A stretch of 64,000 nt of DNA from NCBI RefSeq assembly GCF_030486595.1, contig NZ_JAUJZH010000016.1:62001-126000 (forward strand), in the 5' to 3' direction. A model generated the notes under the pieces. It saw nothing but the letters and a program-made list of their open reading frames with translations, did no database searches and was not told the origin of the DNA. Position numbers and translations under genes: made by a program. The DNA is from Variovorax ginsengisoli. Its GTDB lineage: Bacteria > Pseudomonadota > Gammaproteobacteria > Burkholderiales > Burkholderiaceae_C. Of this stretch, positions 1 through 64,000 are shown one piece after another. Numbering within the stretch: the first letter of the stretch is position 1; every line of letters starts with the position of its first letter.

Positions 1-190
1 GCCATGGGCCTCGCCTGTTCCGAAGCGTCTTTGTTTGGCTACGTCGGGGCACCTCGAAACCGGTCGTCGGGCGCAAGTCTCATTGGCAGTTTGAACCTGG
101 AACTGGCAACTCAGCGTGTTCAACGGTTGGAGAGGGAGGGCGGAAATCGCTGCTCGGTAGACGTTCATCACCACGCGCCGACGAACGCTA

Positions 191-1371
191 GTGCAGTGCG
201 CCACGTAAATATGTACTTATCGTGTGCTCCGTGCCAGCGCCGCCTTGGCGCGCGTGACCTTGGCCAAGATGTCGGTCGCGCTCTTGGTCCAGATGAAGGG
301 TTTGGGGTTGGCGTTGTGGTGGGCCACGTACAGATCGATGGCGAACTCCAGTTCGGCCACGCTGGTGAAGCTGTCGCGCCGGATGCGGTTCTCCGAGATG
401 TCGCGGAAGAAGCGCTCGACCATGTTCAGCCACGAGGCACTGGTGGGCGTGAAGTGCATGACGAAGCGCGGGTGCTTGGCCAGCCAAGCCTGCACGTCCG
501 GGTGCGTGTGGGTGCCGTAGTTGTCCACGATCAGGTGCAACTGCAGGTGCTTGGGCGTCTTGCGCTGGATCAGCCGCAGGAACTGCAGCCACTCGGCGTG
601 GCGGTGTTGCGGCTGGCACATCGAGATCACGGTGCCGTCCAGGGTGTTCAAGGCGGCGAACAGCGTGGTCGTACCGTGGCGCTTGTAGTCGTGGGTGACG
701 GTGCCGGCGCGGCCTTTCTTCATCGGCAAGCCCGGCTGGGTGCGGTTGAGCGCCTGGATCTGGCTCTTTTCGTCGCAGCTCAGAACCAGGGCGCGCTCGG
801 GAGGATTGAGGTACAGCCCCACGACATCCAGCAGCTTGTCCTCGAAGCGGGGGTCGCGCGAGAGCTTGAAGGTGCTTTGCCGATGCGGCTTCAGACCGTT
901 GCGCTTCCAGACGCGGCGGATGGTGGTCGGCCCTACACCGAGTTGCGCGGCCAGCGTGCGCGTGCTCCAGTGCGTGGCGGCGATGGGCTTTTCGTGAAGC
1001 GTCATGTCCACAATGCTCGACTCAAACTCGGCGGTGGTCACGCTGGGGGTACGCCCGGGGCGCGGCGCGTCATGCATCAGGGCTTCCACCCCGCCTTCCA
1101 GGAAGCGCTGGCGCCACAAGGCCACCTGGCGCCGATCCAGATCGACCTCGGCGGCGATGTCCTTGTTCTGCCAGCCCTCGGCAGCCAGCAACACGATCTT
1201 GGCTCGTTGCTGCACACGAGCCTCGACGCGGCCTCGTCGCGCCAAGGCCGTCAGCTCTCGTTGAACAGCGGCATCCAGTTCGATCTTCGGGGCAATGCGC
1301 ATGGCTGCGACCTCCATCGAGGTCGGAGTGTGCCGCATCTATTAAGTTCCACTATTTCGAGCGCACCGCAC
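191..1371 (-). mobile_element. IS630-family insertion sequence, complete
   Basis: A 1181-bp element bounded by imperfect terminal inverted repeats. The left end reads GTGCAGTGCGC from 191. The right end, read inward on the minus strand from 1371, is GTGCGGTGCGC (10 of 11 bases match), with further partial matches inside. It is flanked by TA on both sides (189-190 and 1372-1373), the target duplication expected for IS630/Tc1-mariner elements. It contains one intact transposase gene on the minus strand. The right TA lies in the stop codon of the neighbouring recombinase gene. Confidence 0.88.
217..1338 (-). CDS. IS630-family DDE transposase
   Basis: A 373-aa transposase that would catalyse cut-and-paste movement of the surrounding element into TA sites. 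The N-terminal third holds helix-turn-helix segments (EVDLDRRQVALWRQRF and LGVGPTTIRRVWKRNGL). The C-terminal part is a DDE domain with the first Asp in VLSCDEKSQIQ, the second in HLIVDNYGTH and the Glu in SASWLNMVERFF. The order and spacing fit the IS630 family. The reading frame is intact, so the element may be active. Internal start codons at MEVAAMRIAPK are also plausible, so the exact start is uncertain. Confidence 0.9.
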   Translation of the reverse strand: MRHTPTSMEVAAMRIAPKIELDAAVQRELTALARRGRVEARVQQRAKIVLLAAEGWQNKDIAAEVDLDRRQVALWRQRFLEGGVEALMHDAPRPGRTPSVTTAEFESSIVDMTLHEKPIAATHWSTRTLAAQLGVGPTTIRRVWKRNGLKPHRQSTFKLSRDPRFEDKLLDVVGLYLNPPERALVLSCDEKSQIQALNRTQPGLPMKKGRAGTVTHDYKRHGTTTLFAALNTLDGTVISMCQPQHRHAEWLQFLRLIQRKTPKHLQLHLIVDNYGTHTHPDVQAWLAKHPRFVMHFTPTSASWLNMVERFFRDISENRIRRDSFTSVAELEFAIDLYVAHHNANPKPFIWTKSATDILAKVTRAKAALARSTR

Positions 1372-2633
1372 TAGTCGAGCATGCGCGCCGTTTTGCTGTT
1401 GAGCAGGTCGCCCGCTCGGTAGTAGCCCATGAAAACCTCAAAATTCCGATGCCCCGTCATCTTCATGGCTTCTTCAGGCGGCATCTGACGCCGCCCCGCC
1501 TCCGTGACGAAGCCGGAGCGCAATGAATGCGCTGAGAAGCGTCCCTCAAGTCCTGCAAGTTTCGCTCGAGCCATGACAATCTTGCGAACTGCTCGAGGTG
1601 CCAGCGGCTCATCGAGAATCTGGCCGCTCTTCAGGATGCGCCTGAAGATTGGCCCTCGTTGCGATCCGCTCAACTGCAGCCAGCTTCTGAGCGCATCTGC
1701 AGCGCGCCCTACAACCGGTTTTTGGGTCGAGTCGTCAACTCGCCCCTCTTGGTTGCTCTTGGAATACGTCAGTAGATAGACGTAGCCGCGTGCGCCGTGA
1801 TCGGTCAGGTTCTCAAGGGTGGCCGAGGAAACCTCTGAGCGCCGGCGCCCGCCGCTGGCCCACGCAAAGAGAATCAATGCCCGATCGCGCACGCCACAGG
1901 GCGACATGTCGCAGGTGTTCAGCAAGGGCTCCAGAAGATCGCGGGTGAGGGCGGCTTGCTGACGTGGACGGACCTGACGTCGAGCGTAGCCGACGCGCAC
2001 GGTACGCAACACCTCGCGCACGCCGACATCTGCACAAGGGTTGTCCAAATTGCGGAGCTGATGCGCCTTGGAGAGAACAGAGAGTCGGTGGGCCAAGGTG
2101 TTCAATGCCAACGGCCCACGCTTGCCTTTGAAACGCGTGGCGACCAGCAGTTCGTCGATGGCATCCGGCAGGTCATGCAGAAGACGGGCAGGCCGGCAAG
2201 GGAGGTCGCGCTGCTCGTCGTCGACGTCCACGCGCTCGGCATGATCGACGATGAACTGCAGCACTGCGGGGACGGGCACGGGAAAATCCAGTGCGTGGCC
2301 GTATCTCGCTGCGAACCAAGCACCCCAGTAGCGCATAGCCGCGGCATAGGACGCTTGGGTGTTCGAGGATTGACCCTGCTGCAGCAGTTCTCGCACAGAA
2401 GCTTCGGTAAGGCTCGAAAGTGCCTCCGGCGCCAGGGTAGGGATGTTCAGCGGTCGGAGGGCTGCCAGAGCTCGAGGGTCGACTGCTGAGCCGACAGTCG
2501 AGCCAGGTTGGGCCGCATGCAAATGCACCGGGACAGCGGGCGTCTGTGCTGCTGCCGGCGGCGCGTCCAGGGCGAGGCTCAGCGCCGAGGAGGCGAGCGG
2601 CTGGGGATGATCAACGCGACGACGAGAAGCCAT
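1371..2633 (-). CDS. Tyrosine recombinase / integrase-like protein
   Basis: A 420-aa site-specific recombinase. The first 75 or so residues are rich in Ala and Pro with no recognisable fold. A SAM-like core-binding domain follows (SSNTQASYAAAMRYWGAWF). The catalytic domain shows the Arg in ASGGRRRSEVS, HSLRSGF for the His-x-x-Arg pair, GHRN for the second His, and FMGYYRAG with the nucleophilic Tyr. I chose the start at 2633 because an AGGAG ribosome site precedes it; a start at 2663 is possible. The stop codon TAG coincides with the IS630 insertion point. It is probably the integrase of a genomic island, although its attachment sites are not proven. It is not an integron integrase, since it lacks that family's usual length and layout. 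Confidence 0.85.
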   Translation of the reverse strand: MASRRRVDHPQPLASSALSLALDAPPAAAQTPAVPVHLHAAQPGSTVGSAVDPRALAALRPLNIPTLAPEALSSLTEASVRELLQQGQSSNTQASYAAAMRYWGAWFAARYGHALDFPVPVPAVLQFIVDHAERVDVDDEQRDLPCRPARLLHDLPDAIDELLVATRFKGKRGPLALNTLAHRLSVLSKAHQLRNLDNPCADVGVREVLRTVRVGYARRQVRPRQQAALTRDLLEPLLNTCDMSPCGVRDRALILFAWASGGRRRSEVSSATLENLTDHGARGYVYLLTYSKSNQEGRVDDSTQKPVVGRAADALRSWLQLSGSQRGPIFRRILKSGQILDEPLAPRAVRKIVMARAKLAGLEGRFSAHSLRSGFVTEAGRRQMPPEEAMKMTGHRNFEVFMGYYRAGDLLNSKTARMLD

Positions 2634-3172
2634 GACGACGCTCCTGAAGCAACTGGTCATCATGCCGCGCCGCAGGGCATTGCGCCAGGGGAGGGGGTTG
2701 CGGCGGGGTCTGGCGGGAGGGCGATAAAGGAGTCTTACCGGACCCGACGCCGGCCGTCCCGCGGGAAACCGGTGGAGCCGTTGGACGTCCGGCGCGACGC
2801 GAAATGTGCAATCAACAACGAAGGATGTACAAAGTACACAGGACGCACCGAGTGCTCGTCCGTCGAGCCCACCCCGTAGCTCGGGCCCAGCGCAGGGTAA
2901 GCTGCCGCGTCGCTGAGCGACTGGGCACGGCCGCTCTACGTTGGAACATGACTGTCACCGACGCCGCCGGTGTCCGAGCGCGGGCGACAACGGGCGATCA
3001 GGACGAAGTCGCGCCTGGAGGGCTGCTTCCGAATTTCGCGAACTGGCGTTCCGGGCCCAAAGCGGGTATACATCACGCTCCGAAGCGGTCGTTGCTACTG
3101 ACGTCGCAGGCTGCTTCCCATTTTGGAAATGGAATGCCCCATGATCGCTTTCACGTCTTGCGCAGCGGCACG
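2634..3172. other. Intergenic region upstream of the recombinase
   Basis: No supportable gene is seen. It contains the recombinase ribosome binding site and a locally AT-richer patch near 2800-2840 with a perfect interrupted palindrome. Short open frames here have no family resemblance that I recognise. Confidence 0.5.
2826..2838. promoter_or_regulatory. Interrupted palindrome TGTAC-AAA-GTACA
   Basis: A perfect 5-bp inverted repeat with a 3-bp spacer, about 190 bp upstream of the recombinase start, in an AT-richer patch within GC-rich DNA. It could be a regulator site for the recombinase promoter or part of a recombinase core site. Only the symmetry is observed; the function is inference. 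Confidence 0.35.
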
Positions 3173-4165
3173 TTAGTACGCGCGCGGTGAGCCAGCACTG
3201 GGCCGCGCGCGTCGCATGACCGGCGAGTCAGCTCCTGTTCGCCGATTCGCAATCGTCTGCGCCAGGCTCACGGCGCGTAGTGCAGCCGGCGACATAGTTC
3301 GGCCCTTCAGCCAGATGGCATGCAGGTTTACGACCACCGGCTTCTTCAACTTGACTTCGAGCTGCCGTAAATCCAGCCTGCTTGCAGCCTCTAGGTCATC
3401 GGGCAACAAGCCGATCACATCGGAATCGGCAACCAGACGACTGAGGAGATTCAGATCGTCGCATTCCACGGTCAACGGAAATTCTTGCGCCGAGGCGAAG
3501 CCGTAGCTGGCCGCGATCTGTTCCATCATCGAGTGCGTTGCAGATATGCCGGCGATGCCGTACCGGCGCAGCGCGTCGACGCCGATCTTATTGTTGCCCT
3601 CGATCGGATGTCCGGCGCGGCAGAACAGGGCACCGGCTTGCACGCCCACCAGCACGCTGACATAGCGGTCGCTGCGAGCGAGCAGCTTGGGCTCACCGAG
3701 GCAGAAATCGAGCTCTTGCGCTTCGAGTTTCTCGATCAACCCGATGAGGTTGCCAAGGCGTACGCGCGTGACGAGCTGGGGACTGCTGCGGCCAAGTTCC
3801 GATAGCAGGCGAGGCATGATGGTGGCCGCCGGAATGGGCGCGGCGCCGATCGCGATTTCACCCGCGTCCCCTTGCCGCATCAGCTCGATGTCGCGCTGAA
3901 GGCAGCTGCTGTCGAAAACCAGGGCGCGTGCGCGTTCCAGCACCATCTCGCCCGCGCGGGTCAGCGAGACCCGTTGAGCATTACGGTCGAACAAGTGCAT
4001 ACCCACCTGGTCTTCAAGGCTCTTGATGCTGCGACCGAAGGCTGCTTCGCTCAAGTGAACCCGCACGGCCGCGCGCGAGAAGCGCCCCTCTTCCGCCAGG
4101 GCGATCAGGTGAGTCAAGCGCCGCAGGTCTGTGGCGAGCTTGGGATCGGATTGCATGAAGCGCAA
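3173..4165 (-). CDS. LysR-family transcriptional regulator
   Basis: A 330-aa protein with an N-terminal winged helix-turn-helix near residues 12-70 (LIALAEEGRFSRAAVRVHLS, then SIKSLEDQVGMHLFDR). A two-lobed effector-binding domain follows from about residue 95. The length fits the family, with a basic, low-complexity C-terminal tail after residue 315. It is transcribed divergently from the secreted propeller gene at 4332, with about 165 bp between start codons, a common arrangement for a LysR protein controlling its neighbour. The effector is unknown. A start at 4156 (MQSDPKL) is an alternative. Confidence 0.85.
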   Translation of the reverse strand: MRFMQSDPKLATDLRRLTHLIALAEEGRFSRAAVRVHLSEAAFGRSIKSLEDQVGMHLFDRNAQRVSLTRAGEMVLERARALVFDSSCLQRDIELMRQGDAGEIAIGAAPIPAATIMPRLLSELGRSSPQLVTRVRLGNLIGLIEKLEAQELDFCLGEPKLLARSDRYVSVLVGVQAGALFCRAGHPIEGNNKIGVDALRRYGIAGISATHSMMEQIAASYGFASAQEFPLTVECDDLNLLSRLVADSDVIGLLPDDLEAASRLDLRQLEVKLKKPVVVNLHAIWLKGRTMSPAALRAVSLAQTIANRRTGADSPVMRRARPSAGSPRAY

Positions 4166-4331
4166 TGTACTCGGGCTGTTTTTGCGTTGGACTATTTTTT
4201 ACCACGCTCGAATAATCCGGCTTCGCGCGCTTTTCCTCCCTGCGCGGGGCCGTGCTTCAAAAGATCATCGGATGCGATACGGCTGACGGAATCCTCGTCG
4301 TGGAGGCGAACGATGTCATTGGAGATTGACC

Positions 4332-6311
4332 ATGTTCTCGGTTACCAGGCCGCTTAAACACATCGCTTCCGCTGCACTGGCGGCTCTATGCGTCTTCACG
4401 TTGCCGGCGATGGCATCCGAGGTCACGGGAACTGTGCTCGGCGTGGACCTGCCCGTAGTCGGAGCCAGGGTCAGCCTGTGGCGCAGTGCGGCGGGCCAGA
4501 GTCCAGCAAAGCTCAGGGAAGTGGTAAGCGCCGCCGACGGTCGATTCACGCTCCGCGTCGACCCATCGAATGCCGCGGCCGTTCACTATGTGGTCACCGA
4601 AGGCGGACGAGTGAATGGCCAGGAAGCTCCGGCATTGAAACTGATGGCCGTCTTACCGGCCGTGCCGCCCGCCAGGATCACGATCAACGAACTCACGACG
4701 GTCGGCTCGGTCTGGCCCAACGCGCAACTGCTGGACGGCGACAAGCTGCGGGGCACTCCTGTCGGGTTGAAGATCGGCCGCGCCCAGGTCCCGAACCTGG
4801 TGGATGTCGGTTCCGGCGGCTTCGGCCGTACGGTGCTCGATGGTTCGAACCTGGCCCAGTCCGAAACTGTCGGGCGCATGAACACGCTGGTCGCACTCGT
4901 CGCCTTGTGCGGCCGCCACCACCAGGAAGCAGGTTGCAAAGAGTTCCTGCGACTCACGAACTCGTCGGACACGCTCGATGCGCTGCAGACGCTCGCGCGC
5001 CAGCCGTGGGTCAATGCGCCCGCGTTGTTCGAGCTGTTCTCGAGCAGTTATCCCTTCCCCGAGAGAGCTGGGCGTCGCAAGGACGCGCCGGTGCCCTACC
5101 TGCAGTACCCGCCTGAGGACTTCGCGCTCATCGTGCGCTTCATGGGCGGCGGCATCTACTCGCCGGGCAAGCTCGCGTTCGACCAAGAAGGCAACCTGTG
5201 GAGCGGCCTCAACTGGATGGCCGGCGCGCAGAACAGCCTCTATCAGTCCATCGGCGGTGGCGTGGTGAAGCTGTCGCCCTCGGGCGACACCTTGTCGCCG
5301 AGCATTACGGGATTCACGATACCCGGCCTGGACGGCATCGGATGGGGCACCGGGATCTCGTCCGACAAGGTTTGGGCCAGCAGTTTCGCGCGCACGATCG
5401 CGGTCTTCGATCTGAAGGGCAAGCCGCTCACGGGTCCGGCGGGGATCAACTTCGACGGCAAGCTCGGGATGATGCATGGCGTCGGCTATGCGCCGAACGG
5501 CGATGTGTGGATCGTCGATTCGACCGGCGACAAGCTGGTTCATTTCCCAGGCGGCGATCCGCAGAAGGGCCGGCTGGTCGAGGTGGCCGGGCTTGCAGCG
5601 CCGTTCGCGATCACGATCGATCGGAACAACGTGGTGTGGGTCTCCAACAGCGGCGGAGCGACTGTCGTGCGCTTTCCGGGGGATGCGCCCGAAAAGGCGC
5701 AAAGCCTCCGGGCCGGCATCAGCGTGCGCGGGATCGCGCTGGACTCGAAGGGCAATCTCTGGGCCGGCAGCAACTTCACGCCGGGGGATCCGCTGCCCGA
5801 GTATCCCAAGGGGGTCGGCATTCTCCAGCAGTTCCTCATCGGCGCCAAGTTCGTCGAGGACAAGTACAGCGTCGAACATCCGACGGGTGTTATCACCGTG
5901 TTCGACAAGGACGGCAAGACGCTCCTGGAAAACGTCGGCAACCGCGGCATCTTCGCTCCCTGGGGCGTCAGCATCGACGGTCAGGACAATGCCTGGGTGG
6001 CGGGAATCTATGGGATGAGCCTGAACCTCTATTGCGGGATGGCGAGCCAATGCCCCGCAGGAACGAAGCCGGGTGACCTGATTCACAAGTACCGCTCGGG
6101 CGTGCTGCAAATGCCGACCGACGCGGTCATTGATTCCGCCGGCAATGTGTGGGTCGCCAACAACTGGAACGATCCCAAGGCACTGACCGAGAAGAATCCG
6201 GATCGATACATCTCTACCAAAGGAGGCGGCACCGGCATCCTGATCGTCTACGGGGTCGCGAAGCCCGTGATCAACCCGTTGCAGGGAGAAGTGCGTGCGG
6301 CGCTGCCTTAG
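4332..6311 (+). CDS. Secreted NHL/SMP-30-like beta-propeller protein
   Basis: A 659-aa exported protein. Residues 1-30 form a signal peptide ending in LPAMASE. A carboxypeptidase-regulatory/Ig-like segment follows (GTVLGVDLPVVGARVSLW). From about residue 275 there are repeated propeller blades with the pattern G-N-x-W or G-D-V-W-I (EGNLWSGLNW, NGDVWIVDS, NNVVWVSNS, KGNLWAGSN, QDNAWVAG, AGNVWVANN). This resembles virginiamycin B lyase-like and NHL proteins, but no catalytic residues can be assigned, so no reaction is claimed. I use the ATG at 4332, preceded by GGAG, rather than an upstream TTG. It is divergent from the LysR gene, which is its likely regulator. Confidence 0.75.
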   Translation: MFSVTRPLKHIASAALAALCVFTLPAMASEVTGTVLGVDLPVVGARVSLWRSAAGQSPAKLREVVSAADGRFTLRVDPSNAAAVHYVVTEGGRVNGQEAPALKLMAVLPAVPPARITINELTTVGSVWPNAQLLDGDKLRGTPVGLKIGRAQVPNLVDVGSGGFGRTVLDGSNLAQSETVGRMNTLVALVALCGRHHQEAGCKEFLRLTNSSDTLDALQTLARQPWVNAPALFELFSSSYPFPERAGRRKDAPVPYLQYPPEDFALIVRFMGGGIYSPGKLAFDQEGNLWSGLNWMAGAQNSLYQSIGGGVVKLSPSGDTLSPSITGFTIPGLDGIGWGTGISSDKVWASSFARTIAVFDLKGKPLTGPAGINFDGKLGMMHGVGYAPNGDVWIVDSTGDKLVHFPGGDPQKGRLVEVAGLAAPFAITIDRNNVVWVSNSGGATVVRFPGDAPEKAQSLRAGISVRGIALDSKGNLWAGSNFTPGDPLPEYPKGVGILQQFLIGAKFVEDKYSVEHPTGVITVFDKDGKTLLENVGNRGIFAPWGVSIDGQDNAWVAGIYGMSLNLYCGMASQCPAGTKPGDLIHKYRSGVLQMPTDAVIDSAGNVWVANNWNDPKALTEKNPDRYISTKGGGTGILIVYGVAKPVINPLQGEVRAALP

Positions 6312-6425
6312 TTACAGGTCGCTCTGATTGCCAATTTCGGCTCCTGGCCGAGGTCGTGTGAAAACGCTTCGTCGATCGTCTCACTCAAAATAAAATTCGC
6401 CATCCCGCTTGGAGCGAGGTGGCCC
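6312..6425. other. Spacer between the propeller gene and an IS remnant
   Basis: Short spacer with an AT-rich run just before the IS1182-type reading frame. It may include part of the degraded insertion sequence end; no inverted repeat partner was found. Confidence 0.3.
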
Positions 6426-6600
6426 ATGAAGCGATTCATCGAAGGCGAAGAGCGACGGCAGGTGATGCTGCTGCCCGAATGCCTTGATGACTATATCGGT
6501 GAGGACAACCCGGTGCGAGTTATCTGCAGACACTGGGATTCGACGGCGTCGAGCCAGCGGCGACGGGGCCGCATCCTGCCACATCACTGCCGCGACCGCC
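6426..6600 (+). pseudogene. IS1182-type transposase, N-terminal remnant
   Basis: The first 33 residues match, from memory, the conserved start of IS1182-family transposases (MKRFIEGEE, LLPECLDDYIGEDNPVRVI). The frame then breaks. A second frame continues with LGFDGVEPAATG, the next conserved block of the same family, so an internal deletion with frameshift has removed the linker. Nothing of the DDE catalytic domain is visible downstream. It is therefore a dead fragment marking an old insertion. Confidence 0.75.
6566..6583 (+). repeat. 18-bp direct repeat, copy 1
   Basis: The 18-base string GGGCCGCATCCTGCCACA occurs here inside the IS1182 remnant and again, identical, at 10680-10697. The two copies bracket about 4.1 kb that includes the scrambled receiver patch and the histidine kinase gene. 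It may be a recombination scar. Confidence 0.6.
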
Positions 6601-6805
6601 TGGGTCTGACTGGGCCACGCATGGTTGCGGACGAAACCTCATCAAAACTGTGGAGGGTCGCCTCTAGCTCGTGTTTGATGCACCAAAGGGCAATATCCCC
6701 GCATTCCCGTTTGGGCTAGCGTGGCAACATTTCAAACTACAAGAATGCGCTGGGGCTGAGAGACCGGGTTGGCCGGCTGCAAGCACAGCCGTTGAGGTGG
6801 AAGAG

Positions 6806-7372
6806 GTGAGCCAAGCCACTGTATTCGTCGTCGACGACGACGCTGCTTGTCGCGACTCCGTTCGCGAACTCGTCAGCGCAGCCGGACTTTCGGTGGCGGT
6901 CTTCAGTTCTGCGGTCGAATTCCTGACGGCTTTCGACGCCACTTGGCAGGGGTGCCTTATCCTCGACTTGCACATGCCCCGTATGAATGGCCGCGTGCTG
7001 CAGCAACGCCTGCACGAGCTAGGCATCCATATGCCGATTGTGTTCATCAGCGGTAGCGTCGACATACCGACAGCGTTCCAGGCCATCAGAGATGGCGCCG
7101 TAGACTTCTTGCAGAAGCCGTATCCCGAGAACAAGTTGCTGGACGCCATTGACAAGGCACTACGTCGGGACCCTCCTGAAGCGTGTCGTCGACTGAAGCT
7201 AGCAGTCGGACCCGACAAACCGGTCGGAGGAGTCGAACGTCCGTTGTTGGCCGTCGGAGGCGGTTCACTCTGTGACGCACGCTCGCAGCCAGGTGAAGGC
7301 AGGATGTTCGCCTGGCAGAGTAGCTTCTGCCGCCGCATCCATCAAGCGAAGGCCGCGATTGCTATTGGTTAG
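6806..7372 (+). pseudogene. FixJ-type response regulator, receiver domain with foreign tail
   Basis: Starts at GTG 6806 with a good GAGG ribosome site. Residues 1-120 are a complete receiver domain: acidic pocket VVDDD at 8-12, phospho-acceptor Asp54 in LILDLHMPRMNG, the S/T position in VFISGS, and Lys104 in DFLQKPYPE. In intact FixJ/NarL proteins a LuxR-type DNA-binding domain would follow. Here, after DAIDKALRRDP, the frame runs into sequence that is the antisense of a serine hydrolase gene and stops at 7372. The output domain is therefore lost. A free-standing receiver with residual function is possible. Confidence 0.7.
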
Positions 7373-7545
7373 CAGGACGACGGCTGACTGCGTTTTTGGA
7401 TTGCCCATTGCGAAGGCCCTGATGCCATCCATCTTTCCCCATTGGAAGAATGTGCCGTCAGTTGCTTCAACTCCCCATCCGAGGCCCCAACCAATGTCTC
7501 GCTCGGTCACGGGGGGACTGTCCATTAGCAGGCTGCTGAAATACC
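7265..7545 (-). pseudogene. Serine hydrolase (class C beta-lactamase fold), C-terminal fragment
   Basis: On the minus strand, about 90 residues resemble the C-terminus of beta-lactamase-family serine hydrolases: GWGLGWGVE, FFQWGKMDGIRAFAMGN, AVVLLTNSNRGLRL and a final LPGEHPAFTWL. The catalytic Ser-x-x-Lys and Tyr motifs lie in the missing N-terminal part. The upstream boundary, near 7545, is where homology-like text ends and receiver-domain text on the other strand begins. It cannot make an active enzyme. Confidence 0.65.
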
Positions 7546-7569
7546 TCACCGGATGGTCCCCCGAAATTG

Positions 7570-7667
7570 GGCCTGAGGACGGCGCAGTGGACTTCCTGCA
7601 AAAGCCGAACCCACAACAGCAGTTGATGGACGCCATTCACAAGGCCCTCCAGCTGGTTCCCACCTGA
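7570..7667 (+). pseudogene. Second receiver-domain tail fragment
   Basis: A short in-frame stretch reads GAVDFLQKPNPQQQLMDAIH followed by KAL and ends at a stop at 7667. It parallels the end of the first receiver (GAVDFLQKPYPENKLLDAID, about 7100-7160) but with several substitutions. It is therefore from a different FixJ-type gene or an old duplicate. The rest of that gene is missing. Confidence 0.65.
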
Positions 7668-8242
7668 CGGCGGGACCGCGTCAAGCACCAGATTCGGGCG
7701 AGTTAGACCTCGCAGGCGAACGCGACCGCTTTTGGCCCGCATGAAGGCGGTTGGTTCGTCCGGGTTCGGATCGCAAGCGAGGGCTCCGCAGCCTCAAAGG
7801 CCCATTGCCAACTTCAGGGTCCACGCCAGGGCAACGACCAAGCCCACGAGCAACGCCCAGCCGCGCCACCCCCGCAGGCCAGCCGCGGGCTGTTTTGACG
7901 CCTACAAATCCGTCGTGGCGAAGATTCTCCGTGCTCGGCTTTCTGGCTCAGCCACTCGGCGTCGCACCGTGAATCGTTCATGTAACCGAGTGTAGCCAAA
8001 AGTACTACTTGAATTCGGTCATTGTTCACGAATCCTGCCGGGGTGCTGGGATGCGGATTCAGGTTTCGTTTAGGCGCGCAAGACCCAGCCGGAGACGATC
8101 GGTCTGGTCCTACAAGGACAACCCCTCGTGCCTCAGCGGATGTCTGGTAGTAATATGAGAAATCATCGGAGGCCAAATCTCGTGCTCTTGGCCTGGTTCT
8201 GACGCCGTTCCGTCTTGTCATCGCACCCTTGCATTTGGTGCG
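7668..8242. other. About 575 bp without a supportable gene
   Basis: Open frames exist on both strands but are Arg/Pro-rich and lack start signals or recognisable family features. No tRNA, insertion sequence end or clear hairpin terminator was seen. It is probably decayed sequence belonging to the neighbouring scrambled patch. Confidence 0.4.
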
Positions 8243-8572
8243 ATGAATCTCCACCCTTCCCCCACTACCTCGCCTCCAGCTCCGCCTGAATGGTCGATGA
8301 AGCTCGTCTTCGAGACCGAGGGCGAAATATCCCAATGCATCTGCGTGATCTCGCGCAATGCGATAGAGATGTGCCGACTTTCCACCGCCAGTCCGGACTC
8401 CGAACGAGGACGTTCAAAAGTGGCAGAAAAGGCACGGGCGTGGATTGCCGAATTTTTAAGCCGTGAAACCAGCGGCGCGGCTCCGCAATCGCTGGAGTCC
8501 GTCGAGGCGAAAGCGTCGCGGCCCGCGCCGATCCAGGCGACCGCGGTGCGCCGGCCCTTCAGAGGGTTGTAG
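8243..8572 (+). CDS. Hypothetical protein
   Basis: A 109-aa soluble protein I do not recognise. The middle part (FETEGEISQCICVISRNAIE, then KVAEKARAWIAEFLSRE) reads like a genuine folded helical segment, with coding-like composition. The first 18 residues are Pro-rich and may be untranslated; an internal ATG at 8297 (MKLVFETEG) is an alternative start. Neither start has a strong ribosome site. Its neighbours give no functional clue. Confidence 0.4.
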   Translation: MNLHPSPTTSPPAPPEWSMKLVFETEGEISQCICVISRNAIEMCRLSTASPDSERGRSKVAEKARAWIAEFLSRETSGAAPQSLESVEAKASRPAPIQATAVRRPFRGL

Positions 8573-8753
8573 CCCGCCGCCTCGCGCTGACGGACCCTCC
8601 GGTCGGCTCGACCGCTCGAAGGACGCGGAAAGTGAATTTTGGGGCCGGAGTGTGGCGACTTGAGGCGAGCAAATGGGTGACATAAGTCCGTCCGAACGTG
8701 TCGATCCGATCGCCGGGTGATTGCGGAGTCGAGGAGCCACGCAACAATGCGTG

Positions 8754-8960
8754 ATGGACCCATCAGGCCTCTCCGACGACGAGCTTTTCCGAAACTGCCA
8801 AGTGCTTCGCGTGCAAGCGACGGCAGGTGACCAGAACGCTCTGCACCAAGCCCGTGTCTTGGAAGCGGAAGCCAGACGCCGATTTAAAGCAGCCACCACC
8901 ATGGCCGCGCCACTGGCGGCCTTGCCCATAAGCCGGCGACCATGGTGGCGTTTTTGGTAG
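8754..8960 (+). CDS. Small hypothetical protein
   Basis: A 68-aa protein starting MDPSGLSDDELFRNCQVLR. It has a predicted amphipathic helical core (QARVLEAEARRRFKAA) and a basic, Trp-rich C-terminus (SRRPWWRFW). I do not recognise a named family. It is followed about 130 bp downstream by a hairpin with a T-run, consistent with it being a transcribed unit. Confidence 0.5.
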   Translation: MDPSGLSDDELFRNCQVLRVQATAGDQNALHQARVLEAEARRRFKAATTMAAPLAALPISRRPWWRFW

Positions 8961-9410
8961 CCCCTGCACTTGCCCGGTTGCGCCGCACTCACAGGGCCGC
9001 ACAATCATGCCTTTTTGTTTCAGGGACATTCAGGCCCGGTTCAGGGCCGGGTTTCCGATGAATGCTTCCTCCTCCGACCATCTAAGGTCTTGCCCGCTTC
9101 GGCGGCTTTTTCATGGGCGCTTCGCCCGGCGCCGGAACTGCTACTGTTTCGAGCCGTGGCCGTCAGCGCCGCCCACTCCAAAGTCGCCCTTCGCTTGTGC
9201 TTGGCAGAGAAGACGGAACTTCGTTTCGCTCTCCGGGGTCTTACGTGTACTTCGTTGAGAGACAGCAGTCGCCTGCCCCAGCGCGCCCTCTCCGCGAGGT
9301 GTGTTCGATCGCGCTCACGTAGGGCGCAGAATGTGAAGATTGTCAGGAATTCGTGAACATGCACGGGACACCGGCATTTCCCACTGCTTCGACTTTGTCG
9401 AACCGGGGCC
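8961..9410. other. Non-coding stretch with nested hairpins before the kinase gene
   Basis: No supportable gene is seen. Near 9030-9055 there is a CCCGG...CCGGG inverted repeat, and at 9092-9111 a terminator-like hairpin. The remainder shows no recognisable feature. Confidence 0.45.
9092..9111 (+). terminator. Probable rho-independent terminator
   Basis: GCCCGC-TTCG-GCGGC (one bulged C) with a stable TTCG loop, followed by TTTTT. It would end transcripts from the small gene at 8754. Confidence 0.6.
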
Positions 9411-10553
9411 ATGACGGAGGACCAGATGCATCGATTTCTATCAAACAATCGCGACGAGCTGATTTCACGTTGCAAAGCCAAGGTCGCTCAGCGGCCCAAG
9501 AGGGCCGCGACCGCGGCGCAACTCGCCAACGGCATTCCAATGTTCCTGGCCCAGTTGATTCAAACGCTGGAAGCACAGGACAACGGTGAGGTTGACGAGA
9601 GCTTCCGGATTTCCGGTGCCGCGGGCGGGGACGCCGCCGCTTTGTCAGAAATGGGGCTAAGCGCGGCTGCGCATGGGAAGGAGCTCCTGGGGCTTGGCTA
9701 TTCGGTGGACCAGGTCGTGCACGACTACGGCGACCTTTGCCAAGCCATCACGGACCTCGCCGTCGAGCGCGATGCGCCGTTCTCGGTGGATGAGTTCCGA
9801 ACGCTGAACCGCTGCCTGGACAACGCCATCGCTGATGCCGTCACCGAGTTCGGCTTCTGGCGTGACGCCAGCGTCGCTCTCCAACAGTCTGCCGAGGAGA
9901 ATGAGCGGCTCGGCATGCTTGTGCATGAACTGCGAAATCACCTGCACACCGCATCGCTGGCGTTTGCAGCGCTAGAGTCGGGACGCCTGCCCATTGGAGG
10001 TTCGACCGGGGCGGTGTTGAAAAGGAGCCTGACATCGTTAGCGGCCCTGCTCAACCTGTCGCTGTCTCAGGTCAGGGGCACGGCCGAAGCCCCACAGGCG
10101 ACGGCCTTCTCGGTCGCATCGTTGGTCGCGGAGGCCAGGAACGTCGCCTTGCTCGACGCGAGCGCCAGGGGTTGCACGCTCTCGGTCCACGATGTCGATG
10201 CGGCGCTGGGCATTTCCGGCAATCGGGACCGCCTCCTGGCGGCATTGGTCAACTTGCTGCAGAACGCCCTGAAGTTCACCCACGCTAACTCAGAGGTCAC
10301 ATTGAGCGCCCATGCCGAGGGCGACTATGTCCTGGTCAACGTCGAGGACCAGTGCGGAGGACTCCCGCCAGGCAGTGCCTCGCGCATCTTCCAGCCCTTT
10401 GTTCAAGTCGGCGAGAACAAGAGCGGGTTGGGACTCGGCCTTTCCATCGCCCGCCGAAGCGCGGAGGCCGATGGAGGCGTCTTGACGGTTCGGGACCTGC
10501 CTGGGCAAGGGTGCGTTTTCACCATCAAGCTTCCGCGCAGGGTGCTTCACTAG
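9411..10553 (+). CDS. Orphan sensor histidine kinase
   Basis: A 380-aa cytoplasmic kinase without membrane segments. Residues 5-155 resemble RsbRD-type N-terminal helical sensor domains. The dimerisation/phospho-acceptor helix carries His172 in MLVHELRNHLHTA. The ATPase domain shows the N box NLLQNALKFTH (about 281-291), the G1 box DQCGGLPPG (about 313) and the G2 box KSGLGLGLSIA (about 337). All catalytic motifs are present, so it should be active. No intact response regulator lies beside it; the nearest receiver, at 6806, has lost its output domain. The ATG at 9411 overlaps a GGAGG-like context, and an internal ATG at 9426 is an alternative. Confidence 0.85.
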   Translation: MTEDQMHRFLSNNRDELISRCKAKVAQRPKRAATAAQLANGIPMFLAQLIQTLEAQDNGEVDESFRISGAAGGDAAALSEMGLSAAAHGKELLGLGYSVDQVVHDYGDLCQAITDLAVERDAPFSVDEFRTLNRCLDNAIADAVTEFGFWRDASVALQQSAEENERLGMLVHELRNHLHTASLAFAALESGRLPIGGSTGAVLKRSLTSLAALLNLSLSQVRGTAEAPQATAFSVASLVAEARNVALLDASARGCTLSVHDVDAALGISGNRDRLLAALVNLLQNALKFTHANSEVTLSAHAEGDYVLVNVEDQCGGLPPGSASRIFQPFVQVGENKSGLGLGLSIARRSAEADGGVLTVRDLPGQGCVFTIKLPRRVLH

Positions 10554-10679
10554 CGAGTAGCACCTGGTCTTTAGGCCAACCATCCCAGCACCCCCGCGGC
10601 AAGGACGGCTCACGCGCCGCCGGACCAAGAAGTTACCGGCAGCCGTTCGATTGGAAGCGGTACTCGAAGGTCCGGTAGT

Positions 10680-10697
10680 GGGCCGCATCCTGCCACA
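10680..10697 (+). repeat. 18-bp direct repeat, copy 2
   Basis: Exact second copy of the string at 6566-6583, just downstream of the histidine kinase gene. The surrounding sequence (10554-10760) otherwise holds no recognisable gene. Confidence 0.6.
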
Positions 10698-10760
10698 CGC
10701 GGCACAGCGGCACTCGACCTTGAGCGGTTAGTGAACCACCCCAAAACAGTCACTTGGTCA

Positions 10761-11785
10761 TCAGGCGCGCAGGTCCAGCCCTTTCCATGCCACAAACACC
10801 TGCACCTGCTTCTGCAGCCAATCCACAGGAACCGAATTCGTGCCCCAATGGTGAAGCCGCCCGGCTGCTTCACCAAGGTTCCATAGGTGCCGAAGCTGCA
10901 GGAACAGCGGCAACGCCGCCAAGTCACTCTCGCTCACCTCGCCACCGCCCACACGGTACCCGTGCAGGTAGTGCATCCAACGCTCGCGCAGCACATCGTC
11001 GGGTTCCTTAAGGCTTTTGCGAAACAGGTACGACCAGGGAAGCACGCTCAGGTCGTAGGCCAAGAAGCCCGGGCCGGCATCGTCGAAGTCGAAGAACACG
11101 GTCTTCCTGGTACCGCGGCGTCTGTGTACACATGGTTGTTGAAGCCGTGCGTGTCGCCGTGGCAGACCACGCGCGTCAGCCCACCCTCGGCCGCGGCCAG
11201 CTCTTCAAACAGACGGTGCACCAAGAGGCGATACGTTTCCAGCAACTCCGCGCCTATCTCCGGGTACGCCGCTAGGTAGCCCAAGGTCCGGCCGGCCAAG
11301 TGGTGGCCGTCCAGCGTGTAGCGGCTTGGTGGGCCTGCGTAGTCGCGTGCCGACTCGTGGATGTGGGCCAGCGTACGGCCAGTTAGTTCGAGTTCCTCCA
11401 ACGTATCCGGAACCACGCCTTCGGCGTGCCGGAACAGCACCAGGGCACGCGGCCCTTCGGGAAACTGCAGTTGGATGTGCGCGCGCCCGTTCGCCGTCGG
11501 TACCGGCGCGGCCACGCCAACACCTTTGGCTTCCAGGTGCGCCAGCAGCGAGATTTCAAATTGGACGTTGAAGCCGCCCCGCGGCCGGATGGAGTACAGG
11601 CGCGCCACGTAGCGAATTCCGTCGGCCGAACGGAGTGCGTAGTTGTCGTTCAGGCCGCGGCGAATGAGGTGGCACTGTTGTACTGGAATGCCATGGTGCC
11701 GCGTGACCCAGTGTGCGATGGAGGAAGTTGCCGCAGTGGTATGAGTGGGTACGAGAGCAGGGTCGTGTGGGCGGGAATCGGGCAT
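10761..11785 (-). pseudogene. APH/choline kinase-family phosphotransferase, frameshifted
   Basis: The 5' part (11785 to about 11110) encodes the N-lobe and the catalytic loop VVCHGDTHGFNN, with the HGDxxxxN pattern of aminoglycoside phosphotransferase-like kinases. At about 11105-11125 the frame is lost. The other frame continues with FFDFDDAGPGFLAYDLS, the metal-binding DFD block, and the C-terminal helices to 10761. One missing base explains the break. It is either a recent pseudogene or an assembly error. Members of this family phosphorylate small molecules; the substrate here is unknown, and the homoserine kinase/YihE-like subgroup is a guess. Confidence 0.75.
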
Positions 11786-11839
11786 CGCTCATTCTCCATT
11801 CCGCGCCGTGCCTCCGAAGGTCGGCGATGTGTATTTCGT

Positions 11840-12361
11840 TCAGCCATAGCGGACGACGTTGTAGCCTTCCTCCACCGTCGGCGCGACGAAACGACTCGTG
11901 ATTTGGTCGAACTCCTCATCCGTCGTCTCAAAGGGGTGTTCTCCCGAGAGGTTGCGAGCACGCAGGCGCGCTTTGCAGACTTCGTCGGGAATGTCCAAGT
12001 AGTGCAGGCAATGGGCTGCCCCAGCTCTCTCGAAAACGCCGCGGGCCCAAGCTCGCGTGGTGATGGTGTTCGAGGGGAAATCGAGCACTACCGACGTGCC
12101 GGCTGCGAGCAACGTCTCGATGTGGGCTGCCATTGCCTCGCGCAACCTACCGGCACAGCGGGCGTAGTCCGCGATGGTTTGAATCTCGTTCGGATAAAGA
12201 CGTGCGAGCCAAGCGTCTTCGCTGATGAGAACCGTCTTCGGGTCCGTCGCGAGGCGCTTGGTGAGCGTTGACTTCCCGGCCCCGATTTTTCCGCAGACCA
12301 TGTGAAGCACCGCCGGCGCGGAAAGACCTGCGGTGGTCTCAATTGTCCGGAGTGTTTTCAT
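11840..12361 (-). CDS. Small P-loop kinase (AAA_33 / zeta-toxin-like)
   Basis: A 173-aa predicted ATP-dependent kinase. Walker A is GKIGAGKST near residues 24-32. A lid/second acidic motif is suggested by VVLDFPSNT, and the C-terminal region contains basic residues (CKARLRARN) typical of small nucleotide-type kinases. Related proteins phosphorylate small molecules or tRNA/UDP-sugars, and the substrate cannot be read from sequence. Its neighbour is a broken phosphotransferase gene on the same strand. A terminator-like hairpin lies only about 40 bp upstream of its start. Confidence 0.75.
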   Translation of the reverse strand: MKTLRTIETTAGLSAPAVLHMVCGKIGAGKSTLTKRLATDPKTVLISEDAWLARLYPNEIQTIADYARCAGRLREAMAAHIETLLAAGTSVVLDFPSNTITTRAWARGVFERAGAAHCLHYLDIPDEVCKARLRARNLSGEHPFETTDEEFDQITSRFVAPTVEEGYNVVRYG

Positions 12362-12402
12362 TCCAATCTCCTGTGACGCTGAATGCCTCGGGAGACAGAA
12401 AA

Positions 12403-12424
12403 AACCCGCCTCACGGGGCGGGTT
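12403..12424 (-). terminator. Terminator-like hairpin upstream of the kinase gene
   Basis: AACCCGCC-TCACGG-GGCGGGTT, a perfect 8-bp stem. On the minus strand it is followed by a run of T (six A on the plus strand at 12399-12404). It sits between any upstream minus-strand transcription and the kinase start at 12361, so it is either an insulator for an incoming transcript or a leader attenuator. Confidence 0.6.
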
Positions 12425-12497
12425 GCATATGGCTGTTCTGGCCGCGCGCTAACCCGGATTCGTATTAACTTGAGCGCACGTCGTGAGGGAATGCGGC

Positions 12498-12827
12498 ATG
12501 ACACCCGTCGAGAATCAGTTTCTTATCGAGAAGGACGCGTTGCTAGGTGCGTGTGAGCGCGTTGCGACGGCGTTGGGCGATGGGGGGCCATCAAGGCATC
12601 TCTGGAATGTCGTATCGACATTGCGCCAGGCGACTGATTGGGAAGCACAGGCACAGGCCGCTTCTAGCATCCGAACCCTCTTTCACCGCGATGGAATCAA
12701 CGACCGACCGCCACCTGCCGGCGCAGCGACCTGGGACAGGGACATCGCACTGCTCTGGGACCTCTCGACTATCTACGTCGAAAGCAAGTACCGCGACGTT
12801 TCGAACGCTCGTACTGAGAGCCACTGA
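12498..12827 (+). CDS. Hypothetical protein
   Basis: A 109-aa soluble, mostly helical protein of unrecognised family. I chose ATG 12498 because GAGGGA precedes it at a proper distance; a GTG at 12483 is in frame. It is followed 34 bp later by the nucleotidyltransferase-like gene and may be co-transcribed. It has no signal peptide or membrane segment. Confidence 0.55.
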   Translation: MTPVENQFLIEKDALLGACERVATALGDGGPSRHLWNVVSTLRQATDWEAQAQAASSIRTLFHRDGINDRPPPAGAATWDRDIALLWDLSTIYVESKYRDVSNARTESH

Positions 12828-12861
12828 CCGCCGCAGTCGCTGACAAGAGACGTACACGCAT

Positions 12862-13356
12862 ATGGGCAACCGCATCGGCGACAACCTGGTCCACTTCGGC
12901 GGCAACGAGCAGCTGATTCGTGCCCTGGACGCCGCTGGCGCGAGGTTCATGGTCGTCGGTGGCCTTGCCATGGCCTGGCACTGCCCCGAGCGGGAAGCGG
13001 ACGACGCGGACCTATTGCTCGACCCCACGCCTGAGAACTCGGAGAGAGTTGCCAACGCCCTCAGCGGCCTCGGGCTGACAGACGTCCCGAAGACCGCCTT
13101 CGCTCGACTTGGGCTCCAGGTCCCGCTGAAGAACGCCAGCTTCTACGCCGAGTTGCTGACCCCCAAGGATGGCGGCATGACCTACGCCGAGGCCGAGGGG
13201 GATGCGGCCCATGCCCGGCTTTTCCAGATTCCGGTACGCCTTGCCTCCGTAGTGGCCCTCAGGCGCATGAAGTCGCACGCAGCCGAGTCCGCAGTCGGCG
13301 CAGAGCGTCAGAAGCACCTCGATGACTTGAAGCTGCTTGAGGGCGCGCCATCGTAG
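12862..13356 (+). CDS. Nucleotidyltransferase-fold protein (AbiEii/MNT-like)
   Basis: A 164-aa protein with the small nucleotidyltransferase signature: FMVVGGLAMAWHCPEREADD followed by ADLLLDP. This matches the G-G-x-A...H...R...D-hydrophobic pattern of the Pol beta superfamily. The first catalytic position is the Asp in DADLLLD. Such proteins occur as toxins, abortive-infection factors and tRNA- or protein-modifying nucleotidyltransferases. No HEPN or antitoxin partner is obvious next to it. The function is inferred at fold level only. Confidence 0.6.
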   Translation: MGNRIGDNLVHFGGNEQLIRALDAAGARFMVVGGLAMAWHCPEREADDADLLLDPTPENSERVANALSGLGLTDVPKTAFARLGLQVPLKNASFYAELLTPKDGGMTYAEAEGDAAHARLFQIPVRLASVVALRRMKSHAAESAVGAERQKHLDDLKLLEGAPS

Positions 13357-13432
13357 TGGGAATCCTCGGTACCGGCCGGAGGCCGATGAGCTACGGCAGA
13401 ATGCGGCTACAACCAGACCTTCATTGCGCGCC

Positions 13433-13948
13433 ATGAATCCACCTTGGGTTGAGTTTCCCGACATTCCGATGGGGAGCGCCGGCTGGCGCATGGGCCACGG
13501 TGAGCCGTATATGCAACGCTGGACCGCCTGGTATCAAGCACGTTCAGCGGACGAACGCCGCGTCTATCAGACTTCATGGCGCGAGCCGCGAGATTGGGCA
13601 GGGTTCTTTGCCTATGTCGATGATGGAACCCTCCCGCCGTCTGTTGCAGAGCGTCGCGCTCGGCTAGAGGAGCCGCAGCGACCGCCGTCGCCTGACGAGC
13701 GAAGCATCCTCGATTACTACCGAGCGCAGTGGCTGATTCGTCGTTACATGCGACAGATTGACCAATTTCAGGTTTCCGCCCGCCATCCCTCGCCTTACCT
13801 CGGTGAGCGAGACGGTGAGCACCTGATGGGCTACTACGAGGAACCTGACGGTTCTTGGTGGCGCGTGAGCAACCCGAATCGGGGTGGCTTGGAGATGCTT
13901 CGCATCGACGCGGAGCTTCTGAGCGATTGGAAAGAACGACTGCTTTAG
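13433..13948 (+). CDS. Hypothetical protein
   Basis: A 171-aa acidic/aromatic-rich soluble protein starting MNPPWVEFPDIPMGSAGWRM, with many Trp and Tyr residues (RWTAWYQARS, DGSWWRVSNP). I do not recognise the family. The pattern GWRMGxGE is reminiscent of small proteins found scattered in accessory islands. The ATG at 13433 is preferred because upstream in-frame codons overlap the preceding gene's tail. Confidence 0.55.
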   Translation: MNPPWVEFPDIPMGSAGWRMGHGEPYMQRWTAWYQARSADERRVYQTSWREPRDWAGFFAYVDDGTLPPSVAERRARLEEPQRPPSPDERSILDYYRAQWLIRRYMRQIDQFQVSARHPSPYLGERDGEHLMGYYEEPDGSWWRVSNPNRGGLEMLRIDAELLSDWKERLL

Positions 13949-14601
13949 AGAAATCCAGAGTTCGGCTTAGGGCCCGAACTCCCATTTCGATGGCGGACAG
14001 AGCAGACGTTCAACTTTTCAAGGGCAAGGTCGCTAGAGGGCGAGCAGGGGGCTATGACTGCAATGCCCCTTGGGACCGGCCGTCGACACCGAGGGATCCC
14101 CGGCACTTGGATGACCCGAATCGGGCTGACAACGTCGGGTCGACGAGTGACCCGGGAAGGGCGGCAAGCGCTGCTGCCAGGCCGTCGTCCAGCAATTGAG
14201 CGCGGGATCGGTCCGGGGCTCAGACCAACCTCGAGCTCGCATGCCGATGGGATCGACGCTCGCCGCGTGTCGCTGGAGCCTAGAGTGAGGCTGCTGGCAC
14301 AGGGCCGCGATTTCGCGTCGCCATGGGAGGGCGACTGGGGCTCGATGCGCCGAGTGGGCGATAAGGCGCGCTTATCGATCCCAACCCCGATTACTTTAGT
14401 CAGAGAAAGGGGATGTGCTCGAAGCCGGTTCGAACCCTCGGCGGGTTGTGCTCATAAATGCCAGCAGGCCGCACCCGCTTGCCGGCGTTGCCGCCCAGCC
14501 TTGCCAGGCCTTTGAAGGTGTGCCTACCATGCGCGAATGGCGAATTCGAAGGGTCCTAGGTATTCGCGCCGGGATCCTTGCCGCCAAATGCCGAGGATGC
14601 G
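13949..14601. other. About 650 bp without a supportable gene
   Basis: Contains two inverted repeats: AGTTCGG...CCGAACT at 13959-13980 (no T-run, so a weak terminator at best) and a palindrome at 14359-14377. Open frames are not convincing. It is probably decayed mobile DNA. Confidence 0.45.
14359..14377. repeat. Interrupted palindrome CGATAAG-GCGCG-CTTATCG
   Basis: A perfect 7-bp inverted repeat around a 5-bp GC spacer. The geometry suits a recombinase or dimeric regulator site. No second copy was found in the window. Confidence 0.45.
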
Positions 14602-14932
14602 ATGAAGTCGATGGTGATTGGCGTCATGCCGCAAGACAAGATTCGGGCCAGGGCGATGGCCATCGCCAAGGGTGAGTACAAGCCCAAGCGTGGCGAGCCT
14701 AAGATCTGGTTCAGATGCGCTCGATGGCCAAAGTACTGAGCGACTCGAACCGAACCTTGCTACAGGTGTCCAGGACACGACGCCTCGCTCCATATCGGAA
14801 CTGGCAACTTCATCGTGCCTTCATTCAGACCATACTTCGGGGGCGTTGAAGGCGATGGCTCGCTGCGGCTTGGTGGAACTGCACAAAGAGAAGCGCCAAG
14901 TGCAGCCCGTTCCAGGGCCGTCGATTTTGTGA
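14602..14932 (+). pseudogene. HVO_A0114-type (TumA-like) antitoxin/HTH regulator, double frameshift
   Basis: The first 37 residues (MPQDKIRARAMAIAKGEYKP, then KRGEPKIWF) match, from memory, the conserved N-terminus of HVO_A0114-family DNA-binding antitoxins. The frame then breaks near 14711. The second frame gives MRSMAKVLSDSNRTLLQV, and after another break near 14768 a third gives SISELA...LKAMARCGLVELHKEKRQVQ, the expected winged-helix end. Translation as written stops after 45 aa. No intact partner toxin (TumE-like) is seen directly upstream. It is a decayed toxin-antitoxin remnant. Confidence 0.7.
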
Positions 14933-15295
14933 TCCTGGTCAGCGGCTGAAGTGGTGGCAGCAACGCACCTCGACCACGACGCTTTCGAAACGCGGAAATC
15001 GGTGGGGCCTTCGCTCTGTTTGGTGGGTAGGCGATGCAGCCTGATTCTCAAGCCGATCGCGGGAGGCGTGTCGTCGGCGCACCCAAGTTGAGCCCGGCGC
15101 GACCCGAAAAGTTGTGGCGCTGTCGCGTCATTGCGTCGCATTTGAGTTTATGTTTTTCGACAGAAATTCGAAGTCCGGTATGGTTCTGCATGAGCGCCGT
15201 ATCTCTTCGAGGCTGACGATGTCGGTGGCGCCCGTACTTGCCCGATACGGGAGGCTCGACCTGCCGTCGGGCGTTGGAACTGAGAGGCGCACGAA
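14933..15295. other. About 360 bp intergenic
   Basis: No gene or clear terminator is recognised. The AT-richer stretch near 15130-15170 may hold the promoter for the gene at 15296, but I cannot define boxes with confidence. Confidence 0.35.
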
Positions 15296-15616
15296 ATGGA
15301 CAGCATCCCTGAAGATTTTCCGTTGCCAGTGATCGGTGCAGTGCCTGGAGTGCAGCCAAAGATCTTGGTGCGTCTCATCGATGGCCGATACATCAACGAT
15401 GCCGTCACCGACGAGGCGCAGGAACGCTACCAGCTATGCGCCGATCTGGTCGTGCAACTGGCCTCCTACGCGCAGAGGAAGCGTGCCGAACATCCGGATT
15501 GGTCCCGCGCCGAGCTCCAGGCAAAGCTTGCCAGTGGCCTCCAGCGGAAGAACTGGGGACTGTCGAATGCGGAGATTCAGTGGATTTCAGGACGCGCGTG
15601 CGCGTTACCCGAATGA
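15296..15616 (+). CDS. Conserved-looking hypothetical protein
   Basis: A 106-aa intact protein with a GAGAGG ribosome site 8 bp before the ATG. The pattern PGVQPKILVRLIDGRYIND...RYQLCADLVVQLASY...WGLSNAEIQWI looks like a family of small proteins of unknown function found in accessory regions of Burkholderiales. That resemblance is from memory and not verified. It is helical, with no signal peptide. Its neighbours are two broken antitoxin genes, so it may be another cargo gene of the same island. Confidence 0.65.
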   Translation: MDSIPEDFPLPVIGAVPGVQPKILVRLIDGRYINDAVTDEAQERYQLCADLVVQLASYAQRKRAEHPDWSRAELQAKLASGLQRKNWGLSNAEIQWISGRACALPE

Positions 15617-15783
15617 AACAGGGTCGAGGCGAGCCTTTGATGAGCTCCATAGCTTTCGAGAGGCGAGAAGTAGGGCCTTCACGATCGGTCTCAGGACATG
15701 GCCTCTGCCCAAGCATTGCCTCGACGGCGAAGGTTTGAGCGCTCCGCTGCCTGGTGTCGCGTATCCGGCGAGGGCGAGGCAAC

Positions 15784-16220
15784 ATGTCCGGCATGATGAC
15801 CGATCCGGATGCGGTCCCGCCCACGTCCGTGCACATGAAACGGGCTCGCCTGAAGACCCAGGCCCTGCGCGCAATCCGCCATGGCACGGACTGGCTGACG
15901 GCTGCCGAAATCGCCAATCTCGCTAGCCTGGGGCCGGTGAACCCGACCGGGACCGTCAGCCGCTGGAAGCAGCAAGGGCAATGCTCGCCAAAAACTACTA
16001 CCCGAAGTACGCCCTGGGCGCGGAACTTCGTCCTCTTCCTGTGATCAAGGAGATCTTGGCGGTGCTGGCCGGCCATCACCCCGCATTGCTCGCAGGATGG
16101 TTTGATAGCACCTCGCGCTTTCTTGGAGGAATGCGTCCGCGCGAACTGGTCGCCACTGACCCGCTCCGGGTCGTCGCCGCTGCACGCAACATGGTCGACG
16201 TGCAGGAGCATCACGGGTGA
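15784..16220 (+). pseudogene. Xre/MbcA/ParS (DUF2384)-type antitoxin-like gene, frameshifted
   Basis: The N-terminal frame (15784 to about 15985) carries a helix-turn-helix-like segment (TQALRAIRHGTDWLTAAEIA, then VSRWKQQG). A frameshift near 15985 follows. The second frame (AKNYYPKYALGAE...FLGGMRPRELVATDPLRVVAAA) is the C-terminal domain that in this family binds the RES-type toxin. A small deletion between WKQQG and NYYPKYAL accounts for the break. No RES-domain toxin follows downstream. It is probably inactive unless this is an assembly error. Confidence 0.65.
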
Positions 16221-16987
16221 CTCGAGTTCGTCGGCGACTTGGCCGACGGGCGGTCTGGAATTGGTGAAGATCAGCACGCTGGACTTGGCTTCCTGGTAGA
16301 GCGTCGTTATCGGTTTCCATCAACCAGCCAGCAGGATGCTTCCAGCCGTGCGACGCAACGCGGCCACGCGTACTGTTGAACGGCTTTGGTTGATCGTGAC
16401 CGAATTCGCGCGAGCCCGTCCCGCGAGCGTTTCTCCTTCTGAGGACTGGCCTGACTACAGTTCGGCCGACTTCGTCTCTGTGACCCATTCAGTGCGCTTC
16501 CTCGCCACCCGCCGCAAGGCGGTCTTCACGCCTGCTGGCAAGTAATCCGCCTGATGCAATCGAATCGCAGCGAGGCCAGCGGAGGTCGCAGAGTCGTGAG
16601 TCGGCATCGGGCCGCGGGCATAGTCGACCACACGCGTCCGCCAGACAACGGTTTAGTAAAAGTGCCCGGGTATGGACTCCTCGACTATCAGCGCATAGTC
16701 CATTGTTTTCGTCACTGTCGCTTCCATGAAGTAGGAACCGCTCCATTGGGCATGGGGGTCCACTCGATGCGACGGGCGGATTTCACGGCCGCCCGCAAAT
16801 CTTCGGGCCCAGGCATTCAATGATTGGTGCGACAGTCTTTTGCGCGCGGTCTCGGTGCAACCAAGGCGACATCGACGAACGCCTCCCCGAGCAACGCCGA
16901 GGCGCACCGGATCGCGATGGATGTCGCACAAGTCTTCGACCTGTCCGCGACAGTTCGGCACGGAGACCAGCATAAGATGAGCGCAAC
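16221..16987. other. About 770 bp between the antitoxin remnant and tniQ
   Basis: No supportable gene is seen. A minus-strand stretch near 16740-16830 (DLRAAVKSARRIEWTPMPNG) reads like the tail of a protein that I cannot place. GC stays high up to the tniQ stop codon and then drops sharply. I searched here for the left transposon end (TGT terminus with CCGGCAAT-type sites) and found none. Confidence 0.45.
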
Positions 16988-18367
16988 TCAGACCTGTTCA
17001 GGCCGCTGCTTCAGGATTTGGGCGATACATTCTTGGATTCTTCTATAGGCGATCGGATATTCCTGGTACGACAAGCGGAGACCCTCACCACGTAATTTGT
17101 CCGCAGCAGAGCGCCGTGTATAGGACTCTCGTTCTTTGACAAACTGGTGCGCAATAAGCAATATCTTTTCATTCAACTTGGTGTCGTGGGCATCCCGCTT
17201 AGTTTTGTTCAGTGCGGCAAGTCTGTCATCGAGAACCTCCATGAATGCCGGATCGTGCTTTGAAATAAACTTTGACAGGACAGACCGATCAACTTTGAGA
17301 TAATTCGAAAGTGCGGCGAGCGAAATAATGTGCGGATGCCCGCCCGCTCTCAGTTCGCTGAACGCAGCGATTGCCCCTGAAGCGTCCAAGCGCCTTGGAG
17401 CGAATGGTTTTCGGATAGTCGACAGAGTGGCCACTCTTGCCTGTATTGCGGTGCGCATCAACTGCACACTCAGCGGTGGAAGGGAGTGAACGCGACCGCA
17501 TAGCAGATCGAGAAGGGAGATATGCAATGCATAAGCAATCTCGCACAAATGATTCCATTGAGGCATAGCAAGCCCGTGGATCCAATAATGTGTCGCCGAT
17601 TTGTTCTTTCCAAGATCGCTAGCAAATTTGGAAAAATTGCCGTCGTAAAATACATTGCGAGCCTCGTTTAGCACGCGGCGAATGCTCTCGCTAGCATCGA
17701 GATTGTGTGTGTCGGGATGATTCAAGACTTGGCTGAACGATTCGGCGACCCAAACATGAAAATCCTTGGGAACCTCTGCGTTCTCGTGGCTCTCGGCCCC
17801 CAGCCATTTGCGACATTTCGGACAAAATCCTGAAATCTCTAGCACAGTCAAGGCCGGAATCTTTGAGTACCCGCAAGATGGGCACGTCGAAGTCAGGTTG
17901 AAGCGGTGTTTTGGACACACTACAACATCGTTGATGCTCCAAAGCAATCTTTCAAACGGGCCTGCTTCTGTGTGCCGATCCTCGTTGAAACAGATGCCAC
18001 ACCATTTGCGGTATCTTGACGCCACAATGGGCGCCACGCCGTTAATCGCCAGTAGCGACTGTAATGTGAAATCTTCGAGCCCAGCGAGCAGGGTGACGCG
18101 CTCTAATTTCTCAATAATTCCGCGGGATAAAGAGGCTCCGCGATCGATGAGATGCGTAGCGCCACCCTCGAAGGCGAGCGCGAACCCAGTCCCTGGAATC
18201 GGAAGAACATAATACTTCAATACGTCCGCCAAGGCCAAGTGATTGAATTCGGCCAAACGGCGGATCCACGAGCGCAGCGATTCCTGCTCGCCGCGCGATG
18301 ACTCTGCTGCGGGTGGAGACCGAAACACCGCGCATGGGTTTGTCGCCTTGTCTGAGGTAGATTTCAT
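16988..18367 (-). CDS. tniQ: TniQ/TnsD-family target-site selection protein
   Basis: A 459-aa protein with the TniQ layout. An N-terminal helical segment (SLRSWIRRLAEFNHLALADV) is followed by two zinc-binding clusters: Cys123/Cys126 with Cys151/His154 (WCGICF, VCPKH), then Cys162/Cys165 with Cys182/Cys185 (CPSCG, FCPKC). The C-terminal half contains helix-turn-helix-like repeats (ALSNYLKVDRSVLSKFISKH and SAADKLRGEGLRLSYQEYP). Known members bind target DNA (TnsD) or a Cas effector (CAST TniQ) and recruit TnsC. The length is closer to TnsD-type than to the shortest TniQ. No second tniQ, tnsE or cas gene is nearby. The gene starts 90 bp after tnsC. Confidence 0.82.
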   Translation of the reverse strand: MKSTSDKATNPCAVFRSPPAAESSRGEQESLRSWIRRLAEFNHLALADVLKYYVLPIPGTGFALAFEGGATHLIDRGASLSRGIIEKLERVTLLAGLEDFTLQSLLAINGVAPIVASRYRKWCGICFNEDRHTEAGPFERLLWSINDVVVCPKHRFNLTSTCPSCGYSKIPALTVLEISGFCPKCRKWLGAESHENAEVPKDFHVWVAESFSQVLNHPDTHNLDASESIRRVLNEARNVFYDGNFSKFASDLGKNKSATHYWIHGLAMPQWNHLCEIAYALHISLLDLLCGRVHSLPPLSVQLMRTAIQARVATLSTIRKPFAPRRLDASGAIAAFSELRAGGHPHIISLAALSNYLKVDRSVLSKFISKHDPAFMEVLDDRLAALNKTKRDAHDTKLNEKILLIAHQFVKERESYTRRSAADKLRGEGLRLSYQEYPIAYRRIQECIAQILKQRPEQV

Positions 18368-18456
18368 TCGTTAGCATTCACGACAGCGTTGCCAGAAATG
18401 TTTCGGATTAAAAACGCCATATGCGCCAGTTGCATTTGAATGGCGGTGCGCACTAT

Positions 18457-19509
18457 TTAAATGGTCTTGGTAGACAAGACAGCTAGTTCCCCAGCCTCCA
18501 AATGGGCTTTCACGCGTTGCACACCTTCTTGCTGCTCCTCTTGCATTACCATCAGCTGAGATTTTGGATAGTATGCTGGACGCAGATGGGCGATGCTTAA
18601 CGGCTTGGCGTCCCTCAATGCTGCTGAAATCCCATAGTTCATAAAGCCTGCAGCAATTCCAACGCAACCGAGCGAGTTAAGAAAGACTTCGATCGCGTTG
18701 TCTAAAAGATCATCATTGACTTCGATGGGACAGTTTTCGATGAGTCCACAAAAGGCAAGAGTGAATTCGTGTATTCCTTTCTGGTCTGCGTGGTATGGCT
18801 CATAGAGGATGACTAGGGAGCGGCGTGCAAGTTGGGCAGAGACAAGTGTCATGTCAAAGAAATCAAAAGCCCCTCCCAAGATAAAGGCGGAAGGCCATTT
18901 GTTCGACATCGTGCGGAGTTTTGCTGCCTGTGCCTTCAGTCGTAGAGTCTTGTCCGCTTGCGTCTTTGCACGCCCAATGTCGAAACAATGAACTGCTTCG
19001 TCGATGCAAATTACGTCCGTCTTTCTTTCAATGGTCTCTCTATGCCAACGCCTCACCAATGCATCGTCACCGGGTTTTCTTGCGAAGCCCTCGATGGCAA
19101 GAGTGGAAAGAGATTCACCACCGGCGTCCCTTGAAACAAACGGAAGCGTGCGTTCTGCCAAAGGTACATTCATTTGCTGAAGTGCTTCCAACGCCATCGG
19201 TCCGAAATTGAATTGACCTCTGATGGGCTCCTCGGCTTCTAGGAAGATTCCGCGGTGACGAAAGGGGGCGGTATCGGCCGCGCAACGCTTTTTTGCGAGG
19301 TTGCGCATGGCAACAGATTTGCCCACGCCGGTCGGTCCCACCAGGCAAATCAGTTTCCGGTGAAATTGCGGATTGGCAGCGTTTTCTAGCTTTTCTTGAA
19401 CGCGGCGACTTTCTGCGTGATCGACCACCACCGTTGTCTGGAAGTGCTCCACAATTTCATCGTGGCTAAAATTTCGAAGCTGGGGAATTCTAATGATGTT
19501 TTGCGTCAT
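18457..19509 (-). CDS. tnsC: TnsC/TniB-family AAA+ transposition ATPase
   Basis: A 350-aa AAA+ regulator that in related elements polymerises on target DNA and links the target selector to the transposase. Walker A is GPTGVGKS at residues 58-65. Walker B is DVICIDEAVHC with Asp170-Glu171. A sensor-like Asn/Arg region follows (FILGGAFDFFDMTLVSAQLA). I use ATG 19509, 3 bp after the tnsAB stop; a TTG at 19515 would overlap it. Either way the two genes are translationally coupled. The N-terminal region is short, more like TniB than the long Tn7 TnsC. Confidence 0.85.
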   Translation of the reverse strand: MTQNIIRIPQLRNFSHDEIVEHFQTTVVVDHAESRRVQEKLENAANPQFHRKLICLVGPTGVGKSVAMRNLAKKRCAADTAPFRHRGIFLEAEEPIRGQFNFGPMALEALQQMNVPLAERTLPFVSRDAGGESLSTLAIEGFARKPGDDALVRRWHRETIERKTDVICIDEAVHCFDIGRAKTQADKTLRLKAQAAKLRTMSNKWPSAFILGGAFDFFDMTLVSAQLARRSLVILYEPYHADQKGIHEFTLAFCGLIENCPIEVNDDLLDNAIEVFLNSLGCVGIAAGFMNYGISAALRDAKPLSIAHLRPAYYPKSQLMVMQEEQQEGVQRVKAHLEAGELAVLSTKTI

Positions 19510-19511
19510 GA

Positions 19512-22193
19512 TCAATTCATCAATTTTCCGAGAGTGGGTGATTTTTTGGCGGCTTCAATAGCGTTTTTCATCATTTGATTGAGATTGGCGAGAGTATTGC
19601 GTGCGTCATCAGGGAGAATTTCAGGCGACGGTAGGGGTGCAGTACCCATGATATTGATAGCGTTTCGATCACGCCAATATTCGATGTTTTTCTTCGCCTT
19701 CTCGGTCATTTCTTCCAGCAATTTGCGGAGCTTGCGATGTGCATCCTTTCCCGCCGTTTCCACAAGACGTTGTTCTACGAGCCATTCTTCATATATCGCA
19801 CGACGAACCAAGGGATGGACGCGAGAGATTTCGCTGTGGTTCTGTGCCTTGCATTCGATCCAATTGCGGTCAAGATGTGCGATCACAATGGATGGGTCAA
19901 ATGCATGAGGTTTGACAGCCACCCTCTTTCCTTTCAAATGTTGCGGCGTCAGGTGAGCGTGGCCATACTGTCTGTAATTGACTGTGAGGCCGCGTGTGGG
20001 GTCGATTGATCGAGGTCGGCCAGGCGCCGTGGGCAGAAGAATTGGCAATACGTCCTCCACGCCGCGTGTGCGATGCAGTCGGAACCCGTGCATCTGTAGC
20101 GATTGGTCATATGCCGCGGTCGGTTTCATCAGGGTTGTCGAATGCTTGCGGTTGTTGAAGATTTCGAAAAATCCCCTCAGTCCCACGTAAAGATCAAGCA
20201 GCGTATGCGCGCTATGTGAGGAGGGATCGGTCTGTTTTGTGGATGTTCGGACTTTTTTTAAGCTCTGAGTGCTTCCCGCAATGCCGTTTAATAGCATCGT
20301 TGTCGTTGTACCGAACATGCGCTCAATGATGGCGCCGAAGCGCGGACTGCTCTTGGGGCGCGTATGACGTATTATTTCTAAGTCGTTCAGCGCCTGTGCA
20401 AACTCTTTCTTCTTGAATTCGCTACCGTGATCATGAATGATCGCGTCCGGCAAACGATTGCATTGCTCTACAATATCCAAGAGCACAAGCATCGAACTGA
20501 TATAGGATGGCGGCCTGAACGAGAGGTGCATCCCGACAACCTTTCGCGTGTGGGCGCAAACGGCCAAAGTGAGCCAAGGGCGACCCAAGATTTCACCGGT
20601 CAGTGAACTCTTGAGCAGAACGTCGAGGAGGGTACTATCAATATGAACCAATTCCAACGCGCGTTCCATGTGAATCGGCGTGTCGCCGTCCAACATCCAA
20701 TGGACTGGTTCACTATGTTTTCCGAGCTTGTGGCCTTCCGCGCTAGTGGTTGTGGCCGGAGTGCGCCGTTTTGCAACCCGCTCGTAAAAAGATGACTTGG
20801 CGATCATCTTGTATCCGAGCGCTTGAATTGCTTCTTCTACTGCGAAGTAGATTTCAAGAGTATTCTTCTTGGGACGTGCCTCGATTCCTTCATCAATCAG
20901 CTCGGTAAGCTTTTTGTCGAGGGTCGCGTCGACGTGGGGTCCACTATAGCCCTTATCGTCGCCAGCGTCGATTAGCGACTCCAGCGCGCTGAGGCCTCTG
21001 GTTTTTCCATCTTCGACTTGATTGCGCCAGCGCCGGATGGTGGAGTCCGAGTACTTTTCATCAGCGTTGAGTTTTAGGTCTTGATCGATCTTTTCGAGGA
21101 TTTCACGACGTCGACGGGCGCGGATTAGGGACTCGGCAGAGGTGTTCCAAAAGATGCTGCGCGGGTGGGTCGTTAGACTTTCCGGCAAGACCAAGCGGCC
21201 AGGTGCTGCGGCTAGTAGAGAGTGCAGCAATTCAACAGGCTGATCCGCTGAATCACGAGCATAGATCGCGGTCTGGCCCGAAAATTCGACTGTAAGCCGA
21301 ACCCCGTCGAAGAGGAAAACATCCCCCTTTGCCAGCTTGCGCTCGGCCCCAGGGGCGATGGGTCGCGGTCTCGTGCCGTCGGGGCGAAGTGCCTGGATCC
21401 AGGCCTTCGCCGTTTCCGCATGGGCAAAGACCGGCAAATCCTCCGGGTCGTCAGAAAGTCTTGCGCCGTCAAGGTCGGTAAATATATAGCCCTGAGCCAG
21501 AGCCCAATTCAACGTGTCGCGCTCGATCCCATCGCTCAATAAATCGGCTAAAGCAGTTCCTCCCGGCCGGGAGACCCTATCTAGAAGCTCGGGGAGGCGG
21601 GATCGATAGACCTCACTGGCTGCGCGTGCTAAGTAGCTAAAAAGGTAGCGCCGATTCAGCGTTGCGGTCTGAGGGATTTCATCGGAAAAGTGTAGGCTAT
21701 AGCCGATCCCCATCGGCCGCAATGCTTCATTGATCGGATGCGAGGAATAGGCGCCATCTGCCAAGAGATCGTAGCGCCCTGGCACCCGTTCTAAGAGGCG
21801 TCCCCGGAAGTCTGCTGGCCTCCATTCTTCGACGACCACGCCGCGATGCTCATGAAATACCAAAAAGTCAGGGCGAAATGTGGTTCGTACTTTGTGGCCG
21901 TTTTTCCCGTCGTAGATGATTTCGATAGGCTCTGCTTGATTGACGTAGCCGACCACCTCCTCGTCGAAGATACGTTGCAGCGTCGCAGGGTGCTCGCGAC
22001 TCCATGTGGCCGATGCGGATGTCCATCCCATTTTGGGGCACGGGATTGTGCTCGGCGTGTTGTGAGTGGTGCCGACTGATTTCTGGGACCATCCATTCCC
22101 AAGCGTTTTTTCGACGTACTCTCTTCCGGCGTCGGAGATTGGATATTTTCGCAGAAGCTTGTCTAAGCGCTCCCTTGAGAACTCCTTAAACAT
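19512..22193 (-). CDS. tnsAB: Fused TnsA-TnsB transposase
   Basis: An 893-aa single polypeptide joining two Tn7 functions. Residues about 50-190 resemble the TnsA restriction-endonuclease fold: FRPDFLVFHEHRG with Asp109, then VVEEWRPAD with Glu123 and Arg125 where TnsA has its Q-V-K catalytic strand. Residues about 360-500 look like TnsB DNA-binding helices. Residues 510-640 are the RNase H-like DDE domain: Asp519 (VHIDST), Asp588 (IIHDHGSEF) and Glu624 (AIIERMFG), with exactly 35 residues between the last two. A Mu-transposase-like C-terminal barrel follows. It should cut both strands at each end, provided the TnsA part is active. The SD GAGGT precedes the ATG. Confidence 0.83.
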   Translation of the reverse strand: MFKEFSRERLDKLLRKYPISDAGREYVEKTLGNGWSQKSVGTTHNTPSTIPCPKMGWTSASATWSREHPATLQRIFDEEVVGYVNQAEPIEIIYDGKNGHKVRTTFRPDFLVFHEHRGVVVEEWRPADFRGRLLERVPGRYDLLADGAYSSHPINEALRPMGIGYSLHFSDEIPQTATLNRRYLFSYLARAASEVYRSRLPELLDRVSRPGGTALADLLSDGIERDTLNWALAQGYIFTDLDGARLSDDPEDLPVFAHAETAKAWIQALRPDGTRPRPIAPGAERKLAKGDVFLFDGVRLTVEFSGQTAIYARDSADQPVELLHSLLAAAPGRLVLPESLTTHPRSIFWNTSAESLIRARRRREILEKIDQDLKLNADEKYSDSTIRRWRNQVEDGKTRGLSALESLIDAGDDKGYSGPHVDATLDKKLTELIDEGIEARPKKNTLEIYFAVEEAIQALGYKMIAKSSFYERVAKRRTPATTTSAEGHKLGKHSEPVHWMLDGDTPIHMERALELVHIDSTLLDVLLKSSLTGEILGRPWLTLAVCAHTRKVVGMHLSFRPPSYISSMLVLLDIVEQCNRLPDAIIHDHGSEFKKKEFAQALNDLEIIRHTRPKSSPRFGAIIERMFGTTTTMLLNGIAGSTQSLKKVRTSTKQTDPSSHSAHTLLDLYVGLRGFFEIFNNRKHSTTLMKPTAAYDQSLQMHGFRLHRTRGVEDVLPILLPTAPGRPRSIDPTRGLTVNYRQYGHAHLTPQHLKGKRVAVKPHAFDPSIVIAHLDRNWIECKAQNHSEISRVHPLVRRAIYEEWLVEQRLVETAGKDAHRKLRKLLEEMTEKAKKNIEYWRDRNAINIMGTAPLPSPEILPDDARNTLANLNQMMKNAIEAAKKSPTLGKLMN

Positions 22194-23206
22194 GCGACCT
22201 CGCGCATTGGAGTTTTACGGGAAACGCTGCTCGATCTGTGCGAACGGATGTTCGTGCAGTGGCGTGGACGTGTTCTGGCGTGCAAGACAGCAGGCTGAAT
22301 CCCATGAACGACCCTTGGGCACATTTCGCGCGAGAGTCGTTCAAGATGAGATTTGCTGGAGTTGATCGTAAAAGTCGCGCCGTCCTTGCGTCAAAAGCTT
22401 GCCATCAATTTCTGAAGGCTTCGTGAGATTCTCTGGGGTCATACGCAAAATCCTAGCGGGCTTAGGCGCGCTGGCTCTTGGTGTAATCTCCAATTGACAG
22501 TTTCACTAAAAAATGCCTGAAACAGATGCGAATGTTTTCCAGCCATCTGCAAATTGGAGTGGTTGGAATTATTGTCATTGCGCCAGTAAATTGCAAGTGG
22601 AGTTTTACGCTGATCATGATGACCATTGTTCTTTCCGAATGAAGTCGATAGGTATGAAGCGTTGTTCTGGGCACGTTCCTGGTTGGCTGGCGGTGCAGGC
22701 GCACTGGGCCAAAAAAAGGGCTTGCTCATGCCTCGAGGGTGTGCGATAGTTTTCTCTATGAGAGCTTGGCTAAGGTTCTTGTTGATGTTGGTGTGCTTGT
22801 GTCCCTGGCCTATCAAGAGGGCAGGGACGCTGAGTCTTGCGCCAACGTTGAAACGGGTCTTCGTGACGCCGTACTTCTATCCCCGGGGCAACTCGATGAG
22901 CTCCTCTATGGTGTTTTGTAGTTCGGGCTTGGGGGCTGTGTTGTTGAGTTGGTACCTACCTGAAGCCCGACTTCGCGGTCGGGTCGATTGCAATGTTGTC
23001 AGGTCAGCTGTGCTTTGGGTAGGGCGTAGCACTGGTCTTGGCGAGTTCACCTCGCCTCAGGTCCACGAGCGTGTAAACGCTTCGGAAGGGAACTTGACGT
23101 ACCGCGCTTTCCCTCTGATACCTAGTACCGTTCCCGGCTAATCTCATTGCGCTCTTTCATCGCTCTATTGGGCCGAAGTGGACACATTCGCGCATTTGAA
23201 GCATGC
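22194..23206. other. About 1 kb between tnsAB and the right-end repeats
   Basis: GC is lower than in the backbone, like the tns genes. Several open frames of 60-170 codons exist but none is convincing. A signal-peptide-like string (VIRKILAGLGALALGVISN) at about 22439-22497 runs straight into a stop. A hairpin CCCGAC...GTCGGG lies near 22967-22984. In Tn7 the corresponding gap is much shorter, so a decayed gene may have sat here. Confidence 0.4.
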
Positions 23207-23222
23207 GCATGTATTGCCGGAA
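23207..23222 (+). repeat. Right-end 16-bp repeat 1 (putative TnsB site)
   Basis: GCATGTATTGCCGGAA, differing from the other two copies at two positions. It is in the same orientation as the others, 30 bp before repeat 2. Confidence 0.65.
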
Positions 23223-23236
23223 TAATCGAAAGTTGA

Positions 23237-23252
23237 GCATTAATTGCCGGAA
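23237..23252 (+). repeat. Right-end 16-bp repeat 2 (putative TnsB site)
   Basis: GCATTAATTGCCGGAA, identical to repeat 3. Spacing to repeat 3 is 65 bp. Confidence 0.7.
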
Positions 23253-23301
23253 AGGGGGGTGCGCTCCGGTCAATTGGGCGGCTCTTGAGGCCGATTTTCA
23301 C

Positions 23302-23317
23302 GCATTAATTGCCGGAA
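23302..23317 (+). repeat. Right-end 16-bp repeat 3 (putative TnsB site)
   Basis: GCATTAATTGCCGGAA, identical to repeat 2. It ends 63 bp before the proposed terminus. A weaker partial copy of the core (ATATGCCGG) follows at about 23330-23338. Confidence 0.7.
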
Positions 23318-23367
23318 TTGGTGATCGAAATATGCCGGCATCCACACAATTCGATAGCGGACTTTTT

Positions 23368-23380
23368 CCTTTTGGGGACA
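23368..23380 (-). repeat. Putative right transposon terminus TGTCCCCAAAAGG
   Basis: Read on the minus strand from 23380 inward the sequence is TGTCCCCAAAAGG. Tn7/Tn5053-family ends begin with TGT. The 5 bp just outside, AAATG at 23381-23385, would be the target duplication. With no left end in view, the exact boundary is inference. Confidence 0.5.
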
Positions 23381-23435
23381 AAATGGCCCCCAAACGCATC
23401 TGCCATGATCGAGGACTCAGTTTCAAGGAAGCACC

Positions 23436-24077
23436 GTGCTGACTGTCCACCATCTCGGCAAATCGCAATCAGAGCGAATCGTGTGGCTCTGTGAGGAGCT
23501 CGGCCTGACGTACGAGCTGAAGCACTATGTGCGGGATCCGGTCACCGCGCTGGCCCCACCAGAACTCGTCGCACTGCACCCGCTCGGCACCGCGCCCGTG
23601 ATCAGCGACGGAGATCTCCTGCTTGCCGAGTCGGGCGCCATCGTCGAGTACATCATCGCAAACTACGGCCATGGCCGGCTTGCGTTCGGCCCGAACCATC
23701 CGGACTACGTCGACTACATCTTCTGGTGGCACTACGCCAACGGGAACTTCCAGCCGAACATGGGGCGCAACATGCTCCTGCGGAGACTGCACCTGCCGCC
23801 TGACAATCCTATCGCAGCCCGCCTGAACGGCCGGCTCGCCGGGGCGTTCGCGCTGATAGAGAAGCGCCTCGGCGACGTACCGTTCCTGGCCGGCGAGAAC
23901 TTCACCGCCGCCGACATCATGACGTTCTTCTCGCTGACGACGATGCGGTACTTCATGCCCTTCGACCTCACGCCTTATCCGAACATCCTGGCCTACCTGC
24001 AGCGCATTGCAGGGCGGGACGCCTACCAGCGCGCCATGCGAAAGGGCGACCCGGGCATGCCACTGTTGCTGACCTGA
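23436..24077 (+). CDS. Glutathione S-transferase family protein
   Basis: A 213-aa protein with an N-terminal thioredoxin-like domain (MLTVHHLGKSQSERIVWLCE, then the glutathione-binding LLLAESGAIVEYI) and an all-helical C-terminal domain (FLAGENFTAADIMTFFSL, the conserved N-capping/hydrophobic staple region). The start is GTG 23436, preceded by AAGGAAG. It conjugates or otherwise handles glutathione adducts; the substrate is unknown. It is the first backbone gene after the transposon right end, only 55 bp from the proposed terminus. Its native promoter has therefore been displaced or replaced. Confidence 0.88.
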   Translation: MLTVHHLGKSQSERIVWLCEELGLTYELKHYVRDPVTALAPPELVALHPLGTAPVISDGDLLLAESGAIVEYIIANYGHGRLAFGPNHPDYVDYIFWWHYANGNFQPNMGRNMLLRRLHLPPDNPIAARLNGRLAGAFALIEKRLGDVPFLAGENFTAADIMTFFSLTTMRYFMPFDLTPYPNILAYLQRIAGRDAYQRAMRKGDPGMPLLLT

Positions 24078-24104
24078 AGGCTCGCCCGGGTCGGGGTGCT
24101 TCCA

Positions 24105-25052
24105 TCAACCGAAGAGGCGGGGCGGCTGGTCGCACGCATTCATCGGCCGCGGCATGTCGACCATGGCCACGCGCACCAAGGTGGCTGCAAATTCCCGCGA
24201 GGGGTTGTCCGCGATGCGGAACACTGTCAGTGGCGCGGGTGATTCGGCGTGCGCAGAAGCAACTGCGGACAGGCCGCACGACCGATCGACCGGCGCCGGC
24301 TTCGTCCCCACGCGGATATGCCGGTCCGCCCTCAGGAGCACGCTGCAGAAACGCTGGACCTGACGCTCGAATGCCTCCGGGAGCAAGCCCAGGCCGCGCA
24401 GATCATGATCGCTTCCATCGACCAGCGCTTCCAGCCGGCGCCGTTCGGCGCTGTCCTGTGGTGCGCTGCCGACGACTGTACCCATGCCGATGCCCAGGCG
24501 CTTCAGGATCGCCACGCGCTTGCTGAACAGCGCAAGCTCGCATTCGAGCATGTCGCGCCGATCGGCCTTCGTCACGATCATTCCGAGTGCCTCGAGGGCC
24601 AGCTGATCGACGAGGCAGTCGACGATCTCCTTTTGCAGCGCCGTTCTGTCGGTCTGGCAGGCGCGCAGATGGGGGGTGCTTTGCGCCATCTCCATTGCCA
24701 GCACTGCGTAGGCATGATCCGGAGGACGCGATGCCTGGAAGATCCGGGTCAGCTCGCGGGCGTTCGCCAACGTGGCGGCCACTTGATCGGTTGTGTCGAA
24801 GAAGGCGCGCAGACAGGGATCGCTCGCCCAGCTTTGCGCGTTCAGCACGCGCGGCAAGGGAAGCTGCGAAACCACCCTGTTCAGGAAACCTGCAGACGAT
24901 GCCAGCGCCGCTCGCAGATGCTCCTCGTGGCCGTGCGCCCGCTGCAGGCAAGGATTGATGCGAAGCACGCGGGCAAGCAGTCGATCCAGTTCGTCGTCGC
25001 AGCGCCCGTTCCTGGCGTTGCTCTCGGGGAGGACTCGGCTGAGGATCTGCAT
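24105..25052 (-). CDS. Hypothetical protein
   Basis: A 315-aa, mostly helical, Cys- and Arg-containing soluble protein with no signal peptide, membrane segment or recognised motif. Composition and long uninterrupted frame support coding. The tail is convergent with the GST gene (27 bp apart). The start at 25052 lacks a clear ribosome site. Helical stretches such as LEALGMIVTKADRRDMLECE suggest a bundle, but no function can be assigned. Confidence 0.6.
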   Translation of the reverse strand: MQILSRVLPESNARNGRCDDELDRLLARVLRINPCLQRAHGHEEHLRAALASSAGFLNRVVSQLPLPRVLNAQSWASDPCLRAFFDTTDQVAATLANARELTRIFQASRPPDHAYAVLAMEMAQSTPHLRACQTDRTALQKEIVDCLVDQLALEALGMIVTKADRRDMLECELALFSKRVAILKRLGIGMGTVVGSAPQDSAERRRLEALVDGSDHDLRGLGLLPEAFERQVQRFCSVLLRADRHIRVGTKPAPVDRSCGLSAVASAHAESPAPLTVFRIADNPSREFAATLVRVAMVDMPRPMNACDQPPRLFG

Positions 25053-25307
25053 GTAGGGCTTTCAAACGGAGAAGATCTCTGCACCCTTTGGGCTGAATCG
25101 ATCATCCGTCCGGCTCCCTGCGGAGAGCTTGATGCACATCAACGAGCGTGCAACATCGATGAGGCTGTCGTTTGAACAACCAAGGGCGCAGGCCTCGCGA
25201 CGGCGATGTACGAGGCTTGGAATCTTTGATATCCGTCAATCGGGCCCGGCCTGCCGCCCGCCACCATGCATGCTTGCTCGTAGGTCCTATGAGCGAGGAG
25301 CGCAAAG
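25053..25307. other. Divergent intergenic region
   Basis: About 255 bp between two divergent hypothetical genes, expected to hold both promoters. No distinct operator or terminator was recognised. Confidence 0.35.
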
Positions 25308-25655
25308 ATGACGAAACCGCCAGTTGCCGATTCAGTGCCTGCGGCGCCCGAGGTCGCACTGGAGCCGACGAAGCCTCTCACCAGGAGCCAGACAAAAATC
25401 GTGAAGGACAGCTTCAAGATGCCGAGGCTCGACTTCGATTTGATTGACGGCCTGAAGGAACGCGCCGCGGGGTTCGGTCGTCCCGCCAAGCAGGGAGAGC
25501 TCCTGAGAGCCGGGCTCCATTCGCTTCAGAAGCTCAGCGATGGCGACCTGCGCCGGGCGCTGGATGCTCTGGCGCCATTGAAAGCTCGACGTTCGGACAA
25601 GGCCGGAGCGACGCCCCGTCGGGTGGCGAGCCCGGGCGTGCGGACTCCCGCATAG
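25308..25655 (+). CDS. Hypothetical protein with a possible DNA-binding helix pair
   Basis: A 115-aa protein with ribosome site GAGGAG. The Ala/Pro-rich ends are disordered. The centre (KDSFKMPRLDFDLIDGLKER, then KQGELLRAGLHSLQKL) has the strand-helix-helix feel of ribbon-helix-helix proteins but is not a clear member. Its tail is convergent with the RIO kinase gene, 5 bp apart. Confidence 0.6.
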   Translation: MTKPPVADSVPAAPEVALEPTKPLTRSQTKIVKDSFKMPRLDFDLIDGLKERAAGFGRPAKQGELLRAGLHSLQKLSDGDLRRALDALAPLKARRSDKAGATPRRVASPGVRTPA

Positions 25656-25660
25656 CGTTA

Positions 25661-26506
25661 TCAGCGCGCAGCCATGCGCACGAGCCGGGCCGCTTCTTCG
25701 GCGCGCGCGTCGTCGACCTCGCGCAGTACGCCGCCCAGATCCACCGGTCCGCTCGGGCGTACGAAGGTGCCCGTCAGCGCCGAGCCGGTGTGCAGCTCGC
25801 CGCGTTCGTAGAGGTTCCATATCTCCTCGCCATAGCGGGAGGAAAGCAACTCGGGCGCCACCTGACCGAAAAAGTCCGCGAGGTTCGCGACGTCGCGCAG
25901 CAGCATCCGCCGCGCGTGGTTGTTGCCCGCGGCATCGACCGCCTGCGGCAAGTCGATGATCACAGGGCCGTCGGCGGCCAGCAACACATTGAACTCCGAG
26001 AGGTCGCCATGCACCACGCCCGCACACAGCATGCGGACCACTTCGGCGAGCAGCGTCGCATGGTGCAGCCGCGCGTCCTCGGGCGAGAACACCACGTCGT
26101 TCAGGCGCGGTGCGGCATCGCCCTGCGCGTCCGCGACCAATTCCATCAGCAGCACGCCGTCGCAGAAGTTGTAGGGTTCCGGAACGCGGACGCCGGCGGC
26201 CGCCAGCCTGTAGAGGGCGTCGACCTCGGCGCTTTGCCACGCTGCCTCGGTGGCCTGCCGTCCGAATTTCGTGCCCTTGGCCATCGCGCGCTGCAGGCGC
26301 GTGTTCTTGACCTTGCGATTCTCGGTGTAGTCGACGGCCTGGCGAAAGCTGCGCTGGGTCGCTTCCTTGTAGATCTTGGCGCAGCGCGTGTCGTCGCCGC
26401 AGCGCACCACGTAGACGGTCGCCTCCTTGCCGCTCATGAGCTGGCGAACCACGCTGTCGATCAGTCCTTCGTCGATGAGCGCCTGTAGTCGAGGGGGTGC
26501 TTTCAT
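25661..26506 (-). CDS. RIO1-family serine protein kinase
   Basis: A 281-aa atypical protein kinase. The ATP-binding region is MSGKEATVYVVRCG with the conserved Lys later in CAKIYKE. The RIO-specific stretch is SFRQAVDYTENRKVKNTRLQ. The catalytic loop is VVHGDLSEFNVL and the metal-binding loop VIIDLPQAVD. All key residues are present. Bacterial members autophosphorylate, and their substrates are not settled. The start ATG 26506 overlaps the stop of the upstream small gene by 4 nt (ATGA), so the two are probably coupled. Confidence 0.85.
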   Translation of the reverse strand: MKAPPRLQALIDEGLIDSVVRQLMSGKEATVYVVRCGDDTRCAKIYKEATQRSFRQAVDYTENRKVKNTRLQRAMAKGTKFGRQATEAAWQSAEVDALYRLAAAGVRVPEPYNFCDGVLLMELVADAQGDAAPRLNDVVFSPEDARLHHATLLAEVVRMLCAGVVHGDLSEFNVLLAADGPVIIDLPQAVDAAGNNHARRMLLRDVANLADFFGQVAPELLSSRYGEEIWNLYERGELHTGSALTGTFVRPSGPVDLGGVLREVDDARAEEAARLVRMAAR

Positions 26507-26847
26507 GGCGCATTCTGCCTGTCCGGCGCTTCGCCTCGCGTCAAGGAGGCCGAGGGCTGTTTCGATGGCAAGGCCGCCGAGGGCTTGTCCAGGTCGAGCC
26601 GGGACACCCAGGACGCAACGGCATAGATACGAAGCAGGCAGGCCGAGTACGCCGCCCATGCCGCGCGGTGCCCGTGTTCCAGTGCATCGAGGGCCGCGAC
26701 CTCCTTCTCGCTCGGGGCCGGGCACCCGGTGCACAGGTGGTCGCCGGCCTGTTCGATCAGGCGCTCTCGCTCGGCGGCTGCGCTTGCCCTGCACTCGAGC
26801 CACGCCGCCCAGAGGCGGGCGAGCTCAGCTCGGTCATTCGAGTCCAC
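26503..26847 (-). CDS. Hypothetical protein coupled to the RIO kinase
   Basis: A 114-aa protein if started at GTG 26847 (VDSNDRAELARLWAAW); an upstream ATG at 26931 is in frame. The core is an Ala/Glu-rich helical hairpin (ASAAAERERLIEQAGDHLCT) containing a Cys-x-x-Cys-like CTGC. Its stop overlaps the kinase start, suggesting a co-translated partner or regulator. The family is unrecognised. Confidence 0.5.
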   Translation of the reverse strand: MDSNDRAELARLWAAWLECRASAAAERERLIEQAGDHLCTGCPAPSEKEVAALDALEHGHRAAWAAYSACLLRIYAVASWVSRLDLDKPSAALPSKQPSASLTRGEAPDRQNAP

Positions 26848-27051
26848 GGCGCGTCCTTTAGTGACATCGCAAAGTAATACATTCGAATTACTTTGTCTGT
26901 AGGCGAGGCATGACGCGCGGATGTCGCTCATGGAAGCGGTGTCAGGGTCGGTTGCGTGGGTTTACGCCAGCTTTGCAATCCCTCGGTGCACGCTGTTCGA
27001 CGCACCCGCGTTGACTGTGTACGGGGCAGTTGCCTCGAACAGGAGATTTAC

Positions 27052-27447
27052 ATGCAGGCAGGTCGCTCAGTGTTGGTCAAGTTGGCAGCGGTCGGCGTCC
27101 TCGCCGTCGCAGCCCTCGCAGGTGCCGCTTCAGCCAGCGCCGGCACAAACTGGTCAGTGGGTATCGCAGTCCCCGGCGTGGTCGTCGGCGCGGGCGAGCC
27201 GGCGCGCTACTACGAGCCGGCGCCTGTCTATGCGCCTCCGGCTCCGGTGTACTACCAGCCGGCGCCCGTGTATCGCGCTGCCCCGCCTGTGGCCTACGCG
27301 CCCGCGCCGGTCTATTACGAGCCGGGGTACCGTGGCGAGGGGCGGCGTTTCTATCGCTCCGAGTGGAACGATGGTCGGCGCTGGGACCATCGCGACTGGC
27401 GGCATGAGCGCCGTGAAGAACGCCGGGGATGGGGCGATCGAGACTGA
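27052..27447 (+). CDS. Exported Pro/Tyr-rich protein
   Basis: A 131-aa protein with ribosome site AGGAG and an N-terminal signal peptide (VLAVAALAGAASASA). The mature part has tandem proline-tyrosine repeats of the type Y-x-P-A-P-V-Y (residues about 52-95), followed by an Arg/Asp/Trp-rich charged tail. It is probably periplasmic or cell-surface and disordered. Similar proteins are common in Burkholderiales, and no function is assigned. Confidence 0.75.
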   Translation: MQAGRSVLVKLAAVGVLAVAALAGAASASAGTNWSVGIAVPGVVVGAGEPARYYEPAPVYAPPAPVYYQPAPVYRAAPPVAYAPAPVYYEPGYRGEGRRFYRSEWNDGRRWDHRDWRHERREERRGWGDRD

Positions 27448-27473
27448 TCGAGACCTGAAGCCGCACAACAAAA

Positions 27474-27492
27474 AGGCCGTTCGAGACGGCCT
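27474..27492. terminator. Bidirectional-type terminator hairpin
   Basis: AGGCCGT-TCGAG-ACGGCCT. On the minus strand it is followed by TTTTTGTTG, so it mainly serves the gene at 27513-27740. It lies between two convergent genes. Confidence 0.75.
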
Positions 27493-27512
27493 AGGGTTTG
27501 CTTGATCGGGTC

Positions 27513-27740
27513 CTAAGCGGCCTCGCTGCCGTCCAGCGCGGCGTGGCGCGCGCCCGCGATCGAGGACACCACGCCCACGGCGCTGGCACGCAGCAATTCT
27601 TGCCGCAAGGCGGCCTCGAGCAACCTGCGGGCCGTGTCCGGCCGGTCGTGGTCGTACTCTTCGTCCAATTCGCAATGCAGGTAGTAGTCGACTCTGGCCA
27701 TGAGCCTCTCGACCGACGCTGCGAGGTCTGTCTCGTTCAT
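27513..27740 (-). CDS. Small hypothetical protein
   Basis: A 75-aa acidic helical protein (MNETDLAASVERLMARVDYY) with a strong ribosome site GGAGGAG upstream of ATG 27740 and a terminator directly after. The DYYLHCELDEEYD patch is notable for acidity. No family is recognised. It is likely a monocistronic gene. Confidence 0.65.
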   Translation of the reverse strand: MNETDLAASVERLMARVDYYLHCELDEEYDHDRPDTARRLLEAALRQELLRASAVGVVSSIAGARHAALDGSEAA

Positions 27741-27941
27741 ATTCCGCTCCTCCGAACCAGTCGCGCGGATACGACCTTGGTTTGATCTCGACTTCCCTTT
27801 TGTCACACGCTTGACGCATCCGGCCGCCAAGTGTGCAAGTCATCGCATTATCCGCCTGCTTGCACAATAGCTCCCCATCCGATGTCGTCGTAGGCCAACA
27901 ACTCGTTCAGGTTGATAATTTTCGAGTTCTTTGGTATTGGC

Positions 27942-28505
27942 TCAGCGAAGCCGAAGTCGATTCCACGCGCTGGTCAACCTGGACGGCCGTGCGAGCGGTT
28001 CCGTTCGCCCGCCCTGGGGTGGCGGCAACTGATGCCGGACGGCCTGCGCCACCCGGACGCAGTCCTTGATGTGCAATTCGCCCAGCGAGCGGAGCGCGGC
28101 GTAGCTGAGCGTGGCAGAGACCACTTGGCCGGCAAGGGGAATGAAGCGGGCCGCCTGGCTGGCGGTCAGCTTGACGCCGGCATGGCGCGCCAGAGCGACC
28201 AGCAGGTCGCGGGTGACCAGGCGCCCGACCAGCAGTGCTCCGACGGTGGCTGCGGCCTTGCGGATGCGCTCGCGCTCGTGCGGCGCCAGGCGCTCGACCT
28301 GGGTCACTGAAAGCCCGAACTCGGTGCTGATCTGAGGCACCACGCGGGCCAGCAGGGCCGCGTCGGCAGCCCAGTCGAGGCCCGGAATGGGCATCGCGCC
28401 GACGGCGGCCGCCATCATCGCCTTGCGGCCCAGCAGGCGGCGACTGCGCCGGATCGCGGCAATCAGCTGTGGGTCACCCTGCGCGAGTTCGATGGCGGAA
28501 GACAT
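27942..28505 (-). CDS. Predicted membrane-associated protein (DUF697/YcjF-like)
   Basis: A 187-aa protein with two Ala/Gly-rich hydrophobic segments (AMMAAAVGAMPIPGLDWAAD and QAARFIPLAGQVVSATLSYA). It has the P-x-P-G-x-D pattern seen in DUF697-type membrane-associated proteins. The segments between are amphipathic helices. The function is unknown. It starts 10 bp before the yheS stop codon region on the same strand and may be the last gene of that transcript. Confidence 0.6.
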   Translation of the reverse strand: MSSAIELAQGDPQLIAAIRRSRRLLGRKAMMAAAVGAMPIPGLDWAADAALLARVVPQISTEFGLSVTQVERLAPHERERIRKAAATVGALLVGRLVTRDLLVALARHAGVKLTASQAARFIPLAGQVVSATLSYAALRSLGELHIKDCVRVAQAVRHQLPPPQGGRTEPLARPSRLTSAWNRLRLR

Positions 28506-28514
28506 TCCGCCCCA

Positions 28515-30554
28515 TTATGAGGTTGCGAGCGCCTCGAGTTGGTCCGACAGCGCCAGCCAGCGCTCCTCGAGGCTCGCGATCTCGTCGCCGAGCGCCTTCA
28601 GGCGCTTGCCTGCCTCGGCTATTTCCGGCGCCGGCAGGGCCTGGGCGAGCCGTGCTTCCAGCGTCGCCTTCTCGCTGCTGGCGGCCGCCAGGCGCTGGTC
28701 GACCTGGGTCAGCTCGCGCTTCAGGGGCTTGGCCTGGTCGCTGCGCTGCTGGCGATCCTGCGCGTCCTGCTTGCGCTGGTTCTTGCCCGCGGGGGCGCTG
28801 TCGGCCGCCCTGGGCACCGGTGCGCTCGCCGCCGGGGCTTCGGCCGGCGCGGCGGCGGCTTCGACCGCCACGGCGGCGGCGGCATCGCGGGTCGCCACCT
28901 TGGCCTCCTCGCGCAGGCGCTTGGCCTCGTCGAGGAGGTAGCGCTGGTAGTCGTCGAGGTCGCCGTCGAAATCCGTGACCACGCCCCGGCCGACCAGCCA
29001 GAACTCGTCGCAGACCGAGCGCAGCAGCGCGCGGTCGTGGCTGACCAGCATCAAGGTGCCTTCGAACTCGTTGAGCGCCACGGCAAGCGCCTCGCGCGTC
29101 GCCAGGTCCAGGTGGTTCGTGGGCTCGTCGAGCAGCAGCAGGTTGGGGCGCTGCCAGACCATCATGGCCAGCACCAGCCGCGCCTTTTCGCCGCCGCTCA
29201 TGGTGCCGACCGGCTGCTTGACCATGTCGCCGCTGAAGTTGAAGCTACCGAGGAAGCCGCGCAGCGCCTGCTCGCCAGTGCCTTCCCGGGCAGCGCTGCC
29301 GAGTTCGCGCGCCATGCGCACCATGTGCTCCAACGGGTTGTCCTGGGGGCGCAGCACGTCGAGTTCCTGCTGCGCGAAGTAGCCGATGTTGAGGCCCTTG
29401 CCCTCCGTGACGGTGCCGGCGAGCGCGCCCATTTCGCGCGCGATGGTCTTCACCAGCGTCGACTTGCCCTGGCCGTTGGCGCCCAGGATGCCGATCCGCT
29501 GGCCGGCCAGCACCGAGCGGTTGACGCCGCGCAGGATGGTCTTCGGCGGCTCGTCCTCGATCTCGTAGCCGAAGCTCGCGTCGCTGATCGACAGCATCGG
29601 ATTAGGGATGTTGCCCGGCTCCTTGAATTCGAAGGTGAAGTCGGCCTCGGCCAGCAGCGGCGCGACCCGCTCCATGCGCTCGAGCGCCTTGACCCGGCTC
29701 TGCGCCTGCTTGGCCTTGCTGGCCTTGGCCTTGAAGCGGTCGATGAACTTCTGCAGGTGGGCGATCTTGTCCTGCTGCTTGCTGAAGGCGACTTGCTGCT
29801 GTTCCATCTGCAGCGCGCGCATGTCCTCGAACTTGCTGTAGTTGCCGCCGTAGCGCGTGAGCTGGGCGTTGGCGATGTGCAGGGTGACATCGGTCACGGC
29901 GTCGAGGAACTCGCGGTCGTGGCTGATCACGATCATGGTGCCGGCATAGCGCTGCAGCCAGGCTTCGAGCCAGACCAGCGCGTCGAGGTCCAGGTGGTTG
30001 GTGGGTTCGTCGAGCAGCAGCAGGTCGCTCGGGCACATCAGGGCGCGCGCCAGCTGCAGCCGCATGCGCCAGCCGCCCGAGAAGCTGTTGACGGGCTCGT
30101 CGAGCTCGTGCGACTTGAAGCCCAGGCCGAGGATCAGCGCCTGGGCGCGCGGCACGGCGTCATGCTCGCCGGCGTCGGCCAGGTCGGTGTAGGCGTGGGC
30201 CAGCTCCATGCCGATGTCGGGGTCGTCCGGGTTGGCTTCGTAGGCGGCTTCGATGGCCGCCAGCGCCGCGCGCAGTTCGCCGAGCCGGGTGTCGCCGCCG
30301 ACCACGAAGTCGGTTGCCGATTCGTCGGTCTCGGGCATGTTTTGCGCCACCTGGGCCATGCGCCAGTGCCTGGGCACGGAAAAGTCGCCGCCGTCCTCGT
30401 GCAGCGTGCCGTTGAGCAGGGCGAACAAGGTGGACTTGCCGGCACCGTTGCGCCCCACCAGGCCGACCTTCTCGCCCGGGTTGAGGGTGACGGTCGCGCC
30501 GTCGAGCAGGACCTTGGCGCTGCGGCGAAGAATGACGTTTCTGAGAGTGATCAT
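28515..30554 (-). CDS. yheS: ABC-F family ATPase, YheS type
   Basis: A 679-aa soluble protein with two ABC domains and no membrane segments. ABC1 has Walker A GRNGAGKST (about 35-43), signature NSFSGGWRMRL and Walker B LLLLDEPTNHLDL. ABC2 has Walker A GANGQGKST, signature TMSGGEKARL and Walker B LLLLDEPTNHLDL. Between them is the linker typical of ABC-F proteins. A long charged coiled-coil tail follows from about residue 530, with an Ala/Pro-rich insert. ABC-F proteins act on the ribosome's E site during translation. A much longer upstream open frame exists, but MITLRNVILRRSAKVLLDGA at 30554 is the family start. Confidence 0.9.
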   Translation of the reverse strand: MITLRNVILRRSAKVLLDGATVTLNPGEKVGLVGRNGAGKSTLFALLNGTLHEDGGDFSVPRHWRMAQVAQNMPETDESATDFVVGGDTRLGELRAALAAIEAAYEANPDDPDIGMELAHAYTDLADAGEHDAVPRAQALILGLGFKSHELDEPVNSFSGGWRMRLQLARALMCPSDLLLLDEPTNHLDLDALVWLEAWLQRYAGTMIVISHDREFLDAVTDVTLHIANAQLTRYGGNYSKFEDMRALQMEQQQVAFSKQQDKIAHLQKFIDRFKAKASKAKQAQSRVKALERMERVAPLLAEADFTFEFKEPGNIPNPMLSISDASFGYEIEDEPPKTILRGVNRSVLAGQRIGILGANGQGKSTLVKTIAREMGALAGTVTEGKGLNIGYFAQQELDVLRPQDNPLEHMVRMARELGSAAREGTGEQALRGFLGSFNFSGDMVKQPVGTMSGGEKARLVLAMMVWQRPNLLLLDEPTNHLDLATREALAVALNEFEGTLMLVSHDRALLRSVCDEFWLVGRGVVTDFDGDLDDYQRYLLDEAKRLREEAKVATRDAAAAVAVEAAAAPAEAPAASAPVPRAADSAPAGKNQRKQDAQDRQQRSDQAKPLKRELTQVDQRLAAASSEKATLEARLAQALPAPEIAEAGKRLKALGDEIASLEERWLALSDQLEALATS

Positions 30555-30685
30555 GGATAGGGGACCGTAGGGGCGATTATCCCGTGCGCGTCCAGGCGGC
30601 CTGGCGCGAGGGGGCATAGGGCACATCAGCCCGATGAAGGGGGCGCAGCCGAGGCTGCGGGGAAGGCGGCGAAAGACGGGCGCCG

Positions 30686-31567
30686 CTAAGGCTCGCCGGC
30701 ACCCGCCAGCAGGGCCTCGCGGGTCACCAGCAGGACCTGGTCCTCGCCGGCCGAGCTTTCGAGCCAGACGACTTCGAGCTGCGCAAACGCGGCTTCGAAG
30801 TTCGCCCGCTCGTTGCCGATCTCGAGCACCAGCACGGCCTGCTCGCTCATGCGCGACGGCGCGTCGGCGAACAGCCGGCGCACGAAGTCCATGCCGTCGC
30901 TGCCGCCGGCCAGCGCGAGTTCGGGCTCGGCCCGGTACTCGGCGGGCAGGGCGGCCATGCTCGCGCTGTTGACGTAGGGCGGGTTGCACAGCACCAGGTC
31001 GTACGGACCGCGCACTTCGGCCAGGCCATCGGAATGGATCAGGCGGACGCGGGCGTCGAGCTGGTGCCGGGTGACGTTGATCGCCGCCACCTCGAGCGCC
31101 TCGAGCGACAGGTCGGCGGCGTCCACGCTCACCTCCGGATAGGTCAGGGCGGCGAGGATCGCGAGGCTGCCGTTGCCGGTGCACAGGTCGAGCACGCGCC
31201 GGGTGTGGTCGCCGAGCCAGTAGTCGATGGAGCCGTCGGCGATCAGTTCGGCGATGAAGCTGCGCGGCACGATGGCGCGTTCGTCGACGTAGAAGGGCAC
31301 GCCCTGCAGCCAGGCCTCACGCGTCAGATAGGCCGCCGGCTTGCGGGTCGCGATGCGCTGCGCGAACAGTTCGCCGATGCGCGCCGCGTCGGCGGGAGAC
31401 ACCGGCCGCTCGGCCACCGCGTCGAGTTCGTCGAGCGGCAGGCCCAGGCGCCACAGCACCAGCCAGACCGCTTCGTCGAAGGCGTTGTCGGTGCCGTGGC
31501 CGAACGCCACGCCGGCTTCGGCCAGCTGCCTGGCGCCGGCCTGGATCAAGGCGATGACCGTGCTCAT
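30686..31567 (-). CDS. prmB: Ribosomal protein L3 N5-glutamine methyltransferase
   Basis: A 293-aa class I SAM-dependent methyltransferase. The SAM motif is [13 protein letters not shown] (about residues 125-137). The glutamine-binding NPPY motif follows, in [10 protein letters not shown]. The N-terminal helical domain ends in [14 protein letters not shown], with the L3-specific HemK-like hallmark. It methylates a glutamine of L3. Its start overlaps the dapE stop by 4 nt (ATGA), so it is coupled to the lysine-synthesis operon. All motifs are intact. Confidence 0.92.
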
Positions 31568-32733
31568 GCGGTCAGCGCTTCGAGCCGTTCGAGCGTGCGG
31601 CGGTAGATGTTCTTGAGCGGCTCGATGTCGGCCACCGCGATGTGCTCGTCGATCTTGTGGATGCTGGCGTTGACCGGGCCGAGTTCGACCACCTGCCGGC
31701 AGATCTTGGCGATGAAGCGCGCATCGCTGGTGCCGCCGCTGGTCGACAGCTCGGTCTGGAGGCCGGTCTCGTCGCGGATCGCCTGCTGCACGGCTTCGAC
31801 CAGCGCGCCGGGCACGGTGAGGAAGGGCAGGCCGCCGACCGTCCAGGCCAGCGTGTAGTCGAGGCCGTGGGCGTCGAGCACCGAGGCCACGCGCTGCTGC
31901 AGCGACTCGGGGGTCGACTCGGTCGAGAAGCGGAAGTTGAAATCGATCACGGCCGCGCCCGGGATCACGTTGCTGGCGCCGGTGCCCGCATGGATGTTGC
32001 TGATCTGCCAGCTGGTCGGCTGGAAATGATCGTTGCCGGCATCCCAGCCGCCCGCCGCGTTGAGCGCGACCAGTTCGGCCAGCGCCGGCGCGAAGGCGTG
32101 CACCGGGTTCTTCGCCAGGTGCGGGTAGGCAATGTGGCCCTGGACGCCGTTGACCGTCAGCCGGCCGCTCATGGTGCCGCGGCGGCCGTTCTTGATCATG
32201 TCGCCGCAGCGCTCGACCGAGGTCGGCTCGCCGACGATGCAGTAGTCGATCGCCTCGCCGCGCGCCGCCAGCTGGTTGCAGACCACCACCGTGCCGTCGA
32301 TGCCGGGGCCTTCCTCGTCGCTGGTGAGGAGCAGCGCCAAGGTGAGACGCGGGTCGGGCGTGGCGGCCAGGAACTCCTCGATGGCGACCACGAAGGCGGC
32401 CAGCGAGGTCTTCATGTCGCAGGCGCCGCGGCCGTACAGGCGGCCGTCACGGTGGGTCGGGGTGAACGGGTGGCTGCTCCACTGCTCGATCGGACCGGTC
32501 GGCACGACGTCGGTATGGCCGGCGAAGGCCATGGTCTTCGGCTGGTCTGCGCCGCCTGGCCGCACCGCCCACAGGTTGGTGACACGGAAGTCGGCAGGGC
32601 CGCTTTCGATGGTCTCAAGCCGGAATCCGAGCCGCGCCAGGCGCTCGCCGAGGATCTGCTGGCAGCCGCCGTCGTCGGGGGTGACCGAGGGGCGGGAGAT
32701 CAGTTGTTCGGCGAGCTGAAGCGTTCGGGACAT
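31564..32733 (-). CDS. dapE: Succinyl-diaminopimelate desuccinylase
   Basis: A 389-aa M20 metallohydrolase that releases LL-diaminopimelate from its N-succinyl form in lysine and peptidoglycan precursor synthesis. Metal ligands are His73 (AGHTDVVP) and Asp106 (GRGACDMK). The catalytic Glu140 with Glu141 lies in TSDEEGP. A dimerisation domain and a C-terminal His complete the site (NASIHKIDE). Length and motifs are typical. It lies 17 bp after the pilU-like gene and overlaps prmB. Confidence 0.95.
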
Positions 32734-32750
32734 CGACAGGGGCAGGTGGC

Positions 32751-33899
32751 TCAGGGACGCACGTCGAGCGTGATGTCCGTGAAGGTGGGTTCCTCGACCT
32801 GGTCGAGGAGGGAGCGTTCTTCGTTGCGCGCGGGCGGCGCCTTGCGGTTCTGCAGGCGCCACATCAGGTTGGTCGGCGAATCGGCCTGGGACAGGCCTTC
32901 CTCGCGCGTCACCAGATTTTCGGTGATGAGCCGCGCGATGTCTTCCTCGAAGGTCTGGGACCCTTCGGCCATCGATTGTTCCATGGCTTCCTTGACCGCC
33001 GAGAAGTCGCCCTTGCCGATCAGTTCGGCCACCAGCGCGGTGTTCAGCAGCACTTCGAGCGCCGGCACGCGGGCACCGCTGGGCGTGCGCAGCAGGCGCT
33101 GGGCCACGATGGCGCGCAGCGCGCCGCCGAGGTCGCCCAGCAGCGTGGCGCGCACTTCGACCGGGTAGAAGCTCAGGATGCGGTTCAGCGCCCGGTAGCT
33201 GTTGTTGGCGTGCAGCGTGGCCACGCACAGGTGGCCCGACTGTGCGTAGGCGATCGCGGCGGTCATGGTCTCGCGGTCGCGGATCTCGCCGATCTGGATC
33301 ACGTCGGGCGCCTGGCGCAGCGCGTTCTTGAGCGCGATCTGCAGCGACTGGGTGTCGCTGCCGACGTCGCGCTGGTTCACCATAGACTTCTTGTTGGTGA
33401 AGGTGAATTCGATCGGCTCCTCGACCGTGAGGATGTGGCCGGTGGCGTTCTCGTTGCGGTAGTCGAGCATCGAGGCCAGGGTGGTGCTCTTGCCGGCGCC
33501 GGTCGAGCCGACCATGAGGATCAGGCCGCGCTTTTCCATGACCAGGGTCTTGAGGATCTCGGGCAGGTTGAGGTCCTCGAAGCTCGGGATGGTCGAGGCG
33601 ATGTGCCGCACCACCACCGCGTAGCTGCCGCGCTGGCGCATGGCGCTGATGCGGAAGTTGCCGGAGCCTTCGAGCGCGATCGCCATGTTGAGCTCGCCGG
33701 TGCGCTCCAGTTCGGCGATGCGGTTCTCCTGCACCACCTCGGACAGCAGGCTGAGCGGTGCCTCGGGCGGCAGCACCTGGGCGTTGATCGGCATGCAGTT
33801 GCCGTTGATCCGGATCAGGGCCGGGGAGTTGGCCGAAAGATAGATGTCCGAAGCCTTGCGCTCGGCCATCAGACGAAGAATTCGCTCCATCGTGTTCAT
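32751..33899 (-). CDS. pilU: PilT/PilU-family type IV pilus ATPase
   Basis: A 382-aa hexameric retraction ATPase. Walker [10 protein letters not shown] is at residues 131-139, the Asp box at [11 protein letters not shown], Walker B at [13 protein letters not shown] and the His box at [13 protein letters not shown]. The C-terminal tail after [19 protein letters not shown] is longer and acidic, as in PilU. It sits inside the dap operon, between dapD and dapE, an arrangement I recall in related Comamonadaceae. PilU rather than PilT is inferred from the tail and length. Confidence 0.88.
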
Positions 33900-33975
33900 C
33901 GGCTCTCTCTCCTCGGCGTTGTGGTTCTGGATCAGGTGGCTCGCGGGGGGCCGCCCCCTCAGGCGGCCCGGGTCG

Positions 33976-34800
<825 letters not shown>

Positions 34801-34808
34801 GGAAGAGC

Positions 34809-36008
34809 TCAGTTCTGGATGAAATTCACGATGCGTTTCGCGGCCTCGGTGCATTCGGCCGTGTCGGCGACCAGCGCCATGCGGATGCGCCCGCGGCCCG
34901 GGTTGGCGCCGCCGACCTCGCGCGCGAGGTAGCTGCCGGGCAGCACCGTCACATTGTATTGAGCGTAGAGCGCCCGGGCGAAGGCGGCGTCGTCGCCTTG
35001 CCACGCGGGCGGAATGCCGGCCCAGAGGTAGAAGCTGGCGTCGGGCAGGCGGACGTCGAGCACCGGCTCGAGCAGCGGCGTCACGGCGGCGAACTTGGAG
35101 CGGTACTGGGCGCGGTTGTCGACCACGTGGAGCTCGTCGTTCCAGGCCGCGATGCTGGCGGCGGCCACGGTGCCGCTCATGGCGCTGCCGTGGTAGGTGC
35201 GATAGAGCAGGAAGGACTTGATGATCGCGGCGTCGCCGGCCACGAAACCGCTGCGCAGACCCGGCACGTTGCTGCGCTTGGACAGCGAGGTCAGGGCGAT
35301 CAGGTTGCGGAAGTCGCTGCGGCCGAGCCTGGCTGCGGCCTCGAGCCCGCCGAGCGGGGGCTCGTCGCGGAAGTAGATCTCGCTGTAGCACTCGTCGGCC
35401 GCGATCACGAAACCGTGCCGGTCGGACAGGGCGAAGAGTTTTTCCCACTCGCCGATCGGCATCACGGCACCGGTCGGATTGCCCGGCGAGCAGACGAAGA
35501 CCAGTTGCGTGCGGGCCCAGATCGCGTCCGGCACGCTGTCCCAGTCGACCGCGAAATTGCGCGCCGGCACGCTCGGCACGTAGTACGGCTCGGCGCCCGA
35601 AAGCAGCGCCGCGCCTTCGTAGATTTGATAGAACGGGTTGGGCGACAGCACCACCGGCGCCGGCGTCCGGCTGGCGTCGACCACGGTCTGGGCCAGGGCG
35701 AACAGGGCCTCGCGCGAGCCGTTGACCGGCAGCACCTGGGTGGCCGGATCGAGCGCCAGGCCATAGCGACGCTCCAGCCAGCCGGTGAACGACTGGCGCA
35801 GCGGCAGGTCGCCGGCGGTGGCCGGGTAGGTCGCGAGGGCGCCCATGCCGGCCGCCAGCGCATCCTGGATGAAGGCCGGGGTCGGGTGCTTGGGTTCGCC
35901 GATGCCGAGGCTGATCGGCGCGAAATCAGGGTTCGGGGTGACGCCGGCGAACAGTTGTCGCAGCCGCTCGAAGGGGTAGGGCTGCAGTTTGGCGAGCAGG
36001 GGATTCAT
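34809..36008 (-). CDS. dapC: Succinyldiaminopimelate transaminase
   Basis: A 399-aa fold-type I PLP aminotransferase making N-succinyl-LL-2,6-diaminopimelate. Visible blocks are [34 protein letters not shown] and the PLP-lysine region [16 protein letters not shown] carboxylate-binding Arg lies in GRIRMALV. Its position directly before dapD supports the DapC assignment over other aminotransferases. Confidence 0.93.
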
Positions 36009-36066
36009 GATCCTCGATTATCGTGGCAGCGCCGGAACCAGGAGCGGGCGATCATCGTGTTGATCC

Positions 36067-37413
36067 CTAGAGTTTCTTCACCAGCACCTGGCTCTTGCGG
36101 TCCCAGTTGTACTTGCGCTTGCGGGCCTCGGGAAGCCAGTCGGGGTTGACCTGCTGGAAGCCGCGCTTGAGGAACCAGTGCATGGTGCGGGTGGTGAGCA
36201 CGAAGATGCTGTCCAGTCCCGACGCCTTGGCGCGCTGCTCGACCCGTTTCAGGATGCGCTCGCCGTCGCCCTGGGCCTGCGATTGCGGGGACACGGTCAA
36301 GGCGGCCATCTCGGCGGTGCGCGCCTCGGGGTAGGGGTACAGCGCGGCGCAGCCGAAGATCACGCCGTCGTGCTCGATCACCGTGTACTGGCCGATGTCG
36401 CGCTCGATCTCGGTGCGGCTGCGCTTGACCAGCGTGCCGTCGCGCTCGAAGGGCTCGATGAGCTGCAGGATGCCGCCGATGTCGTCGGCGGTGGCCTCGC
36501 GCAGCGATTCGAGCTTTTCGTCGATCACCATGGTGCCGATGCCGTCGTGCACGTAGACCTCGAGCAGCAGCGAGCCGTCGACCGAGAAGGGCAGGATGTG
36601 GTTGCGCTCGATGCCGGCCTCGCAGGCCTTGACGCAGTGCTGCAGGTAGAAGGCGGTGTCGGTCGGGCGCTGGGCCGGTGGCAGCGCCGCCAGCAGCTTG
36701 CGGGCGGCGTCGAGCGGCAGTTCGGTGTCGATGGGGTTGTCCTCGCTGATCGGCAGGGACGGGTCCTGGGCGATGCCCGGCACCTCGGTCATGAAGATCA
36801 GCTTGTCGGCCTGGATCGAGATCGCCACGCTGGTCGCGACTTCTTCCATCGTGAGGTTGAAGGCCTCGCCGGTGGGCGAGAAGCCGAAAGGCGACATCAG
36901 CACCATCGAGCCGAAGTCGAGCGCACGGCGGATGCCGGCGGCGTCGACCTTGCGCACCAGCCCCGAATGCTGGAAGTCGACGCCGTCGACCACGCCGACC
37001 GGCCGGGCGGTGATGAAGTTGCCGGAGATCACGCGGATGGTGGAGCCGGCCATCGGGGTGTTGGGCAGGCCCTGGCTGAAGGCGGCCTCGATCTCGTAGC
37101 GCAGCTGGCCGGCCGCCTCCTGGGCGCAGTCGAGCGCCACCTCGTCGGTGATGCGGATGCCGTGCGAGTACTTCGCCTCATGACCCTTGGCGCGCAGCTG
37201 CTCGTTGACCTGGGGCCGGAAGCCGTGCACCAGCACGACCTTGACGCCCATGCTCTGGATCAGCGCCAGGTCCTGCGCGATGCTGGCCAGCTTGCCGGCG
37301 GCGATCGCCTCGCCGGCCATCGCGACCACGAAGGTCTTGCCGCGATGCATGTGGATGTAGGGCGCGACCGAGCGGAACCAGGGGACGAAGGTGAAGTTGA
37401 AGACGGTGGACAT
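36067..37413 (-). CDS. argA: N-acetylglutamate synthase
   Basis: A 448-aa enzyme for the first step of arginine synthesis. The N-terminal amino acid kinase-like domain (residues about 20-290) senses arginine in this family; it contains VVLVHGFRPQVNEQL. The C-terminal GNAT domain (about 300-448) performs acetyl transfer (ALTVSPQSQAQGDGERILKR). The start ATG 37413 (MSTVFNFTFVPWFRSVAPYI) is the family start. It is separated from dapC by about 58 bp. Confidence 0.94.
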   Translation of the reverse strand: MSTVFNFTFVPWFRSVAPYIHMHRGKTFVVAMAGEAIAAGKLASIAQDLALIQSMGVKVVLVHGFRPQVNEQLRAKGHEAKYSHGIRITDEVALDCAQEAAGQLRYEIEAAFSQGLPNTPMAGSTIRVISGNFITARPVGVVDGVDFQHSGLVRKVDAAGIRRALDFGSMVLMSPFGFSPTGEAFNLTMEEVATSVAISIQADKLIFMTEVPGIAQDPSLPISEDNPIDTELPLDAARKLLAALPPAQRPTDTAFYLQHCVKACEAGIERNHILPFSVDGSLLLEVYVHDGIGTMVIDEKLESLREATADDIGGILQLIEPFERDGTLVKRSRTEIERDIGQYTVIEHDGVIFGCAALYPYPEARTAEMAALTVSPQSQAQGDGERILKRVEQRAKASGLDSIFVLTTRTMHWFLKRGFQQVNPDWLPEARKRKYNWDRKSQVLVKKL

Positions 37414-37438
37414 GAAGGGACTGTGAATGAGGCGTGTG

Positions 37439-37858
37439 TCAGGTCGGCGAGAACGGATTCTCGACGACAAGCTTGCCGAAGCGCTGGCCGTGCTGGCCGT
37501 CCTGCGACACCAGGACGTCGGCGTTGCCGCGAATCGCGGCTTCGAGGATCAGCGCATCCCACCACTGGAGGCGGTGCTTCTGCGCCAGTTCGGAAGCGGC
37601 GAGCACGCTGTCGGCGCTCGATCCGATGACCTCGAAGGCGCACAGCTGGGACAGCTGGCCGACCGCTTCGCGCGCGCTCAGCGGCGGCTTCAGCTTGCGC
37701 GTCGTGATGTTGTAGAACTCCTGCAGCACCTGGGTGCTGAGCATGACCGTGTCGTCCTTGACCGCCCGGGCGAAGCGGTCGATGGCGATTTCCTTGCGCA
37801 CCGGATCGCCGGCATCGACGGCGTACACCAGCACGTTGGTGTCGAAGAAAATGTTCAT
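37439..37858 (-). CDS. vapC: VapC-family PIN-domain toxin
   Basis: A 139-aa PIN nuclease. Acidic residues are at FFDTNVLVYA (first Asp), QEFYNIT (Glu), QWWDALILEAA (Asp) and a fourth near VLVSQD. VapC toxins cleave tRNA or rRNA when free. The start codon overlaps the upstream antitoxin stop by 4 nt, the standard antitoxin-first layout. It appears intact. It lies between argA and hrpA. Confidence 0.9.
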   Translation of the reverse strand: MNIFFDTNVLVYAVDAGDPVRKEIAIDRFARAVKDDTVMLSTQVLQEFYNITTRKLKPPLSAREAVGQLSQLCAFEVIGSSADSVLAASELAQKHRLQWWDALILEAAIRGNADVLVSQDGQHGQRFGKLVVENPFSPT

Positions 37859-38100
37859 TCGGCGGGGTAGGGCCGATCGTGGGCATCGTCGCGCGACCAG
37901 CTCGCGCCCTCGCTGTTGGCCTTGCTGCGCCGCGCCGCGGCAATGAAGGCCTCGCCGGCGATCTGGCGGCGGTCGTTGCCCTGCGCATAGTCGGCAAGGA
38001 ATTCGCGCACGCGCGCGCTCACGGAGGTGCCTTCGTTGATGGCGCGCACGCGCGCCTTGCGCACGATGGTCTCGTCGATGGCGATGGTGAGGTTGGTCAT
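37855..38100 (-). CDS. vapB: VapB-type ribbon-helix-helix antitoxin
   Basis: An 81-aa protein. Residues 1-45 (MTNLTIAIDETIVRKARVRA, then SVSARVREFLADY) form a ribbon-helix-helix DNA-binding domain that would repress its own operon. The charged C-terminal tail would wrap around the toxin. I start at ATG 38100; a much longer open frame upstream is an artefact of high GC. It overlaps vapC (ATGA). Confidence 0.85.
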   Translation of the reverse strand: MTNLTIAIDETIVRKARVRAINEGTSVSARVREFLADYAQGNDRRQIAGEAFIAAARRSKANSEGASWSRDDAHDRPYPAE

Positions 38101-38175
38101 GTCAGGCGACTCCGGAAGGCTCCACGAGAACAAGTGTAGCACGTGAACCCGTGAAGTGCGATAATGCGCCTTCCC

Positions 38176-41100
38176 ATGAGTTCCCTCCCGCCAGAAACCC
38201 GCCGCGCCAGTCCGCTCGCCATCGAATTCCCCGAATCGCTGCCGGTTTCGGCTCGCCGAGACGAAATCGCCAAGGCGATCGCTGCCCACCAGGTCGTCAT
38301 CGTCTGCGGCGAGACTGGCTCGGGCAAGACCACGCAGCTGCCGAAGATCGTGCTGGAGCTCGGCCGCGGCAAGCTGAACGCCCCGCCAGGCAAGGGCCGG
38401 CTGATCGGCCACACCCAGCCGCGCCGGATCGCCGCGACCTCGGTCGCCAAGCGCATCGCCGAGGAGCTGAAGACGCCGCTGGGCGAGGTGGTCGGCTACA
38501 AGGTGCGCTTCCAGGACCGGTTGTCCCGCGATGCCTCGGTCAAGCTGATGACCGACGGCATCCTGCTGGCCGAGACCCAGACCGACCCGCTGCTCAAGGC
38601 CTACGACACGATCATCATCGACGAGGCCCACGAGCGCTCGCTGAACATCGACTTCCTGCTCGGCTACCTGCGCGAGATCCTGCCGCGGCGGCCGGATCTG
38701 AAGGTGATCGTGACCTCGGCCACCATCGATGCCGACCGCTTCGCGCAGCACTTTGCATCCGCGAAGGGGCCGGCGCCAACCATCATGGTGTCGGGGCGGA
38801 CCTTCCCGGTCGAGCAGCGATACCGTCCCTTCGAGGAGTCGCGCGACCACGACCTCAATGACGCCATCGCCGACGGGGTCGACGAACTCTGGCGCGATCC
38901 GCACAACGCCGGCGACATCCTGGTCTTCCTGCCCGGCGAGCGCGAGATCCGCGAGGCCGCCGACCATTTGCGCCGCCACCTGAGCCACCAGCCGCTGATG
39001 CGCAGCGCCGAGGTGCTGCCCTTGTTCGCGCGGCTGTCGCAGGCCGAGCAGGAGCGCATCTTCGACAGCCACAGCGGGCGGCGCATCGTGCTGGCCACCA
39101 ACGTGGCCGAGACTTCGCTGACCGTGCCGGGCATCCGCTACGTGATCGACACCGGCACCGCGCGGGTCAAGCGCTATTCGTTCCGCAGCAAGGTCGAGCA
39201 GTTGCTGGTCGAGCCGATCAGCCAGGCGGCGGCCAACCAGCGCGCCGGACGCTGCGGGCGGGTCGCCAACGGCATCTGCATCCGGCTCTACGACGAGAAG
39301 GACTTCGAGGGTCGGCCGCGCTTCACCGACCCGGAAATCCTGCGCTCCTCGCTGGCCGGCGTGATCCTGCGCATGAAGTCGCTGCACCTGGGCGATGTCG
39401 AGCGCTTTCCGTTCCTGGAGGCGCCGCAGCGGCGCGCGATCGCCGACGGCTACCAGCTGCTGAACGAACTCGGCGCGGTCGACGATGCCAACGAGCTGAC
39501 GCCGATGGGCGCCGAGCTGGCCCGGCTGCCGCTCGACCCGCGGGTCGCGCGCATGATCATCGAGGCCCGCACGCGCGGCGCGCTCGAGGAGGTGCTGGTG
39601 ATCGCCAGCGCCCTGTCGGTGCAGGACGTGCGCGACCGGCCGATGGAGATGCAGCAGCAGGCCGACCAGGCGCATTCGAAGTTCGACGACGAGAAGAGCG
39701 AGTTCAGCGGCTACCTGCGGCTGTGGAAGTGGATCCTGGATGCGCGCGGCGGCCATGGTGACACGCACAAGCTCAGCAACCGGCAATACGAGCAACTGCT
39801 GCGCCAGAACTTCATCAACATCCGCCGGGTGCGCGAGTGGCGCGACATCCATTCGCAGCTGCTCACGGTGGTGACCGAGCACAAATGGCGCATCAACACC
39901 CAGCCGGCCGGCTACGAGCCGCTGCACCTGTCGATGCTCTCGGGCCTGCTCGGCAACATCGGCTGGAAGCTCGAGGACGACGAGGCCTACCTGGGTGCGC
40001 GCGGCATCAAGTTCTACCGCCATCCCGGTGCCCACCTCAAGAAGAAGCCGGGCCGCTGGATCGTCGCTTCCGAGCTGGTCGAGACCACGCGGCTGTTCGG
40101 CCGCGGCATCGCCAACATCGAGCCGCAGTGGCTCGAACAGGTGGCGGGCCACCTGCTGAAGAAGCAGCTGCTCGACCCGCACTGGGAGAAGAAGGGCGCC
40201 CAGGTCGCGGCGCTGGAGCGCGCCACGCTCTACGGACTGGTGATCTACAGCGGGCGCCGGGTCGATTTCAGCAAGGTCGATCCGGTCGCGGCGCGTGAGA
40301 TATTCATCCGCGAGGCGCTGGTCGGCGGGCAGTGGGAAAGCAAGCTGCCGTTCCTGGCGGCCAACCGCAAGCTGGTGCGCGAGGTCGAGGGCCTGGAGCA
40401 CAAGTCGCGGCGCCAGGACGTGCTGGTCGACGACGAGCTGATCTACGCCTTCTACGACGCCCAGCTGCCGGCCGACGTGTCGAGCGGCCTCACGTTCGAG
40501 AACTGGTATCGCGGCCAGTCGCGCGAGCAGCCCAGGCTGCTCTACCTGACGCGCGACGAGCTGATGCGCCACCAGGCCGCCGGCATCACGACCCAGTCCT
40601 TCCCGCCGACCTTGCGACTGGGCGGCGTCGACTGCGCGGCCACCTACCTGCACGAGCCGGGCGATGCCAAGGACGGGCTGACCGTCAGCGTGCCGCTGTT
40701 CGTGCTGAACCAGGTCAGCGACGAGCGCTGCGAATGGCTGGTGACCGGCATGCTCAAGGACAAGATCCAGGCGCTGCTGAAGAGCCTGCCGCAGAAGCCG
40801 CGCGCGCGGCTGGTGCCGCTGCCCGAGTCGGCTGCGCGCTTCACCGAGGTGCTGTCGACGCCCGAGGCCTTCGGCCACGGCTCGCTGACCGACGCGCTCT
40901 TGAAGCGGGTGCGCGACCAGACCAGCCTCGACGTCAAGCGCGCCGACTTCAAGCTCGACATGCTGCCGCCGCATCTGTTCATGAACCTGCGGGTGGTCGA
41001 CGAGCATGGCCGGCAGCTCGGCATGGGGCGCAATCTCGGCGCACTGAAGGCCGAGCTGGGCACGCAGGCGCGCGGAGCCTTCCAGGCGCTGGCCGGGCTC

Positions 41101-42060
41101 AATGTGCGGGCTTCGCCGGAGCCGGCCCAGACCGGGGCAGGGGCAGGGGGACAGGCCCCGCCCGCAGCAAAAGCCGCGGTCGAGGCGCCGGCGACGCCCA
41201 CCCTGCCAGCAGGCCAGCGCTACACCGCCTGGACCTTCGGCGAGCTTCCCGAGCTGATGGAAGTGCGGCGCGGAGCGCAATCGCTGATCGGGTTCCCGGC
41301 GCTGGTCGACGGCAGCGATGCGGTGACGATCGAGGTCTTCGACGAGCCGGCCGTGGCCGCGGCGAAACATCGGGCGGGCCTGCGCCGGTTGTTCGCCCTG
41401 CAGCTCAAGGATGCCCTGAAGTACCTCGAGAAGAACATCCCCGAGCTGCAGAAGATGGCGGTTGCCTTCATGCCGCTCGGCACCGCCGAGGAACTGCGGG
41501 CGCAGGTCATCGAGGTGGCGATCGACCGCGCCTTCCTGCAGGAGCCGCTGCCGGCCGACGAGTTCGCCTTCAAGCGGCGGCTGGAGGAGGGACGTGGGCG
41601 CCTGACGCTGATCGCCAACGAGGTGGCCCGGCTGGCCGGCACGATCCTGGTCGAGTACGGGCTGGCGCTGCGCAAGATCAAGGACACCAAGGTGCAGCCC
41701 GAGGCCACTGGCGATGCGGCGCAGCAACTGCAGCGGCTGGTGGGCAAGCGCTTCATCGCCGACACGCCCTGGCCGCGGCTGCAGCATTTCGCGCGCTACC
41801 TGAAGGCGATCATCCTGCGGCTCGACAAGTTGCGCGCCGACCCGGCGCGCGATGCCCAGCGGCTGGCCGAACTGCGGCCGCAGGAGCAGCGCTACTGGCG
41901 CCTGCTCGCCGAGCGCAAGGGCGCGGCCGACGAGCGCATGAGCGAGTTCCGCTGGCTGCTCGAGGAACTGCGCGTGAGCTTCTTCGCCCAGGAGCTGCGC
42001 ACGCCGCAGCCGGTCAGCGTGAAGCGGCTGGACAAGCTCTGGGCCCAGCTGGGGCATTGA
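38176..42060 (+). CDS. hrpA: ATP-dependent RNA helicase HrpA (DEAH box)
   Basis: A 1294-aa DEAH helicase. Motif I is GETGSGKT at residues 45-52 and motif II DEAH at 149-152. Motif III is VTSATID, and motif VI is in QRAGRCGRV. Winged-helix, ratchet (HA2) and OB domains follow, then the long C-terminal DUF3418 region, with an Ala/Pro-rich low-complexity insert near residues 975-1010. HrpA acts in resolving stalled or colliding ribosomes and mRNA processing. ATG 38164 is an alternative start. It is divergent from the vapBC operon, only 75 bp away. Confidence 0.93.
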   Translation: MSSLPPETRRASPLAIEFPESLPVSARRDEIAKAIAAHQVVIVCGETGSGKTTQLPKIVLELGRGKLNAPPGKGRLIGHTQPRRIAATSVAKRIAEELKTPLGEVVGYKVRFQDRLSRDASVKLMTDGILLAETQTDPLLKAYDTIIIDEAHERSLNIDFLLGYLREILPRRPDLKVIVTSATIDADRFAQHFASAKGPAPTIMVSGRTFPVEQRYRPFEESRDHDLNDAIADGVDELWRDPHNAGDILVFLPGEREIREAADHLRRHLSHQPLMRSAEVLPLFARLSQAEQERIFDSHSGRRIVLATNVAETSLTVPGIRYVIDTGTARVKRYSFRSKVEQLLVEPISQAAANQRAGRCGRVANGICIRLYDEKDFEGRPRFTDPEILRSSLAGVILRMKSLHLGDVERFPFLEAPQRRAIADGYQLLNELGAVDDANELTPMGAELARLPLDPRVARMIIEARTRGALEEVLVIASALSVQDVRDRPMEMQQQADQAHSKFDDEKSEFSGYLRLWKWILDARGGHGDTHKLSNRQYEQLLRQNFINIRRVREWRDIHSQLLTVVTEHKWRINTQPAGYEPLHLSMLSGLLGNIGWKLEDDEAYLGARGIKFYRHPGAHLKKKPGRWIVASELVETTRLFGRGIANIEPQWLEQVAGHLLKKQLLDPHWEKKGAQVAALERATLYGLVIYSGRRVDFSKVDPVAAREIFIREALVGGQWESKLPFLAANRKLVREVEGLEHKSRRQDVLVDDELIYAFYDAQLPADVSSGLTFENWYRGQSREQPRLLYLTRDELMRHQAAGITTQSFPPTLRLGGVDCAATYLHEPGDAKDGLTVSVPLFVLNQVSDERCEWLVTGMLKDKIQALLKSLPQKPRARLVPLPESAARFTEVLSTPEAFGHGSLTDALLKRVRDQTSLDVKRADFKLDMLPPHLFMNLRVVDEHGRQLGMGRNLGALKAELGTQARGAFQALAGLNVRASPEPAQTGAGAGGQAPPAAKAAVEAPATPTLPAGQRYTAWTFGELPELMEVRRGAQSLIGFPALVDGSDAVTIEVFDEPAVAAAKHRAGLRRLFALQLKDALKYLEKNIPELQKMAVAFMPLGTAEELRAQVIEVAIDRAFLQEPLPADEFAFKRRLEEGRGRLTLIANEVARLAGTILVEYGLALRKIKDTKVQPEATGDAAQQLQRLVGKRFIADTPWPRLQHFARYLKAIILRLDKLRADPARDAQRLAELRPQEQRYWRLLAERKGAADERMSEFRWLLEELRVSFFAQELRTPQPVSVKRLDKLWAQLGH

Positions 42061-42081
42061 GCCTTTGCAGCCAGACAGCAA

Positions 42082-42103
42082 AAAGCCCGCCGAAGCGGGC
42101 TTT
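42082..42103. terminator. Rho-independent terminator after hrpA
   Basis: AAAGCCCGC-CGAA-GCGGGCTTT, a perfect 9-bp stem with A-run and T-run sides, so it can serve both hrpA and the convergent small gene at 42125. Confidence 0.85.
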
Positions 42104-42124
42104 CCGTGCGGCAGGCGCCGAGGG

Positions 42125-42283
42125 CTATATCCGACCCATCAGCAGCAGCACGATCACCACAAGCAGCACCAGGCCAAGACCGCCGCTGGGCCCATAGCCC
42201 CAGCTGCGGCTGTAGCCCCAGCTCGGCAGCGCGCCCACCAGCAGCAGGATCAGGACGATCAGCAGAATCAACGAGAGGGACAT
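42125..42283 (-). CDS. DUF3309-type small membrane protein
   Basis: A 52-aa hydrophobic peptide with two membrane-prone stretches (LILLIVLILLLVGALPSW and GLGLVLLVVIVLLL) joined by a Tyr/Trp/Gly-rich turn (GYSRSWGYGPSGG). This is the signature of the DUF3309 family of tiny, often stress-linked proteins. An AGGAG ribosome site precedes the ATG. The function is unknown. It is convergent with hrpA and shares its terminator. Confidence 0.85.
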   Translation of the reverse strand: MSLSLILLIVLILLLVGALPSWGYSRSWGYGPSGGLGLVLLVVIVLLLMGRI

Positions 42284-42393
42284 GGACTTCTCCTAGGGCG
42301 GTATGTTTTGAAGCCCTCATCCTCTGCCCCCGGGCGCCCGGCGATCGCGGGAAGCGGCCCCCTCCCGCGGTCAGGACTCTCCTACCGTTCGTG

Positions 42394-43560
42394 TCAGAGC
42401 CGGGCCAGTCGTCCGATCGCGGCCTGCAGGGTTTCGTCCTTCTTGGCGAAGCAGAAGCGCACCACGCGCTGATCGAAGCCGTCACCGTAGAAGGCCGACA
42501 GCGGGATCGCGGCGACCCCGATCTCGCTCGTGAGCCACTGGCAGAAATCCGATTCGCCGAGCGCGCTGACCTCGCTGATGTCGACGCACTGGAAATAGGT
42601 GCCGGCGCTGGGCAGCAGCTTGAAGCGCGTCTTCGCCAGGCCCTCGGCGAACAGGTCGCGCTTGCGCTGGTAGAAGGCCGGCAGCTCCAGGTACGGCGCC
42701 GGATCGGCCATGTAGCGGGCCAGCGCATGCTGCATCGGCGTATTGACCGTGAAGACGTTGAACTGGTGCACCTTGCGGAACTCGGCGCTCAGCGCCGCCG
42801 GCGCCGCCAAGTAGCCGACCTTCCAGCCGGTCACGTGGTAGGTCTTGCCGAAACTGCTGACGATGAAGCTGCGCGCCGCCAGGCCCGGGAAGCGCGCCGC
42901 GCTCTCGTGGCGGGCACCGGCGTAGACCATGTGCTCGTACACCTCGTCGCTGATCACCAGCACATCGGTCGGCGCCAGCAGGTCCTCGAGCTGGCGCATC
43001 TCGGCCTCGGTCCAGACTGTGGCGCTCGGGTTGTGCGGCGTGTTGACGATGATGGCGCGGGTGCGCGGGGTGAGCGCCGCGGAGATCTTCGCGAAATCGG
43101 GGCGGAAGCTTCCGGGCGTGAGCGGCACGCGCACCACGGTGCCGCCGGCCAGATCGATGTTCGGCACGTAGCTGTCGTAGCAGGGTTCCAGCACGATCAC
43201 CTCGTCGCCTGGACGAACAACGGCGAGGATCGCCGTGATGATGGCCTGGGTGGCGCCGGCGGTGATGGTGATCTCGCTCTGCGGGTCGTAACGGTGGCCG
43301 TACAGGTTTTCGATCTTGGCCGCGATCGCCTCGCGCAGCGCAAGGATGCCGGGCATCGGCGGATACTGGTTGTGGCCCGCCGCCATGGCGTCGGTCACGG
43401 CCTGCAGCAGTTGCGGATCGCAATTGAAATCCGGGAAGCCCTGGCCGAGATTGACCGCGTTCTTCTCGGCGGCCAGAGCCGACATCACGGTAAAGATCGT
43501 CGTGCCCACGGCGGGCAGCTTGGTTTGCACTTCGGGGGTGCGGACGGTCGCTCGGCTCAC
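42394..43560 (-). CDS. Methionine/aromatic-type aminotransferase (YbdL-like)
   Basis: A 388-aa fold-type I PLP enzyme. It begins at GTG 43560, overlapping the cysB stop (GTGA). Family blocks are VNLGQGFPDF, ITAGATQAIITAIL, VNTPHNPSATVW, ISDEVYEHMVY and the PLP-lysine SSFGKTYHVTGWKVGY; the Arg in RVVRFCFAKK binds carboxylate. YbdL-type enzymes prefer methionine. Coupling to the sulfur regulator CysB fits methionine metabolism but is inference. Confidence 0.88.
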   Translation of the reverse strand: MSRATVRTPEVQTKLPAVGTTIFTVMSALAAEKNAVNLGQGFPDFNCDPQLLQAVTDAMAAGHNQYPPMPGILALREAIAAKIENLYGHRYDPQSEITITAGATQAIITAILAVVRPGDEVIVLEPCYDSYVPNIDLAGGTVVRVPLTPGSFRPDFAKISAALTPRTRAIIVNTPHNPSATVWTEAEMRQLEDLLAPTDVLVISDEVYEHMVYAGARHESAARFPGLAARSFIVSSFGKTYHVTGWKVGYLAAPAALSAEFRKVHQFNVFTVNTPMQHALARYMADPAPYLELPAFYQRKRDLFAEGLAKTRFKLLPSAGTYFQCVDISEVSALGESDFCQWLTSEIGVAAIPLSAFYGDGFDQRVVRFCFAKKDETLQAAIGRLARL

Positions 43561-44498
43561 AGTTCGTAGTCCTGGTGTTGACCGCTCAAGGCCTTGGCGA
43601 TCAGGTTGCGATCGAGCCGGTCGGAGAGCAGCTCGGCGAATTTGAAGACGAAGTTGCGCAGGTAGGCGCTGCGCTTGAAGGCGACGCGGGCGATGTTGAC
43701 GCCGAAGATGTGGCCCATCGGCCGCACCACGAGATCGGCGTTGGTGTCGTCGCGCACCGCCATCTCGGCCACGATGCCGACGCCCAGCCCGAGCCGCACG
43801 TAGGTCTTGATGACGTCCGAGTCGATCGCCTCGAGCGCGATGCGCGGGGTCAGCTTCTTTTGCGCGAAGGCGTGGTCGATGCGGGTGCGCCCGGTGAACG
43901 ACGGGTGGTAGGTGATGATCGGCTCGTTGGCCAGGTCCTCGAGCGAGATGCGCTCCTTGTCCGCCAGCGGATGGCCCTGCGGCAGCACCAGCACGTGCTG
44001 CCATTCGTAGCAGGGCATGGTCACGAGTTCGGCGTAGTCGGCCAGCGATTCGGTGGCGATGCCGATCTCGGCCACCTCGTCGATCACCATCCGCGCCACC
44101 TGGTCGGGCGAGCCCTGGTGCAGGCTTACATTGACCTTCGGATAGGCTTCGCGCAGTTTCGCGACGGGCACCGGCAGGACGTAGCGGGCCTGGGTGTGGG
44201 TGGTGGCGATCGACAGGGTGCCGCTGTCCTGGGCGCTGAACTGCTCGCCGATGCGCTTGAGATTGCCGACCTCGCGCATGATGAGTTCGATGCTGGCCAG
44301 CACATGCTGGCCGGGTTCGGTGATGCGCTTCAGGCGCTTGCCGTGGCGGGCGAAGATCTCGACGCCGAGTTCTTCCTCGAGCTCGATGATCGCCTTCGAC
44401 ACGCCCGGCTGCGAGGTGTGGAGCGCCTTGGCAGCTTCGGTCAGATTCAGGTTGCGCCTGACGGCTTCCTGAACAAACTTGAACTGATGGAGATTCAT
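43557..44498 (-). CDS. cysB: CysB-family LysR regulator of sulfur assimilation
   Basis: A 313-aa LysR protein with the CysB-type N-terminus MNLHQFKFVQEAVRRNLNLT and the helix-turn-helix AAKALHTSQPGVSKAIIELE. The effector domain has THTQARYVLP, the residues that bind sulfate or N-acetylserine in CysB. CysB activates sulfate transport and reduction genes under sulfur limitation. It lies between cbiX and an aminotransferase gene on the same strand. Confidence 0.92.
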   Translation of the reverse strand: MNLHQFKFVQEAVRRNLNLTEAAKALHTSQPGVSKAIIELEEELGVEIFARHGKRLKRITEPGQHVLASIELIMREVGNLKRIGEQFSAQDSGTLSIATTHTQARYVLPVPVAKLREAYPKVNVSLHQGSPDQVARMVIDEVAEIGIATESLADYAELVTMPCYEWQHVLVLPQGHPLADKERISLEDLANEPIITYHPSFTGRTRIDHAFAQKKLTPRIALEAIDSDVIKTYVRLGLGVGIVAEMAVRDDTNADLVVRPMGHIFGVNIARVAFKRSAYLRNFVFKFAELLSDRLDRNLIAKALSGQHQDYEL

Positions 44499-44561
44499 AA
44501 CAGATTCCGTATTATTTTCGGATTCATTATGCCTTCTCGGTCTATGAAAATCACTGCAAGT

Positions 44562-44930
44562 TCAGGATTCGAGTGCTTTCTTCGCCAGCAGGGCGATCAC
44601 TTCGGGGTCCTCGCCGACAGCCGGGCGAAGCGAGAACGCGACGCCCGGATGGAGGGCCTGGAGTTCGTCGACCAGCCGCGGCAAGTCTTCGCGGACGTGC
44701 CGGCCCATGCCCAGGAACAGCGGGACGATCCGGATGCGCCGGGCGCCGGCGACGATCAGCGCCTGCACCGCGGTGCGCAGGTCGGGCGCGACCAGTTCGA
44801 GGTAGGCGCAGGCGATCCGGGCCGTGGGGTCGAGCACGGCGACCTGGCGCGCCACCGCCTCGACCGGCGCCCGCCAGCGTTCGTCGCGCGAACCGTGCGC
44901 GAACAGCACGATGCCCAAGGGTGTCTGCAT
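44562..44930 (-). CDS. cbiX: CbiX/SirB-type sirohydrochlorin chelatase
   Basis: A 122-aa short CbiX protein with the chelatase His in VLFAHGSRDERW and a second conserved region (VPLFLGMGRHVREDLP). The half-length form acts as a dimer and inserts metal (Fe or Co) into sirohydrochlorin. Siroheme is the cofactor of sulfite reductase, which suits its place next to cysB. Confidence 0.88.
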   Translation of the reverse strand: MQTPLGIVLFAHGSRDERWRAPVEAVARQVAVLDPTARIACAYLELVAPDLRTAVQALIVAGARRIRIVPLFLGMGRHVREDLPRLVDELQALHPGVAFSLRPAVGEDPEVIALLAKKALES

Positions 44931-44943
44931 GGCGCTTCGGTCG

Positions 44944-46050
44944 CTAGCGTCTCAGCACCAGCCAGGTGAAGGCGCCGAGCGACATCACGGAATAGATCAG
45001 GCCGGGTGCCGCCGCCGTGATCCATGGCCACCAGTTGCCGAGGTTGCCCAGGTAGCCGAAGACGTTGTTCAACAGGAAGAAGCTGATTCCGATCATCACT
45101 CCGCCAAACATGTAGGTGGCGATGCCGGCCTGCCGGAAGTGCAGGTAGGCGAAGGGCAGGGCCAGCACGATCATCACCAGGCAGGACAGGGGATAGAAGA
45201 CCTTGCGCCAGAACTCGATCTCGTAGCGCTGCGCGGTCTGGCCGTTGGCGTCGAGGTGGCGGATGTAGTCGAACAGGTCCAGCGTGCGCATGCGCTCGGG
45301 GCGCAGCAGCGCGACCGACACCATCTCGTTGCTCAGCGAAGTCGGCCACTCGAGCACCGGCACCGTGGTGCGGACGATGCGCGGGGCCCCGGGGCCCCGC
45401 GTTTCATACAGCTGGCGCTCGGCGTTGATCAGGGTCCAGTGGCCGCGGTCGACCGTTGCGCCGGGCGCGGAGGTTTGCGAGACCAGGAAGCCCTGGCCGT
45501 CGAACTCGAGGATCCGGGGATCCTTCAGGATGCCGTTGCGCCCCATCGACACCACGTTGACCGCGAAGGAGGTGTCGCCCTGGCGCTCCTTGAGCCAGGC
45601 GCCGGTGTTGCCGATCAGCGCGAGCGGACCCTGGTAGCGGGCCTTGAGCAACTGGGCCGCGCGGTCCGTCACGGGCGCCACGTAGTCGCCGACCGCGAAG
45701 GTCAGCACCACGAAGGCGGCCCCGAGCAGCAGCAGCGTGCGCAGGGCCCGCCAGGGGCCGAGGCCGCTGGTGCGAAGGATCGTGAATTCGGAGCTCTGAG
45801 CCAGCCGGGCCATGACGAAGATGGTGCCGATCAGCACCGCGATCGGCAGCAGTTCGTAGAGATGGCTGGGAATCAGCAGCGCCACGTAGAGGAGCGCCTG
45901 GGGCGCGCCGTAGCCGAGTGAATCGGGACTGGCGATGGACTGCAGCTCGTCGACGAAGTCGAAGAAGAAGAACAGGCTCAGGAAGCCCAGGGCGACGAAG
46001 GCGACCGACTTCAGCACCTCCGCGTAGATCAGGCGGCGGATGGTTTTCAC
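44944..46050 (-). CDS. lptG: LPS export permease LptG
   Basis: A 368-aa inner-membrane protein. The N-terminal membrane segment is preceded by [20 protein letters not shown]. There are six predicted transmembrane segments in two groups of three around a periplasmic beta-jellyroll domain (about 130-270). With LptF and the LptB ATPase it extracts lipopolysaccharide from the inner membrane. Its start overlaps the lptF stop by 4 nt, so the subunits are translationally coupled. Confidence 0.93.
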   Translation of the reverse strand: MKTIRRLIYAEVLKSVAFVALGFLSLFFFFDFVDELQSIASPDSLGYGAPQALLYVALLIPSHLYELLPIAVLIGTIFVMARLAQSSEFTILRTSGLGPWRALRTLLLLGAAFVVLTFAVGDYVAPVTDRAAQLLKARYQGPLALIGNTGAWLKERQGDTSFAVNVVSMGRNGILKDPRILEFDGQGFLVSQTSAPGATVDRGHWTLINAERQLYETRGPGAPRIVRTTVPVLEWPTSLSNEMVSVALLRPERMRTLDLFDYIRHLDANGQTAQRYEIEFWRKVFYPLSCLVMIVLALPFAYLHFRQAGIATYMFGGVMIGISFFLLNNVFGYLGNLGNWWPWITAAAPGLIYSVMSLGAFTWLVLRR

Positions 46051-47156
46051 GCGTTCGATGTGGTTGCAGGCTGCGCCGGGACGCGGCGCGTCGGGAAGCC
46101 CCAGTTGAAATGTCGCTTGGCGAGCCAGAGCAGGCCCAGCACCAGGACGCCGCCGTGCAGTGCGAGCAGGAAGCCGCCGACGCCGAAGCGCCCCGCCCCG
46201 ACCCAGCTCTGGCCGAGATTGAGCAGGTTGAAGTAGAGGACGAAGGCGAACAGCGCGAACAGCAGGTTGCCGCTGCGGCCGACGCGCGGATTGACGCTCG
46301 ACAGCGCCAGCGCCAGCAGCACGAAATTGGCGCCCGCGAACAGCAGGCCGATGCGCCAGGCGAGCTCGGCGCGGTTGACCGGATTCGGCTCGCGCAGCAG
46401 GGCCAGCGTGGTGCGGGCGCGCACCGGCATCACGTCCAGCGGGTCGCCCGAACGGCCGCCGACCCGGGCGCCGTAGGTCTCGAATTCGCTGATCTTGATG
46501 CCGGTCGGCTGCAGCGGCTCCTCGATGCGCTGGCCGTTGCTCAGCATCAGGTAGCGGATGCCGTCCAGGTCCTCCATGCGGCCGCTGCGCGCCGAGGTCA
46601 CGATGCGCAGGTTGCGCTCGATCGACGAGATGAACACGTTGCTGGCGGTGGCGCTGTCCGGGGCGTCCTTGTCGATGAAGAAGACCCGCAGCCGGCCGGC
46701 CGATTCGCGGAACTCACCGGGCGCGACCCGCTCGATGTCGCTGCGCCGCTCGTAGCGCTCGCGCATGTTCTGGGTCTGCGAATTGGCCCAGGGCCAGCCG
46801 ACCAGGGAGAACAGGGCGATCAGCAGCAGGATCGGCCAGGCGAAGCCGAACAGCGGGCGCAGGAACTCCGCCAGACCGCGCCCGCTCGAGAACCAGATCA
46901 CCATCTCGCTGTCGCGGTACATGCGCGACAGCGTGCCGACGATCGAAATGAACAGGCAGAGGCTGAGGATGGTCGGCATGTAGCCGAGCACGGTGTAGGT
47001 CATCACGAGGAAGACCTCGGAGGGATTCACGCTGCCCTTGGCCGCCAGTCCGAGGGTGCGGATCAGCATCATCGTCATCACGATGGTGACCAGCACCACC
47101 AGCGTGGCGCCGAAGCTGCGCGACAGCTCCTTGCGTAGAGAGGAATGGAATAACAT
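46047..47156 (-). CDS. lptF: LPS export permease LptF
   Basis: A 369-aa inner-membrane partner of LptG with the same plan: three N-terminal segments, a periplasmic jellyroll domain, then three C-terminal segments. The N-terminus [20 protein letters not shown] is the family start, so longer upstream readings are rejected. Its start codon is only 21 bp from the divergent pepA start, so promoters must overlap coding sequence. Confidence 0.93.
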
Positions 47157-47177
47157 CGTCGAGGGAAAAAAAGGATT

Positions 47178-48668
47178 ATGGACTTTCAACTCAAGACCCT
47201 CTCCATCGCCCAGGCCGCCACCGAGAAAGCCGATGTCCTCGTCGTGCTGGTGGCCGCCGGAACCAGCAGCGCCAAAGATGCGCTCTCCACCCTGGCAGCC
47301 GAGGCCCGCAAGGCCGGCGACCTGCCCGACAAGGCGGGCAAGCTGCTCGCGCTGTATCGGCCGGCCGGCATCGCGGCGGCGCGCGTGCTGCTGGCGGCCG
47401 TGGGGGACGGCGGCGCGCCTGCGGTCCGGACCGCGGTCCTGGCGGCGGTCAACGCCGCCAAGGGCGCGAGCCCGAAGCGGGTGGCGATCGTCTTCGCCGG
47501 CGCGCCCGACGCGGCCAGCCTGGGCAGCGCGGTGCTGGCCTCGGCCGACGCCAGCTATGTCTACACCGAGACCAAGTCCAAGCCCGAGCCGCGCACGATC
47601 CGCCAGTTGACCGTTGGCGTGCCGGACGCGGCCGCGCTGCGCGAGGCCTTCGACCAGGCCACTGCGACGGTTGCCGGGGTCGAACTGGCCAAGGAATGGG
47701 GCAACCGCCCCGGCAACTACTGCACGCCCACGATGCTGGCCGATGCCGCGAAGAAGCTGGCCGAGCTGCCGAACGTGAAGTGCGAAGTGCTGGGCCCGAA
47801 GGAAGTGGCCAAGCTCGGCATGGGCGCCTTTGCCGCCGTGTCGCAAGGGTCGGCCGAGCCGCTGCGCTTCATCGTGCTGCGCTACCACGGGGCCGCCAAG
47901 GACCAGGCGCCCGTGGTGCTGGTCGGCAAGGGCATCACCTTCGACACCGGCGGCGTCTCGCTCAAGCCGGCCGCCGAAATGGACGAAATGAAGTTCGACA
48001 TGTGCGGCGCCGCCAGCGTGCTGGGCGTGTTCCGTGCCCTCGGCGACATCCAGCCTCCGATCAACGTGGTCGGGCTGGTGCCCTCGTGCGAGAACATGAA
48101 CGACGGCCGGGCGATCAAGCCGGGCGACGTCGTCACCAGCATGAGCGGCCAGACCATCGAGGTGCTCAACACCGACGCCGAGGGGCGCCTGATCCTGTGC
48201 GATGCGCTGACCTATGCCAAGCGCTTCGCGCCGGCGGCGGTGATCGACATCGCCACCCTCACCGGGGCCTGCGTGGTGGCCCTGGGCGGCGTGCGCAGCG
48301 GGCTCTTCTCGAGCGACGACGCGTTGGCCGGCGCCCTCGAGGCGGCCGGCGAGGCGTCGCAGGATCGCTGCTGGCGGATGCCGCTCGACGACGACTACGC
48401 CGAAGGTCTCAAGACCCATTTCGCGGACGTCGCCAACGTGGCCGGACGCGCGGGCGGTGCCGTCACGGCGGCCAAGTTCCTGCAGCGCTTCGCGGGCGAC
48501 TACCCCTGGGCGCACCTGGACATCGCCGGCACGGCCTGGAAGAGCGGTGCCGCCAAGGGGTCCACCGGCCGGCCGGTGGGCCTGCTGCTGAGCTATCTGC
48601 TGGCACAGGGCGCCAAGGCGGCGCCCGCCTGGACGCCGAAGGCCGCCAAGCCGCGGTCGCGCAAGTGA
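47178..48668 (+). CDS. pepA: Leucyl aminopeptidase
   Basis: A 496-aa M17 metallopeptidase. The C-terminal catalytic domain holds [16 protein letters not shown] (Lys and Asp ligands, near residue 250) and the signature NTDAEGRL (near residue 331). It removes N-terminal residues from peptides, and in E. coli also binds DNA in dimer resolution. It is divergent from lptF and overlaps holC by 4 nt (GTGA). Confidence 0.95.
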
Positions 48669-49105
48669 CCGAGATCGACGGCCACTACAACATGCCCGAC
48701 AAGGTGGGCTACGCCTGCCGGCTGCTGCGCAAGGCGGTGAGCGCCCATGGCGCGCGGCTTGTGGTAGTGGCGGACGCGGCCCTGCTGGAGGCGATCGACA
48801 CGGCCTTGTGGACGCTCTCGCCGACCGATTTCGTCGCCCACTGCCGCGGCGACGATGCGCCTTCCATCGTCGAGCGTTCGCCTGTGGTGCTGGTGGACAG
48901 CGCCGCCACCGCGCTGCCCGACCGGCCGATCCTCGTCAATCTCGGCGCCGAGCTGCCCGCGCGTTTCGAGCGCTTCGAGCGGCTGATCGACATCGTCGGC
49001 AGCGACGACGCCGACCGCCAGGCCGGTCGCGCCCGGTGGCGTCATTACAAGGACCGAGGCTACGCGATCCGCACCTATGCCTACGCGGGGGGGGCCAACA
49101 CATGA
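48665..49105 (+). CDS. holC: DNA polymerase III chi subunit
   Basis: A 146-aa chi subunit that links the clamp loader to single-strand binding protein. Conserved text includes [20 protein letters not shown] and [15 protein letters not shown]. The C-terminus [12 protein letters not shown] is the family tail. The start is GTG 48665 inside the pepA stop, implying coupling. The pepA-holC order is widespread. Confidence 0.92.
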
Positions 49106-49166
49106 GCCCCCGCCCGGCCGTTCCGAAGGAGGCTCGCACCGCAGTGCGAAGCACGGAGGTTGCCCT

Positions 49167-49586
49167 GTGACCGGTACGCCCCGTACGCCGCCGCGCTTCG
49201 TGCCCACCTTGACGACGGTGCTCGAGCCGGCGCCGCAGGAGGCGGCCGCCGAGGCGCCGACCGCATCCGTGGCTGCGCAGGCGGCCGTGACCGAGCCCTC
49301 GCAGGCCGTCGCGCTGAGTCCCGAGGCCAAGCTGTCCGAGGCCGAGGCCTTCCGCCTCGAAGAGCAATTGCTGCACCGCGTGCTGCAGCGCGTCGACCTG
49401 TCGCTCGAAGAGCGCGTGAGCGATGCCGTGTCAGCTGCCGTTCAGCAGCACCTCGACACGATGATCCCCGGTCTGCGCCGTGAAATCGAGGCCGTTTTGC
49501 GTGCTTTGGTGAGCGAAGCGCTGGCCCGCGAGCTTTCGGACAACCCCGGGTCTACGCCAGCATTCGGACGCGAAACCTTGGGCTAA
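49167..49586 (+). CDS. Hypothetical protein downstream of holC
   Basis: A 139-aa protein from GTG 49167 with ribosome site GGAGGT. The first 60 residues are an Ala/Pro/Glu-rich disordered leader. The rest is a long amphipathic helix (AEAFRLEEQLLHRVLQRVDL and onward), probably coiled-coil. It is a conserved-looking companion of pepA-holC in Burkholderiales. No function is assigned. Confidence 0.65.
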   Translation: MTGTPRTPPRFVPTLTTVLEPAPQEAAAEAPTASVAAQAAVTEPSQAVALSPEAKLSEAEAFRLEEQLLHRVLQRVDLSLEERVSDAVSAAVQQHLDTMIPGLRREIEAVLRALVSEALARELSDNPGSTPAFGRETLG

Positions 49587-49712
49587 ACTGCGCGCCGGGT
49601 CGAAAAGCGCGGGGGCGCTGCGCATCCGCGGCGCGATACTTGCTCAAGGGTTGTGCCCGGATCCAAAGACCGGTTTTCAACTCTCACTTCATCAATGTTC
49701 TGGAGGTTTCCC

Positions 49713-50918
49713 ATGCAATTGAAATGGACTGCTGTCGCCCTGGCCGCTCTCGCGCTCGTGGCCTGTGGCAAGAAGGAAGAAGCCGCGGCGCCCGCGGCGC
49801 CTGCACCGACCGCAGCCGCTCCCGCTCCCGCCGCACCCCCGGCCGATGCCCTGGTCGTCAAGATCGGCCACGTCGCTCCCACCAGCGGCGCCATCGCCCA
49901 CCTCGGCAAGGACAACGAATTCGGCGCTCGCATGGCGATCGAGGACCTCAATGCCAAGGGCATGAAGATCGGCGACAAGGTCGCCAAGTTCGAACTGCTC
50001 GCCGAAGACGACGCAGCCGATCCGAAGCAAGGCACGGCCGTGGCCCAGAAGCTGGTCGACAGCAAGGTCAACGGCGTCGTTGGCCACCTGAATTCCGGCA
50101 CCACCATCCCGGCATCCAAGCTCTACAGCGACGCTGGCATTCCGCAGATCTCGCCGTCGGCGACCAACCCCAAGTACACCCGCCAGGGCTTCAAGACCAC
50201 GTTCCGCGTGGTGGCTGACGACACGCAACTGGGCGGCACGCTCGGCAAGTACGCCGTCGAGACGCTGAAGGGCAAGAACATCGCCGTGATCGACGACCGC
50301 ACGGCCTACGGCCAGGGCGTCGCCGAAGAATTCGAGAAGGCCGCCAAGGCCGCCGGCGGCACCATCGTCGGCCACGAGTTCACGACCGACAAGTCGACCG
50401 ACTTCAACGCCATCCTGACCAAGCTGAAGGGCGCCCAGCCCGACATCCTGTTCTTCGGCGGCATGGACGCCGTCGGCGGCCCGATGCTCAAACAGGTCAA
50501 GCAACTCGGCATGAACGTCAAGTTCATGGGCGGCGACGGCCTGTGCACCGGCGAGCTGGCCAAGCTGGCCGGCGACGCGATCGGCGAAGACATGGTGGTC
50601 TGTGCCGAAGCCGGCGGCGTGGACGGCGACTTCAAGGCGCCGCTGGAAGCCTGGAAGACCAAGTTCAAGGAAAAGAACGGCGTCGATGTGCAGATCTATG
50701 CACCGTACGTCTACGACGCCGTGCAGGTGCTCGCGGCTGCGATGGCCAAGGCCGGCTCGGCCGATCCCGAGAAGTACCTGCCCGAAGTCGGCAAGGTCCA
50801 GTACAACGGCCTGACCGGCCCCATCGCCTTCGACGAAAAGGGCGACATCAAGAACGGCGCGCTGACGCTCTACACCTACAAGAACGGTGCGCGCACGCAG
50901 ATCGCCGTGGTGCGCTGA
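49713..50918 (+). CDS. livK: Branched-chain amino acid ABC transporter substrate-binding lipoprotein
   Basis: A 401-aa type I periplasmic binding protein. The N-terminus is a lipoprotein signal with lipobox LVAC, followed by an Ala/Pro-rich linker (about 24-45). The ligand domain begins VVKIGHVAPTSGAIAHLGKD and is full length. The Liv/amide family binds Leu/Ile/Val or related ligands; the specificity is inferred. No permease or ATPase genes follow, so it is an orphan component. A strong terminator lies 24 bp downstream. Confidence 0.88.
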   Translation: MQLKWTAVALAALALVACGKKEEAAAPAAPAPTAAAPAPAAPPADALVVKIGHVAPTSGAIAHLGKDNEFGARMAIEDLNAKGMKIGDKVAKFELLAEDDAADPKQGTAVAQKLVDSKVNGVVGHLNSGTTIPASKLYSDAGIPQISPSATNPKYTRQGFKTTFRVVADDTQLGGTLGKYAVETLKGKNIAVIDDRTAYGQGVAEEFEKAAKAAGGTIVGHEFTTDKSTDFNAILTKLKGAQPDILFFGGMDAVGGPMLKQVKQLGMNVKFMGGDGLCTGELAKLAGDAIGEDMVVCAEAGGVDGDFKAPLEAWKTKFKEKNGVDVQIYAPYVYDAVQVLAAAMAKAGSADPEKYLPEVGKVQYNGLTGPIAFDEKGDIKNGALTLYTYKNGARTQIAVVR

Positions 50919-50942
50919 GCGCTTCGCGCTCGCAACGAAAAG

Positions 50943-50964
50943 GGGGCCTTCGGGCCCCTTTTTT
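50943..50964 (+). terminator. Rho-independent terminator after livK
   Basis: GGGGCC-TTCG-GGCCCC followed by six T, a textbook stable hairpin. Confidence 0.92.
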
Positions 50965-50975
50965 CTTGGACGCGA

Positions 50976-51350
50976 TCAGGCAGCACCCGATTGGGTGCAG
51001 TACTCGAAGAAGGCCTCGAGATCCCTGGACTTGTCGAACACCGCGTCGGCACCGAGCGCCATGCAGCGGGCACGGATGTCTGCGCTGACGAAGTTGCTCA
51101 GCACCACCGCGCGCTGCGCGGCCCGCCGGTCGAGGCATGCCTTGAGCACGCCCAGGCCGGAGCCTTCCTTGAGGAACAGGTCCACGATCAGAAGTTGCCA
51201 CTCGTCGGCATGGGCCGCGAGCCAGGCGGCGGCGTCGGTTTCGGTCTCGGCCATGCCGAGCACGCGCGCGCCGGCCAGGTCTTCGAGTGCCGGAATCAGG
51301 TTGTCTCGGATGGTCCGGTTGTCTTCGACGAGGTAGGTGAGTTGCGCCAT
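50976..51350 (-). CDS. Stand-alone response-regulator receiver protein
   Basis: A 124-aa CheY-like receiver with no output domain. The acidic pair lies in YLVEDN, the phospho-acceptor Asp57 in LLIVDLFLKEG, a Ser/Thr-type switch in VVLSNF and Lys107 in VFDKSRD. The output must occur by protein contact. No kinase gene is adjacent. Its tail converges on the livK terminator. Confidence 0.85.
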   Translation of the reverse strand: MAQLTYLVEDNRTIRDNLIPALEDLAGARVLGMAETETDAAAWLAAHADEWQLLIVDLFLKEGSGLGVLKACLDRRAAQRAVVLSNFVSADIRARCMALGADAVFDKSRDLEAFFEYCTQSGAA

Positions 51351-51473
51351 GCCGGATCTTGCGAGTGCCAATCTGCAAGGCTAGCCGGCCGCGGCACCGC
51401 GGTCATGGCCACAGGGCTTGCGATGGCGTAGGAGAAAGCGGACGGAGTCGCTCGCCCGAGGTCCAGGCACAAA

Positions 51474-51496
51474 AAAGCCCCGGCATGCGGGGCTTT
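51474..51496 (-). terminator. Terminator downstream of tRNA-Ser
   Basis: AAAGCCCCG-GCATG-CGGGGCTTT. On the minus strand it is followed by a T-run (A-run 51471-51476), about 60 bp past the tRNA 3' end. Confidence 0.85.
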
Positions 51497-51556
51497 CAGG
51501 ACGTATCCATTTCGATGTGAAGGGCAGTTGGAGGCTGCCGGAGACGATTTTTCTGG

Positions 51557-51644
51557 CGGAGCAGGCGGGATTCGAACCCGCGGAGGGCTATTAACCCTCA
51601 CACGCTTTCCAGGCGTGCGACTTAAACCGCTCATCCACCGCTCC
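51557..51644 (-). tRNA. tRNA-Ser (anticodon GGA)
   Basis: An 88-nt class II tRNA. The acceptor stem GGAGCGG pairs with the 3' CTGCTCC, with discriminator G. The anticodon loop is CTGGAAA, the long variable arm TGTGAGGGTTAATAGCCCTC and the T-arm GCGGGTTCGAATCCCGC. It decodes UCC/UCU. CCA is not encoded. No integrase gene or direct repeat is seen beside it. Confidence 0.97.
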
Positions 51645-51807
51645 GAGCCTTAGATTGTAGCAGTGACAGAGGGCGGTTTCGGCCGCGGAAGGGGGCGCCG
51701 GGCGCGGGCGCGCAGGGCCGGTCGTCAACTTCTCCGGCCGGCTGACCGGATCCTTCATCTGAATTCCGTACACTTCGCGCCTATTTGCCAGTCCGGAGCC
51801 CTGCCCC

Positions 51808-54138
51808 ATGAAATTCCGCTTTCCCATCGTCATCATCGACGAGGACTTCCGCTCCGAGAACACGTCGGGCCTGGGTATTCGCGCCCTGGCGCAGGCCTTC
51901 GAGAGCGAAGGCTTCGAGGTGCTGGGCGTCACCAGCTACGGCGACCTCAGCCAGTTCGCGCAGCAGCAAAGCCGCGCCAGCGCCTTCATCCTGTCGATCG
52001 ACGACGAGGAGTTCACGGTCGGCCCGGACCTCGACCCGGCGGTGCTGAGCCTGCGCAGCTTCATCGGCGAAGTGCGGCGCAAGAACGCCGACGTGCCGAT
52101 CTACATCTACGGCGAGACGAAGACCTCGCGCCACATCCCGAACGACATCCTGCGCGAGCTGCATGGCTTCATCCACATGTTCGAGGACACGCCGGAGTTC
52201 GTGGCGCGCCACATCATTCGGGAAGCGAAGAGCTATCTGGAAGGCGTGCAGCCGCCGTTCTTCAAGGCGCTGATCGACTACGCCGAAGACGGTTCGTACT
52301 CGTGGCACTGCCCCGGCCACTCGGGCGGCGTCGCCTTCCTGAAGAGCCCGGTGGGCCAGATGTTCCACCAGTTCTTCGGCGAGAACATGCTGCGCGCCGA
52401 CGTCTGCAACGCGGTCGAGGAACTCGGCCAGTTGCTCGACCACACCGGCCCGGTGGCCGCCAGCGAGCGCAACGCGGCGCGGATCTTCAACGCCGACCAC
52501 TGCTTCTTCGTCACCAACGGCACCAGCACCAGCAACAAGATGGTCTGGCACCACACCGTGGCGCCGGACGACGTGGTGGTGGTCGACCGCAACTGCCACA
52601 AGTCGATCCTGCACGCGATCATCATGACCGGCGCGATTCCGGTCTTCATGAAGCCGACGCGCAACCACTTCGGCATCATCGGCCCGATCCCGAAGAGCGA
52701 GTTCGAGCCGGCGGCGATCAAGGCCAAGATCGCAGCCAACCCGCTGCTCTCGCACGTCGACGCCAACAAGGTCAAGCCGCGCGTGATGACGCTCACGCAG
52801 TCGACCTACGACGGCGTGATCTACAACACCGAGACCATCAAGAACATGCTCGACGGCTACGTCGACACGCTGCACTTCGACGAGGCCTGGCTGCCGCACG
52901 CGGCCTTCCACCCGTTCTACGGCGCCTACCACGCGATGGGCAAGCGCCGGGTCCGGCCGCGGGACTCGCTGGTGTTCGCGACCCAGTCGACGCACAAGCT
53001 CTTGGCCGGCATCAGCCAGGCCAGCCACGTGCTGGTCCAGGATTCGCAGAACCGGGCGCTCGACCGCGACCTGTTCAACGAGGCCTACCTGATGCATTCG
53101 TCGACCAGCCCGCAGTACGCGATCATCGCCAGCTGCGACGTCGCCGCCGCGATGATGGAGCCGCCCGGCGGCACCGCGCTGGTCGAGGAGAGCATCCTCG
53201 AGGCGCTCGACTTCCGCCGCGCCATGCGCAAGGTCGAGGCCGAGTTCGGCAAGGACGAGTGGTGGTTCAAGGTCTGGGGCCCCGAGAAGCTGGTCGACGA
53301 GGGCATCGGCCGCGCCGACGACTGGATCATCAAGGGCGAGTCGCGCACCGCCAAGTGGCACGGCTTCGGCAAGCTGGCGGACGGCTTCAACATGCTCGAC
53401 CCGATCAAGTCGACCATCGTGACTCCGGGGCTCGATCTCAACGGCAAGTTCGCCAAGACCGGCATCCCGGCCAGCATCGTCACCAAGTTCCTGGCCGAGC
53501 ACGGCGTGATCGTCGAGAAGACCGGGCTCTACAGCTTCTTCATCATGTTCACGATCGGCATCACCAAGGGCCGCTGGAACACGCTGTTGACGGCGCTGCA
53601 GCAGTTCAAGGACGACTACGCGCGCAACCAGCCGATGTGGCGGATCATGCCGGAGTTCTGCCAGGCGCATCCCAAGTACGAGCGTCTCGGCCTGCGCGAC
53701 CTGTGCCACCACATCCACGAGCTCTATGCGCGCTTCGACGTCGCGCGCCTGACCACCGAGATGTACCTGAGCGACCTGACGCCGGCGATGAAGCCGAGCG
53801 ATGCCTTCGCCCACATCGCGCACCGCAAGACCGAGCGGGTCGAGATCGACCATCTCGAAGGCCGCATCACGACCAGCCTGATCACGCCGTACCCGCCGGG
53901 CATTCCGTTGCTGATCCCGGGCGAGGTCTTCAACAAGAAGATCGTCGACTACCTCAAGTTCGCGCGCGAGTTCAACACCGAATGCCCGGGCTTCGAGACC
54001 GACATCCACGGGCTGGTCGGGCGCATCGACGAGACGACCGGCAAGAAGCGCTACTACGCCGACTGCGTGCGGGCCGAGCCGCCGGTGGTGGTGGCCAGCG
54101 TCAAGCCAGCCGCAAAGTCATCACGCCCGCGACGATGA
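51808..54138 (+). CDS. Orn/Lys/Arg decarboxylase (fold type I PLP)
   Basis: A 776-aa class III-type basic amino acid decarboxylase. Residues 1-130 form the N-terminal CheY-like wing domain (FPIVIIDEDFRSENTSGLGI). The PLP domain has HCPGHSGGVAF, FDEAWLPHAAFH and the PLP-lysine Lys397 in STHKLLAG. A C-terminal domain (about 610-740) completes the fold. Such enzymes consume protons and make cadaverine, agmatine or putrescine. The substrate cannot be fixed from sequence, though arginine/lysine types share this length. Its 3' end overlaps the convergent transporter gene by 38 bp. Confidence 0.9.
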   Translation: MKFRFPIVIIDEDFRSENTSGLGIRALAQAFESEGFEVLGVTSYGDLSQFAQQQSRASAFILSIDDEEFTVGPDLDPAVLSLRSFIGEVRRKNADVPIYIYGETKTSRHIPNDILRELHGFIHMFEDTPEFVARHIIREAKSYLEGVQPPFFKALIDYAEDGSYSWHCPGHSGGVAFLKSPVGQMFHQFFGENMLRADVCNAVEELGQLLDHTGPVAASERNAARIFNADHCFFVTNGTSTSNKMVWHHTVAPDDVVVVDRNCHKSILHAIIMTGAIPVFMKPTRNHFGIIGPIPKSEFEPAAIKAKIAANPLLSHVDANKVKPRVMTLTQSTYDGVIYNTETIKNMLDGYVDTLHFDEAWLPHAAFHPFYGAYHAMGKRRVRPRDSLVFATQSTHKLLAGISQASHVLVQDSQNRALDRDLFNEAYLMHSSTSPQYAIIASCDVAAAMMEPPGGTALVEESILEALDFRRAMRKVEAEFGKDEWWFKVWGPEKLVDEGIGRADDWIIKGESRTAKWHGFGKLADGFNMLDPIKSTIVTPGLDLNGKFAKTGIPASIVTKFLAEHGVIVEKTGLYSFFIMFTIGITKGRWNTLLTALQQFKDDYARNQPMWRIMPEFCQAHPKYERLGLRDLCHHIHELYARFDVARLTTEMYLSDLTPAMKPSDAFAHIAHRKTERVEIDHLEGRITTSLITPYPPGIPLLIPGEVFNKKIVDYLKFAREFNTECPGFETDIHGLVGRIDETTGKKRYYADCVRAEPPVVVASVKPAAKSSRPRR

Positions 54139-54970
54139 CCACGGTGCCGATGGCACGCTGCCAGCCGAAGGGCTCGCGCAGGAAGAGGGTGCCGATGACC
54201 GCGGCGAACAGCACCGAGGTCTCGCGCAGCGCCGCGACGACGGCGACCGGCGCCTGGGTCATCGCCCACAGCGCGATGCCGTAGCTGCCCAGCGACGCCG
54301 CCGTGCCGACCAGCGCGATCTTCCAGCGCCCCGCCATGTAGGCCAGCGCGGCGCGCCGCCGGCCCGGGCGCCGCCACAGCACCAGCAGCAGGTAGGGCAG
54401 GCCGTCGAACACGAACAGGCCGGCCACGTAGGCGAGGGCGTCGCCCGAGGCGCGCACGCCGATGCCGTCGACCACGGTGTAGAGCGCGATGATCGCGGCG
54501 TTCGCCAGCGCGAAGCCGAGCGCCTTGCGGCGCTGCCTTTCGTCGCTGTCGCGCAGCGCCGAGCGCGACAGGCCCAAGGTCACCACGCCGGCGCAGATCA
54601 CGACCACGCCGGCCCAGCCCGCCAGCGAGATGCCTTCACCGATGAAGGGCAGGCTGCCCATCGCCACCAGCAGCGGCGCGCAGCCGCGCATCACCGGATA
54701 GGTGAGCCCGAGGTCGCCGTGCTTGTAGGCTCCGGCGAGCGCGATGTAGTAGCCGAGATGGATCACCAGCGAGGCCGCCATGTAGGGCCAGGCGGCCGGC
54801 GCCGGCAGGCCGGTGTGATACAGCAGCGGAACGGAGATGAAGAAGCCCAGGCTATGGATCAGCGCGGTGTCGAGCGACTTGTCGCCGCCCGACTTGATGA
54901 GCGCGTTCCAGCCCGCATGCAGCAGCGCGCCGAACAGCACGGCGCCGACGATCGAGGCGCCCAGCGTCAC
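54101..54970 (-). CDS. EamA/DMT-family transporter
   Basis: A 289-aa inner-membrane protein with about ten predicted membrane segments in two EamA repeats (GALLHAGWNALIKSGGDKSL near the start; a second repeat from about residue 150). It begins at GTG 54970, overlapping the HD-domain gene stop (GTGA), so it belongs to the phosphonate gene set. The substrate is unknown; export or uptake of an aminophosphonate-related compound is a guess. Confidence 0.82.
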   Translation of the reverse strand: MTLGASIVGAVLFGALLHAGWNALIKSGGDKSLDTALIHSLGFFISVPLLYHTGLPAPAAWPYMAASLVIHLGYYIALAGAYKHGDLGLTYPVMRGCAPLLVAMGSLPFIGEGISLAGWAGVVVICAGVVTLGLSRSALRDSDERQRRKALGFALANAAIIALYTVVDGIGVRASGDALAYVAGLFVFDGLPYLLLVLWRRPGRRRAALAYMAGRWKIALVGTAASLGSYGIALWAMTQAPVAVVAALRETSVLFAAVIGTLFLREPFGWQRAIGTVVIVAGVMTLRLA

Positions 54971-55515
54971 TTGAGCATGCAGCGCTGCGCGCGCGCCAGG
55001 AAGTGCGCGAGCGGCGGCGTGGGGCAGTCGGCTTCCTTGGCGAGGTCGTCCCACAAGCGCAGCCGGACCGCCTCGGCGGCATGGGGCTGGCCGATGAAGC
55101 GCTCGGCCTGGTCGGCGGAGAAGACGCCGCCCTGCAGTTCGAGGCTGCGCTTCGAGTCGGCCGACAGGCCGGCCCAGTAGTGCTCGCGGGTGGCGCAGAG
55201 GTAGCGCTTGGCATCCACGTGCCACTGGATCGGCGTCAGCACCCGGTCGCTGAACACGCCGCGCAGGAAGGGCAGGGCGTAGTACTGGTGCAGGTCGTCG
55301 ATGCCGCGCAGGCTGGGCGATTCACCCTGCTCGTTGAGCAGGTGGCCAAGGTCGTGCAGCAGCGCCGCCGTGACCAGTTCGTCGTCGGCGCCGTCGCGTT
55401 CGGCACGCAGCGCGGTCTGCAGCGCATGCTCGAGCTGGGTGACCGGCTCGCCGCTGTACTGCTCGCCGCCACGGCGCGCGAACAGGGTCTCGATATCTTC
55501 CAGGTTCAATGCCAC
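54967..55515 (-). CDS. phnZ: PhnZ-like HD-domain phosphonate oxygenase
   Basis: A 182-aa HD-superfamily protein with the metal site YSGEPVTQLEHALQ and ALLHDLGHLL, and a later His (IQWHVDAKRYL). PhnZ is a mixed-valent di-iron oxygenase that cleaves 2-amino-1-hydroxyethylphosphonate to glycine and phosphate. Here its usual partner PhnY is absent. The context (GntR regulator, PhnX, flavoenzyme) strongly supports a phosphonate role, while the exact substrate is inferred. Confidence 0.78.
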   Translation of the reverse strand: MALNLEDIETLFARRGGEQYSGEPVTQLEHALQTALRAERDGADDELVTAALLHDLGHLLNEQGESPSLRGIDDLHQYYALPFLRGVFSDRVLTPIQWHVDAKRYLCATREHYWAGLSADSKRSLELQGGVFSADQAERFIGQPHAAEAVRLRLWDDLAKEADCPTPPLAHFLARAQRCMLK

Positions 55516-55524
55516 AGGGTTTCC

Positions 55525-56217
55525 TCAAGCTGGGATCTTGCTCTTCTCGTGGTTGCGCAGGGTGCGTTCGCGGCTGTTCATCACGTGCTGGTACATCGCC
55601 CGGCCCGCGGCCTCGGCATCGCCCGCGGCGATCGCCTTGACGATCTGGCGGTGCTCGCGTGCAGAGACGATCATCGATTCGCCGGTGAGGTTCTTGCGCC
55701 GGAACAGCGACAGCTCCTTGATCAACTTGCGGTAGGTGGCGACCAGCTTGGCATTGCCCGCCAGGGCCAGCAGCCGATCGTGGAACTGCAGGTTGACCCG
55801 ATGGTAGTCGGGCGCGTTGCCGGCCTTGGCCGAGCGGTCCATCGCATCGGCAAGCTGGCGCAGCTCGCGCACCTCGGCCGGCCGGAGAGTCTGGGCGAGC
55901 TTGCGCCCGACATACAGGTCCATGGCGGCACGGACCTCGAAGATCTCGAGTGCTTCCTCGATCGGTACGTCGCGCACGAAGACGCCGCGGTTCTTCTCGG
56001 TGCGCACCAGCCCGGCCTCCTCGAGCATCCGGAAGGCCTCGCGCACGGGCCCGCGAGAAACCCCGAGCGGGTCGGCCAACGCGGCTTCGGTGAGCTTTTC
56101 ACCGGGGCCGATCTCGCCGTCCAGGATCATGCGTTCGATCTCGGCCTGCACCAGGTTGGCGAGCGAGTTGCCCCGCAGTTGTGCGATGGCATCCCGGGTC
56201 GAGAGCGTCGGGGACAT
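55525..56217 (-). CDS. phnR: GntR/FadR-family regulator of phosphonate use
   Basis: A 230-aa regulator. The N-terminal winged helix (about 20-85) contains LTEAALADPLGVSRGPVREA. The C-terminal FCD helical domain has metal-binding-type residues in FEVRAAMDLY, NLQFHDRLL and AREHRQIVKAI. It is divergent from the FAD oxidoreductase, with a palindromic site between them. The name phnR is by context. Confidence 0.85.
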   Translation of the reverse strand: MSPTLSTRDAIAQLRGNSLANLVQAEIERMILDGEIGPGEKLTEAALADPLGVSRGPVREAFRMLEEAGLVRTEKNRGVFVRDVPIEEALEIFEVRAAMDLYVGRKLAQTLRPAEVRELRQLADAMDRSAKAGNAPDYHRVNLQFHDRLLALAGNAKLVATYRKLIKELSLFRRKNLTGESMIVSAREHRQIVKAIAAGDAEAAGRAMYQHVMNSRERTLRNHEKSKIPA

Positions 56218-56240
56218 GCTTCGATCGTAGGTCACACCTT

Positions 56241-56260
56241 GCAGATTGTCTACGATTTGC
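56241..56260. promoter_or_regulatory. Putative GntR operator
   Basis: GCAGATTGTCTACGATTTGC, an imperfect palindrome (14 of 20 positions symmetric) whose core GT-N2-AC matches the FadR-type half-site pattern. It is 24 bp upstream of the GntR start and in the shared control region with the FAD gene at 56395. Confidence 0.5.
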
Positions 56261-56394
56261 AATATCGGATTCCAGATCTCCGACCGCCGCGTCGACGCTT
56301 GTCACATTGCTGTATTTCGCGCTTGGCAGACTCGTCGATCGGCGCACCCAGGCTTGGCGCGCGCCTGCGCGCTGAGCGCATCCACGAAGGCTCC

Positions 56395-57522
56395 ATGACA
56401 GACACCTCCACCCATTTCGACCTCGTGGTCGTCGGCGCCGGCATCGTCGGCCTGGCCCACGCCTACACCGCCGCGCGGCGCGGACTCAAGGTCTGCGTGG
56501 TCGAGCGCGACGCGGCCTGCGTCGGCGCCTCGATTCGCAATTTCGGCTTCATCACCGTGACCGGGCAGGGCGCCGGCGACACCTGGCGCCGGGCCCGGCG
56601 GGCGCGCGAGATCTGGGGCGAGATCGCCCCTGCTGCGGGCATCGAGGCCCTGCACCACGGGCTCTGGCTGACGGCCTTCCGGCCGCAGGCGCTGGAAGTC
56701 CTGAAGGAGTTCATGGCCACGCCGATGGGCGAGGGCTGCGAGCTGCTCGAGGTCGCCGAGGCGGCCTTGCGGGCGCCGGTGCTGCGCCTCGACGGCGCCC
56801 ACGGCGTGCTCTATAGCCCGCACGAGATGCGGGTCGAGTCGCGCACCGCGATCGGGCTGATGGCGCGCTGGCTGGCCGAGGCCATGGGCGTGGTGTTCCG
56901 TTTCGGCGAGGCCGTCCTGGAAGTGGCGGCGCCGCGCGTTCGCACCGCGCGCGCCGTGCTGCACGGCGAGCGGGTCGCAGTCTGCACCAACACCGATCTC
57001 AACGGCCTGTTCGCCGAGCGATTGGCGCCGCACGGGCTGCAGCTGTGCCAGTTGCACATGCTGCGGGTGCAGCCCGAGCCGGGCTTCAGGCTGCCCGGCT
57101 CGGTGATGGCCGACCTGAGCCTGGTGCGCTATCACGGCTACAGCAAGCTGCCGGCCGCGGCCGCCCTGCTCGAGCAGTTTCGCCGGGAGGAGGCCGAGTC
57201 GCTCGCCAGCGGCATCCACCTGATCGTGGTGCAGAGCGCCGACGGCTCGCTGGTGGTCGGCGATTCGCACCACTATGGCGCCGCGCCCGGACCCTTTGCC
57301 GACCAGCGTGTCGACGAGCTGATCCTCGAACACCTGCATCGCGCGCTGCAGCTCCGGCAGGCCCGCGTGAGCGAACGCTGGGTCGGACTCTATCCCTCGT
57401 CGGCCAGCACCGATTGCCTGATCGACGCCCCTGACGATGCCACGCGGCTGGTGCTGGTCACCAGCGGCACCGGCGCCAGTACCGCCTTCGGCATCGCCGA
57501 GGACGTGTTCGCGCGCTGGTAG
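56395..57522 (+). CDS. Phosphonate-associated FAD-dependent amine oxidoreductase
   Basis: A 375-aa DAO-family flavoprotein. The FAD-binding Rossmann motif is VVVGAGIVGLAHAYTAARRG, with the ribose-binding Glu in VVERD. IRNFGFI and a C-terminal TSGTGASTAFGIAEDVF complete the family pattern. This corresponds, from memory, to the TIGR03364 group found beside phosphonate genes. It likely oxidises an aminoethylphosphonate to phosphonoacetaldehyde, feeding PhnX 25 bp downstream. Glycine-oxidase-like activity is the main alternative. Confidence 0.82.
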   Translation: MTDTSTHFDLVVVGAGIVGLAHAYTAARRGLKVCVVERDAACVGASIRNFGFITVTGQGAGDTWRRARRAREIWGEIAPAAGIEALHHGLWLTAFRPQALEVLKEFMATPMGEGCELLEVAEAALRAPVLRLDGAHGVLYSPHEMRVESRTAIGLMARWLAEAMGVVFRFGEAVLEVAAPRVRTARAVLHGERVAVCTNTDLNGLFAERLAPHGLQLCQLHMLRVQPEPGFRLPGSVMADLSLVRYHGYSKLPAAAALLEQFRREEAESLASGIHLIVVQSADGSLVVGDSHHYGAAPGPFADQRVDELILEHLHRALQLRQARVSERWVGLYPSSASTDCLIDAPDDATRLVLVTSGTGASTAFGIAEDVFARW

Positions 57523-57547
57523 GCCATTCGCCGAAACAAAAGAGACC

Positions 57548-58363
57548 ATGACTTCTTCCGCATCCAGCCTCCGCGCCGTCGTCTTCGACTGGGCCGGCAC
57601 CATCATCGATTTCGGCTCCTGCGCCCCGATGGGCGCCTTCGTGAAACTGTTCAGCCAGTTCGACATCGCGATCACGATCGAGGATGCACGCGGGCCGATG
57701 GGCGTCGCCAAGTGGGACCACATCAAGGCGCTGGGTTCGCTGCCGCATGTCGCGGCCCAATGGGCCGAACGCCACGGCAAGCCTTTCAGCGATGCCGACG
57801 TCGACCGGCTCTACGAGATCTTCACGCCGATGAATGCGGCCATCGTGGCCGACTTCGCCGACTTCATCCCGGGCGCCGTCGAGGTGGTCGACACCCTGCG
57901 CGCGCGCGGCCTGAGGATCGGTTCGACCACCGGCTACAACCGCCCGATCATGGACATCGTGACCCCGATCGCGGCCGCCGGCGGCTACGTGCCTGACAAC
58001 CTGGTGTGCGCCGGCGACCTCGCCGCGGGCCGGCCGAGCCCGTTGATGATGTATCGCACCTTCGCCGATCTCGGCGTCTGGCCGCCGTCCACGGTCGTCA
58101 AGGTGGACGACACCGGCGTCGGCATCGAAGAGGGCGTGAACGCCGGCACCTGGACCGTCGGGCTGGCCGTCAGCGGCAACGCGGTCGGCCTGCCGCTGGC
58201 CGACTGGCAGGCCCTCGACCCCGGCCGGCAGCAGGAACTGCGTGCCGCGGCCACGGCCAGGCTGAAGGCCTCGGGCGCGCACTACGTGGTCGACAGCGTG
58301 GCCGACCTGCTGCCAGTGCTGGACGCCATCGAAGCCAGGCTGGGACAGGGCCTCTCGCCCTGA
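57548..58363 (+). CDS. phnX: Phosphonoacetaldehyde hydrolase (phosphonatase)
   Basis: A 271-aa HAD-superfamily enzyme that breaks the C-P bond of phosphonoacetaldehyde to acetaldehyde and phosphate. The nucleophile is Asp14 in VVFDWAGTIID. The Schiff-base Lys55 lies in PMGVAKWDHIKAL, a feature specific to PhnX. The loop TTGYNRPIMD and the acidic motif VKVDDTGVGI are present. All catalytic residues are intact. Confidence 0.95.
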   Translation: MTSSASSLRAVVFDWAGTIIDFGSCAPMGAFVKLFSQFDIAITIEDARGPMGVAKWDHIKALGSLPHVAAQWAERHGKPFSDADVDRLYEIFTPMNAAIVADFADFIPGAVEVVDTLRARGLRIGSTTGYNRPIMDIVTPIAAAGGYVPDNLVCAGDLAAGRPSPLMMYRTFADLGVWPPSTVVKVDDTGVGIEEGVNAGTWTVGLAVSGNAVGLPLADWQALDPGRQQELRAAATARLKASGAHYVVDSVADLLPVLDAIEARLGQGLSP

Positions 58364-58365
58364 GC

Positions 58366-59208
58366 TCAGTCGCCCAGGTCCGGGCGCTCGCGCAAGAAAC
58401 GCGCGAAGCGCGGCAGCCCGCTCGGGTTGGTGCCGTTGTAGCGGTAGCTCACCCAACTGCCGATCGCCGGCGGCTTCTCGCGTTCGGCGTCGCTGAAGCC
58501 GGTGCCGAGCTTGAAGCGCTTGCCGTCCTCGGTCTCGACCCACATCGCGCCCATCCGGCCCGCATGCTTGCCGCGGCCCGGCACATAGGAAACGACCCGC
58601 GCATCGGCGTCCTCGAAGGGCTTGACCTTGACCAGGTCGTTGTTGCGTTCGGCGCGGTAGAGCGACCCGCCGCGGTGCAGCATCAGGCCTTCGCCGCCCA
58701 TGCGCACCGTCTTGTCGAGCAGCGCCTGCAGGTCTTCGTCGGTGGTCGCGCGCAGTTGCGGTACCGCCACGATCCAGGGCGCCTCGGTGATCGGCAGCAG
58801 CTTGCGCAAGGCCGCGAGCCGGGTCGTGAAGTCGCCGGGCGACGCGGGCAGGTCGAACACCATGAAGCGCATCTCGCGCCAGGCGGCATCGACCGGCTTG
58901 TCGCTGCGCGCGGTCGAGACCGCGTGGGCGAAGCGGCCACGACCCGCCCACAGCTCGCCATCCATCGGGATTGCCGGCAGTGCCGCGGTGAACCAGGCCG
59001 GGGCCGCGATCCGCTCGCCGCCGCGGGTCCACAGCTGCTTGCCGTCCCAGTAGCCACGGACACCGTCGTATTTCTCGCTGACCCAGTAGTCCGCCAGCGG
59101 CAAGCCGCGGCGGTACACCTCGGCCAGCATCAACGGCGGCGCCTTGCCGGCCATTGCCGCGGGCGCCAGCAAAGCCAGCGCCGCGAGAACGAAAGCCCGT
59201 CGATCCAT
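58366..59208 (-). CDS. ligE: Periplasmic ATP-dependent DNA ligase, LigE type
   Basis: A 280-aa minimal ATP-dependent DNA ligase. Residues 1-21 form a signal peptide (LALLAPAAMAGKA), predicting a periplasmic location. The adenylated lysine is Lys46 in SEKYDGVRGYW. Motif III-like FMVFDLP, motif IV GGEGLML and motif V LVKVKPF follow, with a C-terminal OB domain. LigE proteins have been proposed to act on incoming DNA in competence or biofilm. It ends 2 bp from the convergent phnX stop. Confidence 0.9.
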   Translation of the reverse strand: MDRRAFVLAALALLAPAAMAGKAPPLMLAEVYRRGLPLADYWVSEKYDGVRGYWDGKQLWTRGGERIAAPAWFTAALPAIPMDGELWAGRGRFAHAVSTARSDKPVDAAWREMRFMVFDLPASPGDFTTRLAALRKLLPITEAPWIVAVPQLRATTDEDLQALLDKTVRMGGEGLMLHRGGSLYRAERNNDLVKVKPFEDADARVVSYVPGRGKHAGRMGAMWVETEDGKRFKLGTGFSDAEREKPPAIGSWVSYRYNGTNPSGLPRFARFLRERPDLGD

Positions 59209-59234
59209 CTTGCGTCTCCGGGCCCGAACTCCCG

Positions 59235-60020
59235 CTAGCCTTCCGACACGCCGCCCACGACCTGGCTGAAGCCGCCGTCGACGTAGGTGATCTCGGCGGT
59301 CACGCCGCTGGCCAGGTCGCTCAGCAGGAAGGCGGCCACGTTGCCGACCTCGTCGATGGTCACGTTGCGGCGCATCGGCGCCACCTTGGAGATCGCCGAC
59401 AAGAGCTTGCCGAAGTCCTTGATGCCGCTGGCCGCCAGCGTCTTGATCGGGCCGGCGCTGATGCCGTTGACGCGCATGCCCTTGGGGCCCAGCGACTCGG
59501 CCAGGTAGCGCACCGAGGCCTCGAGCGAGGCCTTGGCCAGGCCCATGGTGTTGTAGTTGGGCAGCGCACGGATGGCGCCCAGGTAGGTCAGCGTGAGAAG
59601 GGCCGACTTGTCGTTGAGATAGGGCAGGGCCGCCTTGGCCATCGCCGGAAAGCTGTAGGCGCTGATGTCGTGCGCGATCTTGAAGCCTTCGCGCGACAGG
59701 CCCTCGAGGAAGTCGCCGGCGATGGCCTCGCGCGGCGCGAAGCCGATGCTGTGGACGAAGCCGTCGAAGGTGGGCCAGGTCTGCGCCAGGTCGGCGAACA
59801 GCTTCTCGATCTGGGCGTCGTCGCCGACATCGCAGTCGAACACCAGCTTGGAGCCGAAATCGGCCGCGAACTCGGTGATCCGGTCCTTGAAGCGCTCGCC
59901 CACGTAGCTGAAGGCCAGTTCAGCGCCTTGCGCGTGACAGGCCCTGGCGATGCCGTAGGCGATCGAGCGGTTGCTCAGAACGCCCGTGATCAGAAGTTTT
60001 TTGCCGGAAAGAAAGCCCAT
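59235..60020 (-). CDS. fabI: Enoyl-ACP reductase (NADH)
   Basis: A 261-aa short-chain dehydrogenase performing the last step of each fatty acid elongation cycle. The cofactor segment is [15 protein letters not shown]. The FabI active-site pattern Y-x6-K is in [13 protein letters not shown]. The start ATG 60020 is only 37 bp from the divergent peptide-binding protein start. Length and motifs are typical. Confidence 0.95.
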
Positions 60021-60057
60021 GGGACGACCTCGTGTAAATCTTGGGCAGAATTCTCGC

Positions 60058-61854
60058 ATGCGAGCCTGGCTTCTTTTCGTGTTGGCGTTGTGGGTCGGTC
60101 CCACCTGGGCGGCGCATGCCTACGCCCAGTTCGGCGACATCAAGTACCCGCCGGGCTTCACCCATTTCGACTACGTCAATCCCCAGGCCCCCAAGGGCGG
60201 GGAGATCCGCATGGTGCCGCCGACGCGGCCGACCAACTTCGACAAGTTCAATCCTTTCACGCTCAAGGGCACGGCGCCGTTCGGCATCGGCGGCCTGATG
60301 TTCGAGAGCCTGCTGACTGGCAATTCGGAGGAGCCGACGACGGCCTACGGCCTCCTCGCCGACGATGTCGAGGTGGCTGCCGACAAGAAATCGGCCACCT
60401 TCAGGATCAACCCCAAGGCCCGCTTCAACGACGGCAGCCCGGTGCTGGCGGCCGACGTGGTCCATTCGTTCACGACGCTCACCGGCAAGCTGGCGGCCCC
60501 CCAGTTCAAGACGATCTACGCCGAAGTCAAAGGCGTCACGGCGGTCGGCGAACGCACCGTGCGCTTCGATTTCAAGAACCCCAACCCCGAGTTGCCGCTG
60601 GTGGTCGGCGGCATGCCGGTGTTCAGCCGGGCCTGGGGCGGCGGCAAGCCTTTCGACCAGATCACCACCGACGTGCCGATCGGCTCGGGCCCCTACAAGC
60701 TGGTCAACCCGCGCATGGGACGGGACATCACCTACACCCGCGATCCGAACTACTGGGGCGCCGACCTGCCGGTGCGCAAGGGCTTCTTCAATTTCGATCG
60801 TGTGACCTACCGCATCTACCTGGACGAGACCGCCAAGTTCGAAGGACTCAAGGCCGGCGAGTTCGACTACATGCGCGAGTTCACTTCGCGCAACTGGGCG
60901 CGGCAGTACAAGGGCAAGCAGTTCGATTCGGGCGAGATCGTGAAGCGGGCCTTCGAGAACAAGAATCCTGGCGATTTCCAGGGCTACGTGTTCAATGCGC
61001 GCAATCCGAAGTTCAAGGACATCCGGGTGCGCCAGGCGATCGGGCTGGCGGTGGACTTCGAATGGCTCAACCGGCAGCTGTTCTATGGGCTGTACAAGCG
61101 GGTCGAGGGCTATTTCCCGAACAGCGAGTTCCATGCCGAAGGCCTGCCGTCGCCCGAAGAACTGGCGCTCCTCGAACCCTTGCGCGACAAGCTGCGGCCC
61201 GAGGTCTTCGGTCCGGCCGTGGTGTCGCCGAGCACGGCGCCGCCGGGCAGCCTGCGCGACAACCTGCGAAAGGCACGCGACTTGCTCGCGCAGGCCGGAT
61301 GGACCTACCGCGACGGCGCCTTGCGCAACGACAAGGGCGAACCGTTTACGATCGAGTTCCTGAACGACCAGCCGTCGCTGATCCGCGTCGCGACGCCGTT
61401 CCAGACCGCGCTGCAGAAGCTCGGCATCCAGATGACCTTCCGCACGGTCGATTTTTCGCTCGCCCAGCAGCGCATGGACAACTTCGATTTCGAGATGACG
61501 ACCGTGCGGCTGCCGGGCAGTACGGCGCCCGGCGGCGAACTGCTCGAGTTGTTCGGCTCCGAGGCGGCCACCACGCCGGGGTCGCGCAACATCTGGGGCA
61601 TTTCCGACCCCGCCGTCGACGCGCTGGTGCAGAAGGTCGTGAGCGCCACGACCCGGCCCGAGCTCAGTGCCGCGATGCGGGCCCTGGACCGCGTGCTGTC
61701 GCATGGCTACTACTCGATCCCGCAGTACTACGGCGGTGCGTTCCTGATCGGCTACCGTCCGAAGCCCTTCGTCCTGCCCGACGTGATTCCGCCCTACTAC
61801 GATGCGGATGGCTGGGCCATGAGCACCTGGTGGGCATCGCCCGCCAACAAATAG
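60058..61854 (+). CDS. yejA: Peptide ABC transporter substrate-binding protein (YejA-like)
   Basis: A 598-aa periplasmic binding protein (family 5, DppA/OppA/YejA). The N-terminal signal peptide ends near WAAHAYA. Conserved text includes [20 protein letters not shown] and [20 protein letters not shown]. The following permease genes are YejB/YejE-like, fitting a microcin C/peptide importer. It starts the operon. Confidence 0.9.
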
Positions 61855-61861
61855 GAAGGCC

Positions 61862-62896
61862 ATGGCCAGCTACATCCTCAAACGCCTGCTGCTGATGGTG
61901 CCCACGCTGTTCGGCGTGCTGCTGCTGACTTTCGTCGTGATCCAGTTCGTGCCGGGCGGCCCGGTCGAGCAGATGGTGTCCCAGCTGCAGGGGCGCGATT
62001 CCGGCGGCGAGCGCGCGGCCACGAGCGGTGCGGGCTACCGTGGCCGGCAAGGGCTCGATCCGCAGCGCATCGAGGAGATCAAGCAGCTCTACGGCTTCGA
62101 CAAGCCGCCGTTGGCGCGCTTCTGGCAGATGCTGAAGTCCTATGCGCGCTTCGACCTCGGCACCAGCTTCTACCAGCGCAAGGCGGTCTGGGACCTGGTC
62201 AAGGAAAAGATGCCGGTGTCGATCAGCCTCGGGCTCTGGACCTTCTTCATCAGCTACCTGATCGCCGTGCCTCTGGGCGTCGCGAAGGCGGTGCGGGCCG
62301 GCACCCGCTTCGACTTCCTGACCACGCTGGTGGTGTTGGTCGGCTATGCGATCCCTGGCTTCGTGCTCGGCGTCGCGCTGCTCGTGATCTTCGGCGGCCA
62401 GCTGCAGTGGTTCCCGCTGCGCGGCCTGACCTCGCCGAATTGGGAATCGATGGGGTGGGGCGCGCGGATCGTCGACTACCTCTGGCACATCGCGCTGCCG
62501 GTGACGGCGATGGTGCTCGGCAGCTTCGCGGTCACGGCCATGCTGACCAAGAACTCCTTCCTCGAGGAGATCCGCAAGCAGTACGTGCTGACCGCGCGCG
62601 CCAAGGGGCTGAGCGAACGCGACGTGCTGTGGAAGCACGTCTTCCGCAACGCGCTGATCCCGATCGTCACCGGTTTCCCGGCGGCCTTCATCGGCGCCTT
62701 CTTCACGGGCTCGCTGCTGATCGAGACCTTGTTCTCGCTCGACGGCCTGGGCCTGCTGAGCTACGAGAGCGTGATCCGCCGCGACTATCCGGTGGTGCTG
62801 GGCACGCTCTATTTGTTCACATTGATCGGCCTGCTGACCAAGCTGATCAGCGATCTCTGCTACGTGATGGTGGATCCGAGGGTTAAGTTTGACTAG
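61862..62896 (+). CDS. yejB: ABC transporter permease YejB
   Basis: A 344-aa inner-membrane permease with six predicted segments, starting MASYILKRLLLMVPTLFGVL. The periplasmic loop after segment 1 is long, as in YejB, and carries a Gly/Arg-rich stretch. The EAA-type cytoplasmic motif appears at LTARAKGLSERDVLWKHVFR. It begins 7 bp after yejA and overlaps yejE. Confidence 0.92.
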   Translation: MASYILKRLLLMVPTLFGVLLLTFVVIQFVPGGPVEQMVSQLQGRDSGGERAATSGAGYRGRQGLDPQRIEEIKQLYGFDKPPLARFWQMLKSYARFDLGTSFYQRKAVWDLVKEKMPVSISLGLWTFFISYLIAVPLGVAKAVRAGTRFDFLTTLVVLVGYAIPGFVLGVALLVIFGGQLQWFPLRGLTSPNWESMGWGARIVDYLWHIALPVTAMVLGSFAVTAMLTKNSFLEEIRKQYVLTARAKGLSERDVLWKHVFRNALIPIVTGFPAAFIGAFFTGSLLIETLFSLDGLGLLSYESVIRRDYPVVLGTLYLFTLIGLLTKLISDLCYVMVDPRVKFD

Positions 62897-63929
62897 CGGC
62901 GGCGTCACCGTGTCGCCCGGGCGCCGCGCCTGGCTGCGCTTCAGGCGCAACCGCATCGGCTACTGGAGCCTCGTCCTGTTCACGCTGCTGGTGGTGCTCA
63001 GCCTGTTCGCCGAGCTGCTCTCCACCGACAAGCCGCTGGTGGTGCGCTACGACGGCCAGACCTACTTTCCGGTGCTGCGCGACTATTCCGAGAAAACTTT
63101 CGGCGGCGACTTCGAGACCCCGGCCGACTACCTCGACCCGTTCATCCGCGAGCGGATCACCTCGGGCGGCAACTGGGCGGTCTACGCGCCGAATCCCTAC
63201 GGGCCCAAGACGCTCAACTACTTCGCCAAGTCCCCCAATCCGGCGGCGCCTTCGGCCCAGAACCTGCTGGGCAGCGACGACCGTGGCCGGGACCTGCTGG
63301 CGCAGCTGATCTACGGTTTCCGGGTCAGCGTGCTGTTCGCGCTGGCGCTGACGGCGATCGGCACCGTGCTGGGCATCGTCACGGGCGCGGTCCAGGGCTT
63401 CTTCGCCGGCAAGACCGACCTGGCCTTCCAGCGCTTCATCGAGATCTGGGGCTCGATGCCCGAGCTGTACCTGCTGATCATCTTCAGTGCCGTCTTCGCG
63501 CCCAGCGTCGCGCTGCTGCTGATCCTGCTCAGCCTGTTCGGCTGGATGGGCCTGTCGGACTACGTGCGGGCCGAGTTCCTGCGCAACCGGCAGATGGACT
63601 ACGTGCGCGCCGCGCGCGCCCTCGGCGTCGGCAACCTGCAGATCATGTGGAAGCACATCCTCCCCAACAGCATGACGCCGGTCGTCACCTTCCTGCCGTT
63701 TCGCATGAGCGCCGCCATCCTGGCGCTGACCTCGCTCGACTTCCTCGGCCTCGGCGTGCCGCCGGGCACGCCTTCGCTCGGCGAACTGCTGAGCCAGGGC
63801 AAGGCCAACATCGACGCCTGGTGGATCTCGATGTCGACCTTCGGCGTGCTGGTGGTCACCTTGATGCTGCTGACCTTCATGGGCGATGCCTTGCGCGATG
63901 CGCTCGATCCGCGGAAGGCCGACCAATGA
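62889..63929 (+). CDS. yejE: ABC transporter permease YejE
   Basis: A 346-aa partner permease with an N-terminal RRAWLRFRRNRIGYWSLVLF and the long YejE periplasmic insert. The EAA-type loop is VRAARALGVGNLQIMWKHIL. The TTG start at 62889 overlaps yejB; a GTG at 62901 is an alternative. The ATPase gene (yejF) is not seen before the window ends. The next visible reading frame is antisense, so the ATPase may be encoded elsewhere. Confidence 0.9.
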   Translation: MTSGGVTVSPGRRAWLRFRRNRIGYWSLVLFTLLVVLSLFAELLSTDKPLVVRYDGQTYFPVLRDYSEKTFGGDFETPADYLDPFIRERITSGGNWAVYAPNPYGPKTLNYFAKSPNPAAPSAQNLLGSDDRGRDLLAQLIYGFRVSVLFALALTAIGTVLGIVTGAVQGFFAGKTDLAFQRFIEIWGSMPELYLLIIFSAVFAPSVALLLILLSLFGWMGLSDYVRAEFLRNRQMDYVRAARALGVGNLQIMWKHILPNSMTPVVTFLPFRMSAAILALTSLDFLGLGVPPGTPSLGELLSQGKANIDAWWISMSTFGVLVVTLMLLTFMGDALRDALDPRKADQ

Positions 63930-63930
63930 A

Positions 63931-64000
63931 TTACTTGCGCGAGTGCTGCGCTACATACTCCTTGAGCGCTCCATCCACGCGCGATTGCCAGCCATCGCCC
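63931..64000 (-). CDS. BrnA-like antitoxin, 3' end only
   Basis: The last 22 residues of a minus-strand gene enter the window: GDGWQSRVDGALKEYVAQHS followed by RK and a TAA stop at 63931-63933. The GxGWQ-R-x-N/D-x-x-L pattern is the C-terminus of BrnA-type (DUF4415) antitoxins. The rest, and any BrnT toxin, lie beyond the window. It abuts the yejE stop tail-to-tail with 1 bp between. Confidence 0.6.
   Translation of the reverse strand, partial: GDGWQSRVDGALKEYVAQHSRK

Follow-up and report, generated by a model that had tools for sequence, protein, structure and literature searches.

As described in the part of the source available to us, CyCAST inserts about 30 to 33 nt downstream of a tRNA gene by means of TnsAB, TnsC, and TnsD (PMC10293859). 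The I-B2 and I-D branch includes tRNA-targeting TnsD proteins together with other, unstudied selectors, according to the accessible sections of a review (PMC11406308). We analyzed a 64-kb stretch of Variovorax ginsengisoli contig C16 (here called the window), in which 16-bp repeats probably serve as binding sites for the transposase at an end of a Tn7-like element. Our favored explanation, which we consider very likely, is that the repeat array forms the right (R) end of a Tn7-like transposon whose mate is a left (L) end at position 6566 of another contig, C13, next to a tRNA-Lys gene; TniQ would direct homing to the tRNA, and the island between the two ends would span at least 91.9 kb.

The 16-mer GCATTAATTGCCGGAA occurs exactly at 23237-23252 and 23302-23317 on the plus strand, and a third copy with two changes lies on the same strand at 23207-23222. 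No other match with three or fewer mismatches was found in the 64 kb; in 100 shuffles the count averaged 0.28, was at most 2, and never reached 3. The three same-orientation repeats (0, 0, and 2 mismatches) reported in the original prediction are therefore real. They also appear not to be backbone DNA: among the matches listed to window positions 23200-25200 in 60 other related genomes, none starts before query base 198, and none therefore reaches the array.

Beside the array lie three genes, all on the minus strand. The first, tnsAB (19512..22193), encodes an 893-aa fusion of a TnsA nuclease and a TnsB DDE transposase, residues 7 to 790 of which match PDB 9bw1 chain M (phmmer, E = 1.2e-71); its rve domain scores under the Pfam cutoff, and its DDE residues (D519, D588, and E624) are kept, as aligned across relatives. 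The second, tnsC (18457..19515), encodes a 352-aa AAA ATPase with AAA_22 above and TniB below the cutoff and a match to PDB TnsC (E = 9.6e-13). The third, tniQ/tnsD (16988..18367), encodes a 459-aa target selector (PF06527, E = 2.7e-12) whose best PDB match is TnsD (8v32/9bw1, E = 2.9e-23; next match, 1.8e-13) and which also matches the PADLOC model TniQ_IB (E = 2e-23). We found only one TniQ in the genome, and one genomic match to the window TnsAB at a cutoff of 1e-20. All three proteins match best to chains of 9bw1, which we take to be the I-B2 element PmcCAST, or of sister entries. A DDE transposase, a TnsC-type ATPase, and a TniQ/TnsD selector, with TnsA and TnsB in one protein, are thus encoded next to the array, which supports the predicted Tn7-like right end with its putative TnsB-type sites.

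The position of the TnsA-type lysine is occupied by Arg125 in the window TnsAB. Among 26 aligned TnsA parts, it is Lys in 17, Arg in 8 (the window's included), and Val in 1; both this count and our TnsAB tree leave out the partial rows L015, L019, and L057. We considered the arginine as a sign of decay, but it is no clear sign, since 8 of the 26 rows have it. Arginine in the stretch of TnsA residues 122 to 125, found in seven other rows of the 26 too, may mean that cleavage of the 5' strand is altered in several branches.

With the source genome counted, relatives of TnsAB at E ≤1e-20 are present in 10 genomes of the order sample and 16 of the family sample (399 genomes each); at 1e-80, the class sample yielded the source genome only (1 of 369). 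Among the matches listed, identity was 24 to 30%, with the exception of Hylemonella gracilis Niagara R (G720), which we take to be a betaproteobacterium, at 40%. The two TnsABs pair with 100/100 support and a branch length of 1.52 in the 26-row tree. A scan of named genomes, from which very near records are perhaps left out, gave no match with the window TnsAB (P0001) and H. gracilis only with an alignment of the two proteins. The same single-protein and two-protein queries gave no match among the viral contigs scanned, nor did a plasmid search for the two end sequences and for the tRNA flank of G720. The element is a member of a rarely seen branch related to CRISPR-guided transposons. H. gracilis also has a second TnsAB (L060, G720:C1:3136522-3138930), which falls on a different branch of the tree.

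The H. gracilis element (G720:C1:68526-97909; 29.4 kb by its termini) has the gene order tnsAB, tnsC, tniQ in common with the window, at identities of 38 to 40% for TnsAB, 32% for TnsC, and 29% for TniQ. In the window, we predict four TnsB-type sites on the minus strand: R1 (23325..23341, first base 23341; ATGCCGGCATATTTCGA), R2 (23302..23318; ATTCCGGCAATTAATGC), R3 (23237..23253; TTTCCGGCAATTAATGC), and R4 (23207..23223; ATTCCGGCAATACATGC), spaced 23 (R1 to R2), 65, and 30 bp apart. R1, whose counterpart is G720:C1:68531, is the weakest, scoring 17.9 with a matrix that includes R1 itself; this fourth site, like the tRNA link and the left end on contig C13, goes beyond the original prediction. 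We ran a matrix built solely from the four window sites over 80 kb of G720 (C1:35001-115000). Its four best matches, at 68618, 68648, and 68554 (plus strand) and 97904 (minus strand), with scores of 23.0, 20.8, 19.7, and 19.6, correspond to three sites of the R end and the terminal site of the L end; 10 mononucleotide shuffles, scanned on the plus strand, peaked at 12.6 to 16.4. The other three of the seven G720 sites, 97835, 68531, and 97862, ranked 5th, 9th, and 12th, with scores (16.2, 14.3, and 13.8) within the shuffle range. The G720 R sites (68531, 68554, 68618, and 68648) are spaced 23, 64, and 30 bp apart, versus 23, 65, and 30 bp in the window, and alignment of the two R ends has just one gap, of one base, across the first 139 window bases, a stretch that contains all four sites short of the final base of R4.

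The H. gracilis termini, TGTTGA (R) and TGTGGA (L), each lie 5 bases before the first site; we therefore place the window terminus at 23346 (minus strand), where it reads TGTGGATGCCGGCATATTTCG inward. It is possibly 2 bp longer, starting at 23348, because two further bases common to both ends might belong to the terminus. The window R end opens with TGTkGA, the pattern it has in common with the second element, 5 bases ahead of the first site, and TGTGGA also opens the two left ends (C13 and H. gracilis). The original prediction had instead placed the terminus at a TGTCCCC, with an AAATG duplication. That sequence does occur (TGTCCCCAAAAGG, 23380-23368, minus strand), but a terminus at 23380 is extremely unlikely: the end common to C13 and G720 begins at 23346-23348, so that comparison of two elements puts the real end 34 bp further inside; no such TGTCCCC was seen in the C13 and G720 flanks inspected; and the duplication falls away, as AAATG-TGT is absent from the plus strand of C16:1-126000.

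Between tnsAB and the site array is a subterminal stretch (22194..23206) with no recognized gene; two ORFs tested there matched no Pfam family. Since the repeats lie 1 kb upstream of tnsAB, they might also bind a regulator, and could then be operator or iteron sites unlinked to transposition. We believe this to be very unlikely, because the H. gracilis element carries the motif at each of its ends, with 21.9 kb between the R-side copies and tnsAB, and because a nearly empty site exists for that element. In a congener (G780), 116 bp separate the two sequences that flank the H. gracilis element, at tRNA-Arg(CCG), and the element is absent; on sequence comparison, this locus is a nearly empty site. 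In G1190, 5.1 kb of other DNA separates the same two flanks. The H. gracilis left end, which we first spotted by eye beside tRNA-Arg, lies 29 nt from that gene and consists of one terminal site and two inner sites (97835 and 97862) in opposite orientation. A search for the ends of the G720 element by way of duplications did not find them, and a G720 repeat, TGAGTTGAGGCAACACC, was considered and rejected. Between its R end and tnsAB, the H. gracilis element contains genes for MzaA-, MzaB-, and MzaC-type defense proteins, a cytosine methylase, and Vsr (L062, that is, G720:C1:75001-95000, at 1076-14538).

The partner end had been expected outside the window, and an L end with the motif was indeed located on contig C13. 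The suggested search for the 16-mer outside the window yielded C13:6545 and C20:52098 (≤2 mismatches); the latter was rejected as another end, with no second site nearby. The C13 left end (C13:6566) and the 3' end of tRNA-Lys(TTT) (L076:6598-6673) are 31 nt apart. From 6568 on the minus strand, 22 of 24 bases match the window terminus joined to the repeat, a terminus that was itself prompted by C13; the maximum in C16:1-146000 was 17. Depending on orientation, gapped local alignment of the C13 region with the window end scored 49 or 36; the maximum in 100 shuffles was 40. As in the H. gracilis L end, the C13 terminal site is accompanied by inner sites (6493 and 6520) in opposite orientation. 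Predicted site arrays with TGT termini are thus found at the window R end, at the C13 L end assigned to it, and at both G720 ends. At both loci, moreover, the L end lies about 30 nt from the 3' end of a tRNA gene (31 nt at C13 and 29 nt at G720); these distances fit homing of the CyCAST type at 30 to 33 nt, as given in the available part of PMC10293859.

Pattern searches bear on whether there are further ends. Exact WTCCGGCAWTWNNTGC occurs five times in the 7.8-Mb genome, three times in the window R end and twice on C13; because the pattern was written from these sites, this shows only that no third end was seen. With ≤2 mismatches, there were 211 matches versus 157 for the reversed control, which is uninformative. 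Likewise, exact TGTGTGGATKCCGGCA, written from these two loci, occurs only in the source genome among 299 family genomes; its one-mismatch matches, in 70 of the 299, are scattered and apparently due to chance, and were set aside. On C16, neither the motif, with mismatches allowed, nor site matrices revealed a left end. Two other candidates, CAATT-TGT at window -22650 (for an end at 23346) and ATTCG-TGT at 18770 inside tnsC (for an end at 23348), were discarded, with no sites near either.

We took the DNA left of tRNA-Lys from 7 of the 40 other genomes in the genus sample. In six of these (G421, G424, G350, G428, G402, and G406), tRNA-Lys is followed within 0.7 to 13.9 kb by C16-homologous DNA in the required orientation. 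The C16 homology begins at 87661, 89513, 89548, or 90050-90051; it starts at window 25661 in G421 and later in the others. The 19.8 kb left of tRNA-Lys in G400 contained no match to C16 longer than 150 bp; G400 as a backbone flank ending at 23397 was dropped, as it has essentially GST and YedK in common with C16, plus weak matches. Directly outside the R end, the window (23347..25660) carries a GST gene (23436-24077) and a 315-aa ORF, and these 2.3 kb (23347-25661) found no match in the 13 stretches compared. Given the gene order in six of seven relatives, C13 and C16 would be neighbors in the likely ancestral order, and their ends would therefore face each other across C13:6566-1, a gap, and C16:1-85346 (window 23346).

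A single island of at least 91.9 kb therefore probably lies between the two ends, across a C13-C16 join that we infer. Alternatively, the two ends could stem from independent insertions: one copy, in the window, would have been truncated on the left immediately beyond tniQ, and a different copy would have left its remains on C13. G+C does fall near the tniQ stop codon (from about 0.60 to 0.50, within some 100 bp of it), which fits truncation there as well, no duplication joins the window R end and the C13 L end, and the starts of C13 and C16 do not overlap. We nevertheless consider two insertions unlikely, since motif searches give one R end and one L end genome-wide and since, in six of seven relatives, tRNA-Lys neighbors the DNA right of the R end in the orientation that one island requires.

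On the reading of a single island, the DNA on the tniQ side (1..16987), with an integrase, a LysR regulator, a histidine kinase, an APH-family ORF, and much weakly coding DNA, lies inside it, and the island would continue left past the window start. It contains an IS110-type transposase gene, a DDE_3 transposase gene, and two integrases; given these other mobile genes, it may be an accretion rather than one transposition unit. Its size is not new, because a survey of 6,549 Tn7-like elements includes one of 140 kb, its longest, according to the part of that survey available to us (PMC8649781). Several features of this DNA deserve mention in their own right. A 782-aa AAA_13 protein (L006:13716-16064, on C16 within the proposed island), adjoined by a DUF4238 protein, matches the PADLOC candidate PDC-S06 (E = 7.4e-289); L006:938-10049, near the left end of C16, encodes a DNA-repair-like cluster (DnaE-type polymerase, SRAP peptidase, and LigD); and about 10 kb of the window (6300-16980) have few convincing genes (the histidine kinase at 9411-10553 and the APH-family ORF at 11048-11785) and are apparently decaying. 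The contig that bears the tRNA-Lys gene also has partial copies of it, 45 to 56 bp long and some 11 to 47 kb away (C13:6598 and G421, G406, G419, G415, and G1188); they resemble those left by integrase-type islands, and tRNA-Lys looks like a shared hotspot.

No 5-bp duplication was found at the proposed ends here (ACCTG outside L on C13 and CAATT outside R in the window) or at the H. gracilis element (outer 5-mers AGTCG and CGGCT). One is expected because copies of a distant relative, in Nostoc, have it: ACATT, ACAAG, and GCTCC in three of three testable copies, while the fourth runs off the record. The 5-bp flanks, both here and in G720, sit in DNA that has no counterpart in the relatives compared and may therefore not be original. 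It may be that the flanks have changed or that the ends were recombined.

In our model, in which the element may still be mobile, TnsAB would bind the four R sites, the first two 23 bp apart, and TnsC would link TnsAB to the TnsD-type TniQ. TniQ would steer the element to a point about 30 nt downstream of a tRNA gene, so placed that the left end, on the tniQ side, is beside the tRNA; the gene targeted would be tRNA-Lys here and tRNA-Arg in H. gracilis.

Of the known systems close to the window element, the H. gracilis element, for which no published name is known to us, has the same gene order, R and L site arrays, and left end by a tRNA gene; it differs in lying at tRNA-Arg and in the 21.9 kb with Mza-type defense genes between its R end and tnsAB. 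The 4.75-kb plasmid elements of Nostoc sp. ATCC 53789 likewise have a fused TnsAB, a TnsC-like gene, and an R end that begins with TGTG and lies upstream of tnsAB, with repeated sites, some of them inverted by eye at the R end; they differ in identity (26.6%), in site sequence, in having no tniQ annotated in the 4.75 kb, and in their 5-bp duplications in three of three testable copies. Mixed-orientation L-end sites are kept in two elements (C13 and H. gracilis), and the inverted copies seen by eye in the Nostoc R end suggest that mixed orientation may be a wider trait. In Tn7, TnsA and TnsB are separate proteins, unlike the TnsAB fusion of the window. Tn7 otherwise has the same TnsA, B, C, D plan and closely spaced R-end sites, as far as the available portion of the review describes them (PMC11406308), and its target is glmS, by the part of PMC2918618 available to us, whereas the proposed L end of the window element lies by tRNA-Lys.

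PmcCAST/Tn7744 (I-B2) and CyCAST/Tn7745 (I-D) resemble the window element in their fused TnsAB and TnsC, with a TnsD that targets tRNA genes, according to the accessible parts of the two sources (PMC10293859 and PMC11406308). The window element differs from them in that a single TniQ-family gene was found in the genome, that no CRISPR or Cas was found in what was searched, and that its host belongs to the H. gracilis family and is not a cyanobacterium. Specifically, no direct repeats of ≥22 nt within 120 bp (a CRISPR-like array) were found in the stretches searched, which exclude the C13-C16 gap and C16:60001-62000, and no Cas protein was found among the proteins scanned, a subset of ORFs. A title-level literature search, which is weak evidence, found no title describing such mixed-orientation ends or tRNA-homing TnsA-TnsB fusions in betaproteobacteria.

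The kind of element is thus already known, whereas its branch, end motif, and tRNA neighbors are new as far as searched. Tentatively, the two elements could represent a separate subfamily: CRISPR-free, tRNA-homing TnsAB-fusion transposons of betaproteobacteria, one of which would mobilize an island of at least 92 kb, with a mixed-orientation L end by which left would be distinguished from right. In this L end, the terminal site faces two inner sites that are inverted, an arrangement preserved at about 60% divergence in TnsAB. The site matrix, together with gene order in relatives, can pair ends that lie on separate contigs. As a sister to the I-B2/I-D CRISPR transposons, with no CRISPR system found, defined ends, two tRNA neighbors (Lys and Arg), and one selector each, these elements open two questions to experiment: what lets the TnsD arm switch from one tRNA gene to another, and what sets the left end apart from the right.
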